Below are positions 1-64,000 of a DNA stretch of 64,000 nucleotides, piece by piece (position 1 is the stretch's first letter; each line of letters starts with the position of its first letter). Below the pieces are notes generated by a model, which saw only the letters and a list, made by a program, of their open reading frames with translations, searched no databases and had not been told where the DNA came from. Made by a program: the position numbers and the translations under genes. This DNA is from a virus, in IMG/VR virus record IMGVR_UViG_3300002835_000134, positions 1 through 64,000 of that record, one strand, 5' to 3'.

Positions 1-59
1 CGACACGCCCGACCCCGTGCCTTTGCGGGCGGATCACCTTTTGTCAAGGCGACACGCCG
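1..59 (-). repeat. 59-bp repeated element, copy A
   Basis: The first 30 bases are identical to 881-910, and the last part (41-59) differs from 921-939 by one base. Read on the minus strand, each copy is bounded by GGCGTGTCG boxes, with TTGACA two bases after the first box and a GCCCG/CGGGC inverted repeat inside. It could be a regulator-binding or promoter-like element, or a replication or packaging site. No clear -10 hexamer lies 17 bases from the TTGACA. Confidence 0.8.
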
Positions 60-63
60 CTAT

Positions 64-162
64 CTATTGATAATCTTTTAGGATTTCCTCAAGCTGATTT
101 ATTTGCTCATCGCTAAGATGATCTAATTGAATTGCTTTTTCAAATCCGAATAAGTCGCTCAT
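64..162 (-). CDS. 32-residue hypothetical protein
   Basis: This small leftward frame starts at ATG 162-160 and overlaps the stop of the upstream gene as ATGA, which suggests translational coupling. The product is acidic, begins MSDLFGFEKA, and is probably helical at its end. No family is recognised. It is the last gene seen in the leftward operon before the copy A repeat. The call rests on tight packing with neighbours rather than similarity. Confidence 0.5.
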   Translation of the reverse strand: MSDLFGFEKAIQLDHLSDEQINQLEEILKDYQ

Positions 163-353
163 TCGTTTTCCATTTCTGCTAAATAATCTTCGTGTTCAAT
201 AAGCCCGATTGAAAATGCGATAGGGTCGCAACATTCCAAAATCTCGGCGGGTGTAAAAGTTGAATAGCCAATTTTTACAGTAGGATAAACATCATTTAGT
301 AAATCAATAAAACTTTCTTTTATTTCTAAATCAATTTCAAACTGCGATTTCAT
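159..353 (-). CDS. 64-residue hypothetical protein
   Basis: The start chosen is ATG 353-351 because a strong ribosome-binding site (GGAAAGAGG) sits six bases upstream. A further upstream start at 401 would add 16 residues but has no such site. The product is acidic, begins MKSQFEIDLE, and has no recognised domain. It overlaps the preceding small gene by 17 bases and the following one by ATGA, so it is part of the compact leftward operon running from the promoter at 773-801. Confidence 0.65.
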   Translation of the reverse strand: MKSQFEIDLEIKESFIDLLNDVYPTVKIGYSTFTPAEILECCDPIAFSIGLIEHEDYLAEMENE

Positions 354-489
354 CTGCGACCTCTTTCCATTCAAAACAATAAGAGTCTGAAACAAAAGCA
401 TTTTTCACAACGCTATCAAATAAAGATAACGCCATTTCTTCATCTTCTGCGTCTATGTCTAGCCAAACGCCAAATGTGTATTTTTTCAT
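337..489 (-). CDS. 50-residue hypothetical protein
   Basis: A leftward frame of 50 residues beginning MKKYTFGVWLDID starts at ATG 489-487. It overlaps the stop of its upstream neighbour as ATGA and is preceded by GAGGAAGG. It has alternating hydrophobic and acidic residues and no recognised family. Coupling on both sides supports a real gene of the early leftward operon. Confidence 0.6.
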   Translation of the reverse strand: MKKYTFGVWLDIDAEDEEMALSLFDSVVKNAFVSDSYCFEWKEVADEIAV

Positions 490-611
490 TCGAACGCACC
501 TTCCTCTAATAATCCTAATTCGATGTTGAACAATTCATCGGGTGTTGCTTCGGATAAATCTACCCAACCCGCACCCTCGTTATCTATGCGAAAGATTTCT
601 ACATAACCCAT
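486..611 (-). CDS. 41-residue hypothetical protein
   Basis: A leftward frame from ATG 611-609 has an excellent ribosome-binding site (AAGGAGG, seven bases upstream). The 41-residue product is acidic, begins MGYVEIFRID and is of unknown function. The start follows directly after the stop of the 612-740 gene. Confidence 0.6.
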   Translation of the reverse strand: MGYVEIFRIDNEGAGWVDLSEATPDELFNIELGLLEEGAFE

Positions 612-740
612 TTAGTCTGCCTCCTTAGTATTGAATAGAGAGGACATCTTATCATTAGCCTCTGACATTGTTGCGATAGCCTTCAATAGGCTTTCCTTGC
701 GTGTGGCTTCTACATAAGCCTTGTATTCATCAAGTGTCAT
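612..740 (-). CDS. 42-residue hypothetical protein, first gene of operon
   Basis: A 42-residue helical protein (begins MTLDEYKAYV) starts at ATG 740-738 with GAAAGG upstream. It is the first gene after the strong minus-strand promoter at 773-801, so it should be the most strongly expressed member of the leftward mini-operon. No family is recognised. Confidence 0.65.
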   Translation of the reverse strand: MTLDEYKAYVEATRKESLLKAIATMSEANDKMSSLFNTKEAD

Positions 741-772
741 TTTATCGACCTTTCGTTGTTGGTTATAATGGT

Positions 773-801
773 ATTATACACGAGCACCCCGACATTATCA
801 A
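773..801 (-). promoter_or_regulatory. Sigma70-type leftward promoter
   Basis: On the minus strand TTGATA (801-796) is separated by exactly 17 bases from a perfect TATAAT (778-773). Transcription would start near 766 and read into the tiny genes 740 to 64. A GGCGTGTCG box lies two bases upstream of the -35. Confidence 0.85.
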
Positions 802-804
802 CAC

Positions 805-813
805 GACACGCCG
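805..813 (-). promoter_or_regulatory. GGCGTGTCG box upstream of -35
   Basis: The same nine bases occur at 1-9, 50-58, 881-889, 930-938 (all same orientation) and at 2024-2032 (opposite orientation). At 50, 805 and 930 the box is exactly two bases before a TTGACA or TTGATA hexamer, which suggests a site for a phage or host activator or repressor. Confidence 0.5.
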
Positions 814-833
814 TATTTCAAGAAATCTTTTTA

Positions 834-849
834 TGTGATAAATCTCACA
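834..849. promoter_or_regulatory. Perfect Crp/GlxR-like palindrome
   Basis: The sequence TGTGA-N6-TCACA is a perfect match to the Crp-family consensus. It is centred about 75 bases upstream of the predicted start of the 773-801 promoter, a plausible activator position. Three further sites with one mismatch lie within 1.2 kb. Confidence 0.55.
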
Positions 850-880
850 AAATTCCAGGGGCTCTGTAACGTATCCGTAA

Positions 881-939
881 CGACACGCCCGACCCCGTGC
901 CTTTGCGGGCCAGCTTGACTTTGTCAAGCCGACACGCCG
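881..939 (-). repeat. 59-bp repeated element, copy B
   Basis: This is the second copy of the element at 1-59. Its inner part differs but keeps the flanking GGCGTGTCG boxes and the TTGACA hexamer at the same distance. It also contains a small CTTGAC/GTCAAG inverted repeat. Confidence 0.8.
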
Positions 940-958
940 TAGCGTTAGCGTAATTTAT

Positions 959-974
959 TGTGAATTAGATCACG
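959..974. promoter_or_regulatory. Crp/GlxR-like palindrome
   Basis: TGTGA-N6-TCACG has one mismatch to the palindrome and a central TA, as in the actinobacterial GlxR consensus. It lies in the gene-free stretch 940-1051, which otherwise shows only AT-rich sequence with recurring GCGTAG words. Confidence 0.45.
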
Positions 975-1051
975 AATTACTAGGCGTAGCATAATTAGGG
1001 CGGGGATACCGATACCTAATTGGACTAGCGTAGTTAGTATGCGATTAGTAG

Positions 1052-1207
1052 TCATTTACGATTACTCCATTTCTTATAAGCCTTATACGCTACTACCGCT
1101 AGGGCAGTAAGAATAATAGTGTGCCAAGGTAGATAGATAGCCCCTAAGAAACTATCTAACTCTAATCCGTAGTCGTTTAGTTCTAATAGTATTCCGCTTA
1201 TTGTCAT
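1052..1207 (-). CDS. 51-residue single-pass membrane protein
   Basis: The frame begins at ATG 1207-1205, three bases beyond the stop of the gene at 1210. The product has an acidic N-terminus, a hydrophobic stretch of about 20 residues (YLPWHTIILTALAVVA) and a basic tail. This fits a small inner-membrane protein. The ribosome-binding site is weak, so expression probably depends on coupling. Function is unknown. Confidence 0.5.
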   Translation of the reverse strand: MTISGILLELNDYGLELDSFLGAIYLPWHTIILTALAVVAYKAYKKWSNRK

Positions 1208-1209
1208 TA

Positions 1210-1392
1210 TTAGTTATCCCAACTTAGTGCGAATACTTTTGCTAGTTCCTCATCATCAACATCATCAAAGTCATCAACGGGAGGTTGCTCCTCATCTACC
1301 TCATCAAGGTAAGCGTATGCGTCCGATATATCGGATTGGATTGACTCATATTTATCTATTGAGTTAGTTTTGTAAGAGTATGCGTATGACAT
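1210..1392 (-). CDS. 60-residue acidic hypothetical protein
   Basis: A very acidic protein (middle segment rich in Asp and Glu) begins MSYAYSYKTN. Its start codon overlaps the last base of the upstream gene. GAAAGG lies 13 bases upstream, rather far. Highly acidic small phage proteins can act as DNA mimics or inhibitors, but nothing here proves that. Confidence 0.6.
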   Translation of the reverse strand: MSYAYSYKTNSIDKYESIQSDISDAYAYLDEVDEEQPPVDDFDDVDDEELAKVFALSWDN

Positions 1393-1541
1393 TAGTTTTG
1401 TTCTACCTTTCTCATATGTGCTACAACATTTTTAGAAACCTTTTGTAAGTCGCTTACTACCTTTAGCATTTCATCTGCGCTAGTAGCGGTAAAGAAGCCG
1501 AGGAATTGTGCCCCGTCCCATAGTGAGTATGTGATTGTCAT
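1392..1541 (-). CDS. 49-residue hypothetical protein
   Basis: The start at ATG 1541 (MTITYSLWDG) is preferred over a GTG at 1604, which has no ribosome-binding site at a workable distance. AAAGGA precedes 1541. The protein looks like a small beta-strand plus helix domain (LWDGAQFLGFFTATSADE). No family is recognised. It directly precedes the acidic gene in the same operon. Confidence 0.6.
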   Translation of the reverse strand: MTITYSLWDGAQFLGFFTATSADEMLKVVSDLQKVSKNVVAHMRKVEQN

Positions 1542-1585
1542 TTTATTTTCTATCCTTTTCGTTAGTTGGTTATTTGGTTGAGAGC

Positions 1586-1629
1586 GATTATTTGCTAGGC
1601 TCACCTTTCGGATTATTTGCTAGGCTCAC
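1586..1629. repeat. 19-bp direct repeat, 25-bp period
   Basis: The same 19 bases (GATTATTTGCTAGGCTCAC) occur at 1586-1604 and 1611-1629, separated by six bases. They lie upstream of the gene starting at 1541 and may be operator half-sites. Confidence 0.8.
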
Positions 1630-1711
1630 GCTCTAATTCTTTATTTAATTTGTATGTCGTAAGACTATCACGACCTACTGACATCTAGACCCATTTGGGG
1701 CTAGTGTCGTG

Positions 1712-1727
1712 TGTGATTTATACCACA
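1712..1727. promoter_or_regulatory. Crp/GlxR-like palindrome enclosing a -10 box
   Basis: Read leftward, this is TGTGG-TATAAA-TCACA, one mismatch from the TGTGA-N6-TCACA palindrome. The six central bases, with the preceding TGG, form an extended -10 box for leftward transcription into the genes at 1541-1052. A bound regulator would block that promoter. Confidence 0.4.
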
Positions 1728-1927
1728 CAAGGCTCAATGGTAAAGTCCTCGTCATTTCCGACATAGACCTCGCCCTTGCCGTGGCAATTTGAGCAATAGG
1801 TAGGGAGAGAGAATAAGTGTTTTAGCAACGCCTTTCGCTCATAGGTAGTCAATTCGGGGTGGTTAGACTTCACGCCCCCGTGTTGATATTCATAGACAAT
1901 TTTGTCTAGTGTATTTTGAGTGAGCAT
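1718..1927 (-). CDS. 69-residue protein with DnaJ-like zinc motif
   Basis: The start ATG 1927 has AAGGAG seven bases upstream. A helical N-terminal half is followed by CSNCHGKGEV, a C-x2-C-x-G-x-G motif typical of DnaJ-type zinc fingers, and a third cysteine three residues from the end. Only one half of a DnaJ zinc site is complete, so metal binding may need dimerisation. It could be an adaptor or regulator. It is first in the leftward small-gene series. Confidence 0.65.
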   Translation of the reverse strand: MLTQNTLDKIVYEYQHGGVKSNHPELTTYERKALLKHLFSLPTYCSNCHGKGEVYVGNDEDFTIEPCVV

Positions 1928-2053
1928 TTGATTGCTCCTTTCTTTAGCGGATTTCTTTACCGCTTGTTTTTCTTTATATATTTAGTCTAGCAGGGGGGAC
2001 TGACATTTAGACCCCTATTCTCGGGCGTGTCGGAATTTATTTTAGAATAACCC

Positions 2054-2069
2054 TGTGAGATAGGACACA
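2054..2069. promoter_or_regulatory. Crp/GlxR-like palindrome
   Basis: TGTGA-N6-ACACA has one mismatch to the palindrome. It lies about ten bases upstream of a leftward TAAAAT hexamer (2044-2039), so a bound protein would overlap the -35 region of a promoter for the 1927 gene. The stretch 1928-2316 has no gene and holds divergent regulatory signals. Confidence 0.4.
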
Positions 2070-2189
2070 CTCACGCTCAATATGGGCGGACTATCCATTT
2101 TGTCCGATTTTGATTTATATGTGTATCGTACAAATTAAAAATATATTAACATTTTCTGAAATCTAAAAAAGCAGTTGATCAAAAAAAGC

Positions 2190-2217
2190 TTGACATCGAA
2201 AATATAAATAGTATAAT
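2190..2217 (+). promoter_or_regulatory. Sigma70-type rightward promoter
   Basis: TTGACA (2190-2195) and TATAAT (2212-2217) are perfect consensus hexamers with a 16-base spacer. Transcription would start near 2224, at a tandem G6TC repeat, and lead into the SGNH-like gene. Confidence 0.8.
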
Positions 2218-2224
2218 TTTTCTA

Positions 2225-2294
2225 GGGGGGTCGGGGGGTCAGCAAATCAATAAATAATAAATATTAATATATATAAGACCTAAGACCTAAGATC
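2225..2294 (+). repeat. Tandem G6TC and TAAGACC repeats between two promoters
   Basis: Two copies of GGGGGGTC occupy 2225-2240, right at the predicted transcription start. Three copies of a seven-base unit (TAAGACC, TAAGACC, TAAGATC) occupy 2274-2294. The second array covers the -35 region of the downstream promoter, so it is a candidate operator. Confidence 0.6.
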
Positions 2295-2304
2295 AAGTGA
2301 ATAG

Positions 2305-2310
2305 TATAAT
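2305..2310 (+). promoter_or_regulatory. -10 box of a predicted leaderless transcript
   Basis: TATAAT ends six bases before the ATG at 2317 and no Shine-Dalgarno sequence is present, so transcription from this box would start at or next to the start codon. Confidence 0.6.
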
Positions 2311-2316
2311 ATAAAT

Positions 2317-2994
2317 ATGGCAAAAATTAAAGCTTATTTAATAGGGGACTGTCAATCCAATAGAATTTACGAACACTATAATGGAGACGGATCAATGCTT
2401 GATTTGTACTTATGGGGCAAAGGTGGACAGAGTGCCTGGAACTTCAACCCACAAAAATTTAAAAAGACAGAGATGCTTGGATCTGGTTTAGAGCATGGCG
2501 TGAATAAGACATACAAACCATTTTCATTTTCTTTAATAGAGAACAAGCCAGAAAATCTTATAATAGCTTGGTTTGGATATATTGATTGCAAGTACAAGAT
2601 ACACTTAGCAGGCGGGGATACCGAAAAGACAGCTTATAAATATCTTGAATCATTAAAGAGAGAATACAATGAGGCAACTATATTATTGATAGAGCCATTA
2701 CCTCAATTCATAGAAGATATCTATATAGAGTCAGAAAAAATCCCAGTATTTGGATACGATATTCGTAGGCCTATAGAATTAGAATTTTGTCATCATCTAA
2801 AAAAGTTTGCAAAAGACTTTGGCATAACTGATTATATAACTCAAGAAGAGATCCTAGAAGCAGTTGGCTTGCCAGTATTGAGATTAAAAGATACTCCAAA
2901 CGATAGAGTTATAGAAATTGATGGATTAAAGCCACATCATAATTTAGCTATCTATAATTTAATAATTCAGAAATGTATGAAGATAATATCCTAG
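2317..2994 (+). CDS. SGNH/GDSL-like protein
   Basis: This 225-residue protein has an N-terminal IGDCQSNRI (residues 9-17), which resembles block I of SGNH/GDSL hydrolases but has Cys where the nucleophile Ser normally sits. AWFGYIDCK near residue 90 resembles the GEIDCR block of this fold. The DGLKPHHN segment near residue 203 could supply the Asp/His pair. SGNH enzymes are esterases or deacetylases of lipids and glycans. The match is partial, so an inactive or different enzyme is possible. It is transcribed from two promoters, one leaderless, and is unlike the neighbouring tiny genes in size. Confidence 0.5.
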   Translation: MAKIKAYLIGDCQSNRIYEHYNGDGSMLDLYLWGKGGQSAWNFNPQKFKKTEMLGSGLEHGVNKTYKPFSFSLIENKPENLIIAWFGYIDCKYKIHLAGGDTEKTAYKYLESLKREYNEATILLIEPLPQFIEDIYIESEKIPVFGYDIRRPIELEFCHHLKKFAKDFGITDYITQEEILEAVGLPVLRLKDTPNDRVIEIDGLKPHHNLAIYNLIIQKCMKIIS

Positions 2995-3008
2995 TTGACT
3001 ACAATTAT

Positions 3009-3016
3009 GGTATACT
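3009..3016 (+). promoter_or_regulatory. Extended -10 promoter, leaderless start
   Basis: The box reads GGTATACT with TG directly before it (TGgTATACT from 3008) and ends six bases before ATG 3023. No ribosome-binding site exists. Confidence 0.55.
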
Positions 3017-3022
3017 AGTGAT

Positions 3023-3142
3023 ATGAAATGTAACTTTTGCGATAATCCAAAATACATAGAGCGTATGAACTCTAAAGGCGTACTTGAAAATTTTTGTCAG
3101 AGTTGTATTACAAAATTAATTAGCGGGAACCGAGTAAGTTGA
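3023..3142 (+). CDS. 39-residue zinc-ribbon peptide
   Basis: The product begins MKCNFCDNPKYIE and has a second FCQSC pair, so two C-x2-C knuckles 22 residues apart would form one zinc site. Such mini zinc ribbons often bind nucleic acid or RNA polymerase, but the target here is unknown. Translation appears leaderless. The stop overlaps the next start as TTGA. Confidence 0.6.
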   Translation: MKCNFCDNPKYIERMNSKGVLENFCQSCITKLISGNRVS

Positions 3143-3216
3143 GCTGGATACAGGCATCAGTTATATTTGGACCAATAATAATATTGATCATTGCATTTTG
3201 GGATGATATAAAATAA
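3139..3216 (+). CDS. 25-residue membrane peptide
   Basis: From TTG 3139, overlapping the previous stop, a short frame encodes an almost wholly hydrophobic segment (VIFGPIIILIIAF) ending with DDIK. It would be a single transmembrane helix. No good ribosome-binding site is present, so it depends on coupling and may not be real. Confidence 0.35.
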   Translation: MSWIQASVIFGPIIILIIAFWDDIK

Positions 3217-3236
3217 AGCAGTTGACTAGGATATAT

Positions 3237-3380
3237 ATGAAGAAATTATCAGCATTAGTAAGTACCATTGCGATAGCAATCCTTTCAGGAGTTGCATTGT
3301 CTAAATTTTTAAATTGGGCGGGACATCAAGAAATCTTTGATTTCGACCTAGATGAAGATATAGATAATGAGGATGTCTAG
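3237..3380 (+). CDS. 47-residue membrane-anchored acidic protein
   Basis: ATG 3237 has AGGA five bases upstream. The protein has a basic start, a hydrophobic helix (residues 4-23) and a strongly acidic tail (DFDLDEDIDNEDV). It could be a signal-anchored peptide with its tail outside the membrane. Function is unknown. It overlaps the next frame by 14 bases. Confidence 0.5.
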   Translation: MKKLSALVSTIAIAILSGVALSKFLNWAGHQEIFDFDLDEDIDNEDV

Positions 3381-3702
3381 GTCAATACTCTGGCTATCTT
3401 GGATTCCAGGAACATACTCAATAATATACAATATGGTAAATAGGGACGAATCGGACAAGCTAGCGAAATATCTAGCCGATGTGAGATATCAAGAAAATAA
3501 TTATTTTGAAGCTAACAATCTTATGGCTAGGTCTTCGCTAGAATGGGTCATAAAGGGCCTTAAGAGCCGATTAGAGACTTGTATGAACGCAGAGTCAGGG
3601 GTATGTGACCTATGGTACTTAGAATCCCATTCTGACTGTTTATTACTAATGAATCTAATATATGAATATAGTGGAGATCCCCTGTATGATGCTAAATTAT
3701 AA
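3367..3702 (+). CDS. 111-residue hypothetical protein
   Basis: The frame starts at ATG 3367 (a second ATG at 3373 is possible) inside the end of the preceding small gene. The N-terminus is hydrophobic and aromatic and the rest is mostly helical with three cysteines. No family is recognised. It ends 77 bases before the leaderless sulfotransferase gene. Confidence 0.55.
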   Translation: MRMSRSILWLSWIPGTYSIIYNMVNRDESDKLAKYLADVRYQENNYFEANNLMARSSLEWVIKGLKSRLETCMNAESGVCDLWYLESHSDCLLLMNLIYEYSGDPLYDAKL

Positions 3703-3763
3703 AATGGGTTCTTCTACCGCCGCCGCACTTCAATTTTTTCACTTTCGCACTATTTGCCCATTA

Positions 3764-3772
3764 TGGTATTAT
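3764..3772 (+). promoter_or_regulatory. Extended -10 promoter, leaderless start
   Basis: TGgTATTAT ends six bases before ATG 3779. TTCGCA at 3744-3749 is a weak -35 at 17 bases. Confidence 0.6.
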
Positions 3773-3778
3773 TTATAA

Positions 3779-4288
3779 ATGAATAGTTTAATATTAACTT
3801 TTCCAAGATGCGGATCATTCTATCTGCAACAACTTATTCATCAAAATTCTGGAATCATGCTTCCAAAAAGCCATATCATAGAAGGGTCTGATAAAAAAGA
3901 TTTAATATCTATCATTAGGAATCCACAAGACTCTATTAAGTCTATGATTTCGATGGAAATGCATTACAATAAAGATTACAGATTTAACTTAAAAGATATA
4001 GAAAGATCTTATATAGAAATGAATGATTATTTAACTAATAATAATGCATTATTGATTAGGTACGAAGACTTACTAGACAAGCCACAAGAAATAACAAAAA
4101 GAGTTTGTAGGTTTTTAGGTAAAGAGATTTTAAGTGTTAACTACGTTAACGTTCTAAAAGACATTAAAGAAGACAATCACTTGGTATCCAGCAAAGACTC
4201 TAAATATTATCTACTTGTAGACATAAAAAAAGAAGATTTAGTTGATGCCAACGAGTCCTATTTTAAAACTTTAGAAAAATGTATTTAG
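3779..4288 (+). CDS. Sulfotransferase family protein
   Basis: The 169-residue protein carries the two PAPS-binding signatures of sulfotransferases: the phosphosulfate loop PRCGSFYLQ (residues 9-17) and IIRNPQDSIKS (45-55), the R-N-P-x-D-x3-S type 3'-phosphate motif. RYEDLLDKP near residue 95 is also typical. It would transfer sulfate from PAPS to a hydroxyl or amine, possibly of a glycan, and is shorter than usual (about 250). Leaderless translation is predicted. It converges with leftward methyltransferase and oxygenase genes that may act on related surface or virion molecules. Confidence 0.75.
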   Translation: MNSLILTFPRCGSFYLQQLIHQNSGIMLPKSHIIEGSDKKDLISIIRNPQDSIKSMISMEMHYNKDYRFNLKDIERSYIEMNDYLTNNNALLIRYEDLLDKPQEITKRVCRFLGKEILSVNYVNVLKDIKEDNHLVSSKDSKYYLLVDIKKEDLVDANESYFKTLEKCI

Positions 4289-4302
4289 TCCTAATATATC
4301 TT

Positions 4303-4854
4303 TTATTTTTTTATTAAGCATATACCTTGACCTCTTAGCTCAATTTCTGTAATGTCATTAAAAAAGTCTCTAACTGCTTTTTCGGCACCGTATGAGAAAC
4401 CTTCATGAAAATTAGTTATTACCCAACCTCCAGGAATAACCTTATCCCAAAAGAATTCTAAAGAATCCTTTGTCGGTTGATATAAACTTAGGTCTAAATG
4501 TAGCAATGCTATAGGTCTATCTTTTATCTCGTTAAATCTAGATGGTATCCATCCTTTATAAAAATAAATATTTTTATATTCTGATAAAACATTTTTGCAT
4601 ACATCAATTTCAGACTTCCAGGTAAGCTCTTTGTATATAGGGTTATCGAATTCTCCTACTTCAGAAAGCCCTTCCCATGAATCAAATAGGTGAAGATCTT
4701 TTTTACAATGCTTTGCTAATTTTTCTGCAGATGATCCAGTCCAGCTACCACACTCTACAAAATCACCATCAGGAATAGAGAGATTTAATAATGTTGCATC
4801 AAACTCTAATGCCCATTCTTTATTTACCGTAGGGTATGTAATTCTATTTACCAG
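4303..4854 (-). CDS. TylF-like methyltransferase lacking a standard start codon
   Basis: The open frame runs leftward from 4863 to a stop at 4303. It contains a SAM-binding block (FVECGSWTGSSA), a FDSWEGLSEVGEFD block and HLDLSLYQPTKDS, all aligning with the intact homologue at 5976-6599. No ATG, GTG or TTG occurs before 4506, which is deep inside the fold. A CTG at 4854 or ATT at 4842, next to the stop of the upstream oxygenase gene, may serve by coupling. A frameshift from that gene is another option. The acidic pair expected after GG(V/W)(I/V)I is replaced by NF, so metal binding may be lost. The listed start is provisional. Confidence 0.55.
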   Translation of the reverse strand: MVNRITYPTVNKEWALEFDATLLNLSIPDGDFVECGSWTGSSAEKLAKHCKKDLHLFDSWEGLSEVGEFDNPIYKELTWKSEIDVCKNVLSEYKNIYFYKGWIPSRFNEIKDRPIALLHLDLSLYQPTKDSLEFFWDKVIPGGWVITNFHEGFSYGAEKAVRDFFNDITEIELRGQGICLIKK

Positions 4855-5668
4855 CTCTGTTTTCTAGTTCGTCTCTTAGTTTATCTTGAGCAGTAGTACG
4901 CTCCTGGATCATGTCGGCAAATTGAGGGTTAACTCTAAACGGAGAGTTCCAGTCATTTAGCTGTCTTTCAGTAGGATTTTCATGTCTTCCTATCTGCTCT
5001 TCCCATTCAGGGGTTTTGTAATTATAGAATGTTCCTGGATTGTCCTCTGCAAGTAACGCAAAAGTTGAAAATGCGTATCTGGTTCCAGAAAGAGTTTCCA
5101 TTGTTCCGTGATCGTATGGAGAGCAAGCTCCATGTAAAACTATGTCTCCAGGCTTTACTGGAACGATTAAGCACGGCTCTGCCATTTTTGCTTCATCTAT
5201 TCTTAGGTTGCCAGTCTTTTCTGTGCCGTCTGGATTTATGTTTGGATAGTATAGTTCTCCGCCAGTAAAGTCTCCAATGTATGCAATCATTCCATACTCT
5301 AGTTCACAACAAGTTGACCATTGATCAATTTCCAATAATAGGTGACAGTTTCCTTTTCCAGGGCTATCGGTATGTACAAACATTCCTTCGTCTCCAGGAC
5401 CAGTAACCATAAGGTTCCTTACTGGGTGAATAACAATTTCAGGGTGTATCAATTCAGACATGAACTTCCAAAGAGGGAAGGTCTCTTTAAATGGAGGGCT
5501 CATCTTGTCTGCATACCAGTCTCTAACGCTCCACAAATTTGGGTTAGAGTGTCTTTCAAATTCTTGTCCTCTAGCGTATACCGCATCGTAGATATCTTTT
5601 GGAATTACATTTTCAAATTTGTATATTCTTGGAGCTAACTTTATACAGCGTGGATCGTCATAAAACAT
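4844..5668 (-). CDS. 2OG-Fe(II) oxygenase (prolyl hydroxylase-like)
   Basis: A 274-residue member of the 2-oxoglutarate/iron dioxygenase fold. Iron ligands are H99 and D101 (FVHTDS) and probably H187, with R197 (SGTRY) binding 2-oxoglutarate. VKPGDIVLHG is the conserved strand before the distal His, and GGELYYPN is shared with the seven paralogues at 24-30.8 kb. These enzymes hydroxylate Pro, Lys or other groups. The start ATG overlaps the preceding stop (TAATG). Its end overlaps the methyltransferase frame, hinting at joint function. Confidence 0.85.
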   Translation of the reverse strand: MFYDDPRCIKLAPRIYKFENVIPKDIYDAVYARGQEFERHSNPNLWSVRDWYADKMSPPFKETFPLWKFMSELIHPEIVIHPVRNLMVTGPGDEGMFVHTDSPGKGNCHLLLEIDQWSTCCELEYGMIAYIGDFTGGELYYPNINPDGTEKTGNLRIDEAKMAEPCLIVPVKPGDIVLHGACSPYDHGTMETLSGTRYAFSTFALLAEDNPGTFYNYKTPEWEEQIGRHENPTERQLNDWNSPFRVNPQFADMIQERTTAQDKLRDELENRAGK

Positions 5669-5808
5669 TATTTCTTCTTTCTCTTAAATAATTTTTTTAA
5701 AAAGTTTTCAATTTTTGCTTCTAACTTACCAGCATGACTATCCTCTTTATAATGACGGGATCGAAAGTACGGGCTCTGCATAGCTTTGGAAAAATGATCT
5801 CTTGCCAT
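5668..5808 (-). CDS. 46-residue basic hypothetical protein
   Basis: ATG 5808 has a perfect AGGAGG six bases upstream. The protein is basic with a Lys/Arg-rich end (LKKLFKRKKK), suggesting nucleic-acid or membrane-surface contact. It is the first gene of the transcript from the promoter at 5836-5844, and its stop overlaps the oxygenase start. No family is recognised. Confidence 0.65.
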   Translation of the reverse strand: MARDHFSKAMQSPYFRSRHYKEDSHAGKLEAKIENFLKKLFKRKKK

Positions 5809-5835
5809 GATTAACCTCCTAAAAGATGTTAATTA

Positions 5836-5844
5836 ATTATACCA
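5836..5844 (-). promoter_or_regulatory. Extended -10 leftward promoter
   Basis: On the minus strand TGgTATAAT is a consensus extended -10 with a start predicted near 5829, giving a short leader with a strong ribosome-binding site. Its -35 region falls inside the upstream terminator hairpin. Confidence 0.75.
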
Positions 5845-5858
5845 CTAAAAGCATTAGA

Positions 5859-5894
5859 AAACCCCTAATCAGAGGCGGATCCGATTAGGGGTTT
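5859..5894 (-). terminator. Strong hairpin terminator
   Basis: A perfect 12-bp inverted repeat (5859-5870 with 5883-5894, loop of 12) has T/A-rich ends on both sides and could act in both directions. It ends the leftward transcript of 8057-5976. Confidence 0.8.
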
Positions 5895-5975
5895 AAGGAC
5901 TTTCGCCCTATACAGGGAGTACGAATACTCAACCTGAATACTAAGTGTATATTTAATGCCTTACAAAGTCAAGCA

Positions 5976-6599
5976 TTATTTCCAAACTAGGCCTTGTCCA
6001 GTAGGTAGCTCTAATATTTTATCTTTACCAAAAAAATCATCCATTGCTTTTCTTGCACCAATAGTTTTATATGAACCATAATCGTCACAAATAATAACGC
6101 CACCAGGAACAATTTTTGGCCAGAAATAGTTTATTGAGTCTTTTGTAGGTTCGTATAAATCAACATCAATATGAACATAAGAATAGTTCAGGGGTTCTAT
6201 TTTTTCAAAAACATCAGGTATCCATCCAGCATATAGCTCTGGGCTTCTGCATCCTTCTAGGATAAGTTTGGCTCTGTCGATTGGAATTTCTAGTTTAACT
6301 GTTTTAAAGTAATCAGTATCAAATTCTCCAGGCTCTGAAACTCCTTCAAAAGAATCTATTCCTATAAATCTTTTATCACACAAGTCTTGAACAAAATACA
6401 TTGACATTCCTGCATATACACCGCACTCCGCAAAATTTGCATGAAGCTTTGCCTGTTGAATTGCTATTTGTCTTAGAACATACAGCCTTCCATAAAAAGG
6501 GCTATTTATATCATTAGACATATTAGCCTTTTTGTTTAATGCATCGTGAATAGATGTAAATACGGGGTCGTCAACCCATCTTGCTACAGATGATTCCAA
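5976..6599 (-). CDS. TylF-type SAM-dependent O-methyltransferase
   Basis: The 207-residue protein has the class I methyltransferase block ECGVYAG (58-64), IDSFEGVSEPGEFD (81-94) and HIDVDLYEPTKDS (143-155). D145 and D172-D173 (CDDYGS) are the expected metal ligands of the TylF/NovP family, which methylates sugar hydroxyls. The start is a TTG directly after the upstream stop. An internal ATG at residue 27 is the alternative but would shorten a plausible N-terminus. It sits near an oxygenase, a degenerate paralogue and a sulfotransferase, suggesting glycan decoration. Confidence 0.8.
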   Translation of the reverse strand: MESSVARWVDDPVFTSIHDALNKKANMSNDINSPFYGRLYVLRQIAIQQAKLHANFAECGVYAGMSMYFVQDLCDKRFIGIDSFEGVSEPGEFDTDYFKTVKLEIPIDRAKLILEGCRSPELYAGWIPDVFEKIEPLNYSYVHIDVDLYEPTKDSINYFWPKIVPGGVIICDDYGSYKTIGARKAMDDFFGKDKILELPTGQGLVWK

Positions 6600-6806
6600 T
6601 TACTCTTCTGTTCCTATTAATTGCCAGCTAGGATGATGTGTAACCATTCCTCTAATTGCTAAGCACTCTTCTTCAGAATTTGCAGTAACGATAAGCTTTG
6701 CATTTATGCCATTAGGAAATTCTTCTGACCTGTCTAGGCCGTTAGCATTTTCCCTAAAGGTTTGTAATACAACTTCTGTAATTGGCTCAAATATATATTT
6801 AGTCAT
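6600..6806 (-). CDS. 68-residue hypothetical protein
   Basis: An alpha/beta protein beginning MTKYIFEPITEV starts at ATG 6806 with AAAAGGG upstream. The pattern (LIVTANSEEECLAIRGMV) looks like a small ferredoxin-like fold. Its start overlaps the upstream gene by eight bases and its stop abuts the methyltransferase TTG. No family is recognised. Confidence 0.65.
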   Translation of the reverse strand: MTKYIFEPITEVVLQTFRENANGLDRSEEFPNGINAKLIVTANSEEECLAIRGMVTHHPSWQLIGTEE

Positions 6807-6987
6807 TTATAATACCCTTTTCTAAAAGAACGTCATATAGAGCAATTGCAATAACCTTAAAAGATTCATTGCCCTGTTCCATATATACCTTCTGATCTTC
6901 TTCCGATGTACCAGCTCTAGAATATAGATCCTTCATCGTATCGATTATCGAATTCAACATTATGTCTAATGTATCTTGTCTACTCAT
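6799..6987 (-). CDS. 62-residue helical hypothetical protein
   Basis: ATG 6987 is chosen because AGGAG lies seven bases upstream. A start at 7023 would add 12 residues without a site. The product is helical (MSRQDTLDIMLNSIIDTMKD) with no recognised domain. It is coupled to neighbours on both sides. Confidence 0.65.
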   Translation of the reverse strand: MSRQDTLDIMLNSIIDTMKDLYSRAGTSEEDQKVYMEQGNESFKVIAIALYDVLLEKGIIND

Positions 6988-7195
6988 TTGTTTCTCCTGG
7001 ATTATAAGAAGGCGACGGCCCAAGTAAGTAACCCGCCTGATGATATTCTACCATTTTAGCAGTATCTTCGCTACCAGCTAATTTATTAGATATCAAAGTC
7101 AATATGTCATATATTCTATGAAGCATGATATACGAGACCATAGGGAGATTGTCCTCTAAGTTGCTTGTATTTTCGTTATTCTGGTCTTCCTGCAT
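6980..7195 (-). CDS. 71-residue hypothetical protein
   Basis: The acidic N-terminus (MQEDQNNENTSNLEDNL) is followed by a helix and a Pro/Ser tail. The ribosome-binding site GAGAGG is 12 bases upstream. It overlaps a 36-residue gene upstream and the 6987 start downstream. Function is unknown. Confidence 0.6.
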   Translation of the reverse strand: MQEDQNNENTSNLEDNLPMVSYIMLHRIYDILTLISNKLAGSEDTAKMVEYHQAGYLLGPSPSYNPGETNE

Positions 7196-7286
7196 CTAGC
7201 CAAAAAACCTCTCTACCCATAGCATCGGTAACCTGCATTGGTGCCGATTCTTTATTCTTTTCACATTCACAATTACAATTTGTCAT
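7176..7286 (-). CDS. 36-residue Cys-rich peptide
   Basis: From ATG 7286, overlapping the previous stop as ATGA, the frame begins MTNCNCECEKNK with three alternating cysteines. This may bind metal. It overlaps the next gene by 20 bases. No family is known. Confidence 0.5.
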   Translation of the reverse strand: MTNCNCECEKNKESAPMQVTDAMGREVFWLDAGRPE

Positions 7287-7498
7287 TTTTTATTTACCGA
7301 ATCAACTGCTCTAACAATATTTTCATAAGTAGAGGTTCCAATATTTTTTTTATATTTACACTCAAGGCAGTACAGATATATTCTATCTTCTAAGTCTTGA
7401 TTTGAAAAGAGAATGGATTGGTCTACTGGGCATAAAAGCTTTTCAACCAATCCTTCCCCTGACATGGAGATGTAAGTTGATACATACTGTATCCTCAT
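7283..7498 (-). CDS. 71-residue zinc-finger-like protein
   Basis: ATG 7498 has AAAGGAG at five bases. The protein begins MRIQYVSTYI and contains LCPVD and YCLECKYK, giving three cysteines that may form a partial zinc ribbon. It follows the transglycosylase gene by ten bases in the same leftward transcript. Its role is unknown. Confidence 0.65.
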   Translation of the reverse strand: MRIQYVSTYISMSGEGLVEKLLCPVDQSILFSNQDLEDRIYLYCLECKYKKNIGTSTYENIVRAVDSVNKK

Positions 7499-7508
7499 CC
7501 CATCTCCT

Positions 7509-8057
7509 TTACTTTGTCGGAAATTTTAAATAAAATTCCTTAGCTCTTGGGGTCATACCCTTCCAAGCTGACCAATCAATACCGCCATCGGTCATATAAT
7601 ACGTTATCTCTGCGTTTGTTACTGGGTCGAATAACTCCTTGTTACTCTGTAGATCAAATTTCTCAAGTCTTGCTGGACCTAAGTCTCCGATCATATTTAT
7701 TTGAAATAATCCGTAAGAACTATCTCCTGTATTCCTATTCCCGTTATATGCAAGCGGTCTTCCATTAGATTCACGCTTTGCTATGGACCAAGCTTGTTTA
7801 AGGCCTACTCCTTCGAATCCTACAGTCTCAAGTAATAGTTTTAACTCTTCGTCTGTAAGCATCTCAGATGGTTTGTAAATTTCTTTACTAAAGCTATCTA
7901 AGACTTCTTGCTTTAATTGGGCTTCAGTTTTCACTAAAGGTTCTACTACAGTTAAAGCGTTTGCCGAGTTACCAAACAAAAATAACATTGTTACTGCTAT
8001 TATTGTCCAGTCACGAACCAAATCGCTAAACTGTTGCTTTATATTCTCCATTGGCAT
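7509..8057 (-). CDS. Lytic transglycosylase-like lysin with signal anchor
   Basis: The 182-residue protein has a basic start, a hydrophobic segment (about residues 17-35, ending SANA) that may be a signal anchor or cleavable signal, then an SLT/lysozyme-like domain. The catalytic Glu is E96 in AKRESNGRP, followed by the typical SSYGLFQIN motif. It would cut peptidoglycan glycan strands and is the likely endolysin. The export signal suggests secretion, or a SAR-type endolysin. A strong promoter lies directly upstream. The holin candidate at 10235 is on the other strand. Confidence 0.85.
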   Translation of the reverse strand: MPMENIKQQFSDLVRDWTIIAVTMLFLFGNSANALTVVEPLVKTEAQLKQEVLDSFSKEIYKPSEMLTDEELKLLLETVGFEGVGLKQAWSIAKRESNGRPLAYNGNRNTGDSSYGLFQINMIGDLGPARLEKFDLQSNKELFDPVTNAEITYYMTDGGIDWSAWKGMTPRAKEFYLKFPTK

Positions 8058-8084
8058 TTCCTCCTATAGAGATAACGAACTACA

Positions 8085-8114
8085 ATCATAACATTAATAT
8101 ATAGACAATGTCAA
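8085..8114 (-). promoter_or_regulatory. Leftward sigma70 promoter with extended -10
   Basis: On the minus strand, TTGACA (8114-8109) and TGtTATGAT (-10 at 8090-8085) are separated by 18 bases. This drives the lysin and the genes down to the 5859-5894 terminator. Confidence 0.75.
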
Positions 8115-8119
8115 CCTAG

Positions 8120-8136
8120 TTAACTAAAATAGTTAA
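8120..8136. promoter_or_regulatory. Inverted repeat between divergent promoters
   Basis: TTAACTA-AAA-TAGTTAA is a perfect 7-bp inverted repeat just upstream of the leftward -35 and about 15 bases before the rightward -35. It is a candidate shared operator. Confidence 0.45.
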
Positions 8137-8151
8137 ACATATTTAAGGCAC

Positions 8152-8180
8152 TAGACCGCTAAATAAAAGTTTGATACACT
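8152..8180 (+). promoter_or_regulatory. Rightward promoter for ribonucleotide reductase
   Basis: TAGACC (8152-8157), a 17-base spacer and TGaTACACT (-10 at 8175-8180) form a moderate extended -10 promoter. The leader to ATG 8234 is about 47 bases. Confidence 0.6.
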
Positions 8181-8233
8181 AGGACTTCATCTAAAAATTA
8201 TACCGCAAGGCGGAGAAAAGGTCGTATAAAAAA

Positions 8234-10168
8234 ATGTCACAAACTATTGCAAATCCTTATGAGAACTTTATTGCTTTATCCAGATATGCAAAATGGGTAG
8301 AAGCGGAAGGTCGTAGAGAAACATGGGGAGAAACAGTAGATAGATATTTTTCTTTTATGACCAACCATTTAAAAGAAAACCATAATTATATTCCAAATGA
8401 GAAGCTTGTTGCGGAATTAAAAGAGTTTGTATTTGAAAGAAATGTAATGCCATCTATGAGATCAGTCATGACTTCTGGAGCCGCATTAGAAAGAGACAAC
8501 GTTGCTGGATACAACTGTGCATTTTTACCAGTTGATTCTCCAAGATCGTTTGACGAAACAATGTATGTTCTTATGTGTGGAACAGGTGTTGGATTCTCAG
8601 TAGAATACAAGTACATTAATAAGCTTCCTGCCGTTCCAGAAAAACTAGAAAAATCAGATACTGTTATTGTGGTAGAAGATTCAAAACAGGGCTGGGCAAA
8701 AGCATACAGAGAACTTTTAGCACTGCTTTGGACTGGACATATTCCAGCAATTGATGTTTCAAAGGTCCGTCCAGCAGGAGCAAGACTTAAAACTATGGGC
8801 GGAAGATCATCTGGCCCACAGCCATTGGTAAACCTTTTTGACTTTACGATTGCAAAGTTTAAGAATGCAACAGGAAGAAATTTAAAGCCAATTGAATGTC
8901 ATGACATTATGTGTAAGATTGGTGAAGTTGTTGTTGTAGGTGGAGTTCGTCGCTCTGCAATGATTTCTCTTTCTAATATTAACGATATTGAGATGGCTCA
9001 AGCAAAGTCAGGAAATTGGTGGGAGCAAAGCCCACAACGTGCATTATCAAACAACTCTGTTGCATATTCACGCAAGCCAGAGATGGAGCAATTTATTGCA
9101 GAATGGAAATCTCTTTATGACTCAAAGTCGGGAGAACGAGGTATATACAACGTGGCCGCAGCTCAAGCCCAAGCAGCCAAATTTGGAAGAAGAGATCCAG
9201 ATATACACTACGGAACTAACCCATGCTCAGAAATTATTTTACGTCCTTACCAGTTTTGTAACCTTTCAGAAGTCGTATTACGTGAAAATGATACAAAGAA
9301 AGATATTCAGCGCAAAGTTGAGCTTGCAACAATTCTTGGAACGTGGCAATCAACACTGACAGACTTTAAGTATCTTCGCAAGATTTGGAAAGACAATACT
9401 GAAGAAGAAAGACTTCTTGGAGTTTCTCTTACTGGACAGTTCGGTCATAAGTTCATGTCTGGCAAAGAAGATTTAATTGCTCTTGAAGCATTTCTTATGA
9501 CTTTACGTGAGAAGGCAAGAGAAGTAAATAGAGAAGAGTCTGGCAAGATTGGAATTCCTGAATCTGCAGCAATTACTTGCGTTAAGCCTTCAGGAACAGT
9601 GTCTCAATTGGTCGGTGTATCTTCAGGAATGCATCCATGGCATTCACCACATTATATTCGCACAGTTCGTGGCTCAAAGGGAGATCCCATTTCTACATTT
9701 TTGAAGGAAGTTGGAATCCCTGTAGAAGATGACGTAATGAAGCCAAACGATACATACGTGTTTTCGTTTCCAGTAAAAGCACCAGAAGGTGCAATTGTTA
9801 GAAATGATTTAACTGCAATTGATCACTTAAACATTTGGCTTGTTTATCAGCGAGCTTGGTGTGAGCATAAGCCTTCTATTACTGTTTCCGTAAAAGAAGA
9901 TGAATGGATGGAAGTTGGAGCCTGGGTTTATAAAAACTTTGACGAAGTTTCTGGAATCTCTTTCCTTCCTCATTCAGAGCACACTTACAAGCAAGCTCCA
10001 TACCAAGAAGTTGAAAAAGCAGAATACGATGCTCTTGTTGCAAAAATGCCAACTAGCATTAGATGGGAAGACCTATCATTTTATGAGACAGAAGATGGCA
10101 CATCTACAAATGCCACGCTTGCTTGCAGTTCAGACGGAAACTGTGAACTTGTGGATATCTCGGCATAG
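8234..10168 (+). CDS. nrdJ: Class II (B12-dependent) monomeric ribonucleoside-triphosphate reductase
   Basis: The 644-residue enzyme makes deoxynucleotides for phage replication using adenosylcobalamin as radical source. GYNCAF (about 92) carries the first redox cysteine. NPCSE (about 329-333) holds the Asn, the thiyl-radical Cys and the Glu. PSGTVSQL is the phosphate-binding loop. The C-terminal ACSSDGNC pair is the swinging-arm dithiol. The layout and length match the monomeric RTPR type (about 740 in Lactobacillus leichmannii), common in actinophages. No intein or insertion is seen. A purine-rich ribosome-binding site precedes the ATG. Confidence 0.93.
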   Translation: MSQTIANPYENFIALSRYAKWVEAEGRRETWGETVDRYFSFMTNHLKENHNYIPNEKLVAELKEFVFERNVMPSMRSVMTSGAALERDNVAGYNCAFLPVDSPRSFDETMYVLMCGTGVGFSVEYKYINKLPAVPEKLEKSDTVIVVEDSKQGWAKAYRELLALLWTGHIPAIDVSKVRPAGARLKTMGGRSSGPQPLVNLFDFTIAKFKNATGRNLKPIECHDIMCKIGEVVVVGGVRRSAMISLSNINDIEMAQAKSGNWWEQSPQRALSNNSVAYSRKPEMEQFIAEWKSLYDSKSGERGIYNVAAAQAQAAKFGRRDPDIHYGTNPCSEIILRPYQFCNLSEVVLRENDTKKDIQRKVELATILGTWQSTLTDFKYLRKIWKDNTEEERLLGVSLTGQFGHKFMSGKEDLIALEAFLMTLREKAREVNREESGKIGIPESAAITCVKPSGTVSQLVGVSSGMHPWHSPHYIRTVRGSKGDPISTFLKEVGIPVEDDVMKPNDTYVFSFPVKAPEGAIVRNDLTAIDHLNIWLVYQRAWCEHKPSITVSVKEDEWMEVGAWVYKNFDEVSGISFLPHSEHTYKQAPYQEVEKAEYDALVAKMPTSIRWEDLSFYETEDGTSTNATLACSSDGNCELVDISA

Positions 10169-10177
10169 TGGTAGAAT
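10169..10177 (+). promoter_or_regulatory. Extended -10 promoter before holin gene
   Basis: TGgTAGAAT follows the reductase stop by no spacer, giving a leader of about 50 bases to ATG 10235. The same box is used without a leader at 55002-55010. Confidence 0.5.
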
Positions 10178-10234
10178 TATAGTATTGGGTAAAACCAAAA
10201 TTCATGGGCACCCCGCCCACGAGGAGATGATAAT

Positions 10235-10474
10235 ATGGCTAAATTTGCAAAAGCAGATTTAAACAAAGATGGAAAGGTAACAATGCAAGAACAGATTCTA
10301 GCAGCGTTAGCAAGCTACGGAAGAGCATTTCTTTCAGCAGCGCTAGCCTTATACATGACAGGCAATACAAATCCTAGAGATTTACTACTTGGCGGCATCG
10401 CAGCTGTTGCACCAGTAATCCTGAAGGCACTTAACCCAAATGACAAGAATTTTGGGTTCGTTAATAAAGCTTAA
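10235..10474 (+). CDS. Holin-like small membrane protein
   Basis: The 79-residue protein starts after GAGGAG with MAKFAKADLNKDGKVTMQE, an EF-hand-like calcium loop, followed by two hydrophobic segments (about 30-42 and 50-66). Small two-helix membrane proteins in this position are usually holins that open the membrane for the endolysin. The EF-hand-like start is unusual but known in some actinophage holin-like proteins. Function is inferred from topology and context. It ends before a large inverted repeat. Confidence 0.6.
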   Translation: MAKFAKADLNKDGKVTMQEQILAALASYGRAFLSAALALYMTGNTNPRDLLLGGIAAVAPVILKALNPNDKNFGFVNKA

Positions 10475-10489
10475 TAAATAGTCGATTAA

Positions 10490-10525
10490 GAATACTCCTG
10501 TGCTAAAATTAGTACAGGAGTATTC
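10490..10525 (+). terminator. 12-bp inverted repeat with a -10 box in its loop
   Basis: GAATACTCCTGT (10490-10501) pairs perfectly with 10514-10525 around a 12-base loop. A weak T tract follows, so it may be a terminator after the holin gene. The loop contains TGcTAAAAT (10501-10509), an extended -10, so it may equally be a promoter with an operator. Confidence 0.55.
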
Positions 10526-10546
10526 CTATTTAGGAGACTATGGCAA

Positions 10547-10894
10547 ATGGCAGGACAAAAGAACTTTGAAGTAGATCAAAATGCAACATTTAGCTTTATA
10601 CTAGAATATAAAGACGATAATGGAAATGCAATTGATCTTACAGGCGCATCCGCAAAGATGCAGGTTCGTGATACAAAGGGTGGAGCAAAATTAGCTGTTA
10701 CCTTAACATCACCTTCTGGTGGAATAGTAATTGACCAATTAAACGGAAAGTTAACTATCAAAATGACACCTACACAAACAAACAAACTCTTTTATCCTAA
10801 ATCATCTTATGATTTAATGGTTGTCGATTCTAATGGGAACAAAATAAAACTCCTTGAGGGCTTTATGACGCTCAATAGATCGGTAACCATATAA
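10547..10894 (+). CDS. BppU-like small virion protein
   Basis: The 115-residue beta-rich protein has the pattern (unstructured start, D-x-NGNAIDLTGASAKMQVRD, later IDQLNGKLTIKMTP and YDLMVVDSNGNK) found in many phage baseplate or fibre-associated proteins resembling the BppU N-terminal domain. GGAG lies ten bases upstream. An ATG at 10540 opens only nine codons. It overlaps the next start by ATGA and begins the fibre gene series. Confidence 0.6.
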   Translation: MAGQKNFEVDQNATFSFILEYKDDNGNAIDLTGASAKMQVRDTKGGAKLAVTLTSPSGGIVIDQLNGKLTIKMTPTQTNKLFYPKSSYDLMVVDSNGNKIKLLEGFMTLNRSVTI

Positions 10895-11334
10895 TGACAG
10901 AATCAATAGTCGTAACCGAAGTAATCAATGATGTAATAATCTCATCCCCAGGACCTCAAGGCCCTAGGGGTAAAACCATTTTAAGTGGCACGGGTGCACC
11001 ATCAAATAACCTAGGGCTAGAAGGAGACTTCTACTATGATTCAGTTTTATCTAAATTTTATGGACCAAAGCTATCAGACCTAACTTGGCAAAATGCCAAG
11101 GTCATAACTCTTACAGCAAACACTCTATCGTACTCATGGGAATTGGCACAGCTAACTGGTCCAGTTGCTGGAATATATTCTTTATCAATAGAGCATAACT
11201 TGGGTTATCACCCAAACGTAACAATCAAATCAAGCGCAGGGGATATACTTGAAACAGGTATAGACTATAACAATATAAACAAAATTACACTGACTATGGC
11301 ACAGCCATTTTCAGGGACAGCATATCTGTCATAA
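10894..11334 (+). CDS. Virion protein with short collagen-like segment
   Basis: The 146-residue protein has PGPQGPRGKT near residue 19, a short Gly-x-y triplet stretch, then GLEGDFYYD...KFYGPK, a module common in phage tail fibre proteins. The C-terminus is a beta domain (HNLGYHPNVTIKSS). It is translationally coupled to the previous gene. It probably forms a trimeric appendage part. Confidence 0.65.
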   Translation: MTESIVVTEVINDVIISSPGPQGPRGKTILSGTGAPSNNLGLEGDFYYDSVLSKFYGPKLSDLTWQNAKVITLTANTLSYSWELAQLTGPVAGIYSLSIEHNLGYHPNVTIKSSAGDILETGIDYNNINKITLTMAQPFSGTAYLS

Positions 11335-11346
11335 GGGGGAAAGACA

Positions 11347-12318
11347 ATGTCAAAAAAGTTTTTAGTTAGTATTGACCTCAATAAAAATGAGTTACTCAAT
11401 GCTAGAATTCAAAATTTAGGATCAGCACCAAGCAGCCCAGTATCAGGTCAGGTTTACTACAATACTGGCGATAATATCATGTACTTCTGGAATGGAACAG
11501 AGTGGATTTCTACTTCTGGCTCATTAGAAGTTATTCAAGATGCAATTGGAGCATACGTAGAGGGCGGAGTAGGTCTTACAAGATCTTACAACGACACCAC
11601 TGGTGTAACAACAATAGATTTAGATAACACAGCAGTCACAGCTGGAACATATGGTTCAATTACCAAGGTTCCAACATTTACCGTTGATCAGCAAGGACGA
11701 CTAACTGGAGCTAGCGAAGCTAATCTAGTTATTCCTCTAGATACACAAACAACAGGGGACTATGTAGCAACAATTGTTGGAACAGCCAACGAAGTTACAG
11801 TATCTCCAAATAGTGGTCATAATGCTGCAGTAACTATAGGTCTTCCAGATAACGTAGAGATTACTGGTAACTTACAAGTTGGCGGAAACTTAAATGTTAT
11901 TGGAACAGTTAACTCTGTAAATACTACACAGATTAACATTGAAGATAACAAGGTAAAGCTTAATAGCAATTTCACAGGAACTCCAACAACAGATGCAGGA
12001 ATTGTTGTAGAGCGTGGAACACAGACAGATGTTGAAATTCTATGGAATGAAACTTCAGATAAGTGGACATTAACAAATAATGGCACAAACTATCACGCAA
12101 TTGCAAGAAAGTATGCAGAAGTTCTTTCAGCTGCATCCACAACCCACCCAGTACTTCACAGGTTGGGCACAACAGAAGTAACAGTTCAGATATTTGAAGC
12201 ATCATCTCCATTTGCACAAATTGAAGCAGATGTAAAAATAACAGACGAAAATTCTGTAACTATTGATTTTGCCGTTGCTCCTACAGCAGGGCAATACAAG
12301 GTAGTAGTAGTAGGATAA
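11347..12318 (+). CDS. Tail fibre-like protein
   Basis: The 323-residue protein starts after GGGGGAAAG. An N-terminal GQVYYNTGDNIMYFWNGTEW module is typical of phage fibres. The centre is beta-helix-like (GNLQVGGNLNVIGTVNSV), and the C-terminal domain (about 245-323) resembles the globular ends seen in other fibre proteins. It belongs to a run of appendage genes in the same direction. Confidence 0.65.
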   Translation: MSKKFLVSIDLNKNELLNARIQNLGSAPSSPVSGQVYYNTGDNIMYFWNGTEWISTSGSLEVIQDAIGAYVEGGVGLTRSYNDTTGVTTIDLDNTAVTAGTYGSITKVPTFTVDQQGRLTGASEANLVIPLDTQTTGDYVATIVGTANEVTVSPNSGHNAAVTIGLPDNVEITGNLQVGGNLNVIGTVNSVNTTQINIEDNKVKLNSNFTGTPTTDAGIVVERGTQTDVEILWNETSDKWTLTNNGTNYHAIARKYAEVLSAASTTHPVLHRLGTTEVTVQIFEASSPFAQIEADVKITDENSVTIDFAVAPTAGQYKVVVVG

Positions 12319-12321
12319 TAA

Positions 12322-12783
12322 ATGTCACGTCAAATGAAGGTTGCATTAAACCTGTTAACAATACAGGATGATCCAGCCAATGCTCGTGAGGGTGACGTTT
12401 ACTATAATGTCATTACAAAAAACTTACGTATATTTAATGGTACAGTCTGGATAGAGCTTACACCCCCAAGCGATGACCCAACTCCATTTTATGAGCATAC
12501 ACATACATATGACGGAAAACTACATACAGTAGATGTTAGAAACCCAATAAGGTTTCAAGATTTTAATGAAAATGCAGGGCCTGCAGAATCTTTACCAATA
12601 GTTGCAGGTATAATAGGAGGAGGGCCAGAGGACGATTTGATAAATCCAAATTATACTCAATTAACTTTGTTTAGTGGTGGCGCTCCAGATTCAATACCAG
12701 AACCAGAAGAAGACTACACACTGTTAGAAGGAGGAGCTTCACAAGAACAAGACTCAACAGTTATTGATTTTGGAGGAGCATAA
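12322..12783 (+). CDS. Small appendage protein with GxVYYN module
   Basis: The 153-residue protein has the REGDVYYNVITKNLRIFNGTVW module shared with the preceding gene, followed by an acidic Pro/Gly-rich tail (SIPEPEEDYTLLEGGA). It starts four bases after the previous stop without a clear ribosome-binding site, so it is coupled. The role is probably structural. Confidence 0.6.
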   Translation: MSRQMKVALNLLTIQDDPANAREGDVYYNVITKNLRIFNGTVWIELTPPSDDPTPFYEHTHTYDGKLHTVDVRNPIRFQDFNENAGPAESLPIVAGIIGGGPEDDLINPNYTQLTLFSGGAPDSIPEPEEDYTLLEGGASQEQDSTVIDFGGA

Positions 12784-12786
12784 ATA

Positions 12787-14616
12787 ATGTCAACAAAAAT
12801 TCTATTTAGAAGAGATACATCTATAAACTGGACAACAGTAAACCCAGTTTTACTTTCAGGTGAAATCGGTATTGAAACCGATACATATAAATTTAAAATA
12901 GGTAATGGTTCTAGATGGAACCAGCAATCATTTTATGCATTTAAAGTAGGCGCAGCTAATGGTGTTGCAACGCTTGGCGCAACTGGAAAAGTTCCAATTT
13001 CTCAATTGCCAGATTATGAGTCAGTTAATACTGAAGTACAGGCAGTAGTTGATGCAAAGTTTAGCACTCAATCAACAAGCAATTTATCAGAAGGATCTAA
13101 CTTATACTTTACAAATGCAAGAGCGCTTGCTGCTAATGCATCAGCAATTTCTAATGCTGCCACCGCTGAATCGGTAGCAAGAAGCTCAGCAATTGCAGCA
13201 GCCAAAGCAGAAGCAATTGCAGCAGCAGAAACTTCATCGACATCAGCAATTGCAGCAGCTAGAGCAGGAATTTTAACAGAAGCTTATTCAGATGCTACAA
13301 ACATAGCAGGATCACTTGTTACACAGGAAGCAGCAGCAAGATCTTTAGAAATAACTGCAGCAATAGACGAAGAGGTGTCAGATAGAAATAGTGCAATAAA
13401 TACTGCAATTTCTAATGAAATTATTAACAGAAATATTGCAATAAATTCTACGACTACAACTCAAATTGCAGAAGGAACTAATTTATACTTTACAGACGCC
13501 AGAGCAAAAGCAGCTGTTGCATCAGATATTGCTACAGCCACAGCAAGCGTTTCCCTGACAGGGAAAACAACAAATCACCTTGCAGAAGGCACATTAAATA
13601 AATACTTTACAGATGCCAGAGCTTTATCTGCAACAAACTCAAAGTTTACACAAGCAACAATTTACACAAATACGGTAGCAGAAGAATTAAGAGCAGAAAT
13701 TGCAGCAGCCTATGTAACAAATCCATCGTTATCTAACCAGCTAGGAGCATATGTTTCTGAAGGAGATAAAGATCAGCCAGGAGGATACGCTGGCTTAAAC
13801 AATTCTTCTCAAATTTTAGAGTCAGTTATTCCATCAACAATTGCAAGAACGACAGACATTACAACAGCAATTGCAAATGTTGTTAATTTAGCCCCAGACT
13901 CACTAAATACTTTAGGTGAGCTTGCAACTGCTTTTCAGGCAGATCAAAGCGGTCTTGCAGCATTAGTAACTACAGTAGGAACAAAATTAGACTCATCCGT
14001 AGCTGCTACAACATATGCACCAAAAGCAAATCCAACCTTTACAGGAACAGTCGCTGGAATTACAAAGACTCACGTAGGCCTAGGAGATGTTGATAACACA
14101 TCAGATATAAATAAGCCAATTTCAACGGCAGTAAATACCGCTCTAGATCTCAAGGCTCCATTAAATAGCCCTGTATTTACTGGGGCTATAGATTTTACTG
14201 GAGTGGATGTAACTGGATTAACAGCAATTGCAGGACTTCCAGATCAGACATCACATTCTAATAAATTTTTAATGACTAATGGCTCTAGCCCTAGCTGGGA
14301 AACTTTAGACGTTTCTGCTTTAGCACCACTAGCAAACCCAACATTCACAGGAACAGTTTCATTTACAAATGCCACTGTTAACTTTAGTGATTCTTCAATA
14401 CCAAGCGCAGCATTAGAAGGCGTAATCCCAAATACTAAATTAGAAAAATCTTCTATCGGTATTAACGGAAACGTGGTTTATCTAGGAGACGTAGTAACAC
14501 TTGGAGGATATTCAAATGCCGCCAGCCCTAATGCACAAAACAAAATATTGTATGGAACTTCTGTTGATGCGCCAGCTGGCACATACGTAGCAGGAGACAT
14601 TTACATTCAATACTAA
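12787..14616 (+). CDS. Long tail fibre with coiled-coil repeats
   Basis: The 609-residue protein starts with the virion-attachment module FRRDTSINWTTVNPV..GEIGIETD, also found in the 20258 gene. It continues with Ala-rich helical repeats (AIAAAKAEAIAAAETS) alternating with NLYFTNARA motifs, and with ANPTFTGTV..THVGLGDVDNTSD segments typical of trimeric fibres. It is probably a receptor-binding or side fibre. No enzymatic motif is seen. Confidence 0.7.
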   Translation: MSTKILFRRDTSINWTTVNPVLLSGEIGIETDTYKFKIGNGSRWNQQSFYAFKVGAANGVATLGATGKVPISQLPDYESVNTEVQAVVDAKFSTQSTSNLSEGSNLYFTNARALAANASAISNAATAESVARSSAIAAAKAEAIAAAETSSTSAIAAARAGILTEAYSDATNIAGSLVTQEAAARSLEITAAIDEEVSDRNSAINTAISNEIINRNIAINSTTTTQIAEGTNLYFTDARAKAAVASDIATATASVSLTGKTTNHLAEGTLNKYFTDARALSATNSKFTQATIYTNTVAEELRAEIAAAYVTNPSLSNQLGAYVSEGDKDQPGGYAGLNNSSQILESVIPSTIARTTDITTAIANVVNLAPDSLNTLGELATAFQADQSGLAALVTTVGTKLDSSVAATTYAPKANPTFTGTVAGITKTHVGLGDVDNTSDINKPISTAVNTALDLKAPLNSPVFTGAIDFTGVDVTGLTAIAGLPDQTSHSNKFLMTNGSSPSWETLDVSALAPLANPTFTGTVSFTNATVNFSDSSIPSAALEGVIPNTKLEKSSIGINGNVVYLGDVVTLGGYSNAASPNAQNKILYGTSVDAPAGTYVAGDIYIQY

Positions 14617-14630
14617 GAACGGAGAAATAA

Positions 14631-17600
14631 TTGCCATTTAAAATTTTTGACGGGTCCTCTTGGTTGCCGTCCAAAAAAATTAAAGTCGTAACGGGTGCAG
14701 GCCCACAAGACTATAAGAAGGCATTTATTTTTAACGGAACATCATGGGTAGAAATATTAGAAAAGCCAAAAAAGCTAACAGATCCAACTTTATCATATTC
14801 AAGAACAGATGAGTTTAAAGGAGTTGGACAAACAGTAACCTCTACAAATGGAACTTGGGAAGGTAGTCCAACATCTTACAAGTACCAGTGGGAAAAGGGA
14901 ATATATGCTGGGGCAGAGATCAACTGGTCAGAAATTACTGGGGCAACACAAAATAGTTTCCTATTAACTGGAGATCTAGTTGGATATAAAATTAGATGCG
15001 CTATTATTGCTACAAATAATGCAGGTGACAGCGAAAAAGCTTATGGGACATCTGCATTCATCATGTTGCCTGAATTCATTCAAACAATAACTGCATTTGT
15101 GCAGCAAGATAGTGTCGGATATATAAACGGAAAAATTAGAGTATTTTGGGATATATCTGAAGGCGCAGACGGATATGAAATAATTTATCAAGGTCCAGGA
15201 ATTCCAAATACTGTAGTAAGAATTACAGGACAAGGAAACAACCTTTGGGACTTTGATTTCGGAGCTAATAATTTAGACGATCTTATTGGATTAACGACTG
15301 TTGGGATATCTATAGCTCCATATAACAACACATCTTCTGCCGCTGCGGCATACAGAGCGGCAATTGGAAGCAATGAAACTGAAACCTTAAAGCTTTACCA
15401 AAACGCAAGCATTAATAATTTAAATCCCTTATTGCCATCATTAACTGCAACTGTTTATCAAAATCCTGGAGGAGTAGATGATCAGGCTGGAATTATTGAT
15501 TGGTCTTTGATTAATATAACACAGACGAGATATGAAATTTACTCAGAGTGGCCAGACGGAAGTCCGTTTGGTCCATTTGCTATGGCAACTAGAGATGCCA
15601 CATCAAGCTTTATAACAAATTATACACCAGGCTCAACGTCTGGACCATGGAAAGTTCGTGTATATGGAACATCACGAGGATATCGTGGAACACCTACAGT
15701 TGTAGACTTCTTTAATCCAACACAAGAATATTATTGGGAATCAGATTCAGGCTCATTCGTATCTTCTTCTGTAAAACCAGTTTCTAGCACTCCACCAACA
15801 CTAACCCCTACTGGGGATGTAGGTTCTGGAATAACTATAACTGCAAATCAAGGAGAATGGACAAACACTCCAACCTCTTACAATATAAATATTATGAAGC
15901 TTAGCCCACTAACAATTGTAGCAAGCGGTACAACAAGTGCTACTTATACAACAACCCAGCAAGACCTTACAGACCAGGCAGAGTTTAAGGCATATGCTAC
16001 TGCAACAAATAGTGCTGGTACAAGCTTAACAGCAGAGTCTACAACTACAACAAGATGCTTTACCGCAAGCACAATTCCAAGTGGAGGAGTAGCTAATATA
16101 TTTGGTAGCGGACAAGTAGGCACTACAATTTCAATGAGCACTACTGGATGGTCTACTGGTAGCGGTCTACCACTTGGTTACAATACAACTTTACAAAAAA
16201 TGGACGGCCAGGCAAATTATGTTGATATGGGAGTTACTTCTTATGTAGTAACAGCAGCAGATTTATCCAACTACATATCTAAAGGAGGAGGATCTTTTCC
16301 TCAAATGTTTAGAGCTAAAGCAAGTGCATATAACTCTGCAGGAACATCAGATCCAGTTTATTCTAGCTCCATTACTGCAAGTGCTTCAACCTTTATTGTT
16401 CCTAATTTTGTTGGAGGTTCAGTTCCTTCAAGCACCAGCCAATATACAATTTCTAATGGCGGACAAGGAAACTTTACATCTAACCTTTCTTCAGTTGGAT
16501 TAGTATCATCACAGTCCCCAGCTGCTGGTACAACAGCAAATGTTGGATCAACAATTACTGTGTATACATACGCATACCAGGCAGCTGGAGTTGCTCCATC
16601 AGGAGGACAGGCATCGATATCTGGAACTGGAGTTGTTGGAACAACTATAACAGCTGGAATTTTAACAGCAGCTACAGGAACTCCAACACCAACTTCATCA
16701 ATTCAACTTCAAGCAAGTGATTCAAACTTAAACTTTGTAGACACAGGAAGCACAAGTGTAACAGTAACACAGGCAGACGTAGAAGTATATATTAGCAAGG
16801 GTGGAGTATCAGCTCCAAGACAATGGAGAGCAAAGCTTGTTTCGACAAATGCTAGTGGTACAGAAACAGTCTACACTGGTTCTATTTCTGCTTCTGCTGC
16901 AGTTATATCACCTACTTTCCCAACCTTCCCAACCTTCCCAACTTTCCCAACCTTCCCAACATTTAAGGCGCCATCTTTCCCAACGTTCCCAACTTTCCCA
17001 ACCTTCCCAACTTTCCCAACGTTCCCAACTTTCCCAACGTTCCCAACGTTCCCAACATTTAAGGCGCCATCTTTCCCAACGTTCCCAACATTCCCAACGT
17101 TCCCAACGTTCCCAACGTTCCCAACGTTCCCTTACTTCCCTGCATTTAAGGCGCCATCTTTCCCTACTTTCCCTACCTTCCCTACCTTCCCAACGTTCCC
17201 AACATTCCCAACCTTCCCAACCTTCCCTGAATTTAAAGCAAGTAAATCTTGTTTAGAAGCAAATACCAGGTTGCTAACATTAAATAATGGTTATGTTGCA
17301 GCAAAAGATATATCAATTGGAGATAAACTAGTTTCTATTTCAGCAGCAGACTTCGGCAATCAATCAATGAAGTTCTTTAATGTCAATAAAGATGTAAATC
17401 TTGTAGGCGTTGAAGTTATTAAATCTGAAATGTCAACAAAGGATGTTCTTTCATTCAACGGAACAGAAAAGTATTTCTCTTACGGACAGCCAATATTTAT
17501 TAAGCAAGACGGACTTGCAACATGGGTAGAAGCGGGATCGGTAAAAATTGGAGATACTCTATTAACAATAGACGGCTCTACAATAAATGAAGTTTTGGTT

Positions 17601-17696
17601 AACTCCATAGAGACAGATACTGATAAAGAAGTATACGATATCAGGACACTAGAAAACCAGTGGTTTATTGCAGAAGGATTTATTGTAATTAGTTAA
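14631..17696 (+). CDS. Ig/PASTA fibre with (PTF)n repeat and C-terminal Hint domain
   Basis: This 1,021-residue protein starts at TTG 14631 after CGGAGA. It has several Ig-like modules (SNGTWEGSPTSYKYQW type) and a PASTA-like segment (about 590-650; IVPNFVGGS...GSTITVYTY), a fold that can bind peptidoglycan. A Phe-Pro-Thr repeat with three KAPSF spacers spans about 761-867. C874 begins a 148-residue Hint domain (CLEANTRLLT, IGDKLVSIS, IGDTLLTI, VYDIRTLENQWFIAEGFIVIS). The protein ends where inteins have His-Asn, so N-terminal cleavage or ligation, not splicing, is expected. The block B His is Gln (FSYGQP). Confidence 0.75.
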   Translation: MPFKIFDGSSWLPSKKIKVVTGAGPQDYKKAFIFNGTSWVEILEKPKKLTDPTLSYSRTDEFKGVGQTVTSTNGTWEGSPTSYKYQWEKGIYAGAEINWSEITGATQNSFLLTGDLVGYKIRCAIIATNNAGDSEKAYGTSAFIMLPEFIQTITAFVQQDSVGYINGKIRVFWDISEGADGYEIIYQGPGIPNTVVRITGQGNNLWDFDFGANNLDDLIGLTTVGISIAPYNNTSSAAAAYRAAIGSNETETLKLYQNASINNLNPLLPSLTATVYQNPGGVDDQAGIIDWSLINITQTRYEIYSEWPDGSPFGPFAMATRDATSSFITNYTPGSTSGPWKVRVYGTSRGYRGTPTVVDFFNPTQEYYWESDSGSFVSSSVKPVSSTPPTLTPTGDVGSGITITANQGEWTNTPTSYNINIMKLSPLTIVASGTTSATYTTTQQDLTDQAEFKAYATATNSAGTSLTAESTTTTRCFTASTIPSGGVANIFGSGQVGTTISMSTTGWSTGSGLPLGYNTTLQKMDGQANYVDMGVTSYVVTAADLSNYISKGGGSFPQMFRAKASAYNSAGTSDPVYSSSITASASTFIVPNFVGGSVPSSTSQYTISNGGQGNFTSNLSSVGLVSSQSPAAGTTANVGSTITVYTYAYQAAGVAPSGGQASISGTGVVGTTITAGILTAATGTPTPTSSIQLQASDSNLNFVDTGSTSVTVTQADVEVYISKGGVSAPRQWRAKLVSTNASGTETVYTGSISASAAVISPTFPTFPTFPTFPTFPTFKAPSFPTFPTFPTFPTFPTFPTFPTFPTFPTFKAPSFPTFPTFPTFPTFPTFPTFPYFPAFKAPSFPTFPTFPTFPTFPTFPTFPTFPEFKASKSCLEANTRLLTLNNGYVAAKDISIGDKLVSISAADFGNQSMKFFNVNKDVNLVGVEVIKSEMSTKDVLSFNGTEKYFSYGQPIFIKQDGLATWVEAGSVKIGDTLLTIDGSTINEVLVNSIETDTDKEVYDIRTLENQWFIAEGFIVIS
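16911..17234 (+). repeat. 9-bp coding repeat, (Phe-Pro-Thr)n
   Basis: Units of TTCCCAACn run in frame, interrupted by three copies of a 15-base spacer encoding FKAPS at 16962, 17058 and 17145 (96- and 87-bp periods). Such arrays expand and contract by slippage, so stalk length may vary. Confidence 0.9.
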
Positions 17697-17708
17697 TAAA
17701 TAATGCTG

Positions 17709-17714
17709 TATAAT
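17709..17714 (+). promoter_or_regulatory. -10 box before 17743 gene
   Basis: TATAAT is preceded by TG (TGCTGTATAAT). No convincing -35 is seen at 17 bases. It gives a leader of about 22 bases containing AAAGGAGG. Confidence 0.45.
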
Positions 17715-17742
17715 ATACACATAGGCAGTAAAAGGAGGAAAA

Positions 17743-18291
17743 ATGGCTACCAGCTTTCCAACAAGTAAAGATAACCTCTCTAATCCATCTGCAAATGATG
17801 AGCTTACGGGACATGCGGCACAACATACAAATGCCAATGATGCAATTGAGGCACTAGAAACAGTAGTAGGTGTAACTGGATCAACAGATTCAAACTCTAT
17901 CACATATAAGGTTAACCTTATAAATGACACACTGGTTTCAATGACAAATGCAACAGATGCAATTTCAACCCTTTTTGGCCTTGAAGGCAACAACGACCTA
18001 ACAGTCAATGGAATTGAGAATAAGACAACTATAGATAGCTTCCAGGCGTCAGACTATAGAACAGCTACCTATTCTCTTCAGATAAGTCGTGGAACAGAGT
18101 ATTATTTCTCTAATATCAGCGTTCTACACGACTCCACAAACATATACGTTTCAGAATCAGACATAGTCTCAAATACGAACAACAATCTTGCCAACGTATT
18201 GTTTGAACAATCCAATGGTATAATTAATCTAACGGTCACACCAGTTTCAACGGCTGTAACGGCTAGATATTTTAGAACGGCATTAAAGTAA
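17743..18291 (+). CDS. Appendage protein, 182 residues
   Basis: The start has a perfect AAAGGAGG. The N-terminal HAAQHTNANDAIEALETVVG is a helical module common in phage fibres. The C-terminal part (QASDYRTATYSLQIS) is a beta domain that matches the end of the next gene (AADYRTAKALVKF). This suggests exchangeable tips. The role is probably structural. Confidence 0.65.
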   Translation: MATSFPTSKDNLSNPSANDELTGHAAQHTNANDAIEALETVVGVTGSTDSNSITYKVNLINDTLVSMTNATDAISTLFGLEGNNDLTVNGIENKTTIDSFQASDYRTATYSLQISRGTEYYFSNISVLHDSTNIYVSESDIVSNTNNNLANVLFEQSNGIINLTVTPVSTAVTARYFRTALK

Positions 18292-18318
18292 ATAAAGCAG
18301 TAAGAGGAGTCATAAAAT

Positions 18319-19758
18319 ATGGCAATTGTAAATAAAAACTTTAGAGTAAAGAATGGTCTTATTGTCGACGGTTCCGTCGCAACAGTAAATGGCTATAATG
18401 TATTAACAGAGGCATCAACAGCTTTTATTATCTCAACAATTGGCGGATCAGCAGATAGCGCAAACACTCCTAATTCTGTTGTTAAGCGTGATGGAAATGG
18501 AAACTTTGCTGCAGGCACAATTACAGCAACCTTCCTAGGCAACGTAACTGGTGACGTAACAGGTACAGTTTCAAGCATTTCAAATCATGACACAAATGAT
18601 TTAGTAGAAGGAACAGGCGCAGGTTCAAATCTATATTTTACTAATGCAAGAGCATTAGCAGCCACAGCAGCAGCATACGATGCAGCAGGTTCAGCAGCAG
18701 CAGCACAAGCAAATGCAGCAACAGATGCAACATCAAAGGTTGCAGCAGAAGCTACAGCACGTACTTCAGCAATTGCATCAGCAATTGCTACAGAGGTTGC
18801 TGATAGAAATACCGCAATTGCAACTGCCAAATCAGAAGCAATTTCTGCAGCAGCAGCAGACGCCACAACTAAGGCTAACGCAGCGCAAGCAGCAGCATCA
18901 GCAGACGCCACAACTAAGGCTAACGCAGCGCAAGCAGCAGCAGAGGCTACCGCAGCAGCAGCTCTTTCAACTGCAATATCAACAGAAGTTTCAGCTCGTA
19001 ATACAGCAATTTCAACTGCAGTAGATTCATTAGTAGATGGAGCACCATCTCTTCTTAACACATTAAATGAATTGGCAGCAGCAATAAATGACGACGCTAA
19101 TTACACAACAACTCTTACATCAGCATTAGCTACAAAGGCTAATTCAACTGATGTTACAGCATCAATTGCAACCGCAGTAAGCACTGCATCATCTGACGCT
19201 ACAACCAAGGCTAACGCAGCCCAAGCAGCAGCAGAGGCAACAGCAGCAGCAGATGCTACAGCAAAGGTTTCAGCAGAAGCAGCCCTAAGAGTATCTGGCG
19301 ATTCAGCTTCAGTTGCAACAGCAGCAGCAGATGCTACATCTAAGGCTAACGCAGCGCAAGCAGCAGCAGAGGCAACAGCACAATCTGCTCTAAATGCAGT
19401 CAAGGATGGAACTACAAAGTTTACAGCAGTAAATGTAAACGATGTGGCTGTAGTAAAAGCAGCAACCACAACAGTATCATCAGCAAGCACTGTAAATGCT
19501 CTTACATGGGCAGCAGCAGATTATCGTACAGCTAAGGCTCTTGTTAAGTTCAAGAATGGAGCAAATACTCAAGTTTCTGAGATCTTGCTCACACTTGATA
19601 CCAGCAATAACGTGGCAATAACAGAATTTGGTTCAATTGGAACCAACGGAGATCTAGGCTCAATTTCAGCAGCCTATGTTTCAGGAAATGTTTCAATATC
19701 AGTAACCACAGTATATGCCTCGACAGATGTCATGGTATATGCAACATTAATTAAATAA
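18319..19758 (+). CDS. Ala-rich coiled-coil fibre
   Basis: The 479-residue protein has an N-terminal module (MAIVNKNFRVKNGLIVDGS) nearly repeated in the 19825 gene. A long Ala-rich helical stalk of 15-residue repeats (ADATTKANAAQAAA) follows, with an NLYFTNARAL motif and a C-terminal beta tip shared with the 17743 gene. AGAGGAG precedes the start. It is probably a trimeric fibre. The repeat DNA contains exact 42-base duplications. Confidence 0.7.
   Translation: MAIVNKNFRVKNGLIVDGSVATVNGYNVLTEASTAFIISTIGGSADSANTPNSVVKRDGNGNFAAGTITATFLGNVTGDVTGTVSSISNHDTNDLVEGTGAGSNLYFTNARALAATAAAYDAAGSAAAAQANAATDATSKVAAEATARTSAIASAIATEVADRNTAIATAKSEAISAAAADATTKANAAQAAASADATTKANAAQAAAEATAAAALSTAISTEVSARNTAISTAVDSLVDGAPSLLNTLNELAAAINDDANYTTTLTSALATKANSTDVTASIATAVSTASSDATTKANAAQAAAEATAAADATAKVSAEAALRVSGDSASVATAAADATSKANAAQAAAEATAQSALNAVKDGTTKFTAVNVNDVAVVKAATTTVSSASTVNALTWAAADYRTAKALVKFKNGANTQVSEILLTLDTSNNVAITEFGSIGTNGDLGSISAAYVSGNVSISVTTVYASTDVMVYATLIK
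18856..18942 (+). repeat. 45-bp tandem coding repeat
   Basis: The 42 bases at 18856-18897 recur identically at 18901-18942, and diverged copies occur near 19187 and 19325. They encode the Ala-rich stalk and are likely sites for recombination. Confidence 0.85.
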
Positions 19759-19773
19759 TTAAATAACAAGGTA

Positions 19774-19794
19774 TGGGGTCCTTTCAAAACCCCA
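19774..19794 (+). terminator. Weak hairpin between fibre genes
   Basis: TGGGGT and ACCCCA form a 6-bp stem with a nine-base loop, followed by A-rich rather than T-rich sequence. It could be a weak terminator, pause site or processing signal. Confidence 0.3.
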
Positions 19795-19824
19795 ACAAAA
19801 CAATTAGGGGATATGTGAACTTAA

Positions 19825-20196
19825 ATGGCAACAGTAGATAAAAACTTCAAGGTAAAAAATGGCCTTAATGTAGCAGGTGCTGCCACTTTTGGTGCAGCAG
19901 TAAATGTAGAAAACTTAGTCTTAAATTCAACCCCCCTAGCTTTTGACTCTTCAACTGGACGACTAAAAATCCAGATTGGCGGAGTTTGGAAAGAAATTGC
20001 TCTATTAGTAGATGCACAAGAAGACCCAACAGCACTGACATTCATGGACATTGGTTTGGCTATCGATTACGATGGCTCACCAGTTTATAGCGTCTTTGCC
20101 AATGGAGTAAACACCGTAGCAACAAAGTTTGCCGATGGTGGAAGCTATACAACAGATACATTTAGCTACACATTCGATTCTGGAACAATTGCTTAA
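19825..20196 (+). CDS. Small appendage protein, 123 residues
   Basis: The N-terminal MATVDKNFKVKNGLNVAGA matches the start of the 18319 fibre, indicating a common virion-docking module. The rest is a compact beta domain. The ribosome-binding site is weak (AGGGGA, 15 bases off). It ends with an AT-rich hairpin at the stop codon. Confidence 0.6.
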   Translation: MATVDKNFKVKNGLNVAGAATFGAAVNVENLVLNSTPLAFDSSTGRLKIQIGGVWKEIALLVDAQEDPTALTFMDIGLAIDYDGSPVYSVFANGVNTVATKFADGGSYTTDTFSYTFDSGTIA

Positions 20197-20216
20197 TTGT
20201 TTTGGAATTATTGTGA

Positions 20217-20225
20217 TGCTATAAT
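20217..20225 (+). promoter_or_regulatory. Extended -10 promoter
   Basis: TGcTATAAT is a consensus extended -10. The leader to ATG 20258 is about 26 bases with AAGGGG. Confidence 0.65.
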
Positions 20226-20257
20226 TACCAAATAAGTCTAAATAAGGGGTGGCATAA

Positions 20258-22453
20258 ATGTCAACAGTAAGAATTCAAGTAAGAAGAGGAACCGCCTCAC
20301 AGTGGACCTCCGTAAATCCAATTTTGGCAGCGGGAGAAATGGGTGTCGAGTCAGACACAAACTTATTTAAGTTTGGTAACGGTACCTCAACATGGACCGC
20401 TCTTGCATATGCTAACAATTCAGACGTAGCAATAGCAGAAATTTCACAGGATGCTATTAATAATGCCCTTTCATTAGGCGCAGGACTTTCAAAAACATAC
20501 AATGACGGCGCAAACTCAATCACAATAACTGTTGATTCAAATGTTGTTGCACTCAAGTCATATGTAGATGCAGCAGTAACAAGTTTATCAAACACAGTAG
20601 ATGCAGATTATCTTCCAGTATCTGATCGTGGTGTTGCAGGTGGAGTAGCTTCACTTAACAATAGCGCATTGATACCAGACAATCAAATCAATGAGTCATT
20701 CTGGGCAACAAAGCTTGATGTTGCTTCACTAAGCTCAGGACTTCAGATTAAGGGTTCAGTTCGTGTAGCATCAACAGAAAACTTTGCAGCAACCAGAGCA
20801 GCTGGAACAGCAGATGCATCAGGTGGAAACGGAGTAGGAGAAACATTAACAGCCTCTGCAAATGGAGCACTTTCAATTGATGGTGTTACAGTAAATGCAG
20901 GAGACAGAGTTCTTCTTAAGAATCAAACAGATGCAAAGCAAAATGGTATTTATACAGTAACAAACGCAGGTGGATCTTCAGCAGCAGCAGTTTTAACTCG
21001 TGCAACAGATTCAGATAACAGCGTAGACGGAGAAGTCAGAGAAGGCCTCTTTACCTTTACACAAGATGGAACTGCAAATGCTCGTGACGGATATGTTCTT
21101 CTAACAGAAGGCTCTAGAGCAGGAGAAATCTTCCAGCTTGGAACAGACTCCCTTAACTTCACACAGTTTACAGGAGCAATACCAGTAACAGTAGGAGCTG
21201 GCCTAACAAATTATAATGATCAAATAATTGTAGATTTTGAAACAGTTGCTCAAAAGTCTACTCTAGATACATTTATTTCATCAACAGCAACTAACTTTAC
21301 TAACAACACTTCAACACTTAACAGCTTAGATGCAAGACTTGATCAAGCCGAAACAGATATAGACGCAGTTCAGCTGTATGGCCCAAGACTAACAATAGCT
21401 GAAGAAGACATTACAGCTATCAAGGCTTTAAATGTTACACAAACTGATAATATTGCTAATTTAACATCAGTTAATGGAACCCAATCAACAGCTATCACAG
21501 CCATTGAAACAAAGAATACAGATCAAGATACTCTTCTTGCCACACATACAGCAGATCTTGCTACTAAGGGTGAGCAGATTACAGCAATTCAAGGAATTAA
21601 TGCCACACAAGCTTCTGATATTACTGCAATCAACACATCAATAACATCAATTAATACAAACTTAGCTCCAAAAGCATCACCTACATTTACAGGAACAGTT
21701 GTTCTTCCAGAAACAACCTCAATTGGAAATGTTGATGCAACTGAGATATCTTATGTAAATGGTGTTACTTCAGGAATTCAGGCACAAATTGATACAAAGC
21801 TTGCAACAGCAACAGCAGCATCTACATATGAAACAATTTCAAATGTAGCGCTAAAAGCACCACTAGCAGATCCAACATTCACAGGAACTGTATCTGGTGT
21901 CACAAAAGCACATGTAGGGCTTGGAAACGTTGATAATACATCAGATGCATCAAAGCCAGTATCTACAGCTCAGGCAGCAGCGATTGCTACTGCAAAATCA
22001 GAAGCTCTTGCAGAAGTTACAGCAGTAATTGCTGGCGCTCCAGGAGCACTGAATACTCTTGATGAGCTTGCAGCAGCTTTAAATGATGATGCTAACTTTG
22101 CTTCAACTGTAACAACAGCAATTGCTACTAAGGTTAATTCATACACCACAGTAGTAAACAGAACAGCAAACTTCGGAATCAACGATGCAGACTACAAGGA
22201 CGCATGGTTAGATGTAGATGCTACTGGAGACATTACAATTACAGTTCCAGCAGACGGAACAAACTCACGGACATATCCAGTTGGAACATCATTCGATATA
22301 TTTAGAGCCAACACAGGAAATGTAACAATTGCAGGTTCAGGAGCAACAGTTAATGGAACTCCAGGATTAAAGTTGAGAGCACGGTACTCTTCAGCAACAT
22401 TGTTTAAGAGATCAGCAAACACATGGGTCCTTATCGGAGACCTAACAGCTTAA
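20258..22453 (+). CDS. Long tail fibre, 731 residues
   Basis: The N-terminal VRRGTASQWTSVNPILAAGE module matches the 12787 fibre. A middle region (VNAGDRVLLKNQTDAKQNGIY) is a well-known phage fibre segment. Long helical coiled-coil repeats (DIAVQ.., AIKALNVTQTDNIANL) and ASPTFTGTV..HVGLGNVDNTSD motifs follow. The end is a small beta domain (VNRTANFGINDADYKDAWLDV). It is probably a receptor-binding fibre made as a trimer. Confidence 0.7.
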   Translation: MSTVRIQVRRGTASQWTSVNPILAAGEMGVESDTNLFKFGNGTSTWTALAYANNSDVAIAEISQDAINNALSLGAGLSKTYNDGANSITITVDSNVVALKSYVDAAVTSLSNTVDADYLPVSDRGVAGGVASLNNSALIPDNQINESFWATKLDVASLSSGLQIKGSVRVASTENFAATRAAGTADASGGNGVGETLTASANGALSIDGVTVNAGDRVLLKNQTDAKQNGIYTVTNAGGSSAAAVLTRATDSDNSVDGEVREGLFTFTQDGTANARDGYVLLTEGSRAGEIFQLGTDSLNFTQFTGAIPVTVGAGLTNYNDQIIVDFETVAQKSTLDTFISSTATNFTNNTSTLNSLDARLDQAETDIDAVQLYGPRLTIAEEDITAIKALNVTQTDNIANLTSVNGTQSTAITAIETKNTDQDTLLATHTADLATKGEQITAIQGINATQASDITAINTSITSINTNLAPKASPTFTGTVVLPETTSIGNVDATEISYVNGVTSGIQAQIDTKLATATAASTYETISNVALKAPLADPTFTGTVSGVTKAHVGLGNVDNTSDASKPVSTAQAAAIATAKSEALAEVTAVIAGAPGALNTLDELAAALNDDANFASTVTTAIATKVNSYTTVVNRTANFGINDADYKDAWLDVDATGDITITVPADGTNSRTYPVGTSFDIFRANTGNVTIAGSGATVNGTPGLKLRARYSSATLFKRSANTWVLIGDLTA

Positions 22454-22477
22454 CAAATAAAATTATAGGAGATATAA

Positions 22478-23953
22478 ATGGCAAATAAAAGAGTAGGTAT
22501 TCAATCTTCGGCTCAGGACAACTTCCTTGAGCCAAATGCAGTCACATCTTTAGCTTCCACTGCCGTAAATGGTGGAGCAAGCGGAAGTGGATCAGTAAAC
22601 CTAACTTGGTCTTTACCAGCTGCATCTCCACCAGCAACACTTTATACAATTACATCAACTCCAGCAACAACAACACAAAGTACCACAGGAACTTCTTTTA
22701 CTTTTCCTGGCTTAACTGGAGGAACTTCTTACACATTTACTGTAGTAGCATCAAATGCAGCAGGAAATAGCTTACCAGCTACTTCCCCTGCAGCTACTCC
22801 AACTACTTTGCCAAATGCGCCATCAGCGCCAACAGCATCTTCTCCAAATGCTAATCAGGACACAGTTTCCTGGGCAGCACCATCTGATTTAGGAGGAACT
22901 CCAAACACTGGATACATCCTTAAGTCTTCTGATGGACCAACATATAATCTTGGTGCAGGAGTAACATCAACAACAATTAATGAAACAGCTGGAACAGCTC
23001 AGACTTATCAAGTTCTTGCAAAGAATGCAAATGGTGATGGCCCATATTCAACTTCATCAAATAGCGTTACTACAACAGCACCATACTTCCCACCGTTCTT
23101 CCCATTCTTCCCACCGTTCTTCCCATTCTTCCCGTTCTTCCCACCATACTTCCCACCGTTCTTCCCATTCTTCCCGTTCTTCCCACCATACTTCCCACCG
23201 TTCTTCCCATTCTTCCCGTTCTTCCCACCATACTTCCCACCGTTCTTCCCATTCTTCCCGTTCTTCCCACCATACTTCCCACCGTTCTTCCCATTCTTCC
23301 CGTTCTTCCCACCATACTTCCCACCGTTCTTCCCATTCTTCCCGTTCTTCCCACCATACTTCCCACCGTTCTTCCCATTCTTCCCGTTCTTCCCACCATT
23401 CTTCCCGCCTGGGTTTGGACCGTTCTTCCCACCAGGGTTCGGACCGTTCTTCCCACCGTTCTTCCCACCAGGGTTTGGACCGTGGTTTAAGTCTAAGTTT
23501 TGTATTGAAGAAGACTCAGAGGTGTTAACTTCAAATGGATACATCTTAGCAAAGGATGTAAAGGTTGGAGATGTACTTCTCACAATTGATCCATCCGAAC
23601 TAAATAATGGAGATATGACTTCAGATATAGTTCTAAGAGATAAGGTAACACTTAGCGAGACAACTGTTGTCAAGCATGAATTAAGTCAAAAAGATTTAAT
23701 TAAGTTCAACGGCTCTGAGACACTATTCTCAGAAGGACAGCCAATCTTTGTAAAAGAAGGCGACTTAATTAAATACAAGGAGACTGGACAGGTTCAAGTT
23801 GGAGACATACTTGTAACCCTAAGAGTAGAATCTTGCGAGATAATATTCGAGACAGTTGACACTATTGAAAAGCTTCCAGCAAAGGATGTCTATGACATAA
23901 GATGCGAGCCATCACAATGGTTCATAGCAGGAAACTACATAGTAATATCTTAA
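22478..23953 (+). CDS. FN3 protein with Phe/Pro repeat and C-terminal Hint domain
   Basis: The 491-residue protein has two fibronectin type III domains (about 20-110 and 113-200) and a Phe/Pro/Tyr repeat (about 203-335; six exact copies of a 14-residue unit). A 150-residue Hint domain then starts at C342 (CIEEDSEVLTSNGYILAKDVKVGD) and ends VYDIRCEPSQWFIAGNYIVIS. As in the 14631 protein, the usual block B His is Gln (FSEGQP) and the terminal His-Asn is absent. Cys-dependent release or transfer of the upstream part is therefore plausible, but splicing is not. It sits just before a strong terminator and the oxygenase cluster. Confidence 0.75.
   Translation: MANKRVGIQSSAQDNFLEPNAVTSLASTAVNGGASGSGSVNLTWSLPAASPPATLYTITSTPATTTQSTTGTSFTFPGLTGGTSYTFTVVASNAAGNSLPATSPAATPTTLPNAPSAPTASSPNANQDTVSWAAPSDLGGTPNTGYILKSSDGPTYNLGAGVTSTTINETAGTAQTYQVLAKNANGDGPYSTSSNSVTTTAPYFPPFFPFFPPFFPFFPFFPPYFPPFFPFFPFFPPYFPPFFPFFPFFPPYFPPFFPFFPFFPPYFPPFFPFFPFFPPYFPPFFPFFPFFPPYFPPFFPFFPFFPPFFPPGFGPFFPPGFGPFFPPFFPPGFGPWFKSKFCIEEDSEVLTSNGYILAKDVKVGDVLLTIDPSELNNGDMTSDIVLRDKVTLSETTVVKHELSQKDLIKFNGSETLFSEGQPIFVKEGDLIKYKETGQVQVGDILVTLRVESCEIIFETVDTIEKLPAKDVYDIRCEPSQWFIAGNYIVIS
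23141..23392 (+). repeat. Six exact 42-bp coding repeats
   Basis: Six consecutive 42-base units start with CCACCATAC and encode PPYFPPFFPFFPFF. Shorter related units flank them (23084-23140 and 23393-23490, including three FPPGFGP copies). The absence of silent changes between copies implies recent expansion or homogenisation. Confidence 0.92.
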
Positions 23954-23962
23954 AATAAATAA

Positions 23963-23999
23963 AATAAGGGGGCTAGCGAGAGCTGGCCCCCTTATTATT
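23963..23999 (+). terminator. Strong intrinsic terminator
   Basis: AATAAGGGGGC pairs with GCCCCCTTATT (11 bp) and the inner TAGC-GAGA-GCTG adds a tetraloop stem. TTATTATTT follows. It separates the fibre region from the oxygenase cluster. Confidence 0.9.
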
Positions 24000-24010
24000 T
24001 GTATATAGGC

Positions 24011-24039
24011 TTGTATCTATAAATCTAAAATGCTATACT
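24011..24039 (+). promoter_or_regulatory. Promoter of the oxygenase cluster, leaderless
   Basis: TTGTAT (24011-24016), a 17-base spacer and TGcTATACT (-10 at 24034-24039) end six bases before ATG 24046. No ribosome-binding site is present. Confidence 0.7.
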
Positions 24040-24045
24040 TGAAGC

Positions 24046-24792
24046 ATGACTAATATACAGGATGACTGGTTTGAAAAAGATAGGTCTGAAACTTCTTCAA
24101 ATAGAAAAGCAGACGTAATGTTTGGGGACATTAAAGTAACCAATGAGGCGTTAGGCTTAGACCTATATAACAATGCATTAGACCAAACGAGAATACAGTG
24201 GTACATAGATACACTAGAAAAGAATCTAAAGCCAGGAACTAAGTATCATTGGAACGAAGCCCGTGTAACAAATTCAGATCAGCCAATTAAAAAGGCTAGA
24301 GACTGTGTTGATTTTAAGATGAACTACAGCACACTTGGCGGTAAACAGAATGAAGAAAATGCTGAGCTATGGCAAGTCTATGATGAAATTTATAAAAAGC
24401 TTAAGTCTTGTGTTGATCACTACTGCAGGTACTGGGGAATTAATGTAACATATTACGAGGTATTTAATTTTGTAAAGTATGAAGGCGAAGGCAAAGAGTT
24501 TAAGATTCATGCAGACGATGGCCCAATGTACAAGGCAGCTGTGTCAGCAGTGATTTACTTAAATGACGACTATGAGGGTGGAGAGATCTATTACCCACGA
24601 ATGGACAATAAGACAATTAAGCCAAAGCAAGGAGACATAGCAATCTTTCCTTCTAATTACATATATGAACATGCGTCTCTTCCTATAAAGTCTGGAACAA
24701 AATATTGCGTTGTTATAATGATGGATTTAAATGATATGGCCCACCAGGGACATATTCAAAATGCTGCTGCTGCAGCATCTTCACCGTACTAA
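24046..24792 (+). CDS. 2OG-Fe(II) oxygenase 1 of cluster
   Basis: The 248-residue protein has iron ligands H155, D157 (KIHADDGP) and H209 (YEHAS), with Lys in SGTKY as the probable 2-oxoglutarate contact. YLNDDYEGGEIYYP is the signature strand pair shared by all paralogues. The N-terminal 90 residues are most like those of the next gene (both have RDCVDFK). The family includes prolyl 4-hydroxylases. It is the first gene after a terminator and has its own leaderless promoter. The C-terminal tail is Ala-rich. The substrate is unknown; neighbouring proline-rich fibres are candidates. Confidence 0.88.
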   Translation: MTNIQDDWFEKDRSETSSNRKADVMFGDIKVTNEALGLDLYNNALDQTRIQWYIDTLEKNLKPGTKYHWNEARVTNSDQPIKKARDCVDFKMNYSTLGGKQNEENAELWQVYDEIYKKLKSCVDHYCRYWGINVTYYEVFNFVKYEGEGKEFKIHADDGPMYKAAVSAVIYLNDDYEGGEIYYPRMDNKTIKPKQGDIAIFPSNYIYEHASLPIKSGTKYCVVIMMDLNDMAHQGHIQNAAAAASSPY

Positions 24793-24800
24793 GGAGAAAA

Positions 24801-25538
24801 ATGGAAACGATAGACCCAGCTCAAGAAATTAAAAAGCTGCAAGACCAAAAGTATATTAGCGAATGGGAAGCAGAGCAGCACAGACCAATCAAGCAGACCT
24901 GGACAGAAAAAATTGATCTAGGAAACGGAATCTGGTGCTATAGAAATGTATTGCCAGCAGGTAGAAACATCCCAGAAAGACTTGAAGAAATCCTTGCAGC
25001 AAAAGATAATCAGTATGAGTGGATGCCAGCTTACGTGGGCTACCAAGAAAGAATGCCAGACTATAGAGATTGTGTTGACTTTAAATACAAGAAGACAGAT
25101 ATCTATGGAGAAAAAGAAGCAGACAATAAGCTGAGAGAAATTTGGCAAGAGTGCTATGACCCTCAATACCAAGCAGTTCGTGACTATTGTAGAATATATA
25201 ACATTCATAATTTAAGATACTGGGAAGCATTTAACTTTATTAGATACGAGCCTGGAAATCACTTTATGGAGCACCACGACCATGGCTATTCATACAACTG
25301 TACAGTTTCACTTGTAGGATATTTCAATGACGACTATGAGGGTGGAGAGCTTTACTTTAGACTGCAAAATCTAAACCTTAAACCACAAGCAGGAGACCTG
25401 TTTATTTTCCCTTCAAACTTTATGTATCCTCATCAAGCTAAAAAGGTTGTATCAGGAACTAAATATTCAATAGTAACAATGCTAGACTATAGCGCCAAAT
25501 TCCATACACAAGAAATGTTTATTGAGACAGGTGACTAA
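24801..25538 (+). CDS. 2OG-Fe(II) oxygenase 2 of cluster
   Basis: The 245-residue protein starts after AAGGAG. H158-x-D160 (EHHDHG) and H211 (YPHQA) are the iron ligands, and SGTKYS holds the probable 2-oxoglutarate Lys. FNDDYEGGELYF is the family strand. It is the closest paralogue of the preceding gene, from which it is separated by eight bases, suggesting tandem duplication and divergence. Confidence 0.88.
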   Translation: METIDPAQEIKKLQDQKYISEWEAEQHRPIKQTWTEKIDLGNGIWCYRNVLPAGRNIPERLEEILAAKDNQYEWMPAYVGYQERMPDYRDCVDFKYKKTDIYGEKEADNKLREIWQECYDPQYQAVRDYCRIYNIHNLRYWEAFNFIRYEPGNHFMEHHDHGYSYNCTVSLVGYFNDDYEGGELYFRLQNLNLKPQAGDLFIFPSNFMYPHQAKKVVSGTKYSIVTMLDYSAKFHTQEMFIETGD

Positions 25539-26269
25539 TGAGTAATAAAATAAATGCCTACAGAACTTCTCCAACCGCTTTTGTTGTAGAACCTCTATCA
25601 GTAGTAAGAGACTGGATGGATGCGACCTTTGATAAACACGCATACCATTGTTTTCCAGTAACCCTTGCAAACACTATAGGCTGGGGTATTTCTGCAAAAA
25701 CTGATATTAAGTTTATTTGGGATGGAATTAATGACCACTCTGGAGATCATGTAAAGATACTAGAAGGAGAAGGTCTTTGCTATACAGGCAGGGGACAATC
25801 AACTTTAAGCTTTAATACAAACTTAAAATTTGTCACCGATAAAAATATAAGCTTGTTGGCTGTAAACCCTCCAAATTTCTTTAATAAAGATTTTGAAGTT
25901 ATTTCATCTGTCATATCCACTTCTTTTTATCCACACCCATTGCCTCTTGCAATAAAAGCTTTAACTGCTAACAAAGAAATTACTATAAAAGCAGGACAAG
26001 TAATTGCAGCAATTATACCTCTGTCATTAGGACAGCTAAAAGATTCTACTATAAACGTTGATGATTATGTTAGCGATCCAGTTGCTGAAAAAGCAGCTAA
26101 GGATTATGGAAATGCATCTGCAGTAAAAACTGCTTTAGGTGAGTGGACTGATTGGTATAGAGATGCAATAAATGAAAAAGGCGAATCTGTCGGAGAGCAT
26201 GAAGTTAAAGCATTAAAGCTTAAGACTGTATACGTTAAAGACGGGAAACAGTGTGGCACTAACGATTAA
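25538..26269 (+). CDS. DUF6065-like protein A
   Basis: The 243-residue protein starts at an ATG coupled to the previous stop (TAATG). Motifs such as CFPVTLANTIGWGI, FIWDG, STLSFNTN and AVNPPNFF resemble the DUF6065 type found in phage and marine bacterial genomes, probably a double-stranded beta-helix (cupin-like) fold. No iron triad is evident. It is embedded between oxygenase genes and may be a partner or substrate-recognition factor. I infer the family from motif recall only. Confidence 0.5.
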   Translation: MSNKINAYRTSPTAFVVEPLSVVRDWMDATFDKHAYHCFPVTLANTIGWGISAKTDIKFIWDGINDHSGDHVKILEGEGLCYTGRGQSTLSFNTNLKFVTDKNISLLAVNPPNFFNKDFEVISSVISTSFYPHPLPLAIKALTANKEITIKAGQVIAAIIPLSLGQLKDSTINVDDYVSDPVAEKAAKDYGNASAVKTALGEWTDWYRDAINEKGESVGEHEVKALKLKTVYVKDGKQCGTND

Positions 26270-26981
26270 ATTCGTATCAAATAGACCATGGCTTAACAAA
26301 GACAGTAAATCAAAACCAGAACCAATTATTAAAAGTATTCCAGACTGGTATAGAAAAGCTGACAGATTTGCAAAAAAGCCAGATGGAGAATACTGGGAAA
26401 ATCCAGGGGGTGGCAAGATGCCTACTTGGAAAGCATGTCCAGCAATATTTGACATAATGGGTACAGGTTATACATTAAAGACTCCATGCGATATAGAATT
26501 TTTTGAAGGAGACTTCGGCGCTATAAGCTGTAAAATTAAAGATAAAAAGTATGAAGATTTTTGTTCTGTAAGACCGCCTATGCCACAGTTTAAACATCCA
26601 CAGGGATATCATGAAACACATTTTGCGTGGTTTTCAGATTGGGCTATAGAAACTCCTCCAGGTTATAGCGTATTGTATTCACAGCCTTTTAATAGATTTG
26701 AATTGCCATTCCTCACTACTTCAGGAATCATTGATAATGACAATGTTAATTTGCCAGGCTCAATGCCGTTCTTTCTAGTAAAGGGATTCTCTGGCATTTT
26801 GCCAGCAGGCACTCCTTATGCACAAATGTTTCCCTTTAAAAGAGAAGATTGGCAACATGAAATAGTAATTGAAAAAGCATCTAATTTAAGAAAAAAGAAT
26901 ATGGATAATTCAGCAAAATATAGAAAGCCAGACGGCGGTATCTATAAAAATGAAGTTTGGTCTAAAAGGACCTACTCTTAG
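26253..26981 (+). CDS. DUF6065-like protein B
   Basis: The 242-residue protein starts at GTG 26253, overlapping the previous gene by 17 bases. It contains IPDWYRKAD, KACPAIFDIMGTGY, HFAWFSDWAIETPPGYS and FLVKGFSGILPAGTPYAQMFPFKRE. This pattern recurs in phage and cyanophage proteins of unknown function related to the previous gene product. The pair probably arose by duplication. The structure is likely beta-sandwich. It ends before a leaderless promoter. Confidence 0.5.
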   Translation: MALTIKFVSNRPWLNKDSKSKPEPIIKSIPDWYRKADRFAKKPDGEYWENPGGGKMPTWKACPAIFDIMGTGYTLKTPCDIEFFEGDFGAISCKIKDKKYEDFCSVRPPMPQFKHPQGYHETHFAWFSDWAIETPPGYSVLYSQPFNRFELPFLTTSGIIDNDNVNLPGSMPFFLVKGFSGILPAGTPYAQMFPFKREDWQHEIVIEKASNLRKKNMDNSAKYRKPDGGIYKNEVWSKRTYS

Positions 26982-26983
26982 GA

Positions 26984-26992
26984 TGGTATAAT
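26984..26992 (+). promoter_or_regulatory. Extended -10 promoter, leaderless start
   Basis: TGgTATAAT, a perfect extended -10, ends six bases before ATG 26999. No -35 is apparent. Confidence 0.7.
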
Positions 26993-26998
26993 AAATAT

Positions 26999-27679
26999 AT
27001 GGATAAAAAAGCAGCCAGTAATTGGGGATGGGATGAAAGAGTTTCAATAACTCCTTCAGGTTTCTTTGGAAACTCTCCAGACAATATTCAATCTAGAGAA
27101 AACATAATGACTCTAGAAGAGCACAAGTTTCTTTTGGAAGCAGCTCGATCTATTGAAGAGTGGGACATAACAGAGACACATTACAATGAAAATGGAACAG
27201 TAATTTACGACTCAACCTACTGGGATAATCGTGTTGCATCAAGACCGATCCTAGATAAAATTAATCCAGAGATATCAGTAGTTATTGAAAGAATAGTGGC
27301 AAGGCTTAAAAAAGAAGTTGATGAATACTTTAATGTTGATGCACTCCCAACAAGCCCAGCAATCGTTAGATGGCTTCCAGGATACAGACAAGAGCCACAC
27401 GCAGACAAAGAGTTGCACACTGGTCCAGATGCTGGCAAACCAAACGATTTCCCTTACTATGATCTTTCAGGATTGTTTTATTTAAACGATGATTATGAGG
27501 GTGGCGAACTTTATTTCCCAAATCAAGGCATAGAGTTTAAGCCTAAGCCTGCAGCAGGATACTTTTTCCCAGGAGACATGAATTATATTCACGGCGTAAA
27601 AGAAATAACAAGCGGAATTAGATATGTAATTCCTTTCTTCTGGACCATATTGAAGCATACAGGAGATAAGCAGCCATGA
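26999..27679 (+). CDS. 2OG-Fe(II) oxygenase 3 of cluster
   Basis: The 226-residue protein has H134-x-D136 (PHADKE) and H198 (YIHGVKE) as iron ligands, with SGIRY supplying Arg for 2-oxoglutarate. YLNDDYEGGELYFPN and the KPAAGYFFPGD strand are conserved. The N-terminus differs from genes 1 and 2, which suggests another substrate. It begins a second transcription unit inside the cluster and overlaps the next start by ATGA. Confidence 0.88.
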   Translation: MDKKAASNWGWDERVSITPSGFFGNSPDNIQSRENIMTLEEHKFLLEAARSIEEWDITETHYNENGTVIYDSTYWDNRVASRPILDKINPEISVVIERIVARLKKEVDEYFNVDALPTSPAIVRWLPGYRQEPHADKELHTGPDAGKPNDFPYYDLSGLFYLNDDYEGGELYFPNQGIEFKPKPAAGYFFPGDMNYIHGVKEITSGIRYVIPFFWTILKHTGDKQP

Positions 27680-28551
27680 CCAAGCAATGTATTTGTGGAA
27701 GATCTCAAACATATCCTTACTGCGATAACACTCATAAAATTAAAAAACAGAGACCAGAAGAAGAAATAAAGTTTGAAGAAATTTATCCAAAGGTTTATGT
27801 CTACAAAAATTTATTTAAGGATATAAATGGATTTCTTGAGTCAGCTAAAAAACAAGAAGGCTGGGAGAAATGGTATACCTTTGGGTCTATGCTTTCTTTA
27901 ATGGAGCAAAGAATAAATTTTGAAAAATTCCCAACAGAGGAACAATACAAGTGGGCAAGATCTTGGGGCCCAGTTTCAAGTCAATCGGATTTAACTGAAG
28001 AAGTAGGAAACATATTTTATAAGGTAACTAATCACTACCTTAAAAATAATCCAGATGTAGCGCTTCCTAATTATAGTAAAGGCTCAGCATCTATTAATAT
28101 CTATGAGAATGATTCTGGAATTTCAGAACATTATGCGATGAATTATCACACAGATTTTGTTGTGCCGCTTAAAGATAATCCAGGTGTAAAGTTTGGCTTA
28201 ACAACAACGTTCTATTTAAACGACGACTATGAAGGCGGCGAGATATGTTTTAAGATTAACGACCACTACATATCACATAAGCCACAGGCTGGAGATGTTA
28301 TCGTTTTCCCATCAAGAGATCCTTATATGCACGGAGTTAGAAAGTCATTTGGACCACGCAGATACATGATTAGATGCTTCTGGGAATTTGAAGATAAGGG
28401 TTCAGATGAGTGGCATGCCAATAAAGCAAAGTATGGCGAAGAAGTCTGGGATCAAATGGAAAAGGATAGATATAAAAAAGAAATTTTTAATGCACAGATT
28501 GATGGAGAGTCGGTTCACGAATTCTTTGGAAGGGACAACGGTAAATACTAA
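27676..28551 (+). CDS. CDGSH iron-sulphur motif fused to 2OG-Fe(II) oxygenase
   Basis: The 291-residue protein starts with a CDGSH-type [2Fe-2S] ligand set: C5, C7, C16 and H20 in the order C-x-C-x2-S-x3-P-x-C-D-N-T-H, with Asn for the usual Gly. The oxygenase domain follows, with H158-x-D160 (YHTDF) and H219 (YMHGV) as iron ligands and RRYMIR as the 2-oxoglutarate site. FYLNDDYEGGEI is the family strand. The cluster might pass electrons to keep the iron reduced or sense redox state. The fusion is the unusual feature. The C-terminal 40 residues match gene 5 (WHANK.KYGEE.W.QM). Confidence 0.85.
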   Translation: MTKQCICGRSQTYPYCDNTHKIKKQRPEEEIKFEEIYPKVYVYKNLFKDINGFLESAKKQEGWEKWYTFGSMLSLMEQRINFEKFPTEEQYKWARSWGPVSSQSDLTEEVGNIFYKVTNHYLKNNPDVALPNYSKGSASINIYENDSGISEHYAMNYHTDFVVPLKDNPGVKFGLTTTFYLNDDYEGGEICFKINDHYISHKPQAGDVIVFPSRDPYMHGVRKSFGPRRYMIRCFWEFEDKGSDEWHANKAKYGEEVWDQMEKDRYKKEIFNAQIDGESVHEFFGRDNGKY

Positions 28552-29315
28552 TGATAGATGGAATGATTGATATTATAGATAAAAATAAATTTATATATCT
28601 TCAAGATGATGAGGTCCCAGATAATAAGCGGGGAGTCTTGGGTGTAACTCGTAATACTGTTGTAGAGATACCAGATTTTATTGATCCAGAAATAGTCACA
28701 AAGATGATTAACTTTTTTGAAAACTGTGACGTAGAGTGGGGAGACATTGCATTCTACGGATCGTCGGGCAAGGGAATCAAGACAGACTCAGAAACTATGG
28801 CTAAGTTTGGATTGCCAGATGGTTTTTTTGATAAGCTAAAAGACAAGTACAAAGAAGCAGTTGAAACTGTTTTTGATAGAAAGGTTAGAGCAAATACATC
28901 TCATGCACAAAAATGGGATGTTGGAGGCTTTGCAAGTCCACACTCAGATAACTCAGATAATTCAGGAAAGCCAAATGCTTTTGAGATTAATAAATATGTG
29001 GGCATACTTTATTTAAATAATGACTATGAGGGTGGAGACCTTTATTTTTGCGACAAAGATAATGAAATGAAAACATATTTATCTTTTAAGCCAAACGCAT
29101 ATTCCTATTACGTATTCCCAGGAGGCTATGAAAATATCCACGGAGTTTCAGAGATAACCGACGGAACAAGATATACAATGGTATCGTTCTGGGACTATGA
29201 AGAACTAGTCTATGATCAAGAGACACTTGATCGATGGGAAGAAGAAGAAAAGCAAGTTAGAATTGAACAGGCAAAGCAGAAAGAAGAATGGAATAAGGGA
29301 AACAAATATGCTTGA
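28551..29315 (+). CDS. 2OG-Fe(II) oxygenase 4 of cluster
   Basis: The 254-residue protein starts at an ATG overlapping the previous stop. H131-x-D133 (PHSDNSD) and H197 (NIHGVSE) are the iron ligands, and DGTRYTM provides Arg. YLNNDYEGGDLYF is the family strand. The N-terminal half (VVEIPDFIDPEIVTKMINFFE) is the usual helical support. The C-terminus is a charged helix. The coupled arrangement suggests co-expression with the CDGSH fusion. Confidence 0.88.
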   Translation: MIDGMIDIIDKNKFIYLQDDEVPDNKRGVLGVTRNTVVEIPDFIDPEIVTKMINFFENCDVEWGDIAFYGSSGKGIKTDSETMAKFGLPDGFFDKLKDKYKEAVETVFDRKVRANTSHAQKWDVGGFASPHSDNSDNSGKPNAFEINKYVGILYLNNDYEGGDLYFCDKDNEMKTYLSFKPNAYSYYVFPGGYENIHGVSEITDGTRYTMVSFWDYEELVYDQETLDRWEEEEKQVRIEQAKQKEEWNKGNKYA

Positions 29316-30159
29316 AGGTACAGATTTTTATAAGATAGCTCCAAAGATTATTGTTTACAAAAATGTCTTCAATAATGACTATTTTATGGAATGTTTTGAA
29401 CACATTAAGTCTACTGATGATATGTGGGTAGACTGGTACACATTTGGCAAGCAGACAAACTTTCCAGTTAAAGCTACTAGACCACACAATGTTCCAGGAG
29501 TTTTGCCCTATAATGAATTTAAACAAGATATTAATTTTGACGAAGTCACAGATGAAAAGCTTAAATTTTTCTATAACTACGTAGAAGATGTTTTTTATAA
29601 TATGACCAAGCACTACTTTGAGATTGTTGGCGAAACACCTCCAGAAGGCTCTCCAATAAGTCATACAACTGCTACTCTTCTAAAGTATATACCTCATGAA
29701 AGCTTTCAGCCTGATGGATCAGTTATGGGACATCACACAGATTTCCAGCAAGAAAAAACTGAAGAGCCAGGTTATAAGTTTTTTGTAACATGCTGCATGT
29801 ATTTAAATCATGATTACGACGGCGGAGAAGTGTCATTTAAGATATTTAAAGATGAGTCAAATGATCCAAATGCAGAATATACAAGACACATGTATAAGCC
29901 TCAATTTGGAGACGTAACAATTTTCCCATCAAGAGCCCCATACTATCACGGAGTAAAGACTGTAACAAATGGAATAAAGTATTTTATTAGAAGCTTTTAT
30001 ATGTATGAATATCCAGGCTCGGAAGCATGGCATGCAAACAAAGATAAGTATGGTGAAGAGCTATGGAGACAGATGGATAGAGAGAGACAGATAGCTGATC
30101 TAAAATCTGGTAAAAATACAAGAGATGAAGCAGACGAAAAAAATGGAAGAAATGGATAG
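29308..30159 (+). CDS. 2OG-Fe(II) oxygenase 5 of cluster
   Basis: ATG 29308 is chosen because AAGGGA precedes it and the product then begins MLEGTDFYKIAPKI, matching paralogues. A longer frame from 29212 would overlap the upstream gene by over 100 bases. H143-x-D145 (HHTDF) and H214 (YYHGV) are the iron ligands, and NGIKYFIR the 2-oxoglutarate site. The protein shares its C-terminal WHANKDKYGEELW segment with the CDGSH fusion, so these two are sister genes. Confidence 0.87.
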   Translation: MLEGTDFYKIAPKIIVYKNVFNNDYFMECFEHIKSTDDMWVDWYTFGKQTNFPVKATRPHNVPGVLPYNEFKQDINFDEVTDEKLKFFYNYVEDVFYNMTKHYFEIVGETPPEGSPISHTTATLLKYIPHESFQPDGSVMGHHTDFQQEKTEEPGYKFFVTCCMYLNHDYDGGEVSFKIFKDESNDPNAEYTRHMYKPQFGDVTIFPSRAPYYHGVKTVTNGIKYFIRSFYMYEYPGSEAWHANKDKYGEELWRQMDRERQIADLKSGKNTRDEADEKNGRNG

Positions 30160-30754
30160 CGTAAACCTAACCCAATACGGGAAGATACATTACTATGAAA
30201 ATGTTATTGCTGATCCCGACTACCTAATTAATTTAATAGAGCTTTCTGACGGAGGCTTAAATGAAAACACCAGTATCCCTGCGTGGAAAGAATGGGCGGC
30301 AAGCGGAGATACAGAGTATGTATTTGGCTATCAAAAAAGATTTAGCAACAATGTAGATACAGACACGCACCCAGACATAAGAAGAATTAATAATATTTTA
30401 AAGAATGCAATTGTAGGCTCTTCAGAAAACTATGGCAATATGCATGGTATGGACATCGGTTCTCTAATGCCATTATCAATAAGCAAATACTCCACTGGAA
30501 AGTCAATGGGCCCACATGTTGATGATTATAGCAATGGAGACAATCCAAATATTTCTGTTGTACTTTATCTAAACGATGATTACGAAGGCGGAGAAATTTA
30601 TTTTAAAGAGCAAGGCGTAAAAATAAAGCCAAAGGCTGGAAGCATAGTAATATTCCCTTCGGTAGAGCCGTACTATCACGAGTCTTTACCAGTAACCAGT
30701 GGTGTAAAATATATGTGCCCAGGATTCTGGCGTAAAACTGACAAGGTGGTATAA
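30143..30754 (+). CDS. 2OG-Fe(II) oxygenase 6 of cluster
   Basis: The start is uncertain: ATG at 30125, 30143 or 30152, all inside the previous gene's end. About 203 residues are expected. H125-x-D127 (PHVDDY) and H179 (YYHES) are the iron ligands and SGVKY the 2-oxoglutarate Lys. YLNDDYEGGEIYF and KPKAGSIVIFPS are the family strands. This is the shortest and most minimal paralogue. The next promoter overlaps its stop codon, and the following gene encodes a collagen-like fibre. Confidence 0.87.
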   Translation: MEEMDSVNLTQYGKIHYYENVIADPDYLINLIELSDGGLNENTSIPAWKEWAASGDTEYVFGYQKRFSNNVDTDTHPDIRRINNILKNAIVGSSENYGNMHGMDIGSLMPLSISKYSTGKSMGPHVDDYSNGDNPNISVVLYLNDDYEGGEIYFKEQGVKIKPKAGSIVIFPSVEPYYHESLPVTSGVKYMCPGFWRKTDKVV

Positions 30755-30755
30755 T
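30747..30755 (+). promoter_or_regulatory. Extended -10 promoter, leaderless start
   Basis: TGgTATAAT ends six bases before ATG 30762 and overlaps the stop codon of the preceding oxygenase gene. Confidence 0.7.
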
Positions 30756-30761
30756 TAAAAA

Positions 30762-32015
30762 ATGGCTACTACAGGTATAAACGGTTGGCGTTTCCCAACA
30801 TATACAGACTCACCAGATGTCCCTAGAGATCTGCTTAACCTTGCAGACGACATTTCTGCATGGGTTTCATCAAATCCAGATTTAAAGGGTGACCAAGGAA
30901 ATCCAGGAACTGCCGCTACCATAGTGGTTGAATCAGTTGATGTTCTTCCTCCAGGCTCAATGCCAGAAGTCGTCAACGTAGGAACAGCTACAGCAGCAAG
31001 ATTTAATTTTAAAATTCCCAGAGGCGTAGATGGCGTACTAGGTGGTCCAGGACCAGCAAATGTAATTGCAGTAAATCCAACAACTACTGGGCTGGCTGGA
31101 ACACAAGCTAATGTAACAATTTCCGAACAAACAATTACCAATGGAATACCATCACAAACTTTAACATTTACAATACCTAAAGGCGACAAAGGCGATACTG
31201 GCCTAACAGGAGCTAAGGGTGACAAGGGAGATACTGGTCCCGCAGCAGCAACAATTACAGTAAACCCTACGGTAGTAAATGGTTTGCCAGGAACAACACC
31301 AGCAGTAACTAACTCAGGCTCATCTAGCGCAGTTGTATTAAACTTTACAATTCCCCGTGGAGCAACAGGAGCAGACGGCGCACCAGGAGCACCAGGAGCA
31401 CCAGGAGCAGACGGCGCACCAGGAGCAGACGGCGCTAACGCAGTCCTTGATCCAATAAATCAAGTTATTAGTTTAAATCTTCCTAACGGAGCAGCAGACG
31501 GAGTTAACTCACACTGGTATCCACTTGGATCTGGAACATGGAGTATAGGAAAAGATGCAACAACTGGCCCAGCCAAGTCTTGGAAAGATGCTTTTTTTAC
31601 AGGAACAATTAGAGCAGCATCTGTTATAGCATCAGGCAATATGTTTATTCAAACTTCCACTATTGTTTCATCAGATATAAATGCAAAGAATACAATTGCT
31701 GAGTCTGACTTAGGCCTAGACTTTATTAATTCTTTAAATCCAGTAAGCTATAAATACAATGTTGGAGGGATTACTTATACTCCAAATGAAGACGGAAGCC
31801 ATTCTGAGACACCAGTAGCTGGTAATAGAACACACTACGGATTAATTGCACAAGAAGTAAAGCAAGCACTAGATGAAGCTGGAGTTGCAGATTTTGGCGG
31901 GTGGGTAAATCAAGAAGATAATACTCAGGCTTTAAGATATGAAGAGTTTATATCTCCACTAATCAAAGCAGTACAAGAGCTTACAGCGAGAGTAAAAGCA
32001 ATAGAAGAGGCGTAA
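30762..32015 (+). CDS. Collagen-like fibre with S74 intramolecular chaperone
   Basis: The 417-residue protein has Gly-x-y triplets in several blocks (PKGDKGDTGLTGAKGDKG near 150; GADGAPGAPGAPGADG near 205) alternating with beta modules of the AVNPTTTGLAGT type. From about residue 300 it carries a peptidase S74 chaperone domain (SSDINAKN, then INSLNPVSYKY, HYGLIAQEV), which trimerises the fibre and then cuts itself off through a Ser/Lys pair. It is translated leaderless and directly follows the hydroxylase cluster. Pro residues in the y position would be natural hydroxylation targets. Confidence 0.8.
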   Translation: MATTGINGWRFPTYTDSPDVPRDLLNLADDISAWVSSNPDLKGDQGNPGTAATIVVESVDVLPPGSMPEVVNVGTATAARFNFKIPRGVDGVLGGPGPANVIAVNPTTTGLAGTQANVTISEQTITNGIPSQTLTFTIPKGDKGDTGLTGAKGDKGDTGPAAATITVNPTVVNGLPGTTPAVTNSGSSSAVVLNFTIPRGATGADGAPGAPGAPGADGAPGADGANAVLDPINQVISLNLPNGAADGVNSHWYPLGSGTWSIGKDATTGPAKSWKDAFFTGTIRAASVIASGNMFIQTSTIVSSDINAKNTIAESDLGLDFINSLNPVSYKYNVGGITYTPNEDGSHSETPVAGNRTHYGLIAQEVKQALDEAGVADFGGWVNQEDNTQALRYEEFISPLIKAVQELTARVKAIEEA

Positions 32016-32018
32016 GAC

Positions 32019-33830
32019 ATGTCCTACAAGTATACAGTCTTACAAGATAAACCAACATCTTTTTATATGCTTGATGAAATACGATCAGGCTCAATCGGAG
32101 ACTACACTAATCTGATGCTTAGATTTGCTACTTATCAAGCTTTAAAAGATAATGGTGTTTCTTACTCGGCAGTAAGCGGATTGCCAATATATGACTACTC
32201 AGGAAATGCAAATGACGGATATGCAATAAATGCTTCAACTAAAGAATTAATGCCTATAGTGTCTGGCACAGTTAGAGGAACTGAAGTTTTGTCCGATACA
32301 AAAATAGCTTTTAAGGTCCCTGGAATTGCAACAAAATATTACTCTGACAATTCTTTTGATATTGAGATGTGGGTAAAGCTTCCAGCTCAATCATCATCTT
32401 CTAAAATGATTCTAGGAGATTCAGTACAAGGGTTTGGCATATTCTATCAGGGCTCAAATATTTTATTTAAGGTAGGAAGCTACTCTTGCTCATACAAGGT
32501 ATCAAATAAAGAAGCGCTACATATAGTTGCTCAATTTTCTTCAACTAAGATATCAATTATAGTCAACGGCGTAGAGGTAAACTCGACATCCTTAGATAAT
32601 TATAAATTTGCAAACGAAATTATGAACTTTAACATTGGTCCAATCGACGAGACTTTTTTTGTTGATGCAGTAGCTTTTTATAGATTTAACCTAACATCGG
32701 CACAAATAAAAAAGCATTACTCTGAAGGAACAAAAGAAATAAACTATTCTCAAATAGTAAATGCAGACAACGGATACTTATTTAGCATTAACGCCTCAAG
32801 GATTAAGCCCTCTTTATCTTACTCTTACCCAGGCTCCAAGTCTTGGGAAGACTTGGCAGATGACGGAATCCTTGTTTCTCAAGATAGCCAATATTTATAT
32901 TTTGAAAAAACCGAAACTCCAGCAACAGCATCATTTGAATTTATAGATGAGCTTTTTATACCTAGCCATATCGGGGTGACAACATCTCAAATACATTGGG
33001 ACGAAGATGTGGCGGGAATAAGAGTATATGTAAGTGCAAATAAGTTAGCATGGAGCGAATGTACTAACGGATCTCCTCTTCCACTATTTAATAAAAATGA
33101 TAATCTAATCTCAGATACACTTTATATTAAGGTTGTTATTTCATCAACAGATACATCAACAGACTTTACTAGGTTGAGATCTATAAGGATTAACTTCTTT
33201 AAGAATAAAGACGTATATGCAGATAATTTTGGGTATAGCCTTTCTTCAGCATATGACTATTCAATTCCTGAATTTAACAGCAAGGTTCTTTCATACAACG
33301 AATATAATGGAATTAAGATGTATAACGGACACGGCTTCTCGGTAAATGCTAGCCTACCAGTAAAAACTATTGAAATGATATATACCCCAGGAGCGGGAGA
33401 GAATGTATTGATTTCCACACCGTCTGCCAGATATGAGTGGGCAGCATCTGGAGCCATAACCAAATCTGGAGTTTCAGCAATATATGTAAACGGAATTAAC
33501 AGGCAGTCTTCTACAAATATTGGAGACTTCCTAGTAAAAGGAGTCCCACATCATATTGTAATAATCCTTTCAGCCCCAGCCTCTTCTGGGATCAAGGTAA
33601 ATCAAAATCAGGGGGACACAAAGTCTGGCCAAAACCAGCTATATAGCAACCTTGCTATATACGAATACGAGCTTCTTCAGCATCAAATAACTAAACATTA
33701 CCAGCTTTATACAGATAATGTAATAAGCGTAATCAACGATACGTCATTTTCTATAGTAGAAAGCACGGCAGGAAACAATTCTACCGCCTTCATTATATTT
33801 TCTGTACAGCCAGACGCCATAAGCGTATAA
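32019..33830 (+). CDS. LamG-like minor virion protein
   Basis: The 603-residue protein starts MSYKYTVLQDKPTSFYMLDE. It contains a concanavalin/LamG-like domain (about 95-230: SFDIEMWVKLPAQ, IVNGVEVNSTSLDNY, IDETFFVDAVAFYR) and probably a second one (about 420-560). Such domains bind sugars or proteins and occur in tail tip proteins. It is coupled to the fibre gene and precedes the portal module. Confidence 0.6.
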   Translation: MSYKYTVLQDKPTSFYMLDEIRSGSIGDYTNLMLRFATYQALKDNGVSYSAVSGLPIYDYSGNANDGYAINASTKELMPIVSGTVRGTEVLSDTKIAFKVPGIATKYYSDNSFDIEMWVKLPAQSSSSKMILGDSVQGFGIFYQGSNILFKVGSYSCSYKVSNKEALHIVAQFSSTKISIIVNGVEVNSTSLDNYKFANEIMNFNIGPIDETFFVDAVAFYRFNLTSAQIKKHYSEGTKEINYSQIVNADNGYLFSINASRIKPSLSYSYPGSKSWEDLADDGILVSQDSQYLYFEKTETPATASFEFIDELFIPSHIGVTTSQIHWDEDVAGIRVYVSANKLAWSECTNGSPLPLFNKNDNLISDTLYIKVVISSTDTSTDFTRLRSIRINFFKNKDVYADNFGYSLSSAYDYSIPEFNSKVLSYNEYNGIKMYNGHGFSVNASLPVKTIEMIYTPGAGENVLISTPSARYEWAASGAITKSGVSAIYVNGINRQSSTNIGDFLVKGVPHHIVIILSAPASSGIKVNQNQGDTKSGQNQLYSNLAIYEYELLQHQITKHYQLYTDNVISVINDTSFSIVESTAGNNSTAFIIFSVQPDAISV

Positions 33831-33855
33831 TATTTGACAAGTAGTTGACAAAAAT

Positions 33856-33885
33856 TTGGACTTTAACGCCAAATAATGGTATGAT
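33856..33885 (+). promoter_or_regulatory. Extended -10 promoter of the head module
   Basis: TTGGAC (33856-33861), an 18-base spacer and TGgTATGAT (-10 at 33880-33885) end eight bases before ATG 33894. Two TTGACA hexamers further upstream (33834 and 33845) are too distant for this -10. Confidence 0.5.
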
Positions 33886-33893
33886 TGTGTTCT

Positions 33894-34232
33894 ATGGATA
33901 TCTTAAATAAAAACACGAGAATACTTGAAGAAACCACCCTAGGGATATATGTGTGGGAGATGCCTGACGGCAGATGGATTGGAGACGACGATGGCAACTT
34001 TCTTTCGATCACGTCCAAAAAAGGCAATAGATCCAGAATCGATGCTTTGGCTAGAGAAGTTAGCTCGTATGGCATACACGAGGGCCGTCCCAAGTTCCTT
34101 TCAGGGCGTAGAAAAATTGACGACGAAGAATTTGAACATCAAAACGAAAGACTTAAATGGGGACTAACTCCAGATCCTTTGGATATCGGAGTATATAAAG
34201 ATTCAATGCTTAGAAACGGGGCGGTACAATGA
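33894..34232 (+). CDS. 112-residue protein upstream of portal
   Basis: The start at ATG 33894 (MDILNKNTRI) is preferred over TTG 33885 because it fits the leaderless promoter. The protein has a beta-rich start (GIYVWEMPDGRWIGDDDGNFLSI) and a basic helical end. Similar small proteins precede portal genes in actinophages, but no function is known. It overlaps the portal start by ATGA. Confidence 0.65.
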   Translation: MDILNKNTRILEETTLGIYVWEMPDGRWIGDDDGNFLSITSKKGNRSRIDALAREVSSYGIHEGRPKFLSGRRKIDDEEFEHQNERLKWGLTPDPLDIGVYKDSMLRNGAVQ

Positions 34233-35821
34233 CAAGAAAAGTAGAGTTTATGGAAGACGAAATTGATAGCGTAAATACTATTGATATCTCTAACACGGCA
34301 GACTGGTTTCATTTTGAAAAAGCACAAGAGTCAGAGGACCCATTTAAAATAGGCATAGAAGACATAAAGAAGCTAAGAGGTCTGGGAACTAATTTTAAGA
34401 GAAAAATCAATAGAGATTTTTCAAAAGCATTTGTAGGAATTGACGGAACGGCAACACAGCAAAATTTATTGCAGCAGGCTATTAGCGGATACGCTTTATT
34501 TGATTTAATAGAGCCGACATACAACCTAGAATATCTTTCAAAAATTTATGAGATTTCAACATACAATTACGCAGCTATTAATGCCAAGGTTTCTAACATT
34601 GTCGGCCTAGGCTATTCATTTACCGAAACAGATAAAGCCAAAGATGCCATGGATGCAATTACTGATTCAAAGCAAATGGATAGGGCAAGAGCCAAGGTAG
34701 AAAGAATTAAAACACAATTAGATCGATGGCTTGATGATTGCAACGAGGAAGAGTCTTTCACAGAGACCCTTATAAAGGCCTACACGGACCTAGAGGCTAC
34801 TGGAAACGGGTACATAGAGATAGGACGTACCACAGCAGGCGACATAGGCTATATAGGCCATATACCAGCTAAAACGATGCGTGTGCGTAGATTCCGTGAT
34901 GGCTTTATTCAATTGCTTTATGGCAAGGCTGTATTCTTCCGTAATTTTGGAGATATGGAAACTCCAAGTCCAATTGCAGCGCAAGAGGAAAGACCAAATG
35001 AAATTATTCATCTAAAGAAATATACACCAATGAATAACTATTATGGTGTTCCAGATATCATTGCTGCTCAGCAGGCATTGGCAGGAAACGAATTCGCTGG
35101 AAGATATAACCTAGACTACTTTGAAAACAAGGCGGTCCCAAGATATATTATTACAGTAAAGGGAGCAAAACTTTCTCCAGAATCAGAAAGAAAACTTCTT
35201 GAATTTTTCCAGGTTGGATTAAAGGGGAAGAATCATAGGTCTCTATATATTCCACTTCCAGCAGATACCCCAGACTCAAAGACTGAATTTAAGATGGAGC
35301 CAATTGAGGCTGGAGAACAAGAGTCTTCATTTAATATCTATCGTAAAACAAATAGAGATGAAATACTTCTTGCACATCGTGTACCTATTAATAAAATAGG
35401 AACCCCTGAAGGAGTTAACCTAGCCGTTGCTCGTGATGCAGATAAAACATTTAAAGAGCAGGTTTGTCGACCAGCACAGGATAGACTTGAAAAGAAATTA
35501 AATTATATTATTGCAGAAAAGACAGATGTCGTCCAGCTTAAATTTAATGAATTAAGTTTGACCGATGAATTAACCCAAAGCCAAATTGATGAAATTTATT
35601 TGAGAATGAAGGTAATTACCCCTAACGAAGTTCGTCTAAGAAAAAATATGACAACTGTTGAGGGTGGGGACGAGATGGTAGAATTAAAGCCACAGCAAGC
35701 TGCAGATCAGCAAGCCAAGTCCACTGGCAATAAAACTAGAGATCAGGAAAGGGCAGCTAATGCTCCAGATAAAACTGGGGAAGGCAGAAATGCCAAAGGC
35801 GATGGTCCAAAAGTCAAATAA
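34229..35821 (+). CDS. Portal protein
   Basis: The 530-residue protein forms the dodecameric ring at the capsid vertex through which DNA passes. YNYAAINAKVSNIVGLGYSF, the clip and stem region (IIHLKKYTPMNNYYGVPDI) and RVPINKIGTPEGVNLAVARD match the PBSX/SPP1-like portal pattern. The C-terminus is a charged tail (KTRDQERAANAPDKTGEGRN). It is directly upstream of the protease and capsid genes. No terminase gene precedes it, which is unusual. Confidence 0.85.
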   Translation: MTRKVEFMEDEIDSVNTIDISNTADWFHFEKAQESEDPFKIGIEDIKKLRGLGTNFKRKINRDFSKAFVGIDGTATQQNLLQQAISGYALFDLIEPTYNLEYLSKIYEISTYNYAAINAKVSNIVGLGYSFTETDKAKDAMDAITDSKQMDRARAKVERIKTQLDRWLDDCNEEESFTETLIKAYTDLEATGNGYIEIGRTTAGDIGYIGHIPAKTMRVRRFRDGFIQLLYGKAVFFRNFGDMETPSPIAAQEERPNEIIHLKKYTPMNNYYGVPDIIAAQQALAGNEFAGRYNLDYFENKAVPRYIITVKGAKLSPESERKLLEFFQVGLKGKNHRSLYIPLPADTPDSKTEFKMEPIEAGEQESSFNIYRKTNRDEILLAHRVPINKIGTPEGVNLAVARDADKTFKEQVCRPAQDRLEKKLNYIIAEKTDVVQLKFNELSLTDELTQSQIDEIYLRMKVITPNEVRLRKNMTTVEGGDEMVELKPQQAADQQAKSTGNKTRDQERAANAPDKTGEGRNAKGDGPKVK

Positions 35822-35844
35822 GTTTAATCAACTGCTATTTGCGT

Positions 35845-35850
35845 TATAGT
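35845..35850 (+). promoter_or_regulatory. -10 box before protease gene
   Basis: TATAGT with TTGCGT directly before it is a plausible -10. The 24-base leader to ATG 35875 has no Shine-Dalgarno sequence. Confidence 0.4.
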
Positions 35851-35874
35851 AGATAAAGCATTAAAATTAAGCAT

Positions 35875-37233
35875 ATGAACATCGAGAAGTCCAACTGGTC
35901 TAGCGATGGAGAAAACCTCCATCTCTCAGTCCCATTCACTAAAGTAAATCGTGAGAACAGAACCGTATCAGGTTTTGCGACTCTTGACAATGTTGATCAA
36001 ACAGGCGACGTTGTAACAGCTGAAGCAAGCATGAAGGCATTTGAAAATTTCAGAGGAAATCTTCGTGAGATGCATCAGTCAATTGCAGTCGGTAAAGTTG
36101 TTTCCTTTAAGCCAGAAACATACTACGACCAAAAGTCTAATAATTTTTATAACGGTGTTTACGTAACATCATACATTTCAAAGGGTGCACAAGATACTTG
36201 GGAAAAGGTTCTTGACGGCACTCTTTCTGGTTTCTCAATCGGCGGAAAGATTAAAGAGTCAGATAACGAAGTTAACAAAGCAACAGGTGAAGCAGTAAGA
36301 TTTATTAAAGACTACGATCTTGTAGAGCTTTCAATTGTAGATTCACCAGCTAATGAACTTTGTAACATTTTTTCAATTGAAAAAGTAAATGGTCAAATGG
36401 TATACAAAGGTATCGCTACGGAAGTAGTAACAGAAAATATTTTTTACTGTGAGGAAAGCGACTCTGTATTTATGTCAACAGAAAAAACTTTCGAATCACC
36501 AGTATCAGGAAAACCAGCAGCTCTCATTGGCTGGGTGGAGAGTTCAGATATGAATAAATCAAAAGAAATAAATAGAATTCTTGCTTCATTTAAGAAGTCA
36601 AGATTACCGTTGCCTGAAACACAAATAGCAAAACAGGCAAACGTAGAAGGAGGTAATAAAATGTCAGATACAAAAATTGATAATGTTGCAGATGCTCCAG
36701 TAGCAGAAGCAGTAGTCGTAGAAGCACCTGTAGCAGAAGCCGTAGCGGCTCCAGCAGCAGATGAATCAAGCGTCAATCTTTTTGACAAGTCATTAGAAGT
36801 TGCAGCAGTTGCAACTGAAGATACCTCTGCCGACAACGTTGAAAAAGCAGCCGAAGCAGTAGAAGTTATGGTTGATGAACCTGATTTTGCAAAAATGTTA
36901 GGCGATCTAAAAGGCTTTTTCTCAGAAACACTAGCAAAGGCAAGCGAAGTAAATGCTGCACAAGTTACAGATATTAAAACATCTGTAGAAGCATTTAGCA
37001 AGAATGTTGATGCTAGAATTTTAGAGTTGGCAGAAAAGCACAGCGCACTTAGTGATGCTGTGTCAGAAATAAAGGGCACCATCGAAGGTGTTCAAAAGCA
37101 GGTAGATGCCGTAGAAGGCTCTACCGCAATTAAGAAGTCCTCTGACCTTGGCGGGTCTGAGGTGTTTACAAAGTCCAAATCAAAATGGTCAGGAGCTTTC
37201 CTCGGTTCCGTAAATGAAATCTTTCAAAATTAA
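35875..37233 (+). CDS. Capsid maturation protease fused to scaffold region
   Basis: The 452-residue protein begins with an XkdF/U35-like prohead protease domain (about 1-170). LREMHQS carries the catalytic His and LSGFSIGGK the catalytic Ser, followed by LVELSIVDSPAN. The C-terminal half is an acidic Ala/Val/Glu-rich and coiled-coil scaffold (DIKTSVEAFSKNVDARILELAEKHSAL). The protease cuts the scaffold during maturation. A second start inside the gene (36661) probably yields free scaffold. Confidence 0.85.
   Translation: MNIEKSNWSSDGENLHLSVPFTKVNRENRTVSGFATLDNVDQTGDVVTAEASMKAFENFRGNLREMHQSIAVGKVVSFKPETYYDQKSNNFYNGVYVTSYISKGAQDTWEKVLDGTLSGFSIGGKIKESDNEVNKATGEAVRFIKDYDLVELSIVDSPANELCNIFSIEKVNGQMVYKGIATEVVTENIFYCEESDSVFMSTEKTFESPVSGKPAALIGWVESSDMNKSKEINRILASFKKSRLPLPETQIAKQANVEGGNKMSDTKIDNVADAPVAEAVVVEAPVAEAVAAPAADESSVNLFDKSLEVAAVATEDTSADNVEKAAEAVEVMVDEPDFAKMLGDLKGFFSETLAKASEVNAAQVTDIKTSVEAFSKNVDARILELAEKHSALSDAVSEIKGTIEGVQKQVDAVEGSTAIKKSSDLGGSEVFTKSKSKWSGAFLGSVNEIFQN
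36661..37233 (+). CDS. Internal in-frame start: probable separate scaffold protein
   Basis: ATG 36661 lies within the protease gene in the same frame and has AGGAGG seven bases upstream, the best ribosome-binding site in the region. The resulting 190-residue product (MSDTKIDNVADAPVAEAV) contains only the acidic, helical scaffold part. This mirrors the lambda C/Nu3 arrangement, where scaffold is made in excess over protease. Confidence 0.65.
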   Translation: MSDTKIDNVADAPVAEAVVVEAPVAEAVAAPAADESSVNLFDKSLEVAAVATEDTSADNVEKAAEAVEVMVDEPDFAKMLGDLKGFFSETLAKASEVNAAQVTDIKTSVEAFSKNVDARILELAEKHSALSDAVSEIKGTIEGVQKQVDAVEGSTAIKKSSDLGGSEVFTKSKSKWSGAFLGSVNEIFQN

Positions 37234-37250
37234 GGGTAGGTGAAATAAAA

Positions 37251-38300
37251 ATGAGTAATGAATTATTAGAAAAGGCCGCAGCAGCAGGTACAACAGTATC
37301 AACTGGTTTTGGCTCATCAACTGGTGGTACAGGCGTCCACGTTGCTTCAGAAAATGGCAACGGTGGTCTTCTTAACCCAGAACAATCAGCAAGATTCTTG
37401 GACTATATGTTCGACGCTACCGTAATTGGTAAGGTTGCACGTACAGTTCGCATGAAGTCTGACACAACAGAGATTGATCGTATGTCAGTAGGAGAAAAGC
37501 TTGTAAAGCTTGCATCCGAAGGAGAAAACACAGCCGTAAATCAAGGCGTAACATTCTCAAAGATCTCTCTAACAACAAAGAAGCTCCGCATGGACTGGGA
37601 ACTTTCAACTGAGTCTCTAGAAGACAATATCGAAGGTGCAGATCTTGAAGATCATATTGCACGTATGATGGCAACACAAGCTGGAAATGACATCGAAGAT
37701 CTTATTCTTAACGGTGACACATCACTTTCAGCCGATGCTCTGTACAAGTCATTTGACGGTGCAGTTAAGAAGGCAAAGACACACGGTCGTGTAGTCGATG
37801 CAGCAGGTGCGGGAATTTCCCGTGAAATCTTCAACAAGGCTCTTAAGGCAATGCCACGTAAGTACAAGCAACGTCGTACAGACCTTCGTTTCCTTTCTGG
37901 ATCAAACTTGATCCAAGATTACTTGTTCTCTAACTCACAGAACATTCAGAACGTTACTCCACAAGATATTGCCTCTGGCATCATCCGTGGTGACGTTCCT
38001 GTTCTTGGAGGTCCAGCAGGATATGTAGCTCCATACGCATTTGGTATTCCAATCGTTGAAGTTCCATTGCTTCCTGAGACACAGACAGGTACATACGCAA
38101 CTCCATCAGGTTCACACGGAGACGTCCACTTGACATTCCCAAATAACGTAGTTATTGGTATCAAGCGTGATGTAACCGTTTACCGCTTCTTCCAGCCACG
38201 TAAGGACACAATCGAGTACACAATGTATACCCGTGTTGGCGTTCAAATCGAGCAGGCAGACGCTTGGGTAGTTGTAAAGAACGTTAAGGTTGCTTCTTAA
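37251..38300 (+). CDS. Major capsid protein (HK97 fold)
   Basis: The 349-residue protein has the HK97-like pattern: a flexible Gly/Ser/Thr start, LLNPEQSARFLDYMFDATVIGKVARTV, an E-loop region (VGEKLVKLASEGENTAVNQG), the spine helix (LEDHIARMMATQAGNDIEDLILNG) and the A domain (HGDVHLTFPNNVVIGIKRD). Codon choice shifts to C-ending codons compared with neighbours, as expected for the most abundant protein. GGTAGGTG precedes the ATG and a strong terminator follows. Confidence 0.92.
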   Translation: MSNELLEKAAAAGTTVSTGFGSSTGGTGVHVASENGNGGLLNPEQSARFLDYMFDATVIGKVARTVRMKSDTTEIDRMSVGEKLVKLASEGENTAVNQGVTFSKISLTTKKLRMDWELSTESLEDNIEGADLEDHIARMMATQAGNDIEDLILNGDTSLSADALYKSFDGAVKKAKTHGRVVDAAGAGISREIFNKALKAMPRKYKQRRTDLRFLSGSNLIQDYLFSNSQNIQNVTPQDIASGIIRGDVPVLGGPAGYVAPYAFGIPIVEVPLLPETQTGTYATPSGSHGDVHLTFPNNVVIGIKRDVTVYRFFQPRKDTIEYTMYTRVGVQIEQADAWVVVKNVKVAS

Positions 38301-38326
38301 TTAATTAAGAATTAAACTACCGAAAG

Positions 38327-38352
38327 GCCCCCAATTAATTTTGGGGGCTTTT
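38327..38352 (+). terminator. Intrinsic terminator after capsid gene
   Basis: GCCCCCAA pairs with TTGGGGGC (8 bp) around a six-base AT loop, followed by TTTTC. Confidence 0.92.
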
Positions 38353-38368
38353 CATTTTAATTTATCAA

Positions 38369-38377
38369 TGCTATAAT
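38369..38377 (+). promoter_or_regulatory. Extended -10 promoter
   Basis: TGcTATAAT is a perfect extended -10, with a leader of about 22 bases containing AGAGGAG before ATG 38407. It restarts transcription after the capsid terminator. Confidence 0.75.
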
Positions 38378-38406
38378 TAAAGGACCTAGAAAGAGGAGAA
38401 CTAAAT

Positions 38407-38799
38407 ATGTCATTTGACACATTAACAGTAGCTGAATTAAAGGAAATTGCAACGGAGTTTGCAGTAGACACAGAAGGCCTAAAAAATAAAAAAGAAGTAA
38501 TTGCTGCCATGGCAGAAGAGGGCGTAACCTATTCTGTATATCAAAAGACAGTTAAAGCAATTGAAGAGGCTACAGAAGAAATTGAAATTTTACCAGTTTT
38601 TGATCCGAAGGCTCAGCCAGAAGATACTATCTTGGTACGTATGACAAGAGATAATCATAGATATGATATTCACGGATACAGCTTTACAAAGACTCATCCC
38701 TTTGTAGCAATGTCTGAAGATGATGCTCAAAAAATCTTTGATACAGAGGAGGGTTTTCGTTTAGCGACACCAAAGGAAGTTCAGGACTTCTACAACTAA
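38407..38799 (+). CDS. Rho-N/HeH-like protein between capsid and connector
   Basis: The 130-residue protein begins with a helical domain (TVAELKEIATEFAVDTEGLKNKKEV) like the Rho N-terminal/SAP/HeH type, followed by a beta part ending in SEDDAQKIFDTEEGFRLATPKE. Proteins of this type sit between capsid and head-tail connector in many phages and are virion-associated or structural in assembly. The exact role is unknown. Confidence 0.65.
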   Translation: MSFDTLTVAELKEIATEFAVDTEGLKNKKEVIAAMAEEGVTYSVYQKTVKAIEEATEEIEILPVFDPKAQPEDTILVRMTRDNHRYDIHGYSFTKTHPFVAMSEDDAQKIFDTEEGFRLATPKEVQDFYN

Positions 38800-38815
38800 A
38801 CGTTAACATAAGTTA

Positions 38816-39739
38816 ATGGAAATATTAGCAGGAACAAACTCACCAATACAGCACAGGGTATTTTGGAAAGGCGAATCTGCAGTTGCAGATAGCATACCCA
38901 CAGTATCTTTATTACGAGCAGATGTACCAGCACAAACAGTTTTATACTCTGGCACTGCAGTTCAATCAGAGACCGATACAGGGGTTTACAATTTTTATGC
39001 ACCACAAACCACTAAGCTTCCAGGATCTCTTATTGCAAGATGGCAATATGCGGTTGAAGGTTTTTCTATATCATATGATCAAAATGTTGATGTAGTTAAG
39101 CCATACGTAGACTTGTCACAAGTGATTAATGGTTTAGGTTTGGGCTCTGACTACAATGATCCAAATAGCAGAACTTATCAAGAGCTAGTTGATGCCGAGA
39201 AGTACTCTCGTAAAGTAATTGAAAATTACACTCAGCAAAAGTTCTACAGCTATCTTTCATCAGAGATTGCTTATGGGTCTGGTAACGATATTCTTCCTTT
39301 ATCTAATAAGATAAACACTCTTCAAGCAATAGAAGTAAATGATATCCCGCTTACAGGAATGCCATTTGAAGTTGCTGAAAGTGGATTTTCAATTAGATTA
39401 AATCGTGCAGATATGCTTGACAACGTAACATATGTTGCTAACGGCTTGATCCCACCAACTATCAATGACTACTCAGGAATCTTTAATAAAGATGCTAGAT
39501 ATAAAGTCACGGGATACTTCGGCTGGGAAAAAGTTCCAAATGAAGTTGAGATGGCAGCTATTGAACTTATGAAAGACTATTTCTCTAAAGACAAAGTATG
39601 GAGAAACAAGTATATAAAGAGCATATCCACATTCGACTGGCAGTTTGATTTTAACTCAGCCACCTTTTCGGGTACTGGTAATAACTACGTAGACCAATTG
39701 CTTTTGCCTTATGTAATAAGCAAAATGGTATTGATATAA
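38816..39739 (+). CDS. Head-tail connector/adaptor
   Basis: The 307-residue protein has an N-terminal beta domain (HRVFWKGESAVADSIPTVSLLRADV) like BppU modules. The C-terminal part (about 120-307) resembles gp6/HK97-type connector proteins with helical DAEKYSRKVIENYTQQKF and VEMAAIELMKDYF. It should dock under the portal. Its position before the stopper and tail terminator genes supports this. Confidence 0.7.
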   Translation: MEILAGTNSPIQHRVFWKGESAVADSIPTVSLLRADVPAQTVLYSGTAVQSETDTGVYNFYAPQTTKLPGSLIARWQYAVEGFSISYDQNVDVVKPYVDLSQVINGLGLGSDYNDPNSRTYQELVDAEKYSRKVIENYTQQKFYSYLSSEIAYGSGNDILPLSNKINTLQAIEVNDIPLTGMPFEVAESGFSIRLNRADMLDNVTYVANGLIPPTINDYSGIFNKDARYKVTGYFGWEKVPNEVEMAAIELMKDYFSKDKVWRNKYIKSISTFDWQFDFNSATFSGTGNNYVDQLLLPYVISKMVLI

Positions 39740-39740
39740 A

Positions 39741-40166
39741 ATGAATAATCTTGTAGACTCCATCCTAAGCATGAAGATGGATGTGTATGTGCAGCAAGAC
39801 GTACAGGACCAGGATACAGGCGCTATAAAAAAAGAATGGCTTTATTCAAAAACTGTTGCCTGCTATGCAAGAGGAATAATCACTAGCAGCGGAGCCAGAT
39901 CTTCAGATGTCCAAACCATGAGTAATAGATATACTAACAAAGAAAATATTGAAATTAGAACTGAAGCAAGAGTAACCCTAAGAGACAAGATTACAAATAT
40001 TAGAGACTCATCAGATAATGTTATTTGGGCCGAGCTAAATTACCCAACAGAAACTCCAACAGTCTTTGAACTAATTGGAACTACACCAATCACTGACCCA
40101 TTCGGCGGAATACTAGGATACAACTGTTCAGCCCGTAGATCGGAGAATCAGGTAATTGGACTCTAG
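39741..40166 (+). CDS. Head-tail stopper-like protein
   Basis: The 141-residue beta-barrel-like protein (MKMDVYVQQDVQDQDTGAIKKEW, ITSSGARSSDVQTMSNRYTN, RVTLRDKITNIRDSS) matches the size and position of SPP1 gp16/HK97 stopper proteins, which close the connector and contact the tail. The start is two bases after the previous stop. Confidence 0.7.
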   Translation: MNNLVDSILSMKMDVYVQQDVQDQDTGAIKKEWLYSKTVACYARGIITSSGARSSDVQTMSNRYTNKENIEIRTEARVTLRDKITNIRDSSDNVIWAELNYPTETPTVFELIGTTPITDPFGGILGYNCSARRSENQVIGL

Positions 40167-40944
40167 TGTTGCTTTACTACAAACCGCAAGCGGCCTTGAA
40201 CGACCAATGGCTGGAAACAAGCCTGGGATAATTAAAGATTCCTCTGTAGCACAAATATCTGCATTCCTTTATTACCAAGCAAGTGTCCTTGGAAAACTTA
40301 CAGCAAACAAAGCCTTTCAAAGTTTATTTAAACAAACTATATTTAATCAGATAAATAAAGATTTTGGGGACTATATAGATTCATCTGCAAGAGTAAAGCC
40401 AACTGCATTGCACCATGTTTATGAATGGAATAAAACGGGGCAAGAGACATCTAGACTATTTAAATTAAACAGGATGGATGCAGATGGACTTTCATTTAGA
40501 GTAACATATGACTTTAAATTATCTAAGTCTTCTGTCCCGTCTAAAAATAAAAAACAAAGAAAGAAATATGTATTTGCAACAAAGGCTTCTGTGATGGAAG
40601 CTGGAATGCCCGTAATAATCCGTCCAAGGTCCGCTGAGCGCTTAGTATTTGAGTTAGATGGTATTACCGTGTTTATGCCCAAAGGGTCCTCAGTGACCGT
40701 TAAAAGCCCAGGAGGACGTGCCTCATCAAATCAATTTAGACTACACTACGGAAGATATTTTGGGGGGCAGCTTGTTAATAATTCAATCAAGGCCTCTGGG
40801 TTTCAGAATATATTTAACGCCAAAATGAGCAAGGCATTAGATACACCAGCAAGTATTCGAAAAGTGCAATATAGCTTCACAGCTGGTAAAATTAGGTTGG
40901 AAGCAGATATGGAATTACAAACGGCATTTGGGGGAGCACTATGA
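40156..40944 (+). CDS. Tail completion/neck protein (HK97 gp10-like position)
   Basis: The 262-residue basic protein probably starts at TTG 40156, overlapping the stopper gene by 11 bases. Sequence similarity to a known family is weak, but position between stopper and tail terminator is that of gp10-like neck proteins. A basic stretch (KNKKQRKKYVF) and Gly/Arg-rich GGRASSNQFRLHYGRYFGG are notable. It overlaps the next start by ATGA. Confidence 0.6.
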   Translation: MDSSVALLQTASGLERPMAGNKPGIIKDSSVAQISAFLYYQASVLGKLTANKAFQSLFKQTIFNQINKDFGDYIDSSARVKPTALHHVYEWNKTGQETSRLFKLNRMDADGLSFRVTYDFKLSKSSVPSKNKKQRKKYVFATKASVMEAGMPVIIRPRSAERLVFELDGITVFMPKGSSVTVKSPGGRASSNQFRLHYGRYFGGQLVNNSIKASGFQNIFNAKMSKALDTPASIRKVQYSFTAGKIRLEADMELQTAFGGAL

Positions 40945-41450
40945 CAGTAGATTATAAGATAGATGCAGTATTTGAACTACGCAAGTTCCTCTGGAATGAA
41001 TTAAAGACTACAAAGATATTTGATCCTACAGAATACTACAGCGATAATATTAATATGGAGATTATTCCAATTATCCCAGTTCAGCAACAGCCAGAACTCA
41101 ATCAATTTTTAAGCGGGAAGAAGCATATTGTCTATGACAAGATTGGCCTATCCTATGAGGACATATGGCTACTATGCTGCGAGAAGGTTTTATTTACAGT
41201 GTATTCCACAGACGTATCCGACATATATGAGATCCGAAATTTGATGACAGACCTATTCAGAAGAATGGACGATTCTGCCAGAGATATTAATAAATTTAAG
41301 GATGAGCCAAAGATTAAATTTCACAGTATACAGGTTGTTGAGACCTCACCCATAACCCCGTCAGAGGAACTTCAGGGCTTCCTATCGTCCGACATAATCC
41401 TAGAAGTAAAATATTCAAGAATCACTGGCCCAGATGGACGTTTTATCTAA
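40941..41450 (+). CDS. Tail terminator-like protein
   Basis: The 169-residue alpha/beta protein (FELRKFLWNELKTT, EDIWLLCCEKVLFTVYSTD, YEIRNLMTDLFRRMDDS) has the fold pattern of tail terminator proteins (lambda gpU/SPP1 gp17 type). These cap the tail tube and join it to the head. It immediately precedes the major tail protein gene. Confidence 0.65.
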   Translation: MTVDYKIDAVFELRKFLWNELKTTKIFDPTEYYSDNINMEIIPIIPVQQQPELNQFLSGKKHIVYDKIGLSYEDIWLLCCEKVLFTVYSTDVSDIYEIRNLMTDLFRRMDDSARDINKFKDEPKIKFHSIQVVETSPITPSEELQGFLSSDIILEVKYSRITGPDGRFI

Positions 41451-41451
41451 G

Positions 41452-41480
41452 TTGCGTTTGGGGTCATTATACACTAAAAT
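41452..41480 (+). promoter_or_regulatory. Promoter before major tail gene
   Basis: TTGCGT (41452-41457), 17 bases and TAAAAT (41475-41480). A long AT-rich leader with an AGGAGG site leads to ATG 41571. Confidence 0.5.
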
Positions 41481-41570
41481 TAGCTTAGAGGAAAAAGCCT
41501 AGCCAGCTTTGATTTAGATTTAAAACGTAAGTCAATATATATATATTTATTTAACAGGAGGTTTTACAAC

Positions 41571-42311
41571 ATGGCACAAAACACAGGTAATGCTAGAAAT
41601 ATTCTTGTTGGTGCGTCACCATTGTTCCTTACAACACTTGATATCACATCTGGGCAATATGCAGATTTTGAAGCAGGAGTTTTAAGAGCAGGCACAGCAA
41701 CAAAGAACGATAAGGTACCAGCATTCGTAGCACCAACAACATCAGCAGCGGGAACATCTTACACAGATACACTTAACGCACTAGATGCAGGTGTAGGACA
41801 AGATGGAGCCTACCGTAACGTAGGTTACACAAATAACGGTCTTCAGGTTACATACAACCCATCATACGGTTCAGTAACAGTAGATCAGCTTCTTGACTCA
41901 GCAAAGCTTTTCAAGGAGACAATGGAAGTTATGATCGCAACAGAAATGGCAGAAGGTACTCTTGAGAACGTTCTTGCTGTATTTGGTCAGCGCTCAGACA
42001 CATTAGATTCATCAGTTGCAACAAAGAAGACTCTAGGTCTTGCTGGTGGAGCACTAGGTGAGGCTCCAACAGAGCGTCAGCTAATTGCAGTTGGACAGGC
42101 TCCAACTTCAGATACAGTTTCAGCTTCTGAGCGTGTATATTATGCACGTCGTGTTCTTTCTGTACAACAGTCACAGTTCTCTTTGGCTCGTAACGCAGCA
42201 TCAACATTCCCAGTAACATTCCGTTTGCTACCATCAGGTGCATCGACTCACGCTGGTAAGGAATATGGTTTCATTGTAGACCGTGTTCTCTCAAAGCTAC
42301 CAACACCATAA
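41571..42311 (+). CDS. Major tail protein
   Basis: The 246-residue protein (MAQNTGNARNILVGASPLFLTT) fits a tail tube subunit by position (after the tail terminator, before the frameshifted chaperones), by a perfect AGGAGG ribosome-binding site, by an own terminator and by a shift to highly expressed codons like the capsid gene. The ATEMAEGTLENVLAVFG helix and ERVYYARRVLSVQQSQFSLARN strands fit tube proteins. Confidence 0.85.
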   Translation: MAQNTGNARNILVGASPLFLTTLDITSGQYADFEAGVLRAGTATKNDKVPAFVAPTTSAAGTSYTDTLNALDAGVGQDGAYRNVGYTNNGLQVTYNPSYGSVTVDQLLDSAKLFKETMEVMIATEMAEGTLENVLAVFGQRSDTLDSSVATKKTLGLAGGALGEAPTERQLIAVGQAPTSDTVSASERVYYARRVLSVQQSQFSLARNAASTFPVTFRLLPSGASTHAGKEYGFIVDRVLSKLPTP

Positions 42312-42335
42312 TTAATATAATTAATTAATAGATTA

Positions 42336-42359
42336 CCCCCCAAGCAATTGGGGGGTTTT
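42336..42359 (+). terminator. Intrinsic terminator with GCAA tetraloop
   Basis: CCCCCCAA and TTGGGGGG form an 8-bp stem closed by a GNRA-type GCAA loop, followed by TTTTC. Confidence 0.93.
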
Positions 42360-42362
42360 CTA

Positions 42363-42391
42363 TTGCCATTGTATTTTGAATATGATACAAT
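42363..42391 (+). promoter_or_regulatory. Promoter of the tail assembly genes
   Basis: TTGCCA (42363-42368), 17 bases and TGaTACAAT (-10 at 42386-42391). A leader with AGGAGG leads to TTG 42421. Confidence 0.7.
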
Positions 42392-42420
42392 AATTAAGAC
42401 TAGATCCTAGGAGGATTAAA

Positions 42421-42753
42421 TTGGCAACTACAGTATATGATGTTGAAGAAATTCAGCTACAGAATGGCGCTACAGTTAAGCTTAAGCCTTTAACAATTAA
42501 AGAGCTACGTGAGTTTATGAAGGTCATTAATAAGACACAAGAAGTAACAACAGAAGACGAAACATTAACAATCCTTATTGAGGCTTGTGGAGTGGCTTTA
42601 CAGAAGCAGCTTCCAGACTTAGTAGCGGACAAAGACGCATTTGAAGACACACTTGACGTTCCAACTATCAATCGCATTCTTGAAGTTTGCGGAGGAATTA
42701 AGATGGACGACCCAAACCTACTAGCGGCAGCAGTACTGGCTGGTCAGAACTAG
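42421..42753 (+). CDS. Tail assembly chaperone (short form, G-like)
   Basis: The 110-residue protein starts at TTG 42421 six bases after a strong AGGAGGA. It is an alpha-helical chaperone of the lambda gpG type (VKLKPLTIKELREFMKVINK, LVADKDAFEDTLDVPTINRILEVCGG) that coats the tape measure during tail assembly. A -1 frameshift near its end makes the longer GT-like form. Confidence 0.8.
   Translation: MATTVYDVEEIQLQNGATVKLKPLTIKELREFMKVINKTQEVTTEDETLTILIEACGVALQKQLPDLVADKDAFEDTLDVPTINRILEVCGGIKMDDPNLLAAAVLAGQN
42711..42717 (+). other. -1 ribosomal frameshift slippery heptamer
   Basis: C-CCA-AAC in the reading frame forms CCCAAAC, a perfect X-XXY-YYZ slippery site, 12 codons before the short-form stop. 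Slippage opens the second chaperone frame up to 43085. Confidence 0.85.
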
Positions 42754-43085
42754 ATCTAGCCGCTTTAGAAGGGGAAGTTTTTCTTCTTGGTAATTGGATA
42801 AATTACGAACAGTTAGAAGAAAGTCTTTCAATGCCAGAATTAGTCCAGACTTTTAAATCAATGCAAAAAACTGAATCGGAAAAAAGAAAATTCTTAGCTT
42901 CAATTCAGGGAGTAGATTTAAATGAAAGCAGTAATGAAAATAAGGAGGGGTCATCCTTCGAAGATGTTAAAAGAAGAGCACTTGGAATTACGGCATCAGC
43001 AAACGATGTTGTATCATTACAAGGGTCATTCGCCAGCGAAGCTGGTTTTGGCATTGGAGCGGGATTAGGATACTCTATAGAGTAA
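42717..43085 (+). CDS. Tail assembly chaperone, frameshift extension (T-like)
   Basis: This frame has no start of its own until ATG 42831. It is open from the slippery site and encodes about 122 residues, including GWSELDLAALEGEVFLLGNW, LVQTFKSMQKTESEKRKFLASI and ALGITASANDVVSLQG. The fused product would span 42421-43085. It corresponds to lambda gpGT, which recruits the tape measure for tube assembly. It ends ten bases before the tape measure gene. Confidence 0.8.
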   Translation, partial: PTSGSSTGWSELDLAALEGEVFLLGNWINYEQLEESLSMPELVQTFKSMQKTESEKRKFLASIQGVDLNESSNENKEGSSFEDVKRRALGITASANDVVSLQGSFASEAGFGIGAGLGYSIE

Positions 43086-43094
43086 CATAGTAAT

Positions 43095-46000
43095 ATGGCA
43101 GATAATAATTTAACCACGTTTATTACCGCCAACGCAGACTTTACGAGTTTAAGAACTCAGCTAGCTGCGGTTACTGCCCAACTCGTAAAATTACAAGAAA
43201 CAACTGCTGGCACAAACGCTAAACTTGCAAATCAAATTGCAGTGATGAACAAGTCGTTTGCCACGACACTTACTTCAACAGGGCAATTTTCACAACACTT
43301 TGTATCTCTAACTTCAGACGTAGACAAGTTTGGAAGAAATTTAGATAGAGGCCGACTCAAGCTCAACGAATATTATAATGCTTGGAGCGGCCATACAAAG
43401 AAAACAAGCAATTTAGTTAGAGAACTTGCTAAGCAGCAAGTAATGCTTCAGCAGGCTATAGTTCAGCCTGTAGGTAAAAACGCACAAGGCTTAATGCAAT
43501 ACAATGTTATGGTTGCAAAGGGTCTTGATGAAGTAAAGAACAAGATGGCTATTGCTACACAGCAAGCGGCAATTATGAACAAGGTCATGCTTGACGGATC
43601 AACAGGACTTATTAACTGGGGTAAAAATACTCAGTGGGCTGGACGTCAATTAACAGTAGGACTTACTGTTCCACTTATTGCATTTGGCGCAGCAGCACAA
43701 AAAGCATTTAAAGAAGCAGACCAAGAACTAGTAAGATTAACAAAGGTTTATGGCGGATTAGCTGCAACATCTTCAGCAGATTTGGCTCAAGTTAGAAAAG
43801 ATATTAGCGCAACCGCAAAAGAAATTGCAAGCTCTTATGGAGTTGCATACAAAGAAACAATTGCATTAGCGGCTGATCTTGCAGCAACAGGACAACAGGG
43901 CAACGACTTAATAGCTGCTACACAACAAACTACAAGGCTAGCGGTTCTTGGTGAAGTTGATAGACAAGAAGCAATGAAAGCAACTCTTGCAATTCAAAAC
44001 GCATTTAAACAAAGCACAGACGAACTTACCGCATCAATTGACTTTCTTAACGCAGTTGAAAACCAGACATCAACAAGCCTTGCAGATTTAACTGAAGCTA
44101 TTCCAAAGGCAGGGCCAGTAGTTAAATCACTAGGTGGAGATGTAAAAGATTTAGCGCTTTACCTTACAGCAATGAAAGAAGGCGGAGTAAACGCTTCTGA
44201 AGGCGCAAACGCAATTAAGTCTGCAATGGCATCATTAATTAACCCAACAAAAGTTGCAACCGAACAATTTATGGGGTTTGGAATTGACCTTAAGGGAATA
44301 GTAAACGATAACGCTGGAAACCTTACAGAAACTATAATGGACTTGCAATCAGCGCTAGACCAGCTTAATCCTTTAGATAAATCTAGAGCAATCGAACAGC
44401 TATTTGGAAAATTCCAGTATGCAAGAATGTCTGCACTATTTGAAAACCTCGGGAAATCAGGGTCACAGACATTGCAAGTTATGGACTTAATGAAAGCAAG
44501 TGCGGTTGAACTTGCAGGTATCTCTGAGCGAGAATTAAAGATGATCACAGAGTCAGCCTCTGGACAGTTTAAGAGAGCATGGGCTGCAGTACAAGCAGAC
44601 CTTGCTACAGTAGGAGAGCAATTCTTAAGAATAAGCACAAAAGTTTTAAAGGTAGTAGATGCAATAATTAATTTCTTTAAAGCACTTCCAGGCCCAGTTA
44701 AAACATTCCTTAATGCATTAGGTGGAATAACAGCAATTGCTGGACCACTCATCATGATGGCTGGTGTTATGGGTAACTTTATTGGTTATGTTGTAAAGGG
44801 CATATTCCATTTAAGACAACTTGCTAAGGGTGGGCAGGGCTTTAGGTTATTAACTCCAGAAATCATTGCAGCAGATGCTGCAGCAAAGGGATTAGCAACA
44901 TCTTTTTATTCAGACTCAGAAGCAACTATAGTATTAAAAAATGCAGTAGACACTCTTGCAGCATCTTTCACAGGACTTGAGACAAGAGCCAACGCAGCTA
45001 AGGTTGCAGTTCAACCAGCAATATCTACAGTCGCAGGAAGTGTACTTGCAGCAGGCGGAGTGGGACAAAGAATAGTGGACAAGAGCAACCCACTAATTGG
45101 AGAGCCATACTCAAGAGATATGTCTCATATGATTCCAGCACAAACAAATCAGCCAGGAACTATATTTGGAACAGTTCCAGGTGCAGCTCCAGTTAATATT
45201 AGAATTGGTAAAAACCCACAAGCATATATGAACGCAGATATGCCAAAGATTCCAGGAGTTACATCAGTAAATGGAATATCTACTGGAGTAGTTGCAGCAG
45301 AAGCCGCAAAGTGGCATGCAATGACTGCAGCAATTGCAATGCAATCAGAAGCAGAAATTAAATTATTAAAGACAGAGGTAATGGCAACTGGAACAGTTAC
45401 ATCAAGCCTATCGGATTCCTATCAAGCTTTACTACCACAATTTTCCGAAATTACTCAACTTGCAGCAGCTGAAACACAAGCAATTGTTCAACAGCTTCAG
45501 GCAAGTAAAATAACAGTAGAGCAGGCAAGAGCAAAAGTAATTCAGTTAAATGCAACAGTAGAAGCAATGCTTGCAGAAACAACAGCACTTACAGCCCAAT
45601 CAATGGGAAGAACTGCAAACTTAACTACAGTGCCATTTACATCTCAGCCAGTAGTTGACCCAGCCACTGGGAAATCAAATATGAAAGAAATGTTCCATAA
45701 AGGATCAACAAAAAATCTTGTAGATAAAATTGCTAGAGCTCTCGGAGGAGTTAGAACTTCGGGCGCAGGGTATAACATTCAAACAACAAAACCTAAGTTT
45801 GCTGACGGCGGAATCGTACCAGGAACAGGTAATACAGATACATATCACACAACAGCAGAGGCTGGATCTTTTGTAATTAATAAGAAGTCTACTCAAGAAA
45901 ATATGCCAATAATAAGCAGTCTGCTAGGTGGAACTCCTAAGTTTGCTGACGGTGGTCAAGTACCTGTTGTTCTGACTCCTGGAGAAGCAGTAATACCTGC

Positions 46001-49000
46001 AGAAGTTGCACAAAAGAATATGCCTTTGATGTACGAGCTAAATGGTGGCCCAGGAAACACATCTGGAAGCGGAATGCATCTTCGTGGCGGATCAATTGCA
46101 TCTATAATTCGTGGAGTTACGCAAAGAGGAAGACACTATAAAGCAAAAGCATTGCTAGATGATGCTGGAATTCCTATTAACAAATTACAAAACTCTGTTT
46201 ATCCATTCTCACACTCACTTAATTTAAAAATAAGAGGTGGCGGAACAGCGTCAGCAAGAGAGTTTATAGACGTATTTGAATCACCAGACTCACTTAGATT
46301 AGCTAATGTTGTTTTAGATAGAAGTGGCTTAAAGCCAATAACTTCAATACAGCATCAAGCTATTAGAAAATATTTAAATGATCCTACCAAGGTAGATCCA
46401 TCTAAAGAATTAACAGAAGCTGGTTTTGGTTCTGAGTTAACAAAAGCATACCTATCTGCTGGAGTTAGCAAAGATCAGATAAGTGCAATTGCAGCAAAGC
46501 ATACAATGAGATTTGCTTTCCCAGGCACTGGAACAATTGTTGAAAGAAGAGACGCTTTGATTAAAAAGCTTCAAGATAAATATCCAGATGCCTCATTCTC
46601 GATAGATAAAAGATCAAATAATAATATAGTTGTAAAAATACCAGGACAAAAAGCATTTAAAATTGAGCATGAAGCTACAAGATCTATACACGGTGCAACT
46701 GGAGGAGTGTCTTATGAAACATTAAGACAGGATATTCCAGCAGGCGCTACTGCAGATGGAAAACTTGCATATGGGCATATTCCGTTAGACGAAACATTGT
46801 TAAATGCAGGAGGAATGGTACCTGGGAAATTTGCAAAAAGACTATTTGGCGGAGGAAGATTATTCCTTGGAATGCCTAAAACACTTAAGCAGGTAGAAGC
46901 CCAAAGAGCTCAAAAGGCTGCAATGGAAAAAGCAAGCGCTGCAGTAAATAATTCTAGATTTGCAAAAAAGCCTATTACACAATATGGAGATTTGTTAGAG
47001 CCAACTTCAGGTAGAAGCTTCCCAGTTCAAGGCATAGGAGGAGTTTATTCAAAGAACGGAGATAAGGTTTTTGTAAAGCCTGTCTTAGATGAAAAGGCTG
47101 CATTGGCTGAAATGAGAGCTACTCAAATTGCTCGTGAAGTACATGGATTAAATGCTCCAAACCAAAAAATTGTAGTTATGAGAGACCCTTCAGATCCAAC
47201 AGGCAAGCGTAAACTTCTTGCACTTGAATCAAAGTATGACGAAGCATTTGCAAAGCAAGATGGTAAATTTGACGAAGACCAATATTTTAGACAGCTAACA
47301 GCTTCAGCATTACGTGGAGACAAAGACCTAGGAAGAGGAAATCTATCAGGTAATGTTCTAGCGGATGTAGGTACAGCTGGAGTTTTTGCAACCGCCTCTG
47401 GTGTTAGAGATTACTCTGCAACAATGCCATCATTTAAAGATCAAGCTGTAATTAATTTGTTGGGTAAAAAAGGAAGCTCTGCAAAAAGATTCTTTGCAGA
47501 ATCTACATTGGATATACCAAAGGGAATGACTGCAGAACAGTATAATGATCGCATGCTTAAAGAGATCAACGATGCTTTGCCTAAGCTCAAGCAAACTGTT
47601 GCAACTTTCCCTGATTTAACTGCAGAAGAAAGAATTATATATCATGCAATGATTAAAAGACTTTCTGATGCAAGAAAGCCAAATGCAAATTATGCAGATC
47701 TACATGGCATACATTCTGCAGTACAAATATCTGAGCCAAAATCACTCACTCCTGCAGCAATTGCTAAAATGATTGCAGCAGATGAATTAAAGCGCAGACA
47801 GTCTGGACATTCAGTAAGCTTATCAGACGCTAGCTTTAAAACAGCTAGTAACGGATTTGCAATTGGTGGATTAATCGGCAATGTGCTTAAGGGCAGGGCA
47901 ATGCATAGAATTGGTGCAGGCTTTGGACCAACAGGGGCACCTAAGCCAAGCATGTATGAGTCAGCTCCCTGGGGAGTAAATTCATTATCTATTGAAATGG
48001 CTGACAAACTATTTGCAAATACAGGGCTAAGAAAGCACACTCAAAAATTATTTTACGATAAGTTTGCAGCAGCATTAGCAAAAGAAAAACCTTACGGATA
48101 TGTAAAAATGCCAGATGGTACATTAAAGAACGGACTTGAGCCAGACGTATTAGATTCCGTTATAAGATCAGCAGCATCAGATTTAATCGGGGATAGAAAT
48201 GTATTAAAGCAATTATCTCCAATTGATAAAGACATCTTAAGGCAAAAGTATCTGAACTGGGATTCTAAAAAAGATACTCCACTTACAGATTCTTTAAAGA
48301 AAATAATATTTAGTTTAGAGGGCAGAGAAAAGGGAGGACCAGTAAATGCTGGACAAGCATATGTAGTTGGAGAAAAAGGACCTGAGCTATTTGTTCCTAG
48401 AAATTCAGGCGGAATTGTTCCTAATAAAGCTACAATGGCACAAGGATATAACACAGGTGGATTCATTAAGATGATGCTTATGCAGATGCTTGGTTATCAG
48501 GGCGGAATGACTTTAGGAAAGATGAGCGGAATTCCTGGCGGAGATATTATTGGTGGAATGTTAGGTGGTATGCTAGGCATGGGCTCAATGGGTGGCGGAG
48601 GAAAACAAACTCCTATGACATCAAAGAGTAAATGGACAGCTCCTATGGGTGCAACAACCCCAGGAGCAAAAGTTCCATTTGCAGATGGACTTAAAGAGAC
48701 AAAGAATTTAACTGCATACGGAACCAGACTAGAAGCACTTTCTAATAGCACAAATAAGTTTGCCAAGTTTGGAGGCTTTGCACTCAAAGCTGTAACTAGA
48801 TTAAACCTTGCAGTAGGACTTGGTGCAACAGCAATATATCTTGCAAATAAAAGATGGCAAGATCATAGAGAGCATCTTAGAATTGGCGCACTTCAATATG
48901 GCCTAACAGAAGAAGCTGCTAAAAAAGCAGGCCTTAAATTTACTGACTATAGCTCAAAGCTTGCAGATACAGCGGCAAACATAAAAGCATTAAGAGAAAA

Positions 49001-51125
49001 GAATCAACTTCTTTATGAGAGCATGCAACTTGCTGGAACCCCAATAAAGCTTACAATCGAAGAATACAAAAAATTGAGAGCAGAAGTTAAATCTTCCTAT
49101 GCAGATCAAATTAAATTAATTAATCAGACTAAGGGTGACGGAAATACAAAGAAGCTTGCAATGGACCTAAAGGTTCAATTAATGGCTGCGGGAATGTCTG
49201 CAGAAGAGGCAACTAAGAAAATTTGGGCAATGTTTAAAATGTCTGAAAAAGCTAAAGATGCTGGAGCGTTTACATTAGGAAACGCAGGATTTAATAAAAT
49301 TGAAACAAAGCAAGACGCTGCAGCAAATGCAGTAGCAAGATATAGAACGGCAGCAGCGGAAGGCGGAGTAGAAGGAGCTAACCAGGTAAACACTGGACTA
49401 ACAGCAATTGATACAGGAATACAAGACTTAATTGATAAGAGCAAGGCGGAAAATAAAAAAGATAAAAGCAAGCCAATACTAACTCAATACGAAGCTCAAG
49501 AAAAATTAATGAAGAGGCTTAATGCCCTAGAGTCTTCAAAGATTAAGCTTACTGCAGCAACTAGAGCGGAAATGATTAAGCAAAACCCTGCTCTTGAAAA
49601 GGTACTCAATCCAGCAGACACACTTGTAAGCTTGTTTGAAAAAATGAATCTCGCATCTAAAGGATTCACTGGCAACCTTTCAGAGCTTGGCTCTGAGGCT
49701 GTATCGGCTTTATCTAGAGTTGCAGATGTTGCTGCTGCAACAATTGAATCACAGAATAAAAATGGAGCATTAAAAACACAGTATGCCGAGCTAGGAAGAC
49801 TGGAAAGTCGATATAAATCATTGGCTCAAGCGGCTAAGGGACAATCTGTTGCACAGCAAATAAGCACAAGAGATCAGTTAAAGGGATTGCAAAAGCAAAT
49901 TGATGCAAACAATAAGCTTGCAGACTCAAGACTAAAAGCACTTGATGCTGCAAAACAAGAAGGCGACCTAGCAAATGAAATTGCTAAAAAGAAAATTGAG
50001 TACGACTCTGCAATAGCAAGAGGAGATACAGCTACCGCTCAACAAGCAGGTCTAGATGTAAAGCAGCTTGAGTCAACAATGCAATACAACTCACAGAAAA
50101 AATCAATTGAAGATTCTAGAGATAGAATTAATGCAAAAATTCAACTTAAGATTGATGGAATTAACGATGCACAAGAAAAGCTGGGAGACAAAGCCAACCT
50201 AGCTGGAGAACAGCTTACAAAGCTTGCAACTACAATTGAAACAAAGAGACAAAAAATTGAAGACTATAATAAAGCAATGCTAACTCTTACACTAAATGCA
50301 CTTGCGCTAAACAAAACAGTTGATCAATATATTAAAGATACAAAAGCTGGAAAGGGCGATGCAGCAAGTCTTCTAACAACTGGCAAAGCAGTTGGCGCTT
50401 ACAAGGGAGATCTTAAGGGAATAGATGTCGGAGCAGAAGCAAAGAAGCTAATGGGCGAAACCTCATCTGGAATTGCGGCAGCATTATCTTCAAAGGGAAT
50501 CGACATGAAGGGTGGAGACATTCTTATTAACAACAAGAAGGTTGATTTTAAGAATGAATCAAAAAATACAGAATTTAAAGCATCTGTGTCACACCCAGGA
50601 GTACAATCTAAAACTTTTGGCAAGGGTCCTAAAGCCAAAACAATAATGACAGTAGACTCAATGTCATTACACGCACAAGGTATTGATGCTTCAATAGGAA
50701 GTGTATTTACACAAGGAACTCAAAAATACAAGATTACTGGGGTAGATAACGCCTACCTTAGAACCATGAGAGTAGAAAAAGCTGGTTACGGAACAACAAA
50801 GCTTAATCCAAATATTCCTACAATCGTAGGAGATCGTGGCCCAGAAATGGCGTTTGGCGGAATGGTTATTCCTAACATGTCTAAGATTCCATTTGCTTCC
50901 CCAAGATACGATGTAAACCAAGCTGCAAAGATGTTTGAGCCAATGCAGCAAAGCAACAAAGCTGGTGTAATTAATCTTACTCAAAACATATACCCATCTG
51001 AAGGAATGAATACAGATGCATTTGTTAGACAAGTTGTTTCAATGACAAAGCAAGCTATTGGACAAGATAGTAAACTAAATGCTAAAATGGTAGGAAACCC
51101 AATGAATGTGAGTATTAAAACATGA
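43095..51125 (+). CDS. Tape measure protein
   Basis: This 2,676-residue protein sets tail length. The N-terminus is coiled coil. The TP901-type core (about 190-430) has WAGRQLTVGLTVPLIAFGAAA and TAMKEGGVNASEGANAIKSA. Hydrophobic segments near 530-570 and 1790-1850 could enter the host membrane. FADGGIVPGTG, GEKGPELFVPR and GDRGPEMAFGG repeats are typical of tape measures. Residues about 1305-1540 hold an inserted domain with KNGDKVFVKP, EMRATQIAREVHG and DLGRGNLSGNVL, vaguely like a kinase fold. No strong ribosome-binding site precedes ATG 43095. Confidence 0.93.
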   Translation: MADNNLTTFITANADFTSLRTQLAAVTAQLVKLQETTAGTNAKLANQIAVMNKSFATTLTSTGQFSQHFVSLTSDVDKFGRNLDRGRLKLNEYYNAWSGHTKKTSNLVRELAKQQVMLQQAIVQPVGKNAQGLMQYNVMVAKGLDEVKNKMAIATQQAAIMNKVMLDGSTGLINWGKNTQWAGRQLTVGLTVPLIAFGAAAQKAFKEADQELVRLTKVYGGLAATSSADLAQVRKDISATAKEIASSYGVAYKETIALAADLAATGQQGNDLIAATQQTTRLAVLGEVDRQEAMKATLAIQNAFKQSTDELTASIDFLNAVENQTSTSLADLTEAIPKAGPVVKSLGGDVKDLALYLTAMKEGGVNASEGANAIKSAMASLINPTKVATEQFMGFGIDLKGIVNDNAGNLTETIMDLQSALDQLNPLDKSRAIEQLFGKFQYARMSALFENLGKSGSQTLQVMDLMKASAVELAGISERELKMITESASGQFKRAWAAVQADLATVGEQFLRISTKVLKVVDAIINFFKALPGPVKTFLNALGGITAIAGPLIMMAGVMGNFIGYVVKGIFHLRQLAKGGQGFRLLTPEIIAADAAAKGLATSFYSDSEATIVLKNAVDTLAASFTGLETRANAAKVAVQPAISTVAGSVLAAGGVGQRIVDKSNPLIGEPYSRDMSHMIPAQTNQPGTIFGTVPGAAPVNIRIGKNPQAYMNADMPKIPGVTSVNGISTGVVAAEAAKWHAMTAAIAMQSEAEIKLLKTEVMATGTVTSSLSDSYQALLPQFSEITQLAAAETQAIVQQLQASKITVEQARAKVIQLNATVEAMLAETTALTAQSMGRTANLTTVPFTSQPVVDPATGKSNMKEMFHKGSTKNLVDKIARALGGVRTSGAGYNIQTTKPKFADGGIVPGTGNTDTYHTTAEAGSFVINKKSTQENMPIISSLLGGTPKFADGGQVPVVLTPGEAVIPAEVAQKNMPLMYELNGGPGNTSGSGMHLRGGSIASIIRGVTQRGRHYKAKALLDDAGIPINKLQNSVYPFSHSLNLKIRGGGTASAREFIDVFESPDSLRLANVVLDRSGLKPITSIQHQAIRKYLNDPTKVDPSKELTEAGFGSELTKAYLSAGVSKDQISAIAAKHTMRFAFPGTGTIVERRDALIKKLQDKYPDASFSIDKRSNNNIVVKIPGQKAFKIEHEATRSIHGATGGVSYETLRQDIPAGATADGKLAYGHIPLDETLLNAGGMVPGKFAKRLFGGGRLFLGMPKTLKQVEAQRAQKAAMEKASAAVNNSRFAKKPITQYGDLLEPTSGRSFPVQGIGGVYSKNGDKVFVKPVLDEKAALAEMRATQIAREVHGLNAPNQKIVVMRDPSDPTGKRKLLALESKYDEAFAKQDGKFDEDQYFRQLTASALRGDKDLGRGNLSGNVLADVGTAGVFATASGVRDYSATMPSFKDQAVINLLGKKGSSAKRFFAESTLDIPKGMTAEQYNDRMLKEINDALPKLKQTVATFPDLTAEERIIYHAMIKRLSDARKPNANYADLHGIHSAVQISEPKSLTPAAIAKMIAADELKRRQSGHSVSLSDASFKTASNGFAIGGLIGNVLKGRAMHRIGAGFGPTGAPKPSMYESAPWGVNSLSIEMADKLFANTGLRKHTQKLFYDKFAAALAKEKPYGYVKMPDGTLKNGLEPDVLDSVIRSAASDLIGDRNVLKQLSPIDKDILRQKYLNWDSKKDTPLTDSLKKIIFSLEGREKGGPVNAGQAYVVGEKGPELFVPRNSGGIVPNKATMAQGYNTGGFIKMMLMQMLGYQGGMTLGKMSGIPGGDIIGGMLGGMLGMGSMGGGGKQTPMTSKSKWTAPMGATTPGAKVPFADGLKETKNLTAYGTRLEALSNSTNKFAKFGGFALKAVTRLNLAVGLGATAIYLANKRWQDHREHLRIGALQYGLTEEAAKKAGLKFTDYSSKLADTAANIKALREKNQLLYESMQLAGTPIKLTIEEYKKLRAEVKSSYADQIKLINQTKGDGNTKKLAMDLKVQLMAAGMSAEEATKKIWAMFKMSEKAKDAGAFTLGNAGFNKIETKQDAAANAVARYRTAAAEGGVEGANQVNTGLTAIDTGIQDLIDKSKAENKKDKSKPILTQYEAQEKLMKRLNALESSKIKLTAATRAEMIKQNPALEKVLNPADTLVSLFEKMNLASKGFTGNLSELGSEAVSALSRVADVAAATIESQNKNGALKTQYAELGRLESRYKSLAQAAKGQSVAQQISTRDQLKGLQKQIDANNKLADSRLKALDAAKQEGDLANEIAKKKIEYDSAIARGDTATAQQAGLDVKQLESTMQYNSQKKSIEDSRDRINAKIQLKIDGINDAQEKLGDKANLAGEQLTKLATTIETKRQKIEDYNKAMLTLTLNALALNKTVDQYIKDTKAGKGDAASLLTTGKAVGAYKGDLKGIDVGAEAKKLMGETSSGIAAALSSKGIDMKGGDILINNKKVDFKNESKNTEFKASVSHPGVQSKTFGKGPKAKTIMTVDSMSLHAQGIDASIGSVFTQGTQKYKITGVDNAYLRTMRVEKAGYGTTKLNPNIPTIVGDRGPEMAFGGMVIPNMSKIPFASPRYDVNQAAKMFEPMQQSNKAGVINLTQNIYPSEGMNTDAFVRQVVSMTKQAIGQDSKLNAKMVGNPMNVSIKT

Positions 51126-51583
51126 CAATGACTTTGCCAGTAGGATCAGTTCTATACCTTGATACCTCTTTAACAGATACCCCAACTTGGGTTAAGCTTT
51201 CAGAACATAATAGGTCACCAATTTCAATTGATACTGAGAGGATTGAAAAGACTCAAAGAATGTCTGGCGGGACACTTAGAAAAGTATGGATTGCTGATAA
51301 GAAAACTATAAATACTAGTTGGAGCATGCTGCCAACAAATGACGCCATGACTGTTGATGGCGGATATGGAGCGGCTTCTATTAGAGCGTTTTATCATGGA
51401 GACAAGGGAAAGAATACATTTAAGGTAAAGATATCATACAATGGAGTTGCGGCTAGAGACGAGATACTATTAATGTCATTTACATCATGTTCATTTACCG
51501 TGGTTAAGAGAAATGTAAAAGAAAAGACTGCTGATTCTCCACAAGAATTTTGGGATGTTTCTATAGGCCTGGAAGAAGTATAA
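51122..51583 (+). CDS. Distal tail-like protein
   Basis: The 153-residue beta-rich protein (VGSVLYLDTSLTDTPTWVKLSEHNRSPI) follows the tape measure with an ATGA overlap, the usual place of the distal tail protein joining tube and baseplate. SFTSCSFTVVKRNVKEKTADSPQEFWDVSIGLEEV is a conserved type of ending. Family assignment is by position and size. Confidence 0.65.
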   Translation: MTMTLPVGSVLYLDTSLTDTPTWVKLSEHNRSPISIDTERIEKTQRMSGGTLRKVWIADKKTINTSWSMLPTNDAMTVDGGYGAASIRAFYHGDKGKNTFKVKISYNGVAARDEILLMSFTSCSFTVVKRNVKEKTADSPQEFWDVSIGLEEV

Positions 51584-54500
51584 TGTTAACAGCAGCACCT
51601 GAAACAATAACTACTCTAAATCAATCTCAATCAATATCTATGCAAAATGGATGCTGGGTTGAATATAATATGAATGCATTGATTGATGGGGCAAAGATTG
51701 ATGATCCAAACGGTGTACTCACTGTAACAAAAACAGACCAAACATCAGGATACACATACAAGCCATTTGAAAAGCTATTCCCAGTATCATCAATTCTTGA
51801 TCCAAGAAGACCAAAATTTGCGGGAATTAAATATTTAATCCTAGATGACCCAAGCACAGCAAAAGATAAAGCTTCAGGAGTTATAGGTAAGTATAATACT
51901 GCAGCAAATTTTCCAGCTAGATTATATTTCTCTGGCTCTAAAATGGTTTATAAATACTGGGTAACTCCACAAGCAGCAGCGGGATCAACATCATTATCTA
52001 ATTGCGTATTGACTGCAGTATACCCAGCAGGCAAAACTGCAGTTACAAATAAGATAGTAGTTAAATTTGAAACGTCACACTCAAAACCAGTTAATTGGTC
52101 TCTTAAATTAATAGGACTTACTGGGACTGAAGTTCCCGTGGTATCGAACATTACAGTCACAGATGACATGAAGGGCGTAGTAAACCTATACTGGAACGGA
52201 ACAGCATGGACAACAACAGAATTTACAACTCCCTCTGCAGGAGTTGATTTAAGCGGACTTAAACTAGAAATATCTTCATTAGATACAGCAGGCGGGTTTG
52301 TGGGAGTAATAGAGCTATCACCTAGATATGTAGTAGATATCACAAGCAGATTAGTTTCAATGACTATAAACAAGTCTTCATCAGACGACGTATCTGGAAT
52401 AATTCCAGTAGGAGATGTCACATCCAACTCTATATTCTTAGATATAAATGGATACGACAGAGCATACGAATCTTATGACAAAAGCGTAGCATTTAATAAA
52501 AACAAATTTAATTTATACAAAGACGTAATAATCAAGCCATTTGTAAAAATTGGATCAGACAAGATTAGTCTAGGCGTGTTTTACACAGAATCATTTTCAG
52601 TAAGCGAGTTTGGAGATATCAGCCTAACAGGTCTTGATGGAGCCAAAGAGCTACAGTACATTAAGCCACCAGATATTGTTTGCAACGATATGACATCGGT
52701 TGCTATTATAAGAAGGCTGCTAGATTCAGTTGGGTTTACTAATTATAACTTTAACCTTACGACTACAGATACAACTGTTATAACACCATATCACTGGTAT
52801 ACAGATAATAGCAAGACGGTATGGCAACACATACAAGATCTTTGTAAAGACACACAGATGATAGCAACGTTTGACGAATTTGATGTTTTACAATTTTACC
52901 CAAGAGACTATATATTTAAAGCAGACAAGCAAACTAGCTTTAAACTAAGAGACAGAAATATAGGATCTAATCTTGCAAATATTTCTTCTATTTCAATTGA
53001 AAATGTTCCATCAGTTAAAGCCGTTAAGATAGTTTACACACCTCAGCTTGTAAGTTCATACAGAGGAACAGGAGAAAATTTATATGATGCCCCAGTCATA
53101 ACACTAGGAGCATCTGCTATAGTAAATAACATTCTGCCAACACAGCCGTCTTATACAAACAACTCAGGAGAGGTTGCAAGCAAGGGAATAGTCTCTTGTG
53201 AACCAGTAGTAATTTCTGGACTAGGTTCAGCTCAATATACATTTAGCGGGTATCTTGTTATAGAAAAAGAAATAATAGAATATGATGCCATAGAATACAG
53301 CTACACAGAGATAGGCACTGGAACTACAAAGTATAAGTGGATAGCAACAGATTCCGATGTTGCTAAATTTCAGGGGCTTGCTACTCCATCATCATTTAAA
53401 CCAACTAACAATTATAGAATTAAAACAAGAAATGCATTCGGTGTACTTGGTCCAGTAACCGCTTCTTATACACAAGCAGCAATGGATAAAGACATGACAC
53501 ACCTTTTAGGAAACTCCGATGACGGCTGGACACAAAAAGAATGGAACTCGGAGACTGGAGTGTTTACAGATAGTCCAGGATCAATGTTAACCACAAGCAT
53601 TCCTCAATATGATCCAAAAGGCTCAGATGGGCAAAGACTTTTATATAATGGTGTTTCTAGATCTATGGCTACAATATTTGCTAAAGACGTTAAGTACGTG
53701 CCAAGCCCTGATCCAGCAAAACCAACTGATGACAAATACATTCCAAATAAAATATATAAAATTGCAACAGCTGAAGCTCAGTATAACTCTAGCCCTGATA
53801 AAGCATTTGTAATTGGCGCCAATATGTATTTTCCATTAATGGTAGATAAAGATACAAAGAAGCAAACGGGCAACCAGATGACAATTGCTGGAATTGCATT
53901 TTCATTAAGCGCAGATAATAAAAGCGGCTACCTACTGTCTATTGGAACTTCTCAGAATAACAACGGAGATAAGACATACAGAGATGTTAATTTCTATAAG
54001 ATAGTTGCTGGCAAGCCTGTGGCCATGATAACAAGCCAAAAAGACGCAGACGGAACTATTATAACAAACATAAATGGCGGAGATTTATATAAGGTTGAAA
54101 TTAAAGCAATGACTATTATGAATGGCTCTACAGAAAATAGAGTATTTAAAATTTCATTAAATGGAAAGATAATAGGAGTTACAGATTCTTCACCACTTAC
54201 CCTTACAAATAAAATAGGAATAGCCTCACTACAGGGAACAACATCATTCGATTATGTTTACACAGCAAGCCTTACAAAAGAAGAATTTGGAGCCACTACT
54301 TCATTTGATGCTTATGCAGGATTTCTTTCAACCAACTCGTCCATGGTAAAATCATTTAGCGATTTTATATTTAATAAGAGTGATAAGCCAAAGACAGATG
54401 TATGGCTAAGGGAGTTCGGTCCAGTCGCCCGTGAGCTAAGAAGAATAACTGGAAGATACACAAACTCTCCAGGCTATCCCCTATATCCAGTAATAGTTCA

Positions 54501-54999
54501 AAACAATGACGTAACCCTAGTAGGATCTTCCCTTGACCCATTTACAATGGATGTATTTGTTATGAATAATACTGGAACGTTTACCGACCTTGCCAATGGC
54601 CAGCAAAAATCATTTGTTATTGTGGGTAATCAAATAACCCCATCAGACTCATTTGAATACATTGACCCTAAGCTTACCGATGCAGATAGGGCGGAAGAAA
54701 TTGCATTTGATTCCCTATGGATACAAAAAGAAACAGAGGCAGCCAAGCTATCTGAATGGATTACAAAACAATGGGCTAAGCAACAAAGGGTTGTCAGCAT
54801 AGAGACATTTATTAATCCTTTAATACAGATAGGCGATGTAGTTGAAATATCATATCCTAAAAACCAGCTTTATTCCTCAGAAGACGTAAACCCCCCATAC
54901 CCAGTAGGGAAATATGTTGTTCTCACAGTAGAAAATAGCTATGACGACCAAAGCGCACCTGTTACAAATTTAATGTGCAGATCGATTTATACTGGATGA
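51583..54999 (+). CDS. Tail hub/baseplate protein
   Basis: ATG 51583 overlaps the previous stop (TAATG) and has GGAAG upstream, so the 1,138-residue form is preferred over an upstream start. RLVSMTINKSSSDDVSGIIPVGDV and the later FKLRDRNIGSNLANISSISIENVP region resemble tail hub proteins that form the base of the tail tip. A LamG-like insertion lies near 740-930 (YFPLMVDKDTKKQTGNQMTIAGIAF). The C-terminus (RVVSIETFINPLIQIGDVVEISYP) is the usual hub end. Confidence 0.7.
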   Translation: MLTAAPETITTLNQSQSISMQNGCWVEYNMNALIDGAKIDDPNGVLTVTKTDQTSGYTYKPFEKLFPVSSILDPRRPKFAGIKYLILDDPSTAKDKASGVIGKYNTAANFPARLYFSGSKMVYKYWVTPQAAAGSTSLSNCVLTAVYPAGKTAVTNKIVVKFETSHSKPVNWSLKLIGLTGTEVPVVSNITVTDDMKGVVNLYWNGTAWTTTEFTTPSAGVDLSGLKLEISSLDTAGGFVGVIELSPRYVVDITSRLVSMTINKSSSDDVSGIIPVGDVTSNSIFLDINGYDRAYESYDKSVAFNKNKFNLYKDVIIKPFVKIGSDKISLGVFYTESFSVSEFGDISLTGLDGAKELQYIKPPDIVCNDMTSVAIIRRLLDSVGFTNYNFNLTTTDTTVITPYHWYTDNSKTVWQHIQDLCKDTQMIATFDEFDVLQFYPRDYIFKADKQTSFKLRDRNIGSNLANISSISIENVPSVKAVKIVYTPQLVSSYRGTGENLYDAPVITLGASAIVNNILPTQPSYTNNSGEVASKGIVSCEPVVISGLGSAQYTFSGYLVIEKEIIEYDAIEYSYTEIGTGTTKYKWIATDSDVAKFQGLATPSSFKPTNNYRIKTRNAFGVLGPVTASYTQAAMDKDMTHLLGNSDDGWTQKEWNSETGVFTDSPGSMLTTSIPQYDPKGSDGQRLLYNGVSRSMATIFAKDVKYVPSPDPAKPTDDKYIPNKIYKIATAEAQYNSSPDKAFVIGANMYFPLMVDKDTKKQTGNQMTIAGIAFSLSADNKSGYLLSIGTSQNNNGDKTYRDVNFYKIVAGKPVAMITSQKDADGTIITNINGGDLYKVEIKAMTIMNGSTENRVFKISLNGKIIGVTDSSPLTLTNKIGIASLQGTTSFDYVYTASLTKEEFGATTSFDAYAGFLSTNSSMVKSFSDFIFNKSDKPKTDVWLREFGPVARELRRITGRYTNSPGYPLYPVIVQNNDVTLVGSSLDPFTMDVFVMNNTGTFTDLANGQQKSFVIVGNQITPSDSFEYIDPKLTDADRAEEIAFDSLWIQKETEAAKLSEWITKQWAKQQRVVSIETFINPLIQIGDVVEISYPKNQLYSSEDVNPPYPVGKYVVLTVENSYDDQSAPVTNLMCRSIYTG

Positions 55000-55001
55000 A
55001 A

Positions 55002-55010
55002 TGGTAGAAT
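55002..55010 (+). promoter_or_regulatory. Extended -10 promoter, leaderless start
   Basis: TGgTAGAAT ends six bases before ATG 55017, three bases after the hub stop codon. Confidence 0.65.
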
Positions 55011-55016
55011 GTTAAT

Positions 55017-55379
55017 ATGAGCAACCAAAAACAACAGGCAGCTAAATCACCTAAAGCCAAGAAGTTATTATTATTTCCAGGAGATAAGCTTATAGAGGTC
55101 CTTAACCCAGACCTGTATCTAATTGTAGATCCGTCTACTTTAACTCAAGCAGAGATTCAAGGAATCCAAGATGATATAGAAGACTTCTTGGATGATGTTG
55201 AGGAAGAAATTGAAGATGACCCACTTGCTGGTCTTGGTGCTCCAAACCTAGAGGATATAACTTTAATAAGTAAAACGCTTGTAACAGATGGAAATAAAAA
55301 TCAATACGTAGAATTTAAATTTAATGTAAAAAATCATGTCGGAGCAGAAGTAGTAGGAGTAAATGGATATGGACAATAA
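55017..55379 (+). CDS. 120-residue acidic virion-associated protein
   Basis: The basic start (MSNQKQQAAKSPKAKK) is followed by a beta segment and a strongly acidic region (DDIEDFLDDVEEEIEDD). Leaderless translation is predicted. It overlaps the next gene by 17 bases. No family is recognised. Its position suggests a minor tail or assembly factor. Confidence 0.6.
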   Translation: MSNQKQQAAKSPKAKKLLLFPGDKLIEVLNPDLYLIVDPSTLTQAEIQGIQDDIEDFLDDVEEEIEDDPLAGLGAPNLEDITLISKTLVTDGNKNQYVEFKFNVKNHVGAEVVGVNGYGQ

Positions 55380-56325
55380 ATTGTTGTTACAAGGAGAGTA
55401 CCGCTTTTATGAAGACGGGAAAGAAATTTATAGATCTAAAAACATTCTCACCAAGTTTGGTAAGAGATATATAACCCAGTACCTGGCGGGGCAAGCAACA
55501 ACAAACAATAAAGACATAGCTGTTGGAATAGGCTCAACCGTTGCATCAGAAAACAATACAGGATTAGATTTTGAATTTTATAGATCGCAGGTAAATATTT
55601 CAAGTGTTGATATACAGACAAGCACAACATCAGGATTAAGCACCTATGGGGTTGTTTACAAAACAACCCTACCAGTAGATGTTTCTGGAATTGTTTCTGA
55701 AATTGGTTTATTCCCAAGTGTCACACTTGGGTCAACAGACTATGCAAGCAAATCTATATCAACATTTTCAGATTATCAGCAATGGACAAATGATGACGGA
55801 TCCTATTCAACAGCAGTTACTTCTCCAACTCCAAGAATTGGAGCAAATCATTTATCATTAACAGCAGCAGCTTCAAATAGTAAACAGTATTCATCCAGCA
55901 TAGATATAGACATAAATGGGTATAGTCCAAATGACAGTCTTACACTTGCATATGTTCAAAGCGATTTAAATCTAGACTATGTATTTGTTAGATTCTATAG
56001 CTCTTCTACTAATTATTATGAAATCAGATATGCTGGAGACCCAGCAATTGGAAGCAAGATTAAACAATTAACTTTAAACAACCTGTACTCAAGTGGGTTT
56101 GGCGCTGGAACTCCAGACAAATCTTCAATAATTAAAGTATCGGTTGGAGCAAAAGCAAAATCTTCAGGCTCAACAAATGTATTATTTGATGGGCTTAGAA
56201 TTAATGATGAAGATTCATTTAGATCAGATTATGGTCTTATTAGCAGATCTGTTCTTACAGACCCAATAAGAAAATCAATCGGAAGACAGATGGATATAGA
56301 ATACAGATTAGGGTTAAACTTCTAA
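55363..56325 (+). CDS. Baseplate/tail tip protein, 320 residues
   Basis: Two ATGs (55363 and 55369) follow AGGAG; the second has the better spacing. The beta-rich protein (YRFYEDGKEIYRSKNILTKFGKRYITQYLAG) begins like many phage proteins that hold a fibre, with KNxLTxxGxxxI and VSEIGLFP motifs. The middle may be a carbohydrate-binding-like fold. It stands between the hub and the S74 fibre. Confidence 0.65.
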   Translation: MDMDNKLLLQGEYRFYEDGKEIYRSKNILTKFGKRYITQYLAGQATTNNKDIAVGIGSTVASENNTGLDFEFYRSQVNISSVDIQTSTTSGLSTYGVVYKTTLPVDVSGIVSEIGLFPSVTLGSTDYASKSISTFSDYQQWTNDDGSYSTAVTSPTPRIGANHLSLTAAASNSKQYSSSIDIDINGYSPNDSLTLAYVQSDLNLDYVFVRFYSSSTNYYEIRYAGDPAIGSKIKQLTLNNLYSSGFGAGTPDKSSIIKVSVGAKAKSSGSTNVLFDGLRINDEDSFRSDYGLISRSVLTDPIRKSIGRQMDIEYRLGLNF

Positions 56326-56326
56326 A

Positions 56327-59146
56327 ATGCCAACAACAGCTTCTTGGAAAGGATATACTCCGCCAGATTTACAGACTACTCCAACAGCATCTGCTGAAGC
56401 TGCCAAAACTGCACCTACAGGATCTTACGATAAAATAATTAGACTTCCTCTTGTTAAAGACAAGAAGTACAGATTTTGGTTTACATACTTATATGAAGAT
56501 GCAGAAACAAAAGAATTAACTGAAGGTCAGCGCTCTCCAGTCATAGAGCTTGGATTTGATATACCAAACCTTACTAAGCCAGTTATTAATTTAAGTGTTA
56601 CTCAAGGATATAGAGCCTACTCAGTTAAATTTGATATGGATCCTCTAAGCGTACAAGAAGATGTTGTTATTTTCGAAAGCCTATCTGCTGACTTTTCAAA
56701 TCCATATATTGTTTACGTAGGAACTTCTACAAACGTAACAATACAGACGGGAAGTACCGCACAAAGATGGATTAAGGTTGTAGTTAGAGATAAGTGGCTT
56801 GATACAAATAGATCTGAATCTGCCATACTAACAGTTACACCATTAAATCCAGATCCCGATACTACCTTTACTGTTGCAAATCCAACAACTACTTCAGCTT
56901 CAGCATCAATTGATCCAAAAGATTTAAGTGGATTTAGCGTAGTATCAAATTTAACTTGGGCCGTATCAACAGACACTAAGACAGCAGGATATGCAATAAG
57001 ATGGTCAACAACTAACCCTTCAACAGGTACGCCTCTATGGGAGTACGCTTCAGTTGATGGCAGAACAACAAATACCTTTACCGCAACAGGATTAATTCCA
57101 AATACGACATACTACTACCAAGTCGCTGGCGTTACGCCATATGACGTCGTTAACTGGACTGGAGCAGCAACAAGTACATTTATAGCATCAGATGCAGACG
57201 GCACTGCTGTAGGAGCACTAGCAAGACTTAAATCTTTTATAGCAATTGGAGGAGCCACACAAGACCTATTTAAGATAGGAACTGGAATTGCTCAAAGCAT
57301 TAATTTAAATACAGGGCCTTTGGCAAACCCAACATTAACAGCGGGAACCTACCATGGCATAATATTAAACAAATCAACAACCAATGTTGGAAATAACTTC
57401 TGGCTAACTACTGGACAGTTTAGGGTTGGTAATTCGACAGAGTTTATGTACTGGAATGGAACAGATTTAAATCTTACTGGAAATATTGAAGCAACTGGTG
57501 GAAAATTTACAGGTAACGTTCAGCTTGCAATTCCAACAGGAGGCACTACAAGCGGAAGCCTTTATGCAGGAGCATCCGCAACATCAGGAGCTCGCTTAAG
57601 ATTAAATAACGAAGGCTTATTTGCATATAACGGACTAGTCACAGATGCAACAGTTGCAATTACAAAAGACGGAACCATTGATGCCCGCAAGGGATTTATC
57701 GGAGGATGGACAATTGATGGAAGTGCACAAACTGTAGGAACTATTTCAAAAAATAATACTATACTAGACAGCAACGGTAACATATCAGTTGGAGATAAAA
57801 CTGGAACATTAGGATCTGCGGTTAGACTCAGCGCAACAGATCCAACTTATCGAATTTGGGTTGGCTCTACATCATCATCAAATGCTCCTTTCAGAGTTTC
57901 TACAACTGGAGTTCTAACAGCAGCTGGAGCAATATTTACAGGCTCTCCACAAATTGAGGGCTATGCAAAAACATCAGATCTAACAACTCTAAGCACATCT
58001 TTAAGTACTTCGGTTGGAGCAAAGAATGCTACATTTGCACAAGCAACTACACCTACTGCAACAAAGGTAGGAGACATATGGATCGATACTGGTCAGGGCA
58101 ATATAATAAAAACTTGGACAGGATCTGTATGGACACAAAGAACTGATACTTCATATGCAACCAAAACAGCTTTAGACACAAAGCTAACTGCAGGTGGATA
58201 TCTTGTTGCTAATGCTCAAAATCAAGTTACATCTATAACAGCTAATGGTATTACAATAACTTCAACAGGGTTTAAGATAAATACAGATACTACAGCTACA
58301 GCAGGTGCAAATATGGTTATATTAAATAGCCAAGGCATTGCTTCGTATAACAGCGCTGGAGCAGTAATGTTTTCAATCAACTCCAATGGAAACGCAGAAT
58401 TTAAGGGTAACATTTCTGGAGCATCAGGAACATTTAGCGGAAGAGTAGCAATCAATACTTCTTCAGACACTGCTGCTTATTTTGATTCAGCAGGAAGTCT
58501 TGGCGGAGTTACTGCTGGACTAGTGGTTGGCTCAATTGGTTTTAAGAACACCTCTATTGGAGGATGGACATCTCATTGTTATCCATACATGCCAGGTGCC
58601 CCGAACATTGATTTAGGAACAAGAACTTACAGATGGAATGACGTAAGAATCAGCGGAAACGTAATGGTTGGTCACAACGGCTCCGATAATGATGACAACG
58701 GAACCACAGTAAAAACTAAACTACTTTCTGGCGGAAATATATACGCTAATACATTAGGTACGGCAACTACCGCAAACTTTATAACACAGTCAAGCGGATT
58801 TTTAAGAGTAAACACATCTTCAAGTAGAAGGTACAAAACTGATATTGTTGATATAGATACCATAGACGCATTGAATCCAGAAAATCTATTAAGTATTCCA
58901 GTTAGAGCTTTTAGGTATAACGCAGAGCATCTTTCAGAATCTGATCAAAGGTCTGGAGTTCTGATGCCTGGATTTATAGCAGAAGAAGTTGAATCAGTAT
59001 ATCCTTCAGCGGTAGATTATAATGACGATGGGCTTCCAGAGAGATGGAACACCAACATTATAATTCCAGGAATGCTTTCCCTAATACAAAAACAAAGCCT
59101 GGAGATCAGTAATTTAAAACAAAGACTTGACGCTATAGGTGCTTAA
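56327..59146 (+). CDS. Tail fibre with FN3 domains and S74 chaperone
   Basis: The 939-residue protein has one or two fibronectin-like modules (about 30-290; YEDAETKELTEGQRSPVIEL, GYAIRWSTTNPSTGTPLWEYAS), a beta-helical shaft (FTGNVQLAIPTGGTTSGSLY) and, from about 820, an S74 chaperone domain (SSRRYKTDI, INPEN-like LNPENLLSIP, GFIAEEVESVYP). The chaperone trimerises and removes itself. The end is a short coiled coil. It is the likely receptor-binding central fibre. Confidence 0.8.
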   Translation: MPTTASWKGYTPPDLQTTPTASAEAAKTAPTGSYDKIIRLPLVKDKKYRFWFTYLYEDAETKELTEGQRSPVIELGFDIPNLTKPVINLSVTQGYRAYSVKFDMDPLSVQEDVVIFESLSADFSNPYIVYVGTSTNVTIQTGSTAQRWIKVVVRDKWLDTNRSESAILTVTPLNPDPDTTFTVANPTTTSASASIDPKDLSGFSVVSNLTWAVSTDTKTAGYAIRWSTTNPSTGTPLWEYASVDGRTTNTFTATGLIPNTTYYYQVAGVTPYDVVNWTGAATSTFIASDADGTAVGALARLKSFIAIGGATQDLFKIGTGIAQSINLNTGPLANPTLTAGTYHGIILNKSTTNVGNNFWLTTGQFRVGNSTEFMYWNGTDLNLTGNIEATGGKFTGNVQLAIPTGGTTSGSLYAGASATSGARLRLNNEGLFAYNGLVTDATVAITKDGTIDARKGFIGGWTIDGSAQTVGTISKNNTILDSNGNISVGDKTGTLGSAVRLSATDPTYRIWVGSTSSSNAPFRVSTTGVLTAAGAIFTGSPQIEGYAKTSDLTTLSTSLSTSVGAKNATFAQATTPTATKVGDIWIDTGQGNIIKTWTGSVWTQRTDTSYATKTALDTKLTAGGYLVANAQNQVTSITANGITITSTGFKINTDTTATAGANMVILNSQGIASYNSAGAVMFSINSNGNAEFKGNISGASGTFSGRVAINTSSDTAAYFDSAGSLGGVTAGLVVGSIGFKNTSIGGWTSHCYPYMPGAPNIDLGTRTYRWNDVRISGNVMVGHNGSDNDDNGTTVKTKLLSGGNIYANTLGTATTANFITQSSGFLRVNTSSSRRYKTDIVDIDTIDALNPENLLSIPVRAFRYNAEHLSESDQRSGVLMPGFIAEEVESVYPSAVDYNDDGLPERWNTNIIIPGMLSLIQKQSLEISNLKQRLDAIGA

Positions 59147-59179
59147 TGGTATCCTTAATCTAAATAGAAAAGGAATAAA

Positions 59180-59338
59180 ATGGATAAAGTAGAACTAGTA
59201 GTACAGGCATTACAACAAAGAATTGGTGAGATCGTCTCACAATATGAGACTCATATTGCTGTTCTTCGTGCTGAGATTACTCAGCTAACAATAAGAATTC
59301 AAGAAATGGAAGCTCCAAAGGAGCAACCAAAGGAGTAA
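59180..59338 (+). CDS. 52-residue coiled-coil protein
   Basis: ATG 59180 has AAAGGA upstream. The product (MDKVELVVQALQQRIGEIV) is one long amphipathic helix ending with Pro/Glu/Lys. It has no signal peptide. It may be a trimerising helper or accessory of the fibre. TGgTATCCT at 59147 could be a promoter. Confidence 0.6.
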   Translation: MDKVELVVQALQQRIGEIVSQYETHIAVLRAEITQLTIRIQEMEAPKEQPKE

Positions 59339-59340
59339 AA

Positions 59341-59787
59341 ATGGTACAACTTACACCAACCAAGATATCAGCAGGAGATCCAGTAACCTCTGATTTGATT
59401 GCTGCAATGATTCAAAATATAAATCTCCTTGCAGCACCTACAGCACCTACTGTTATTAATATAGAAAACGCTGGTGCCAAGACTCCACCAGCCGCAGTAT
59501 CTTCTACAATAGTTGCTATTGCAGGAAGTAAGGCAATAAAGTCGGCAGGCGCTGGTACTACAACTACGGTATCTTTTGGAAAGGGTGTTGAATTTACTTC
59601 AACTCCTAATGTGTGGGTTCAGATAAATACAATTGGACAAACTTCTCCATCCTGGGCAAACTCACAAGTTTTTCCACAAATAGAAAGCGTAACCTCAACA
59701 AGTGCAGTCATTAGATTTAGAACTGCTACTGCAAACACTACAGTTAAATATACATTGTTTGCTGCAGGAACATTAGTTACAAAATAG
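59341..59787 (+). CDS. 148-residue virion-like beta protein
   Basis: The start has AAAGGAG five bases upstream. After a helical start (VTSDLIAAMIQNINLLAAPT) the protein is a Thr/Ala-rich beta domain (FTSTPNVWVQINTIG, SAVIRFRTATANTTVKYTLFAAG) like the tips of phage fibres or heads. It is the last gene of the structural region, before a promoter and terminator pair. Confidence 0.6.
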   Translation: MVQLTPTKISAGDPVTSDLIAAMIQNINLLAAPTAPTVINIENAGAKTPPAAVSSTIVAIAGSKAIKSAGAGTTTTVSFGKGVEFTSTPNVWVQINTIGQTSPSWANSQVFPQIESVTSTSAVIRFRTATANTTVKYTLFAAGTLVTK

Positions 59788-59791
59788 CCTC

Positions 59792-59819
59792 TTGACAAGC
59801 TAGGCCAATATGTTACAAT
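59792..59819 (+). promoter_or_regulatory. Promoter directly before a terminator
   Basis: TTGACA (59792-59797), 16 bases and TGtTACAAT (-10 at 59814-59819) predict a start near 59826, a few bases before the hairpin. Confidence 0.7.
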
Positions 59820-59831
59820 AAATGTAACATC

Positions 59832-59856
59832 AAAGTCACGTACCCGTGACTTTTTT
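59832..59856 (+). terminator. Hairpin terminator or attenuator
   Basis: AAAGTCACG and CGTGACTTT form a 9-bp stem with a TACC loop and end in a T run. It ends structural transcripts and also lies within the first 30 bases of the transcript from the promoter just upstream. Confidence 0.85.
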
Positions 59857-59873
59857 ACGTATTAAGGTAGACA

Positions 59874-60674
59874 ATGAGCAACGATTTAAAATGGATGCTT
59901 TCATCCGATCAGCAGTTCCCGTATCAAGATGATAAGATGATTGCCCTATGGTTTAAAGTAATGAAATGGTTTAAGCCAGACGTTGTTGATTACCTAGGCG
60001 ATACAGATGATCAGGCGTGTTATAGCAAGTATACAGAAGGAAGATCTGCAGAGTTCTTAAATTATCATAAGACTGAAAGCGGAGATTTAATTGTTCCAAT
60101 GATGCGTCATGAAGCAAAGGGCGCTAGAGATTTCTATGCAAAGACAAGAGAGATGCTTCCAGATGCTCAACTGTTTTCTGCATTAGGCAACCATGACATT
60201 AGAGTCTTTAATTATGTAGATGCCAAGCTTCCAGAGTATATCAGTGAGGTTACACCAGAATCTTTATGGAGCCTAGACTCTTTGGGGTATGAATATATTT
60301 ATTATAATGAACTACCTAAGCGACGCTTTGGAGACATACACGTACACCACGGTATTTCAATTGCAGCTACAGGATCAGTTAGAAAAGATGTAGAAGACCT
60401 ACAGGTTTCTTTGATTCGTGGACACTCACACAGAATTGCTTCCCATATGGTAACATATGAACTTAGAAACAACGGCGAAGGAGAAACACTTCGTGGATAT
60501 GAAATCGGCCATATGTGTGATGAAAAGAGTGATGGAATGAAATACAGTCAGCACCACGACTGGCAAAAGGGATTTGCGGTAGCACATATTGTCAACGACT
60601 ATCCTCATATTCAAATGATTCATATTGCACCAGACTACTCTTGCGTTGTAGATGGAAAGTTGTTTACTTTATAA
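59874..60674 (+). CDS. Metallophosphoesterase
   Basis: The 266-residue calcineurin-like enzyme has the metal motifs S-x-D near residue 12 (SSDQQF), LGDTDD (about 40), GNHD (about 103), HHG (about 159) and GHSHR (about 182). It could act on nucleic acids, nucleotides or phosphoproteins. Similar genes occur beside replication genes in actinophages. The start follows AAGGTAG and the terminator by 18 bases. Confidence 0.88.
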   Translation: MSNDLKWMLSSDQQFPYQDDKMIALWFKVMKWFKPDVVDYLGDTDDQACYSKYTEGRSAEFLNYHKTESGDLIVPMMRHEAKGARDFYAKTREMLPDAQLFSALGNHDIRVFNYVDAKLPEYISEVTPESLWSLDSLGYEYIYYNELPKRRFGDIHVHHGISIAATGSVRKDVEDLQVSLIRGHSHRIASHMVTYELRNNGEGETLRGYEIGHMCDEKSDGMKYSQHHDWQKGFAVAHIVNDYPHIQMIHIAPDYSCVVDGKLFTL

Positions 60675-60859
60675 TGTGGTGTGGAAAATGCAGCGGTAGA
60701 GTTTTTGTAGATAGAGTTTTTTCTCAGAAACTACATATGGAATTATTCTGTATCATGTGCGGCAAACGCTGGATGTGCAATAAAGAAACGAGTGCTTTCG
60801 GGAAATGGCTAGATCAAAAAGAGACAGCAAACCAAAAGTTTTACGGTATTTCTTCTTAA
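60674..60859 (+). CDS. 61-residue zinc ribbon protein
   Basis: ATG 60674 overlaps the previous stop (TAATG). MWCGKCSGRVF and CIMCGKRWMC give two C-x2-C knuckles, a complete zinc ribbon. Target unknown; probably nucleic acid. The end overlaps the HTH gene by 55 bases. Confidence 0.65.
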   Translation: MWCGKCSGRVFVDRVFSQKLHMELFCIMCGKRWMCNKETSAFGKWLDQKETANQKFYGISS

Positions 60860-61290
60860 ACGATAAAATACACAAGGTGCTAAGCTCATCTAGATCCAAG
60901 GATGAGATAGTTGCTTGGTGCTACCCAGATAAAAAAAGAGTTATGTATCCATACTCCCAAGTTAAAAAGAATATGGAGACGGCATATACAATCGTACAAG
61001 TATCTGCTATGCTGAATAAACATAGAGTTACAATACAGGATTATATTTTAGAGGGTAAAGTAATTACTCCAACTAAAATATATCCAATAGGAGAACCAGA
61101 CAGCCAGTACTGGTCTAAGTATATGTTTAATCAAAAGAACATACTTGACATACATCAGCATATATTAGACTCAGGGCATTCTTCTGATCTTCCTTCAAAG
61201 GCAGAATTATTGGGGCTTCTCAAAAACAACTTTATATTGTATACTAAGACAGACGAGGGAAAATTTGTACCTGTATGGAAGGCGGAGTAA
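60805..61290 (+). CDS. HTH DNA-binding protein
   Basis: The 161-residue protein begins with a basic beta domain (RYFFLNDKIHKVLSSSRSKDEIVAWCYPDKKRVMYPY), then a MerR/excisionase-like helix-turn-helix (TAYTIVQVSAMLNKHRVTIQDYILEG). Comparable proteins precede the helicase in actinophages. The 55-base overlap with the previous gene is long, but homologues of this type begin with the same beta domain. It may be a regulator or replication initiator. Confidence 0.65.
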   Translation: MARSKRDSKPKVLRYFFLNDKIHKVLSSSRSKDEIVAWCYPDKKRVMYPYSQVKKNMETAYTIVQVSAMLNKHRVTIQDYILEGKVITPTKIYPIGEPDSQYWSKYMFNQKNILDIHQHILDSGHSSDLPSKAELLGLLKNNFILYTKTDEGKFVPVWKAE

Positions 61291-61430
61291 TGAATTATTG
61301 TGAGGAATGCGGTAGGGATTTAGGTAAAAAGGCTAAGGTGTATCCAGTTATTATGGAGCCAGATGTTTTTGCTATTTGTGTTAAGTGTATTAATAAGTTT
61401 GAGTTCACTCCAATCTGGAAGGCGGAGTAA
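61290..61430 (+). CDS. 46-residue zinc ribbon protein
   Basis: ATG 61290 overlaps the stop of the HTH gene and has GGCGGAG. CEECGRDL and CVKC form a zinc ribbon. The protein ends PIWKAE, almost the same as the end of the previous protein (PVWKAE), through a duplicated 17-base junction. Confidence 0.65.
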   Translation: MNYCEECGRDLGKKAKVYPVIMEPDVFAICVKCINKFEFTPIWKAE

Positions 61431-61567
61431 TGGCTGAAATGGCACGGTACACACTTGAGACTGGCGCTGCAAAAAAGCGTAAGCGTGAAGCAGAAGTCGA
61501 GTACTGGAATTCTTTAAACGGTCCAGTTGTTGTTACCAAAGTTGTTGGTGACAAAGATGGCAAGTAG
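61430..61567 (+). CDS. 45-residue basic protein
   Basis: The ATG overlaps the previous stop. The product has a basic helix (GAAKKRKREAEVEYW) and a short beta end. It may bind nucleic acid. It overlaps the next gene by 11 bases. Confidence 0.55.
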   Translation: MAEMARYTLETGAAKKRKREAEVEYWNSLNGPVVVTKVVGDKDGK

Positions 61568-61667
61568 CCGAATAGTAATATGCCCTGAATGCAATAAAGA
61601 ACTTGAAGTACGATCTGATTTTGCACACATAACATTATCTAACCATATTAAGAAGGAGCACAAGTGA
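61557..61667 (+). CDS. 36-residue C2H2-like zinc finger
   Basis: MASSRIVICPECNKE supplies a C-x2-C pair, and later H-x8-H (or HIKKEH) residues could complete a C2H2-type site. The stop overlaps the next start as GTGA. Small finger proteins in phages are often host-takeover factors; no target can be named. Confidence 0.55.
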   Translation: MASSRIVICPECNKELEVRSDFAHITLSNHIKKEHK

Positions 61668-61867
61668 CAACGAAGGTAAAGGTTGACCTATCATTTACTA
61701 GAAATCTAGGAAACTATGAGAGCATTAAAATTGGAATAGGCGTTGAAGACGATGTCCGCCAAGGTGAGACGGTTGATGCTGCAACAGAAAGAGTATATGC
61801 TTTTGTTGAAAACAAACTTATTGAAAAGACGCAAGAAGTAGAAGAAGAGCTAAAGCGTGGCAAATAG
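61664..61867 (+). CDS. 67-residue hypothetical protein
   Basis: The start is GTG 61664 with AAGGAG six bases upstream. The protein has a beta half (VKVDLSFTRNLGNYESIKIGIGVEDD) and a long acidic/basic helix. It resembles small single-domain proteins seen beside phage helicase genes. It overlaps the next gene by 11 bases. Confidence 0.65.
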   Translation: MTTKVKVDLSFTRNLGNYESIKIGIGVEDDVRQGETVDAATERVYAFVENKLIEKTQEVEEELKRGK

Positions 61868-62180
61868 CAAAGAGCCTTATATCCTTTTGACTCTGTATCA
61901 GAATCTATATAAGGATAAATACAATAAGGCTGTGACAATTAATAAGTTCCGTGAAAAGTGGGCTATGCAAGATGTCATTGATAGTGTAGGATATACTCGT
62001 GCAAAAGAATTACTAGAGTATTATTTTGGGCTAACTAAGAATGGGCACCCACTTCAATTCTTCTTTTATAATTTTGACAAGATGGATTTAGTAAAGACTG
62101 AGATTGAAAAGGATAAAGAAAAGCGTCGTTTGTTACTGGAAGAAACGAAGAAGATGGTAGAGCAAGGCGGAATAGAATGA
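61857..62180 (+). CDS. Helicase-adjacent protein, possible loader
   Basis: The 107-residue helical protein starts at GTG 61857. KFREKWAMQDVIDSVGYTRAKELLEYYFGLTKNGHPLQFFFYNFDKMD and a charged C-terminal helix are visible in overview. It lies immediately before the DnaB-like helicase with an ATGA overlap, a position taken by loaders in some phages. The assignment is positional only. Confidence 0.55.
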   Translation: MANSKEPYILLTLYQNLYKDKYNKAVTINKFREKWAMQDVIDSVGYTRAKELLEYYFGLTKNGHPLQFFFYNFDKMDLVKTEIEKDKEKRRLLLEETKKMVEQGGIE

Positions 62181-63439
62181 ATACAGAAGCAACATTAATA
62201 TCTGCTGTATGTAAGAATAAAGATATCAGTACGCTACTAGCAGACAATGTAGACGATCTATTCACCTCCCATAAAGATATTTGGGAAGGCCTAAAGTCAT
62301 ATTATTATAAGTTTAAGGCTGTCCCAGAAGTTGGGATCCTTCAGGAAAAGTTTAAAGACTTTGAGCCAGTAGAAACAAAAGCAGAGACTGGTTATTATTT
62401 AGACACACTTAAGAATGAATTTTTGTCTGCAAAGCTAAAGAACATTTTATTGAAAAGCGGCTCAGCATTAAAAGAAGATGCAGCTTCAAGAGTATTAGAA
62501 CAAATGCAAAGCCAACTTGCTGGGCTAAGCCGATTTACTAATAACGTAAGAGACTTAGATATTACAGATGCGGATGCTGCAATTAGGCATATGGAGTTGC
62601 TTCGTGTTAGGTCTGCCGAAATGGGTGGTTCTCCAGGCATCAAGACGGGCTTTGAGGCCATAGATTTGGCATACCCAACAGGCATGGCCCCAGGACACCT
62701 AATCGTCGCTATCGGCTGGCCAGGGCGTGGTAAGACATGGTTTACTTCATACCTTGCCTGTAAAGCCTGGGAACAAGGATTTAAGCCAATGATTGTTTCC
62801 CTTGAAATGTCTCCAGAGAATATGCGTGACCGTATTTATACTATGCTAGGCTCTGGATTATTTAAAGCTTCTGATTTTTCAAAGGGTGATATTAATATAG
62901 ATGACTTCCGTTCGTGGTCACAGAAGAAGTTCGAAAACAAGAACAGCTTTATTTTGATTTCAAACGAAGGAAATACTGAAGTTACTCCAGCAACTATTCA
63001 AGGCAAGATAGATCAGCATAAGCCAGACTTAGTTATTCTTGATTACCATCAATTGTTTAATGATAACAAGCGAAGCAATTCTGAAGTTGAGCGTAACCGA
63101 AATGTCTCTCGTGAATTTAAGATGCTGGCAGTATCTAACAATATTCCAATTATTGATATTACTGCTGCTACTGCAGACGATGTGTCAGATCAAGACAATC
63201 CTCCTATGATGTCTCAAGTAGCTTGGTCAAAGGCAATTGAATATGATGCCGATATGGCTATGGCAGTGCATCGATATCCAGGAACTAACATGATTGAGAT
63301 TGTTTCACGCAAGAATCGACATGGACACGAGTTTGGTTTATACTTAGATTGGGATATCAACAGGGGTATCGTCAAAGAGATTTATGAGAATCCATTCCAA
63401 AATAATGAATCACAAACCGATAAAAAGATTTCAAGTTAG
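62177..63439 (+). CDS. DnaB-like replicative helicase
   Basis: The 420-residue protein has a small N-terminal domain and a RecA-like motor. Walker A is GWPGRGKT (about 178), Walker B LVILDYH (about 285), and the SLEMSPENMRDR motif is typical of DnaB. ITAATADD takes the usual sensor position and KNRHG is the arginine-finger region. It unwinds DNA at the phage fork. It is followed by a primase gene, completing a helicase-primase pair. Confidence 0.9.
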   Translation: MNTEATLISAVCKNKDISTLLADNVDDLFTSHKDIWEGLKSYYYKFKAVPEVGILQEKFKDFEPVETKAETGYYLDTLKNEFLSAKLKNILLKSGSALKEDAASRVLEQMQSQLAGLSRFTNNVRDLDITDADAAIRHMELLRVRSAEMGGSPGIKTGFEAIDLAYPTGMAPGHLIVAIGWPGRGKTWFTSYLACKAWEQGFKPMIVSLEMSPENMRDRIYTMLGSGLFKASDFSKGDINIDDFRSWSQKKFENKNSFILISNEGNTEVTPATIQGKIDQHKPDLVILDYHQLFNDNKRSNSEVERNRNVSREFKMLAVSNNIPIIDITAATADDVSDQDNPPMMSQVAWSKAIEYDADMAMAVHRYPGTNMIEIVSRKNRHGHEFGLYLDWDINRGIVKEIYENPFQNNESQTDKKISS

Positions 63440-63695
63440 AGTTGAATTTCTAGACGACTCTGATATGGTTCGTATTAAGCATCAATATGAAAGTATGCTT
63501 ACGCACCAGATGAGAGATAAGGGATATCTTAGGGTACTTGACATAGATACTAACTTTTCGGTAGAATTTGACGGTACAACATGGGTGTTCTTAATGACAC
63601 TCTATGGAACATATGTGGGAAAGAGGAAGGCATGGCACTCAGAAGCAATTACGCAAGGAAAGCTGATTCCACGCAGTACGCTGTCTCGCAAGTAA
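63405..63695 (+). CDS. 96-residue hypothetical protein
   Basis: Starts at 63384 and 63405 are possible, both within the helicase gene. The shorter form begins MNHKPIKRFQVRVEFLD. The beta-rich protein (FQVRVEFLDDSDMVRIKHQYE, FSVEFDGTTWVFLMTLYGTYVG) is basic and overlaps the primase start by 64 bases. No family is recognised. Confidence 0.6.
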   Translation: MNHKPIKRFQVRVEFLDDSDMVRIKHQYESMLTHQMRDKGYLRVLDIDTNFSVEFDGTTWVFLMTLYGTYVGKRKAWHSEAITQGKLIPRSTLSRK

Positions 63696-64000
63696 AAGCA
63701 ATTGTAAAAGCTCTAGGGCTACACGAAACTTCAGAGGCAAACAATAACCTATTATTGTATTGCCCGTTTCATTCTAATAGACATACGGCAAGCTTTAGCA
63801 TTAGTTGTGAGAACGGAGCGTGGCTCTGCTACAACCCAGCATGCGGAGAGTCTGGAAACCTTGTTGAGTTAGTTAAAAGAATCTTGCACAAGAATGATTT
63901 TGAGGCCCTTAGATTTATCGGGTCTAAGCAAAACGAAGCTCTAGAAAACTTTGACGAATTGCTATCTGGGCTAATGGAAGAGAAACCAGACTTTGAAGAG
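63632..64000 (+). CDS. DNA primase, CHC2 zinc-binding domain (partial)
   Basis: The frame from ATG 63632 (AGAGG five bases upstream) is open to the window edge (123 codons). C44-x2-H47 (YCPFHSN) and C66-x4-C71 (LCYNPACGESG) form a CHC2-type zinc site, followed by GNLVELVKR, typical of DnaG-like primases. The TOPRIM domain would lie beyond 64000. Confidence 0.88.
   Translation, partial: MALRSNYARKADSTQYAVSQVKAIVKALGLHETSEANNNLLLYCPFHSNRHTASFSISCENGAWLCYNPACGESGNLVELVKRILHKNDFEALRFIGSKQNEALENFDELLSGLMEEKPDFEE

Follow-up and report, generated by a model that had tools for sequence, protein, structure and literature searches.

In almost all inteins, the N-terminal junction is activated by a histidine at position 10 of block B (B:10), the most conserved intein residue (PMC4031507). 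Two inteins without this histidine were known at the time of a 2014 review, one of them a pseudogene and the other, Tko CDC21-1, using a lysine instead (PMC4031507). Furthermore, bulky residues at position -1 can compensate for loss of the B:10 histidine in the engineered intein SspDnaB M86 (PMC6333167). The window analyzed here, a 64,000-nucleotide stretch of a 72,625-bp IMG/VR viral record, encodes two proteins in which an aromatic-proline stalk is followed by a C-terminal Hint domain (Table 1). Among 65 distinct Hint domains of this type that start with Cys, B:10 was Gln in 59 (protein 1 included), His in 5 and Glu in 1, the block B regex matches having been checked against the alignment.

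Table 1. Positions in the window of the two stalk-Hint proteins, their parts and the adjoining oxygenase array
Feature	Position	Strand	Basis or remark
Stalk-Hint protein 1, 1021 aa	14631..17696	+	ORF; fiber N-terminal module, Ig/PASTA-like repeats, (FPT)n stalk, C-terminal Hint
(Phe-Pro-Thr)n stalk of protein 1 with FKAPS interruptions, aa 761-867	16911..17231	+	TRF period 9/18/87, score 393
FKASKS junction ahead of Cys1, aa 868-873	17232..17249	+	Almost every member of the clade has FK...K ahead of Cys
Protein 1 Hint domain, aa 874-1021; Cys1 = C874; C terminus IVIS, not HN	17250..17693	+	Profile, AF2, Foldseek
Block B S950-Y-G-Q953, where T-x-x-H is usual	17478..17489	+	Alignments, column counts
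Block F Asp (F:4) = D1003, in VYDIRT	17637..17639	+	Alignments, column counts
Stalk-Hint protein 2, 491 aa; two Fn3 domains, (FFPPYFPPFFPF)n stalk, Hint	22478..23953	+	ORF, Pfam
Aromatic-proline stalk of protein 2; 14-aa unit x6	23084..23485	+	Repeat analysis
Protein 2 Hint domain; C342; FSEGQPIF; ends IVIS; 44% identical to protein 1 Hint	23501..23950	+	Alignment
2OG-Fe(II) oxygenase, first gene after protein 2	24046..24792	+	PF13640
2OG-Fe(II) oxygenase; nearest solved chains prolyl 4-hydroxylases	24801..25538	+	PF13640
DUF6065 gene inside oxygenase array	25538-26269		
2OG-Fe(II) oxygenase	26999..27679	+	PF13640
2OG-Fe(II) oxygenase; weak CDGSH-type iron-binding match, below cutoff	27676..28551	+	PF13640
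2OG-Fe(II) oxygenase	28551..29315	+	PF13640
2OG-Fe(II) oxygenase	29212..30159	+	PF13640
2OG-Fe(II) oxygenase; PKHD-type and prolyl 4-hydroxylase relatives	30125..30754	+	PF13640
Collagen-like fiber protein, C-terminal Peptidase_S74 chaperone domain	30762..32015	+	Pfam, repeats

The gene encoding protein 1 starts with TTG and is preceded by a ribosome-binding site (GGAG at 14621-14624). Pfam detected a PASTA match (4.1e-5) at aa 614 to 646, and the stalk contains 30 FP dipeptides. As originally predicted, ORF and repeat analysis agree on a (Phe-Pro-Thr)n stalk capped by a C-terminal domain that begins at C874; the predicted absence of a C-extein and of a terminal His-Asn (HN) likewise holds, with the protein ending in ...AEGFIVIS at the last Hint strand. 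Protein 2, which was absent from that prediction, follows the same plan. Its 14-aa (42-bp) stalk unit is present in six copies here (23102-23406) versus two or three in L003-L005 and L010, with the rest of the protein nearly identical; stalk length may change fast, or assembly collapse may lower the copy number. At least seven further fiber-like proteins, with Mtd_N-type starts and Ala-rich repeats, are densely clustered around both stalk genes (10894-22453).

The family alignment comprised 29 rows, with relatives drawn from viral contigs. Compared with PDB sequences, the profile of this alignment matched the entire length of the bacterial intein-like domain 2lwy (1.3e-11) as well as many inteins, and Intein_splicing was matched by 20 of the 29 members in Pfam. 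Structure prediction with AF2 on the same alignment gave a pLDDT of 92.7 and a pTM of 0.83, and the top 50 matches listed by Foldseek against the PDB were Hint domains, including BIL2 (6y75), hedgehog (1at0/6tyy, TM 0.74) and inteins. The Hint fold proposed for the C874 domain is thus borne out by both the 2lwy profile match and the predicted structure. No convincing PHROGs family was found for the domain, and neither of the two Hint domains had a tblastn match among 50,697 cultured phage records; the distant member L051 retrieved only tail proteins of the Erwinia phage Y3 type from cultured phages.

Nearly all loci compared were metagenomic contigs, and the kind of contigs retrieved points to a freshwater origin of the virus. 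The major capsid protein (37251-38300) is 55 to 60% identical to those of two Streptomyces phages (Stanwilliamsviridae), and this relatedness suggests an actinobacterial host and an actinophage-like virus. Scans of the genome collection detected no relative and hence gave no host assignment. A large ORF at 8234-10168 resembles, by eye, a B12-dependent (class II) ribonucleotide reductase.

Features of the Hint superfamily found in the protein 1 domain are the fold, the Cys/Ser nucleophile and the block F Asp. The block B Thr/Ser-x-x-His of active-type Hint domains is replaced by S950-Y-G-Q953, a change that, like protein 2, did not figure in the original prediction. The protein, ending in ...IVIS, has neither the C-terminal Asn and nucleophilic +1 residue of the C-extein that mark class 1 inteins nor the C-terminal His-Asn with non-nucleophilic +1 residue of BIL type A. 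From the motif set of BIL type B, C1, Ser-B7 and Asp-F4 are present and His-B10 is absent, and the protein stops at the last Hint strand, with no sterol-recognition region of the Hog kind after it. As the domain is Hint by fold and nucleophile yet lacks the marks of class 1 inteins, BIL type A and Hog, we file it as a variant of its own among Hint domains, placed in neither class 1 inteins, BIL type A or B, nor Hog. A class 3 (WCT) mechanism was dropped, since the domain has Cys1 and an Asp at block F:4.

The Hint family fell into 32 clusters, almost all of them attached to aromatic-proline stalks encoded on viral contigs. Among 30 cluster representatives, with identities down to about 20 to 30%, 27 had Cys and 3 had Ser at position 1, so that the N-terminal nucleophile is under strict constraint. 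All three Ser1 members (L114, L135 and L136) retain the block B His, a pairing that fits if the weaker nucleophile needs this residue and that, the three forming one clade, counts as at most one or two events. The residue at position -1 was Phe or Tyr in several members of the window clade, protein 2 included, Ser in protein 1, and mostly Pro in the HN-ending sister clade (IPWFGPP). Proline at this position disfavors N-terminal cleavage in inteins.

In a maximum-likelihood tree built from the 32 clusters, the no-HN group with protein 1 formed a single clade (support 100/99), and because it does so, the missing HN is, on these sequences, a single derived loss and not a primary hedgehog-like trait. 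Most of the other members ended in HN, and 51 of 52 had a Lys one or two positions farther on (+1 or +2). Cys1 remained unchanged over the approximately 7 substitutions per site of the no-HN clade tree. Furthermore, C1, Ser B:7, Gln B:10 and Asp F:4 were all among the 21 of 148 columns invariant in seven clade representatives (chance about 3e-4), and an eighth, divergent representative had Glu at F:4 and kept Ser B:7 and Gln B:10. For both Hint domains, dN/dS against relatives was 0.06 to 0.07 at dS of 0.4 to 0.7. As the N-junction residues stayed nearly invariant after HN was lost and dN/dS is about 0.07, the domain is maintained, N-junction center included, while the C-terminal chemistry was given up.

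A DNA-pattern scan detected aromatic-proline stalks on at least 100 stretches of viral contigs. The 123 distinct stalk ends, sorted into approximate classes by regex and with loci fetched by Hint searches counted in, comprised 36 Hint domains, 20 Cys-rich ends and 21 straight FK ends, the others being varied; among short stalk ends without Hint, FK followed by a stop accounted for 21 of 38. In L055, the stalk leads into Peptidase_S74, the junction reading FK and then SDVRDK. The sequence ahead of Cys1 in the protein 1 clade is nearly always of the FK...K kind (FKASKS, FKSKF, FKAPKGY, FKGYK, FKGGKA), and SKGYK precedes Cys1 in L231/L232. Because Hint, S74 and FK ends alternate there, the stalk end is a module boundary at which varied C-terminal devices swap. 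In G001, protein 2 bears a different Hint, while a Hint of the protein 2 type persists as a small stand-alone ORF (L013:5920-6459), situated after protein 2 and before the first oxygenase and served by a GGAGG site of its own. It looks as though one cassette was replaced by another and the old domain stayed in place. FFPP/YFPP stalks were very common in IMG/VR contigs L017-L134, with varied ends that included Cys-rich tips and FK. No account of aromatic-proline phage stalks or Hint-capped fibers was found in the part of the literature covered.

The reading we tentatively favor, at close to even chances, is N-terminal autocleavage at C874, in which Gln takes the role of His and the stalk is left with an end rich in Phe and Lys. 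The Hint on each of the two fiber proteins would then serve as a C-terminal processing cassette. The bond before C874 would be activated by an N-S acyl shift, with Gln953, together with Ser950 and Asp1003, replacing the block B His, and water or a small thiol would free the 16-kDa Hint from a stalk ending in ...FKASKS. A cut before C874 is predicted to yield an N-terminal part of 92.5 kDa, below the roughly 96 kDa first proposed, and a Hint of 16.3 kDa. We speculate that the Hint, in the way of the S74 chaperone that caps other fibers and releases itself, might for example protect the very hydrophobic stalk or keep it in register while the fiber is assembled. Autocleavage is favored because many Hint-less relatives directly encode the Phe/Lys-rich end (...FK stop), and because the Hint swaps with FK-stop and S74 ends and behaves as a swappable cassette in G001. 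It is also favored by the Hint fold, the retained Cys1/Ser1, the N-junction residues kept after the loss of HN and the low dN/dS, and by natural and engineered inteins that can activate the N-terminal junction without the block B His (PMC4031507, PMC6333167), several members of this clade having the bulky Phe or Tyr at -1. The block B His kept by all three Ser1 members also agrees with it. It is disfavored by the loss of the block B His, by a -1 Ser in protein 1 that is not bulky and by the prevalence of Pro at -1 in the sister clade. An N-S acyl shift at C874, originally given as the expected chemistry, is not simply to be expected, because Gln replaces the block B His here and in most of the family. 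The conservation of Cys1 could also have some other cause, for instance a disulfide or a structural role, and the FK ahead of it may be a mere linker.

Appreciably less probable, although still a serious alternative, is a catalytically dead Hint kept as a folded tip, that is, as a cap, an oligomerization domain or a receptor-binding knob. The change of the block B His to Gln and the loss of HN agree with it, as do Pro at -1 in many sister proteins and a protein that ends exactly at the domain, and strong purifying selection suits a structural role equally well. However, all 30 representatives have Cys or Ser at position 1, Cys1, Ser-B7 and Asp/Glu-F4 have outlasted the loss of HN where their loss would be expected in a dead domain, and the sister clades show strong conservation of HN with Lys after it.

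It is quite unlikely that the C874 thioester hands the C terminus of the stalk to a virion protein, lipid or glycan in the manner of hedgehog, or, in a milder form, that BIL-like aminolysis in the HN-Lys relatives gives a stalk whose last residue is the Lys after HN. The hedgehog Hint is among the closest folds in the matches listed, and the Lys after HN and the FK ends of short Hint-less stalks would suit such a transfer; BIL domains, moreover, can ligate without a +1 nucleophile (Aranko 2013, as cited in PMC7664689). However, the parallel in terminal Lys is circumstantial, protein 1 has no C-extein, and the transfer put forward in the original prediction finds neither an acceptor-binding region resembling the sterol-recognition region after the Hint nor a known acceptor. 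That the domain is not a Hint at all and its likeness arose by chance in a beta-rich fiber tip, as might be read from Pfam scores of the protein 1 domain alone that stay below cutoffs (Intein_splicing 1.7e-4, PT-HINT 5e-4), is highly improbable and is refuted at the level of the predicted fold by the 2lwy profile match, the high pLDDT and the presence of only Hint domains among the top 50 fold matches listed.

The seven oxygenases beside protein 2 all contain PF13640 (2OG-FeII_Oxy_3), with an invariant HxD...H triad (H155, D157 and H209); their nearest solved chains, all weak matches, are prolyl 4-hydroxylases, PKHD hydroxylases and procollagen lysyl hydroxylase. Stalks were accompanied by PF13640 genes in every one of the 31 stalk-bearing records examined, usually with 5 to 11 each. 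The first oxygenase domain began at most about 520 bp downstream of a Hint in at least 16 of 18 Hint-bearing records, compared with a mean of 1.5 and a maximum of 7 records under random placement (2000 trials), a conservative count whose statistic treats the 18 records as independent despite possible shared descent of gene order. This repeated adjacency suggests that the stalk prolines may be hydroxylated by the neighboring oxygenases. PF13640 also occurs in a cyanophage and a Methylophilales phage that lack the stalk pattern, so that these oxygenases are not confined to stalk phages; the two capsid-related Streptomyces phages contained neither PF13640 nor the stalk pattern. It is possible, if rather unlikely, that all of this forms a fiber maturation system, in which stalks would be hydroxylated by the prolyl 4-hydroxylase-like array and their ends finished by a His-less, Gln-type Hint, which in the protein 1 clade would cleave and in the HN-Lys clades would splice on a Lys at the end.

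If the domains are active, they would form a large natural set of Hint domains working without the most conserved intein catalytic residue, of use in understanding and engineering cleavage and ligation, and would add a self-processing step to phage appendage assembly alongside S74. Likewise, if the maturation reading is true, the N-terminal junction would work in a large natural Hint family without a residue thought essential. As stalks stand beside prolyl hydroxylase-like arrays in many freshwater viruses, hydroxyproline in phage fibers is directly testable.

With BIL types A and B (2lwy, Clostridium thermocellum), the domain shares the Hint fold, Cys1, occurrence in nonconserved bacterial or phage proteins and the lack of a nucleophilic C-extein. 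The protein 1 clade resembles BIL type B in the absence of the HN motif, and the sister clades resemble BIL type A in having HN without a +1 nucleophile. In contrast to BIL domains, Gln replaces the block B His here, and the domains occupy the extreme C terminus of aromatic-proline phage stalks. Like the hedgehog Hog domain (1at0), protein 1 has a C-terminal Hint without HN and, putatively, N-junction chemistry only; unlike Hog, it stops at the Hint and has neither a sterol-recognition region nor the block B His. The fold, Cys1 and the block F Asp are shared with class 1 inteins, among them the His-less Tko CDC21-1, which offer a precedent for an N-terminal junction active without the block B His, but the phage domain lacks HN, a C-extein and a homing domain and is not embedded in a conserved enzyme. 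Erwinia phage vB_EamM_Y3 gp110 (ARW58750.1, "putative phage tail protein, contains intein domain"), on which no study was found in the literature covered, carries a related Hint near its C terminus, which is 28.8% identical to the L051 relative (E 1e-3); however, it keeps canonical THEH and HN, and its genome is without the aromatic-proline stalk pattern. Peptidase_S74 chaperones of the endosialidase type differ from the Hint in their unrelated fold and Ser/Lys chemistry, but they too are self-releasing C-terminal domains of phage fibers and occupy the equivalent place after the stalk in L055.
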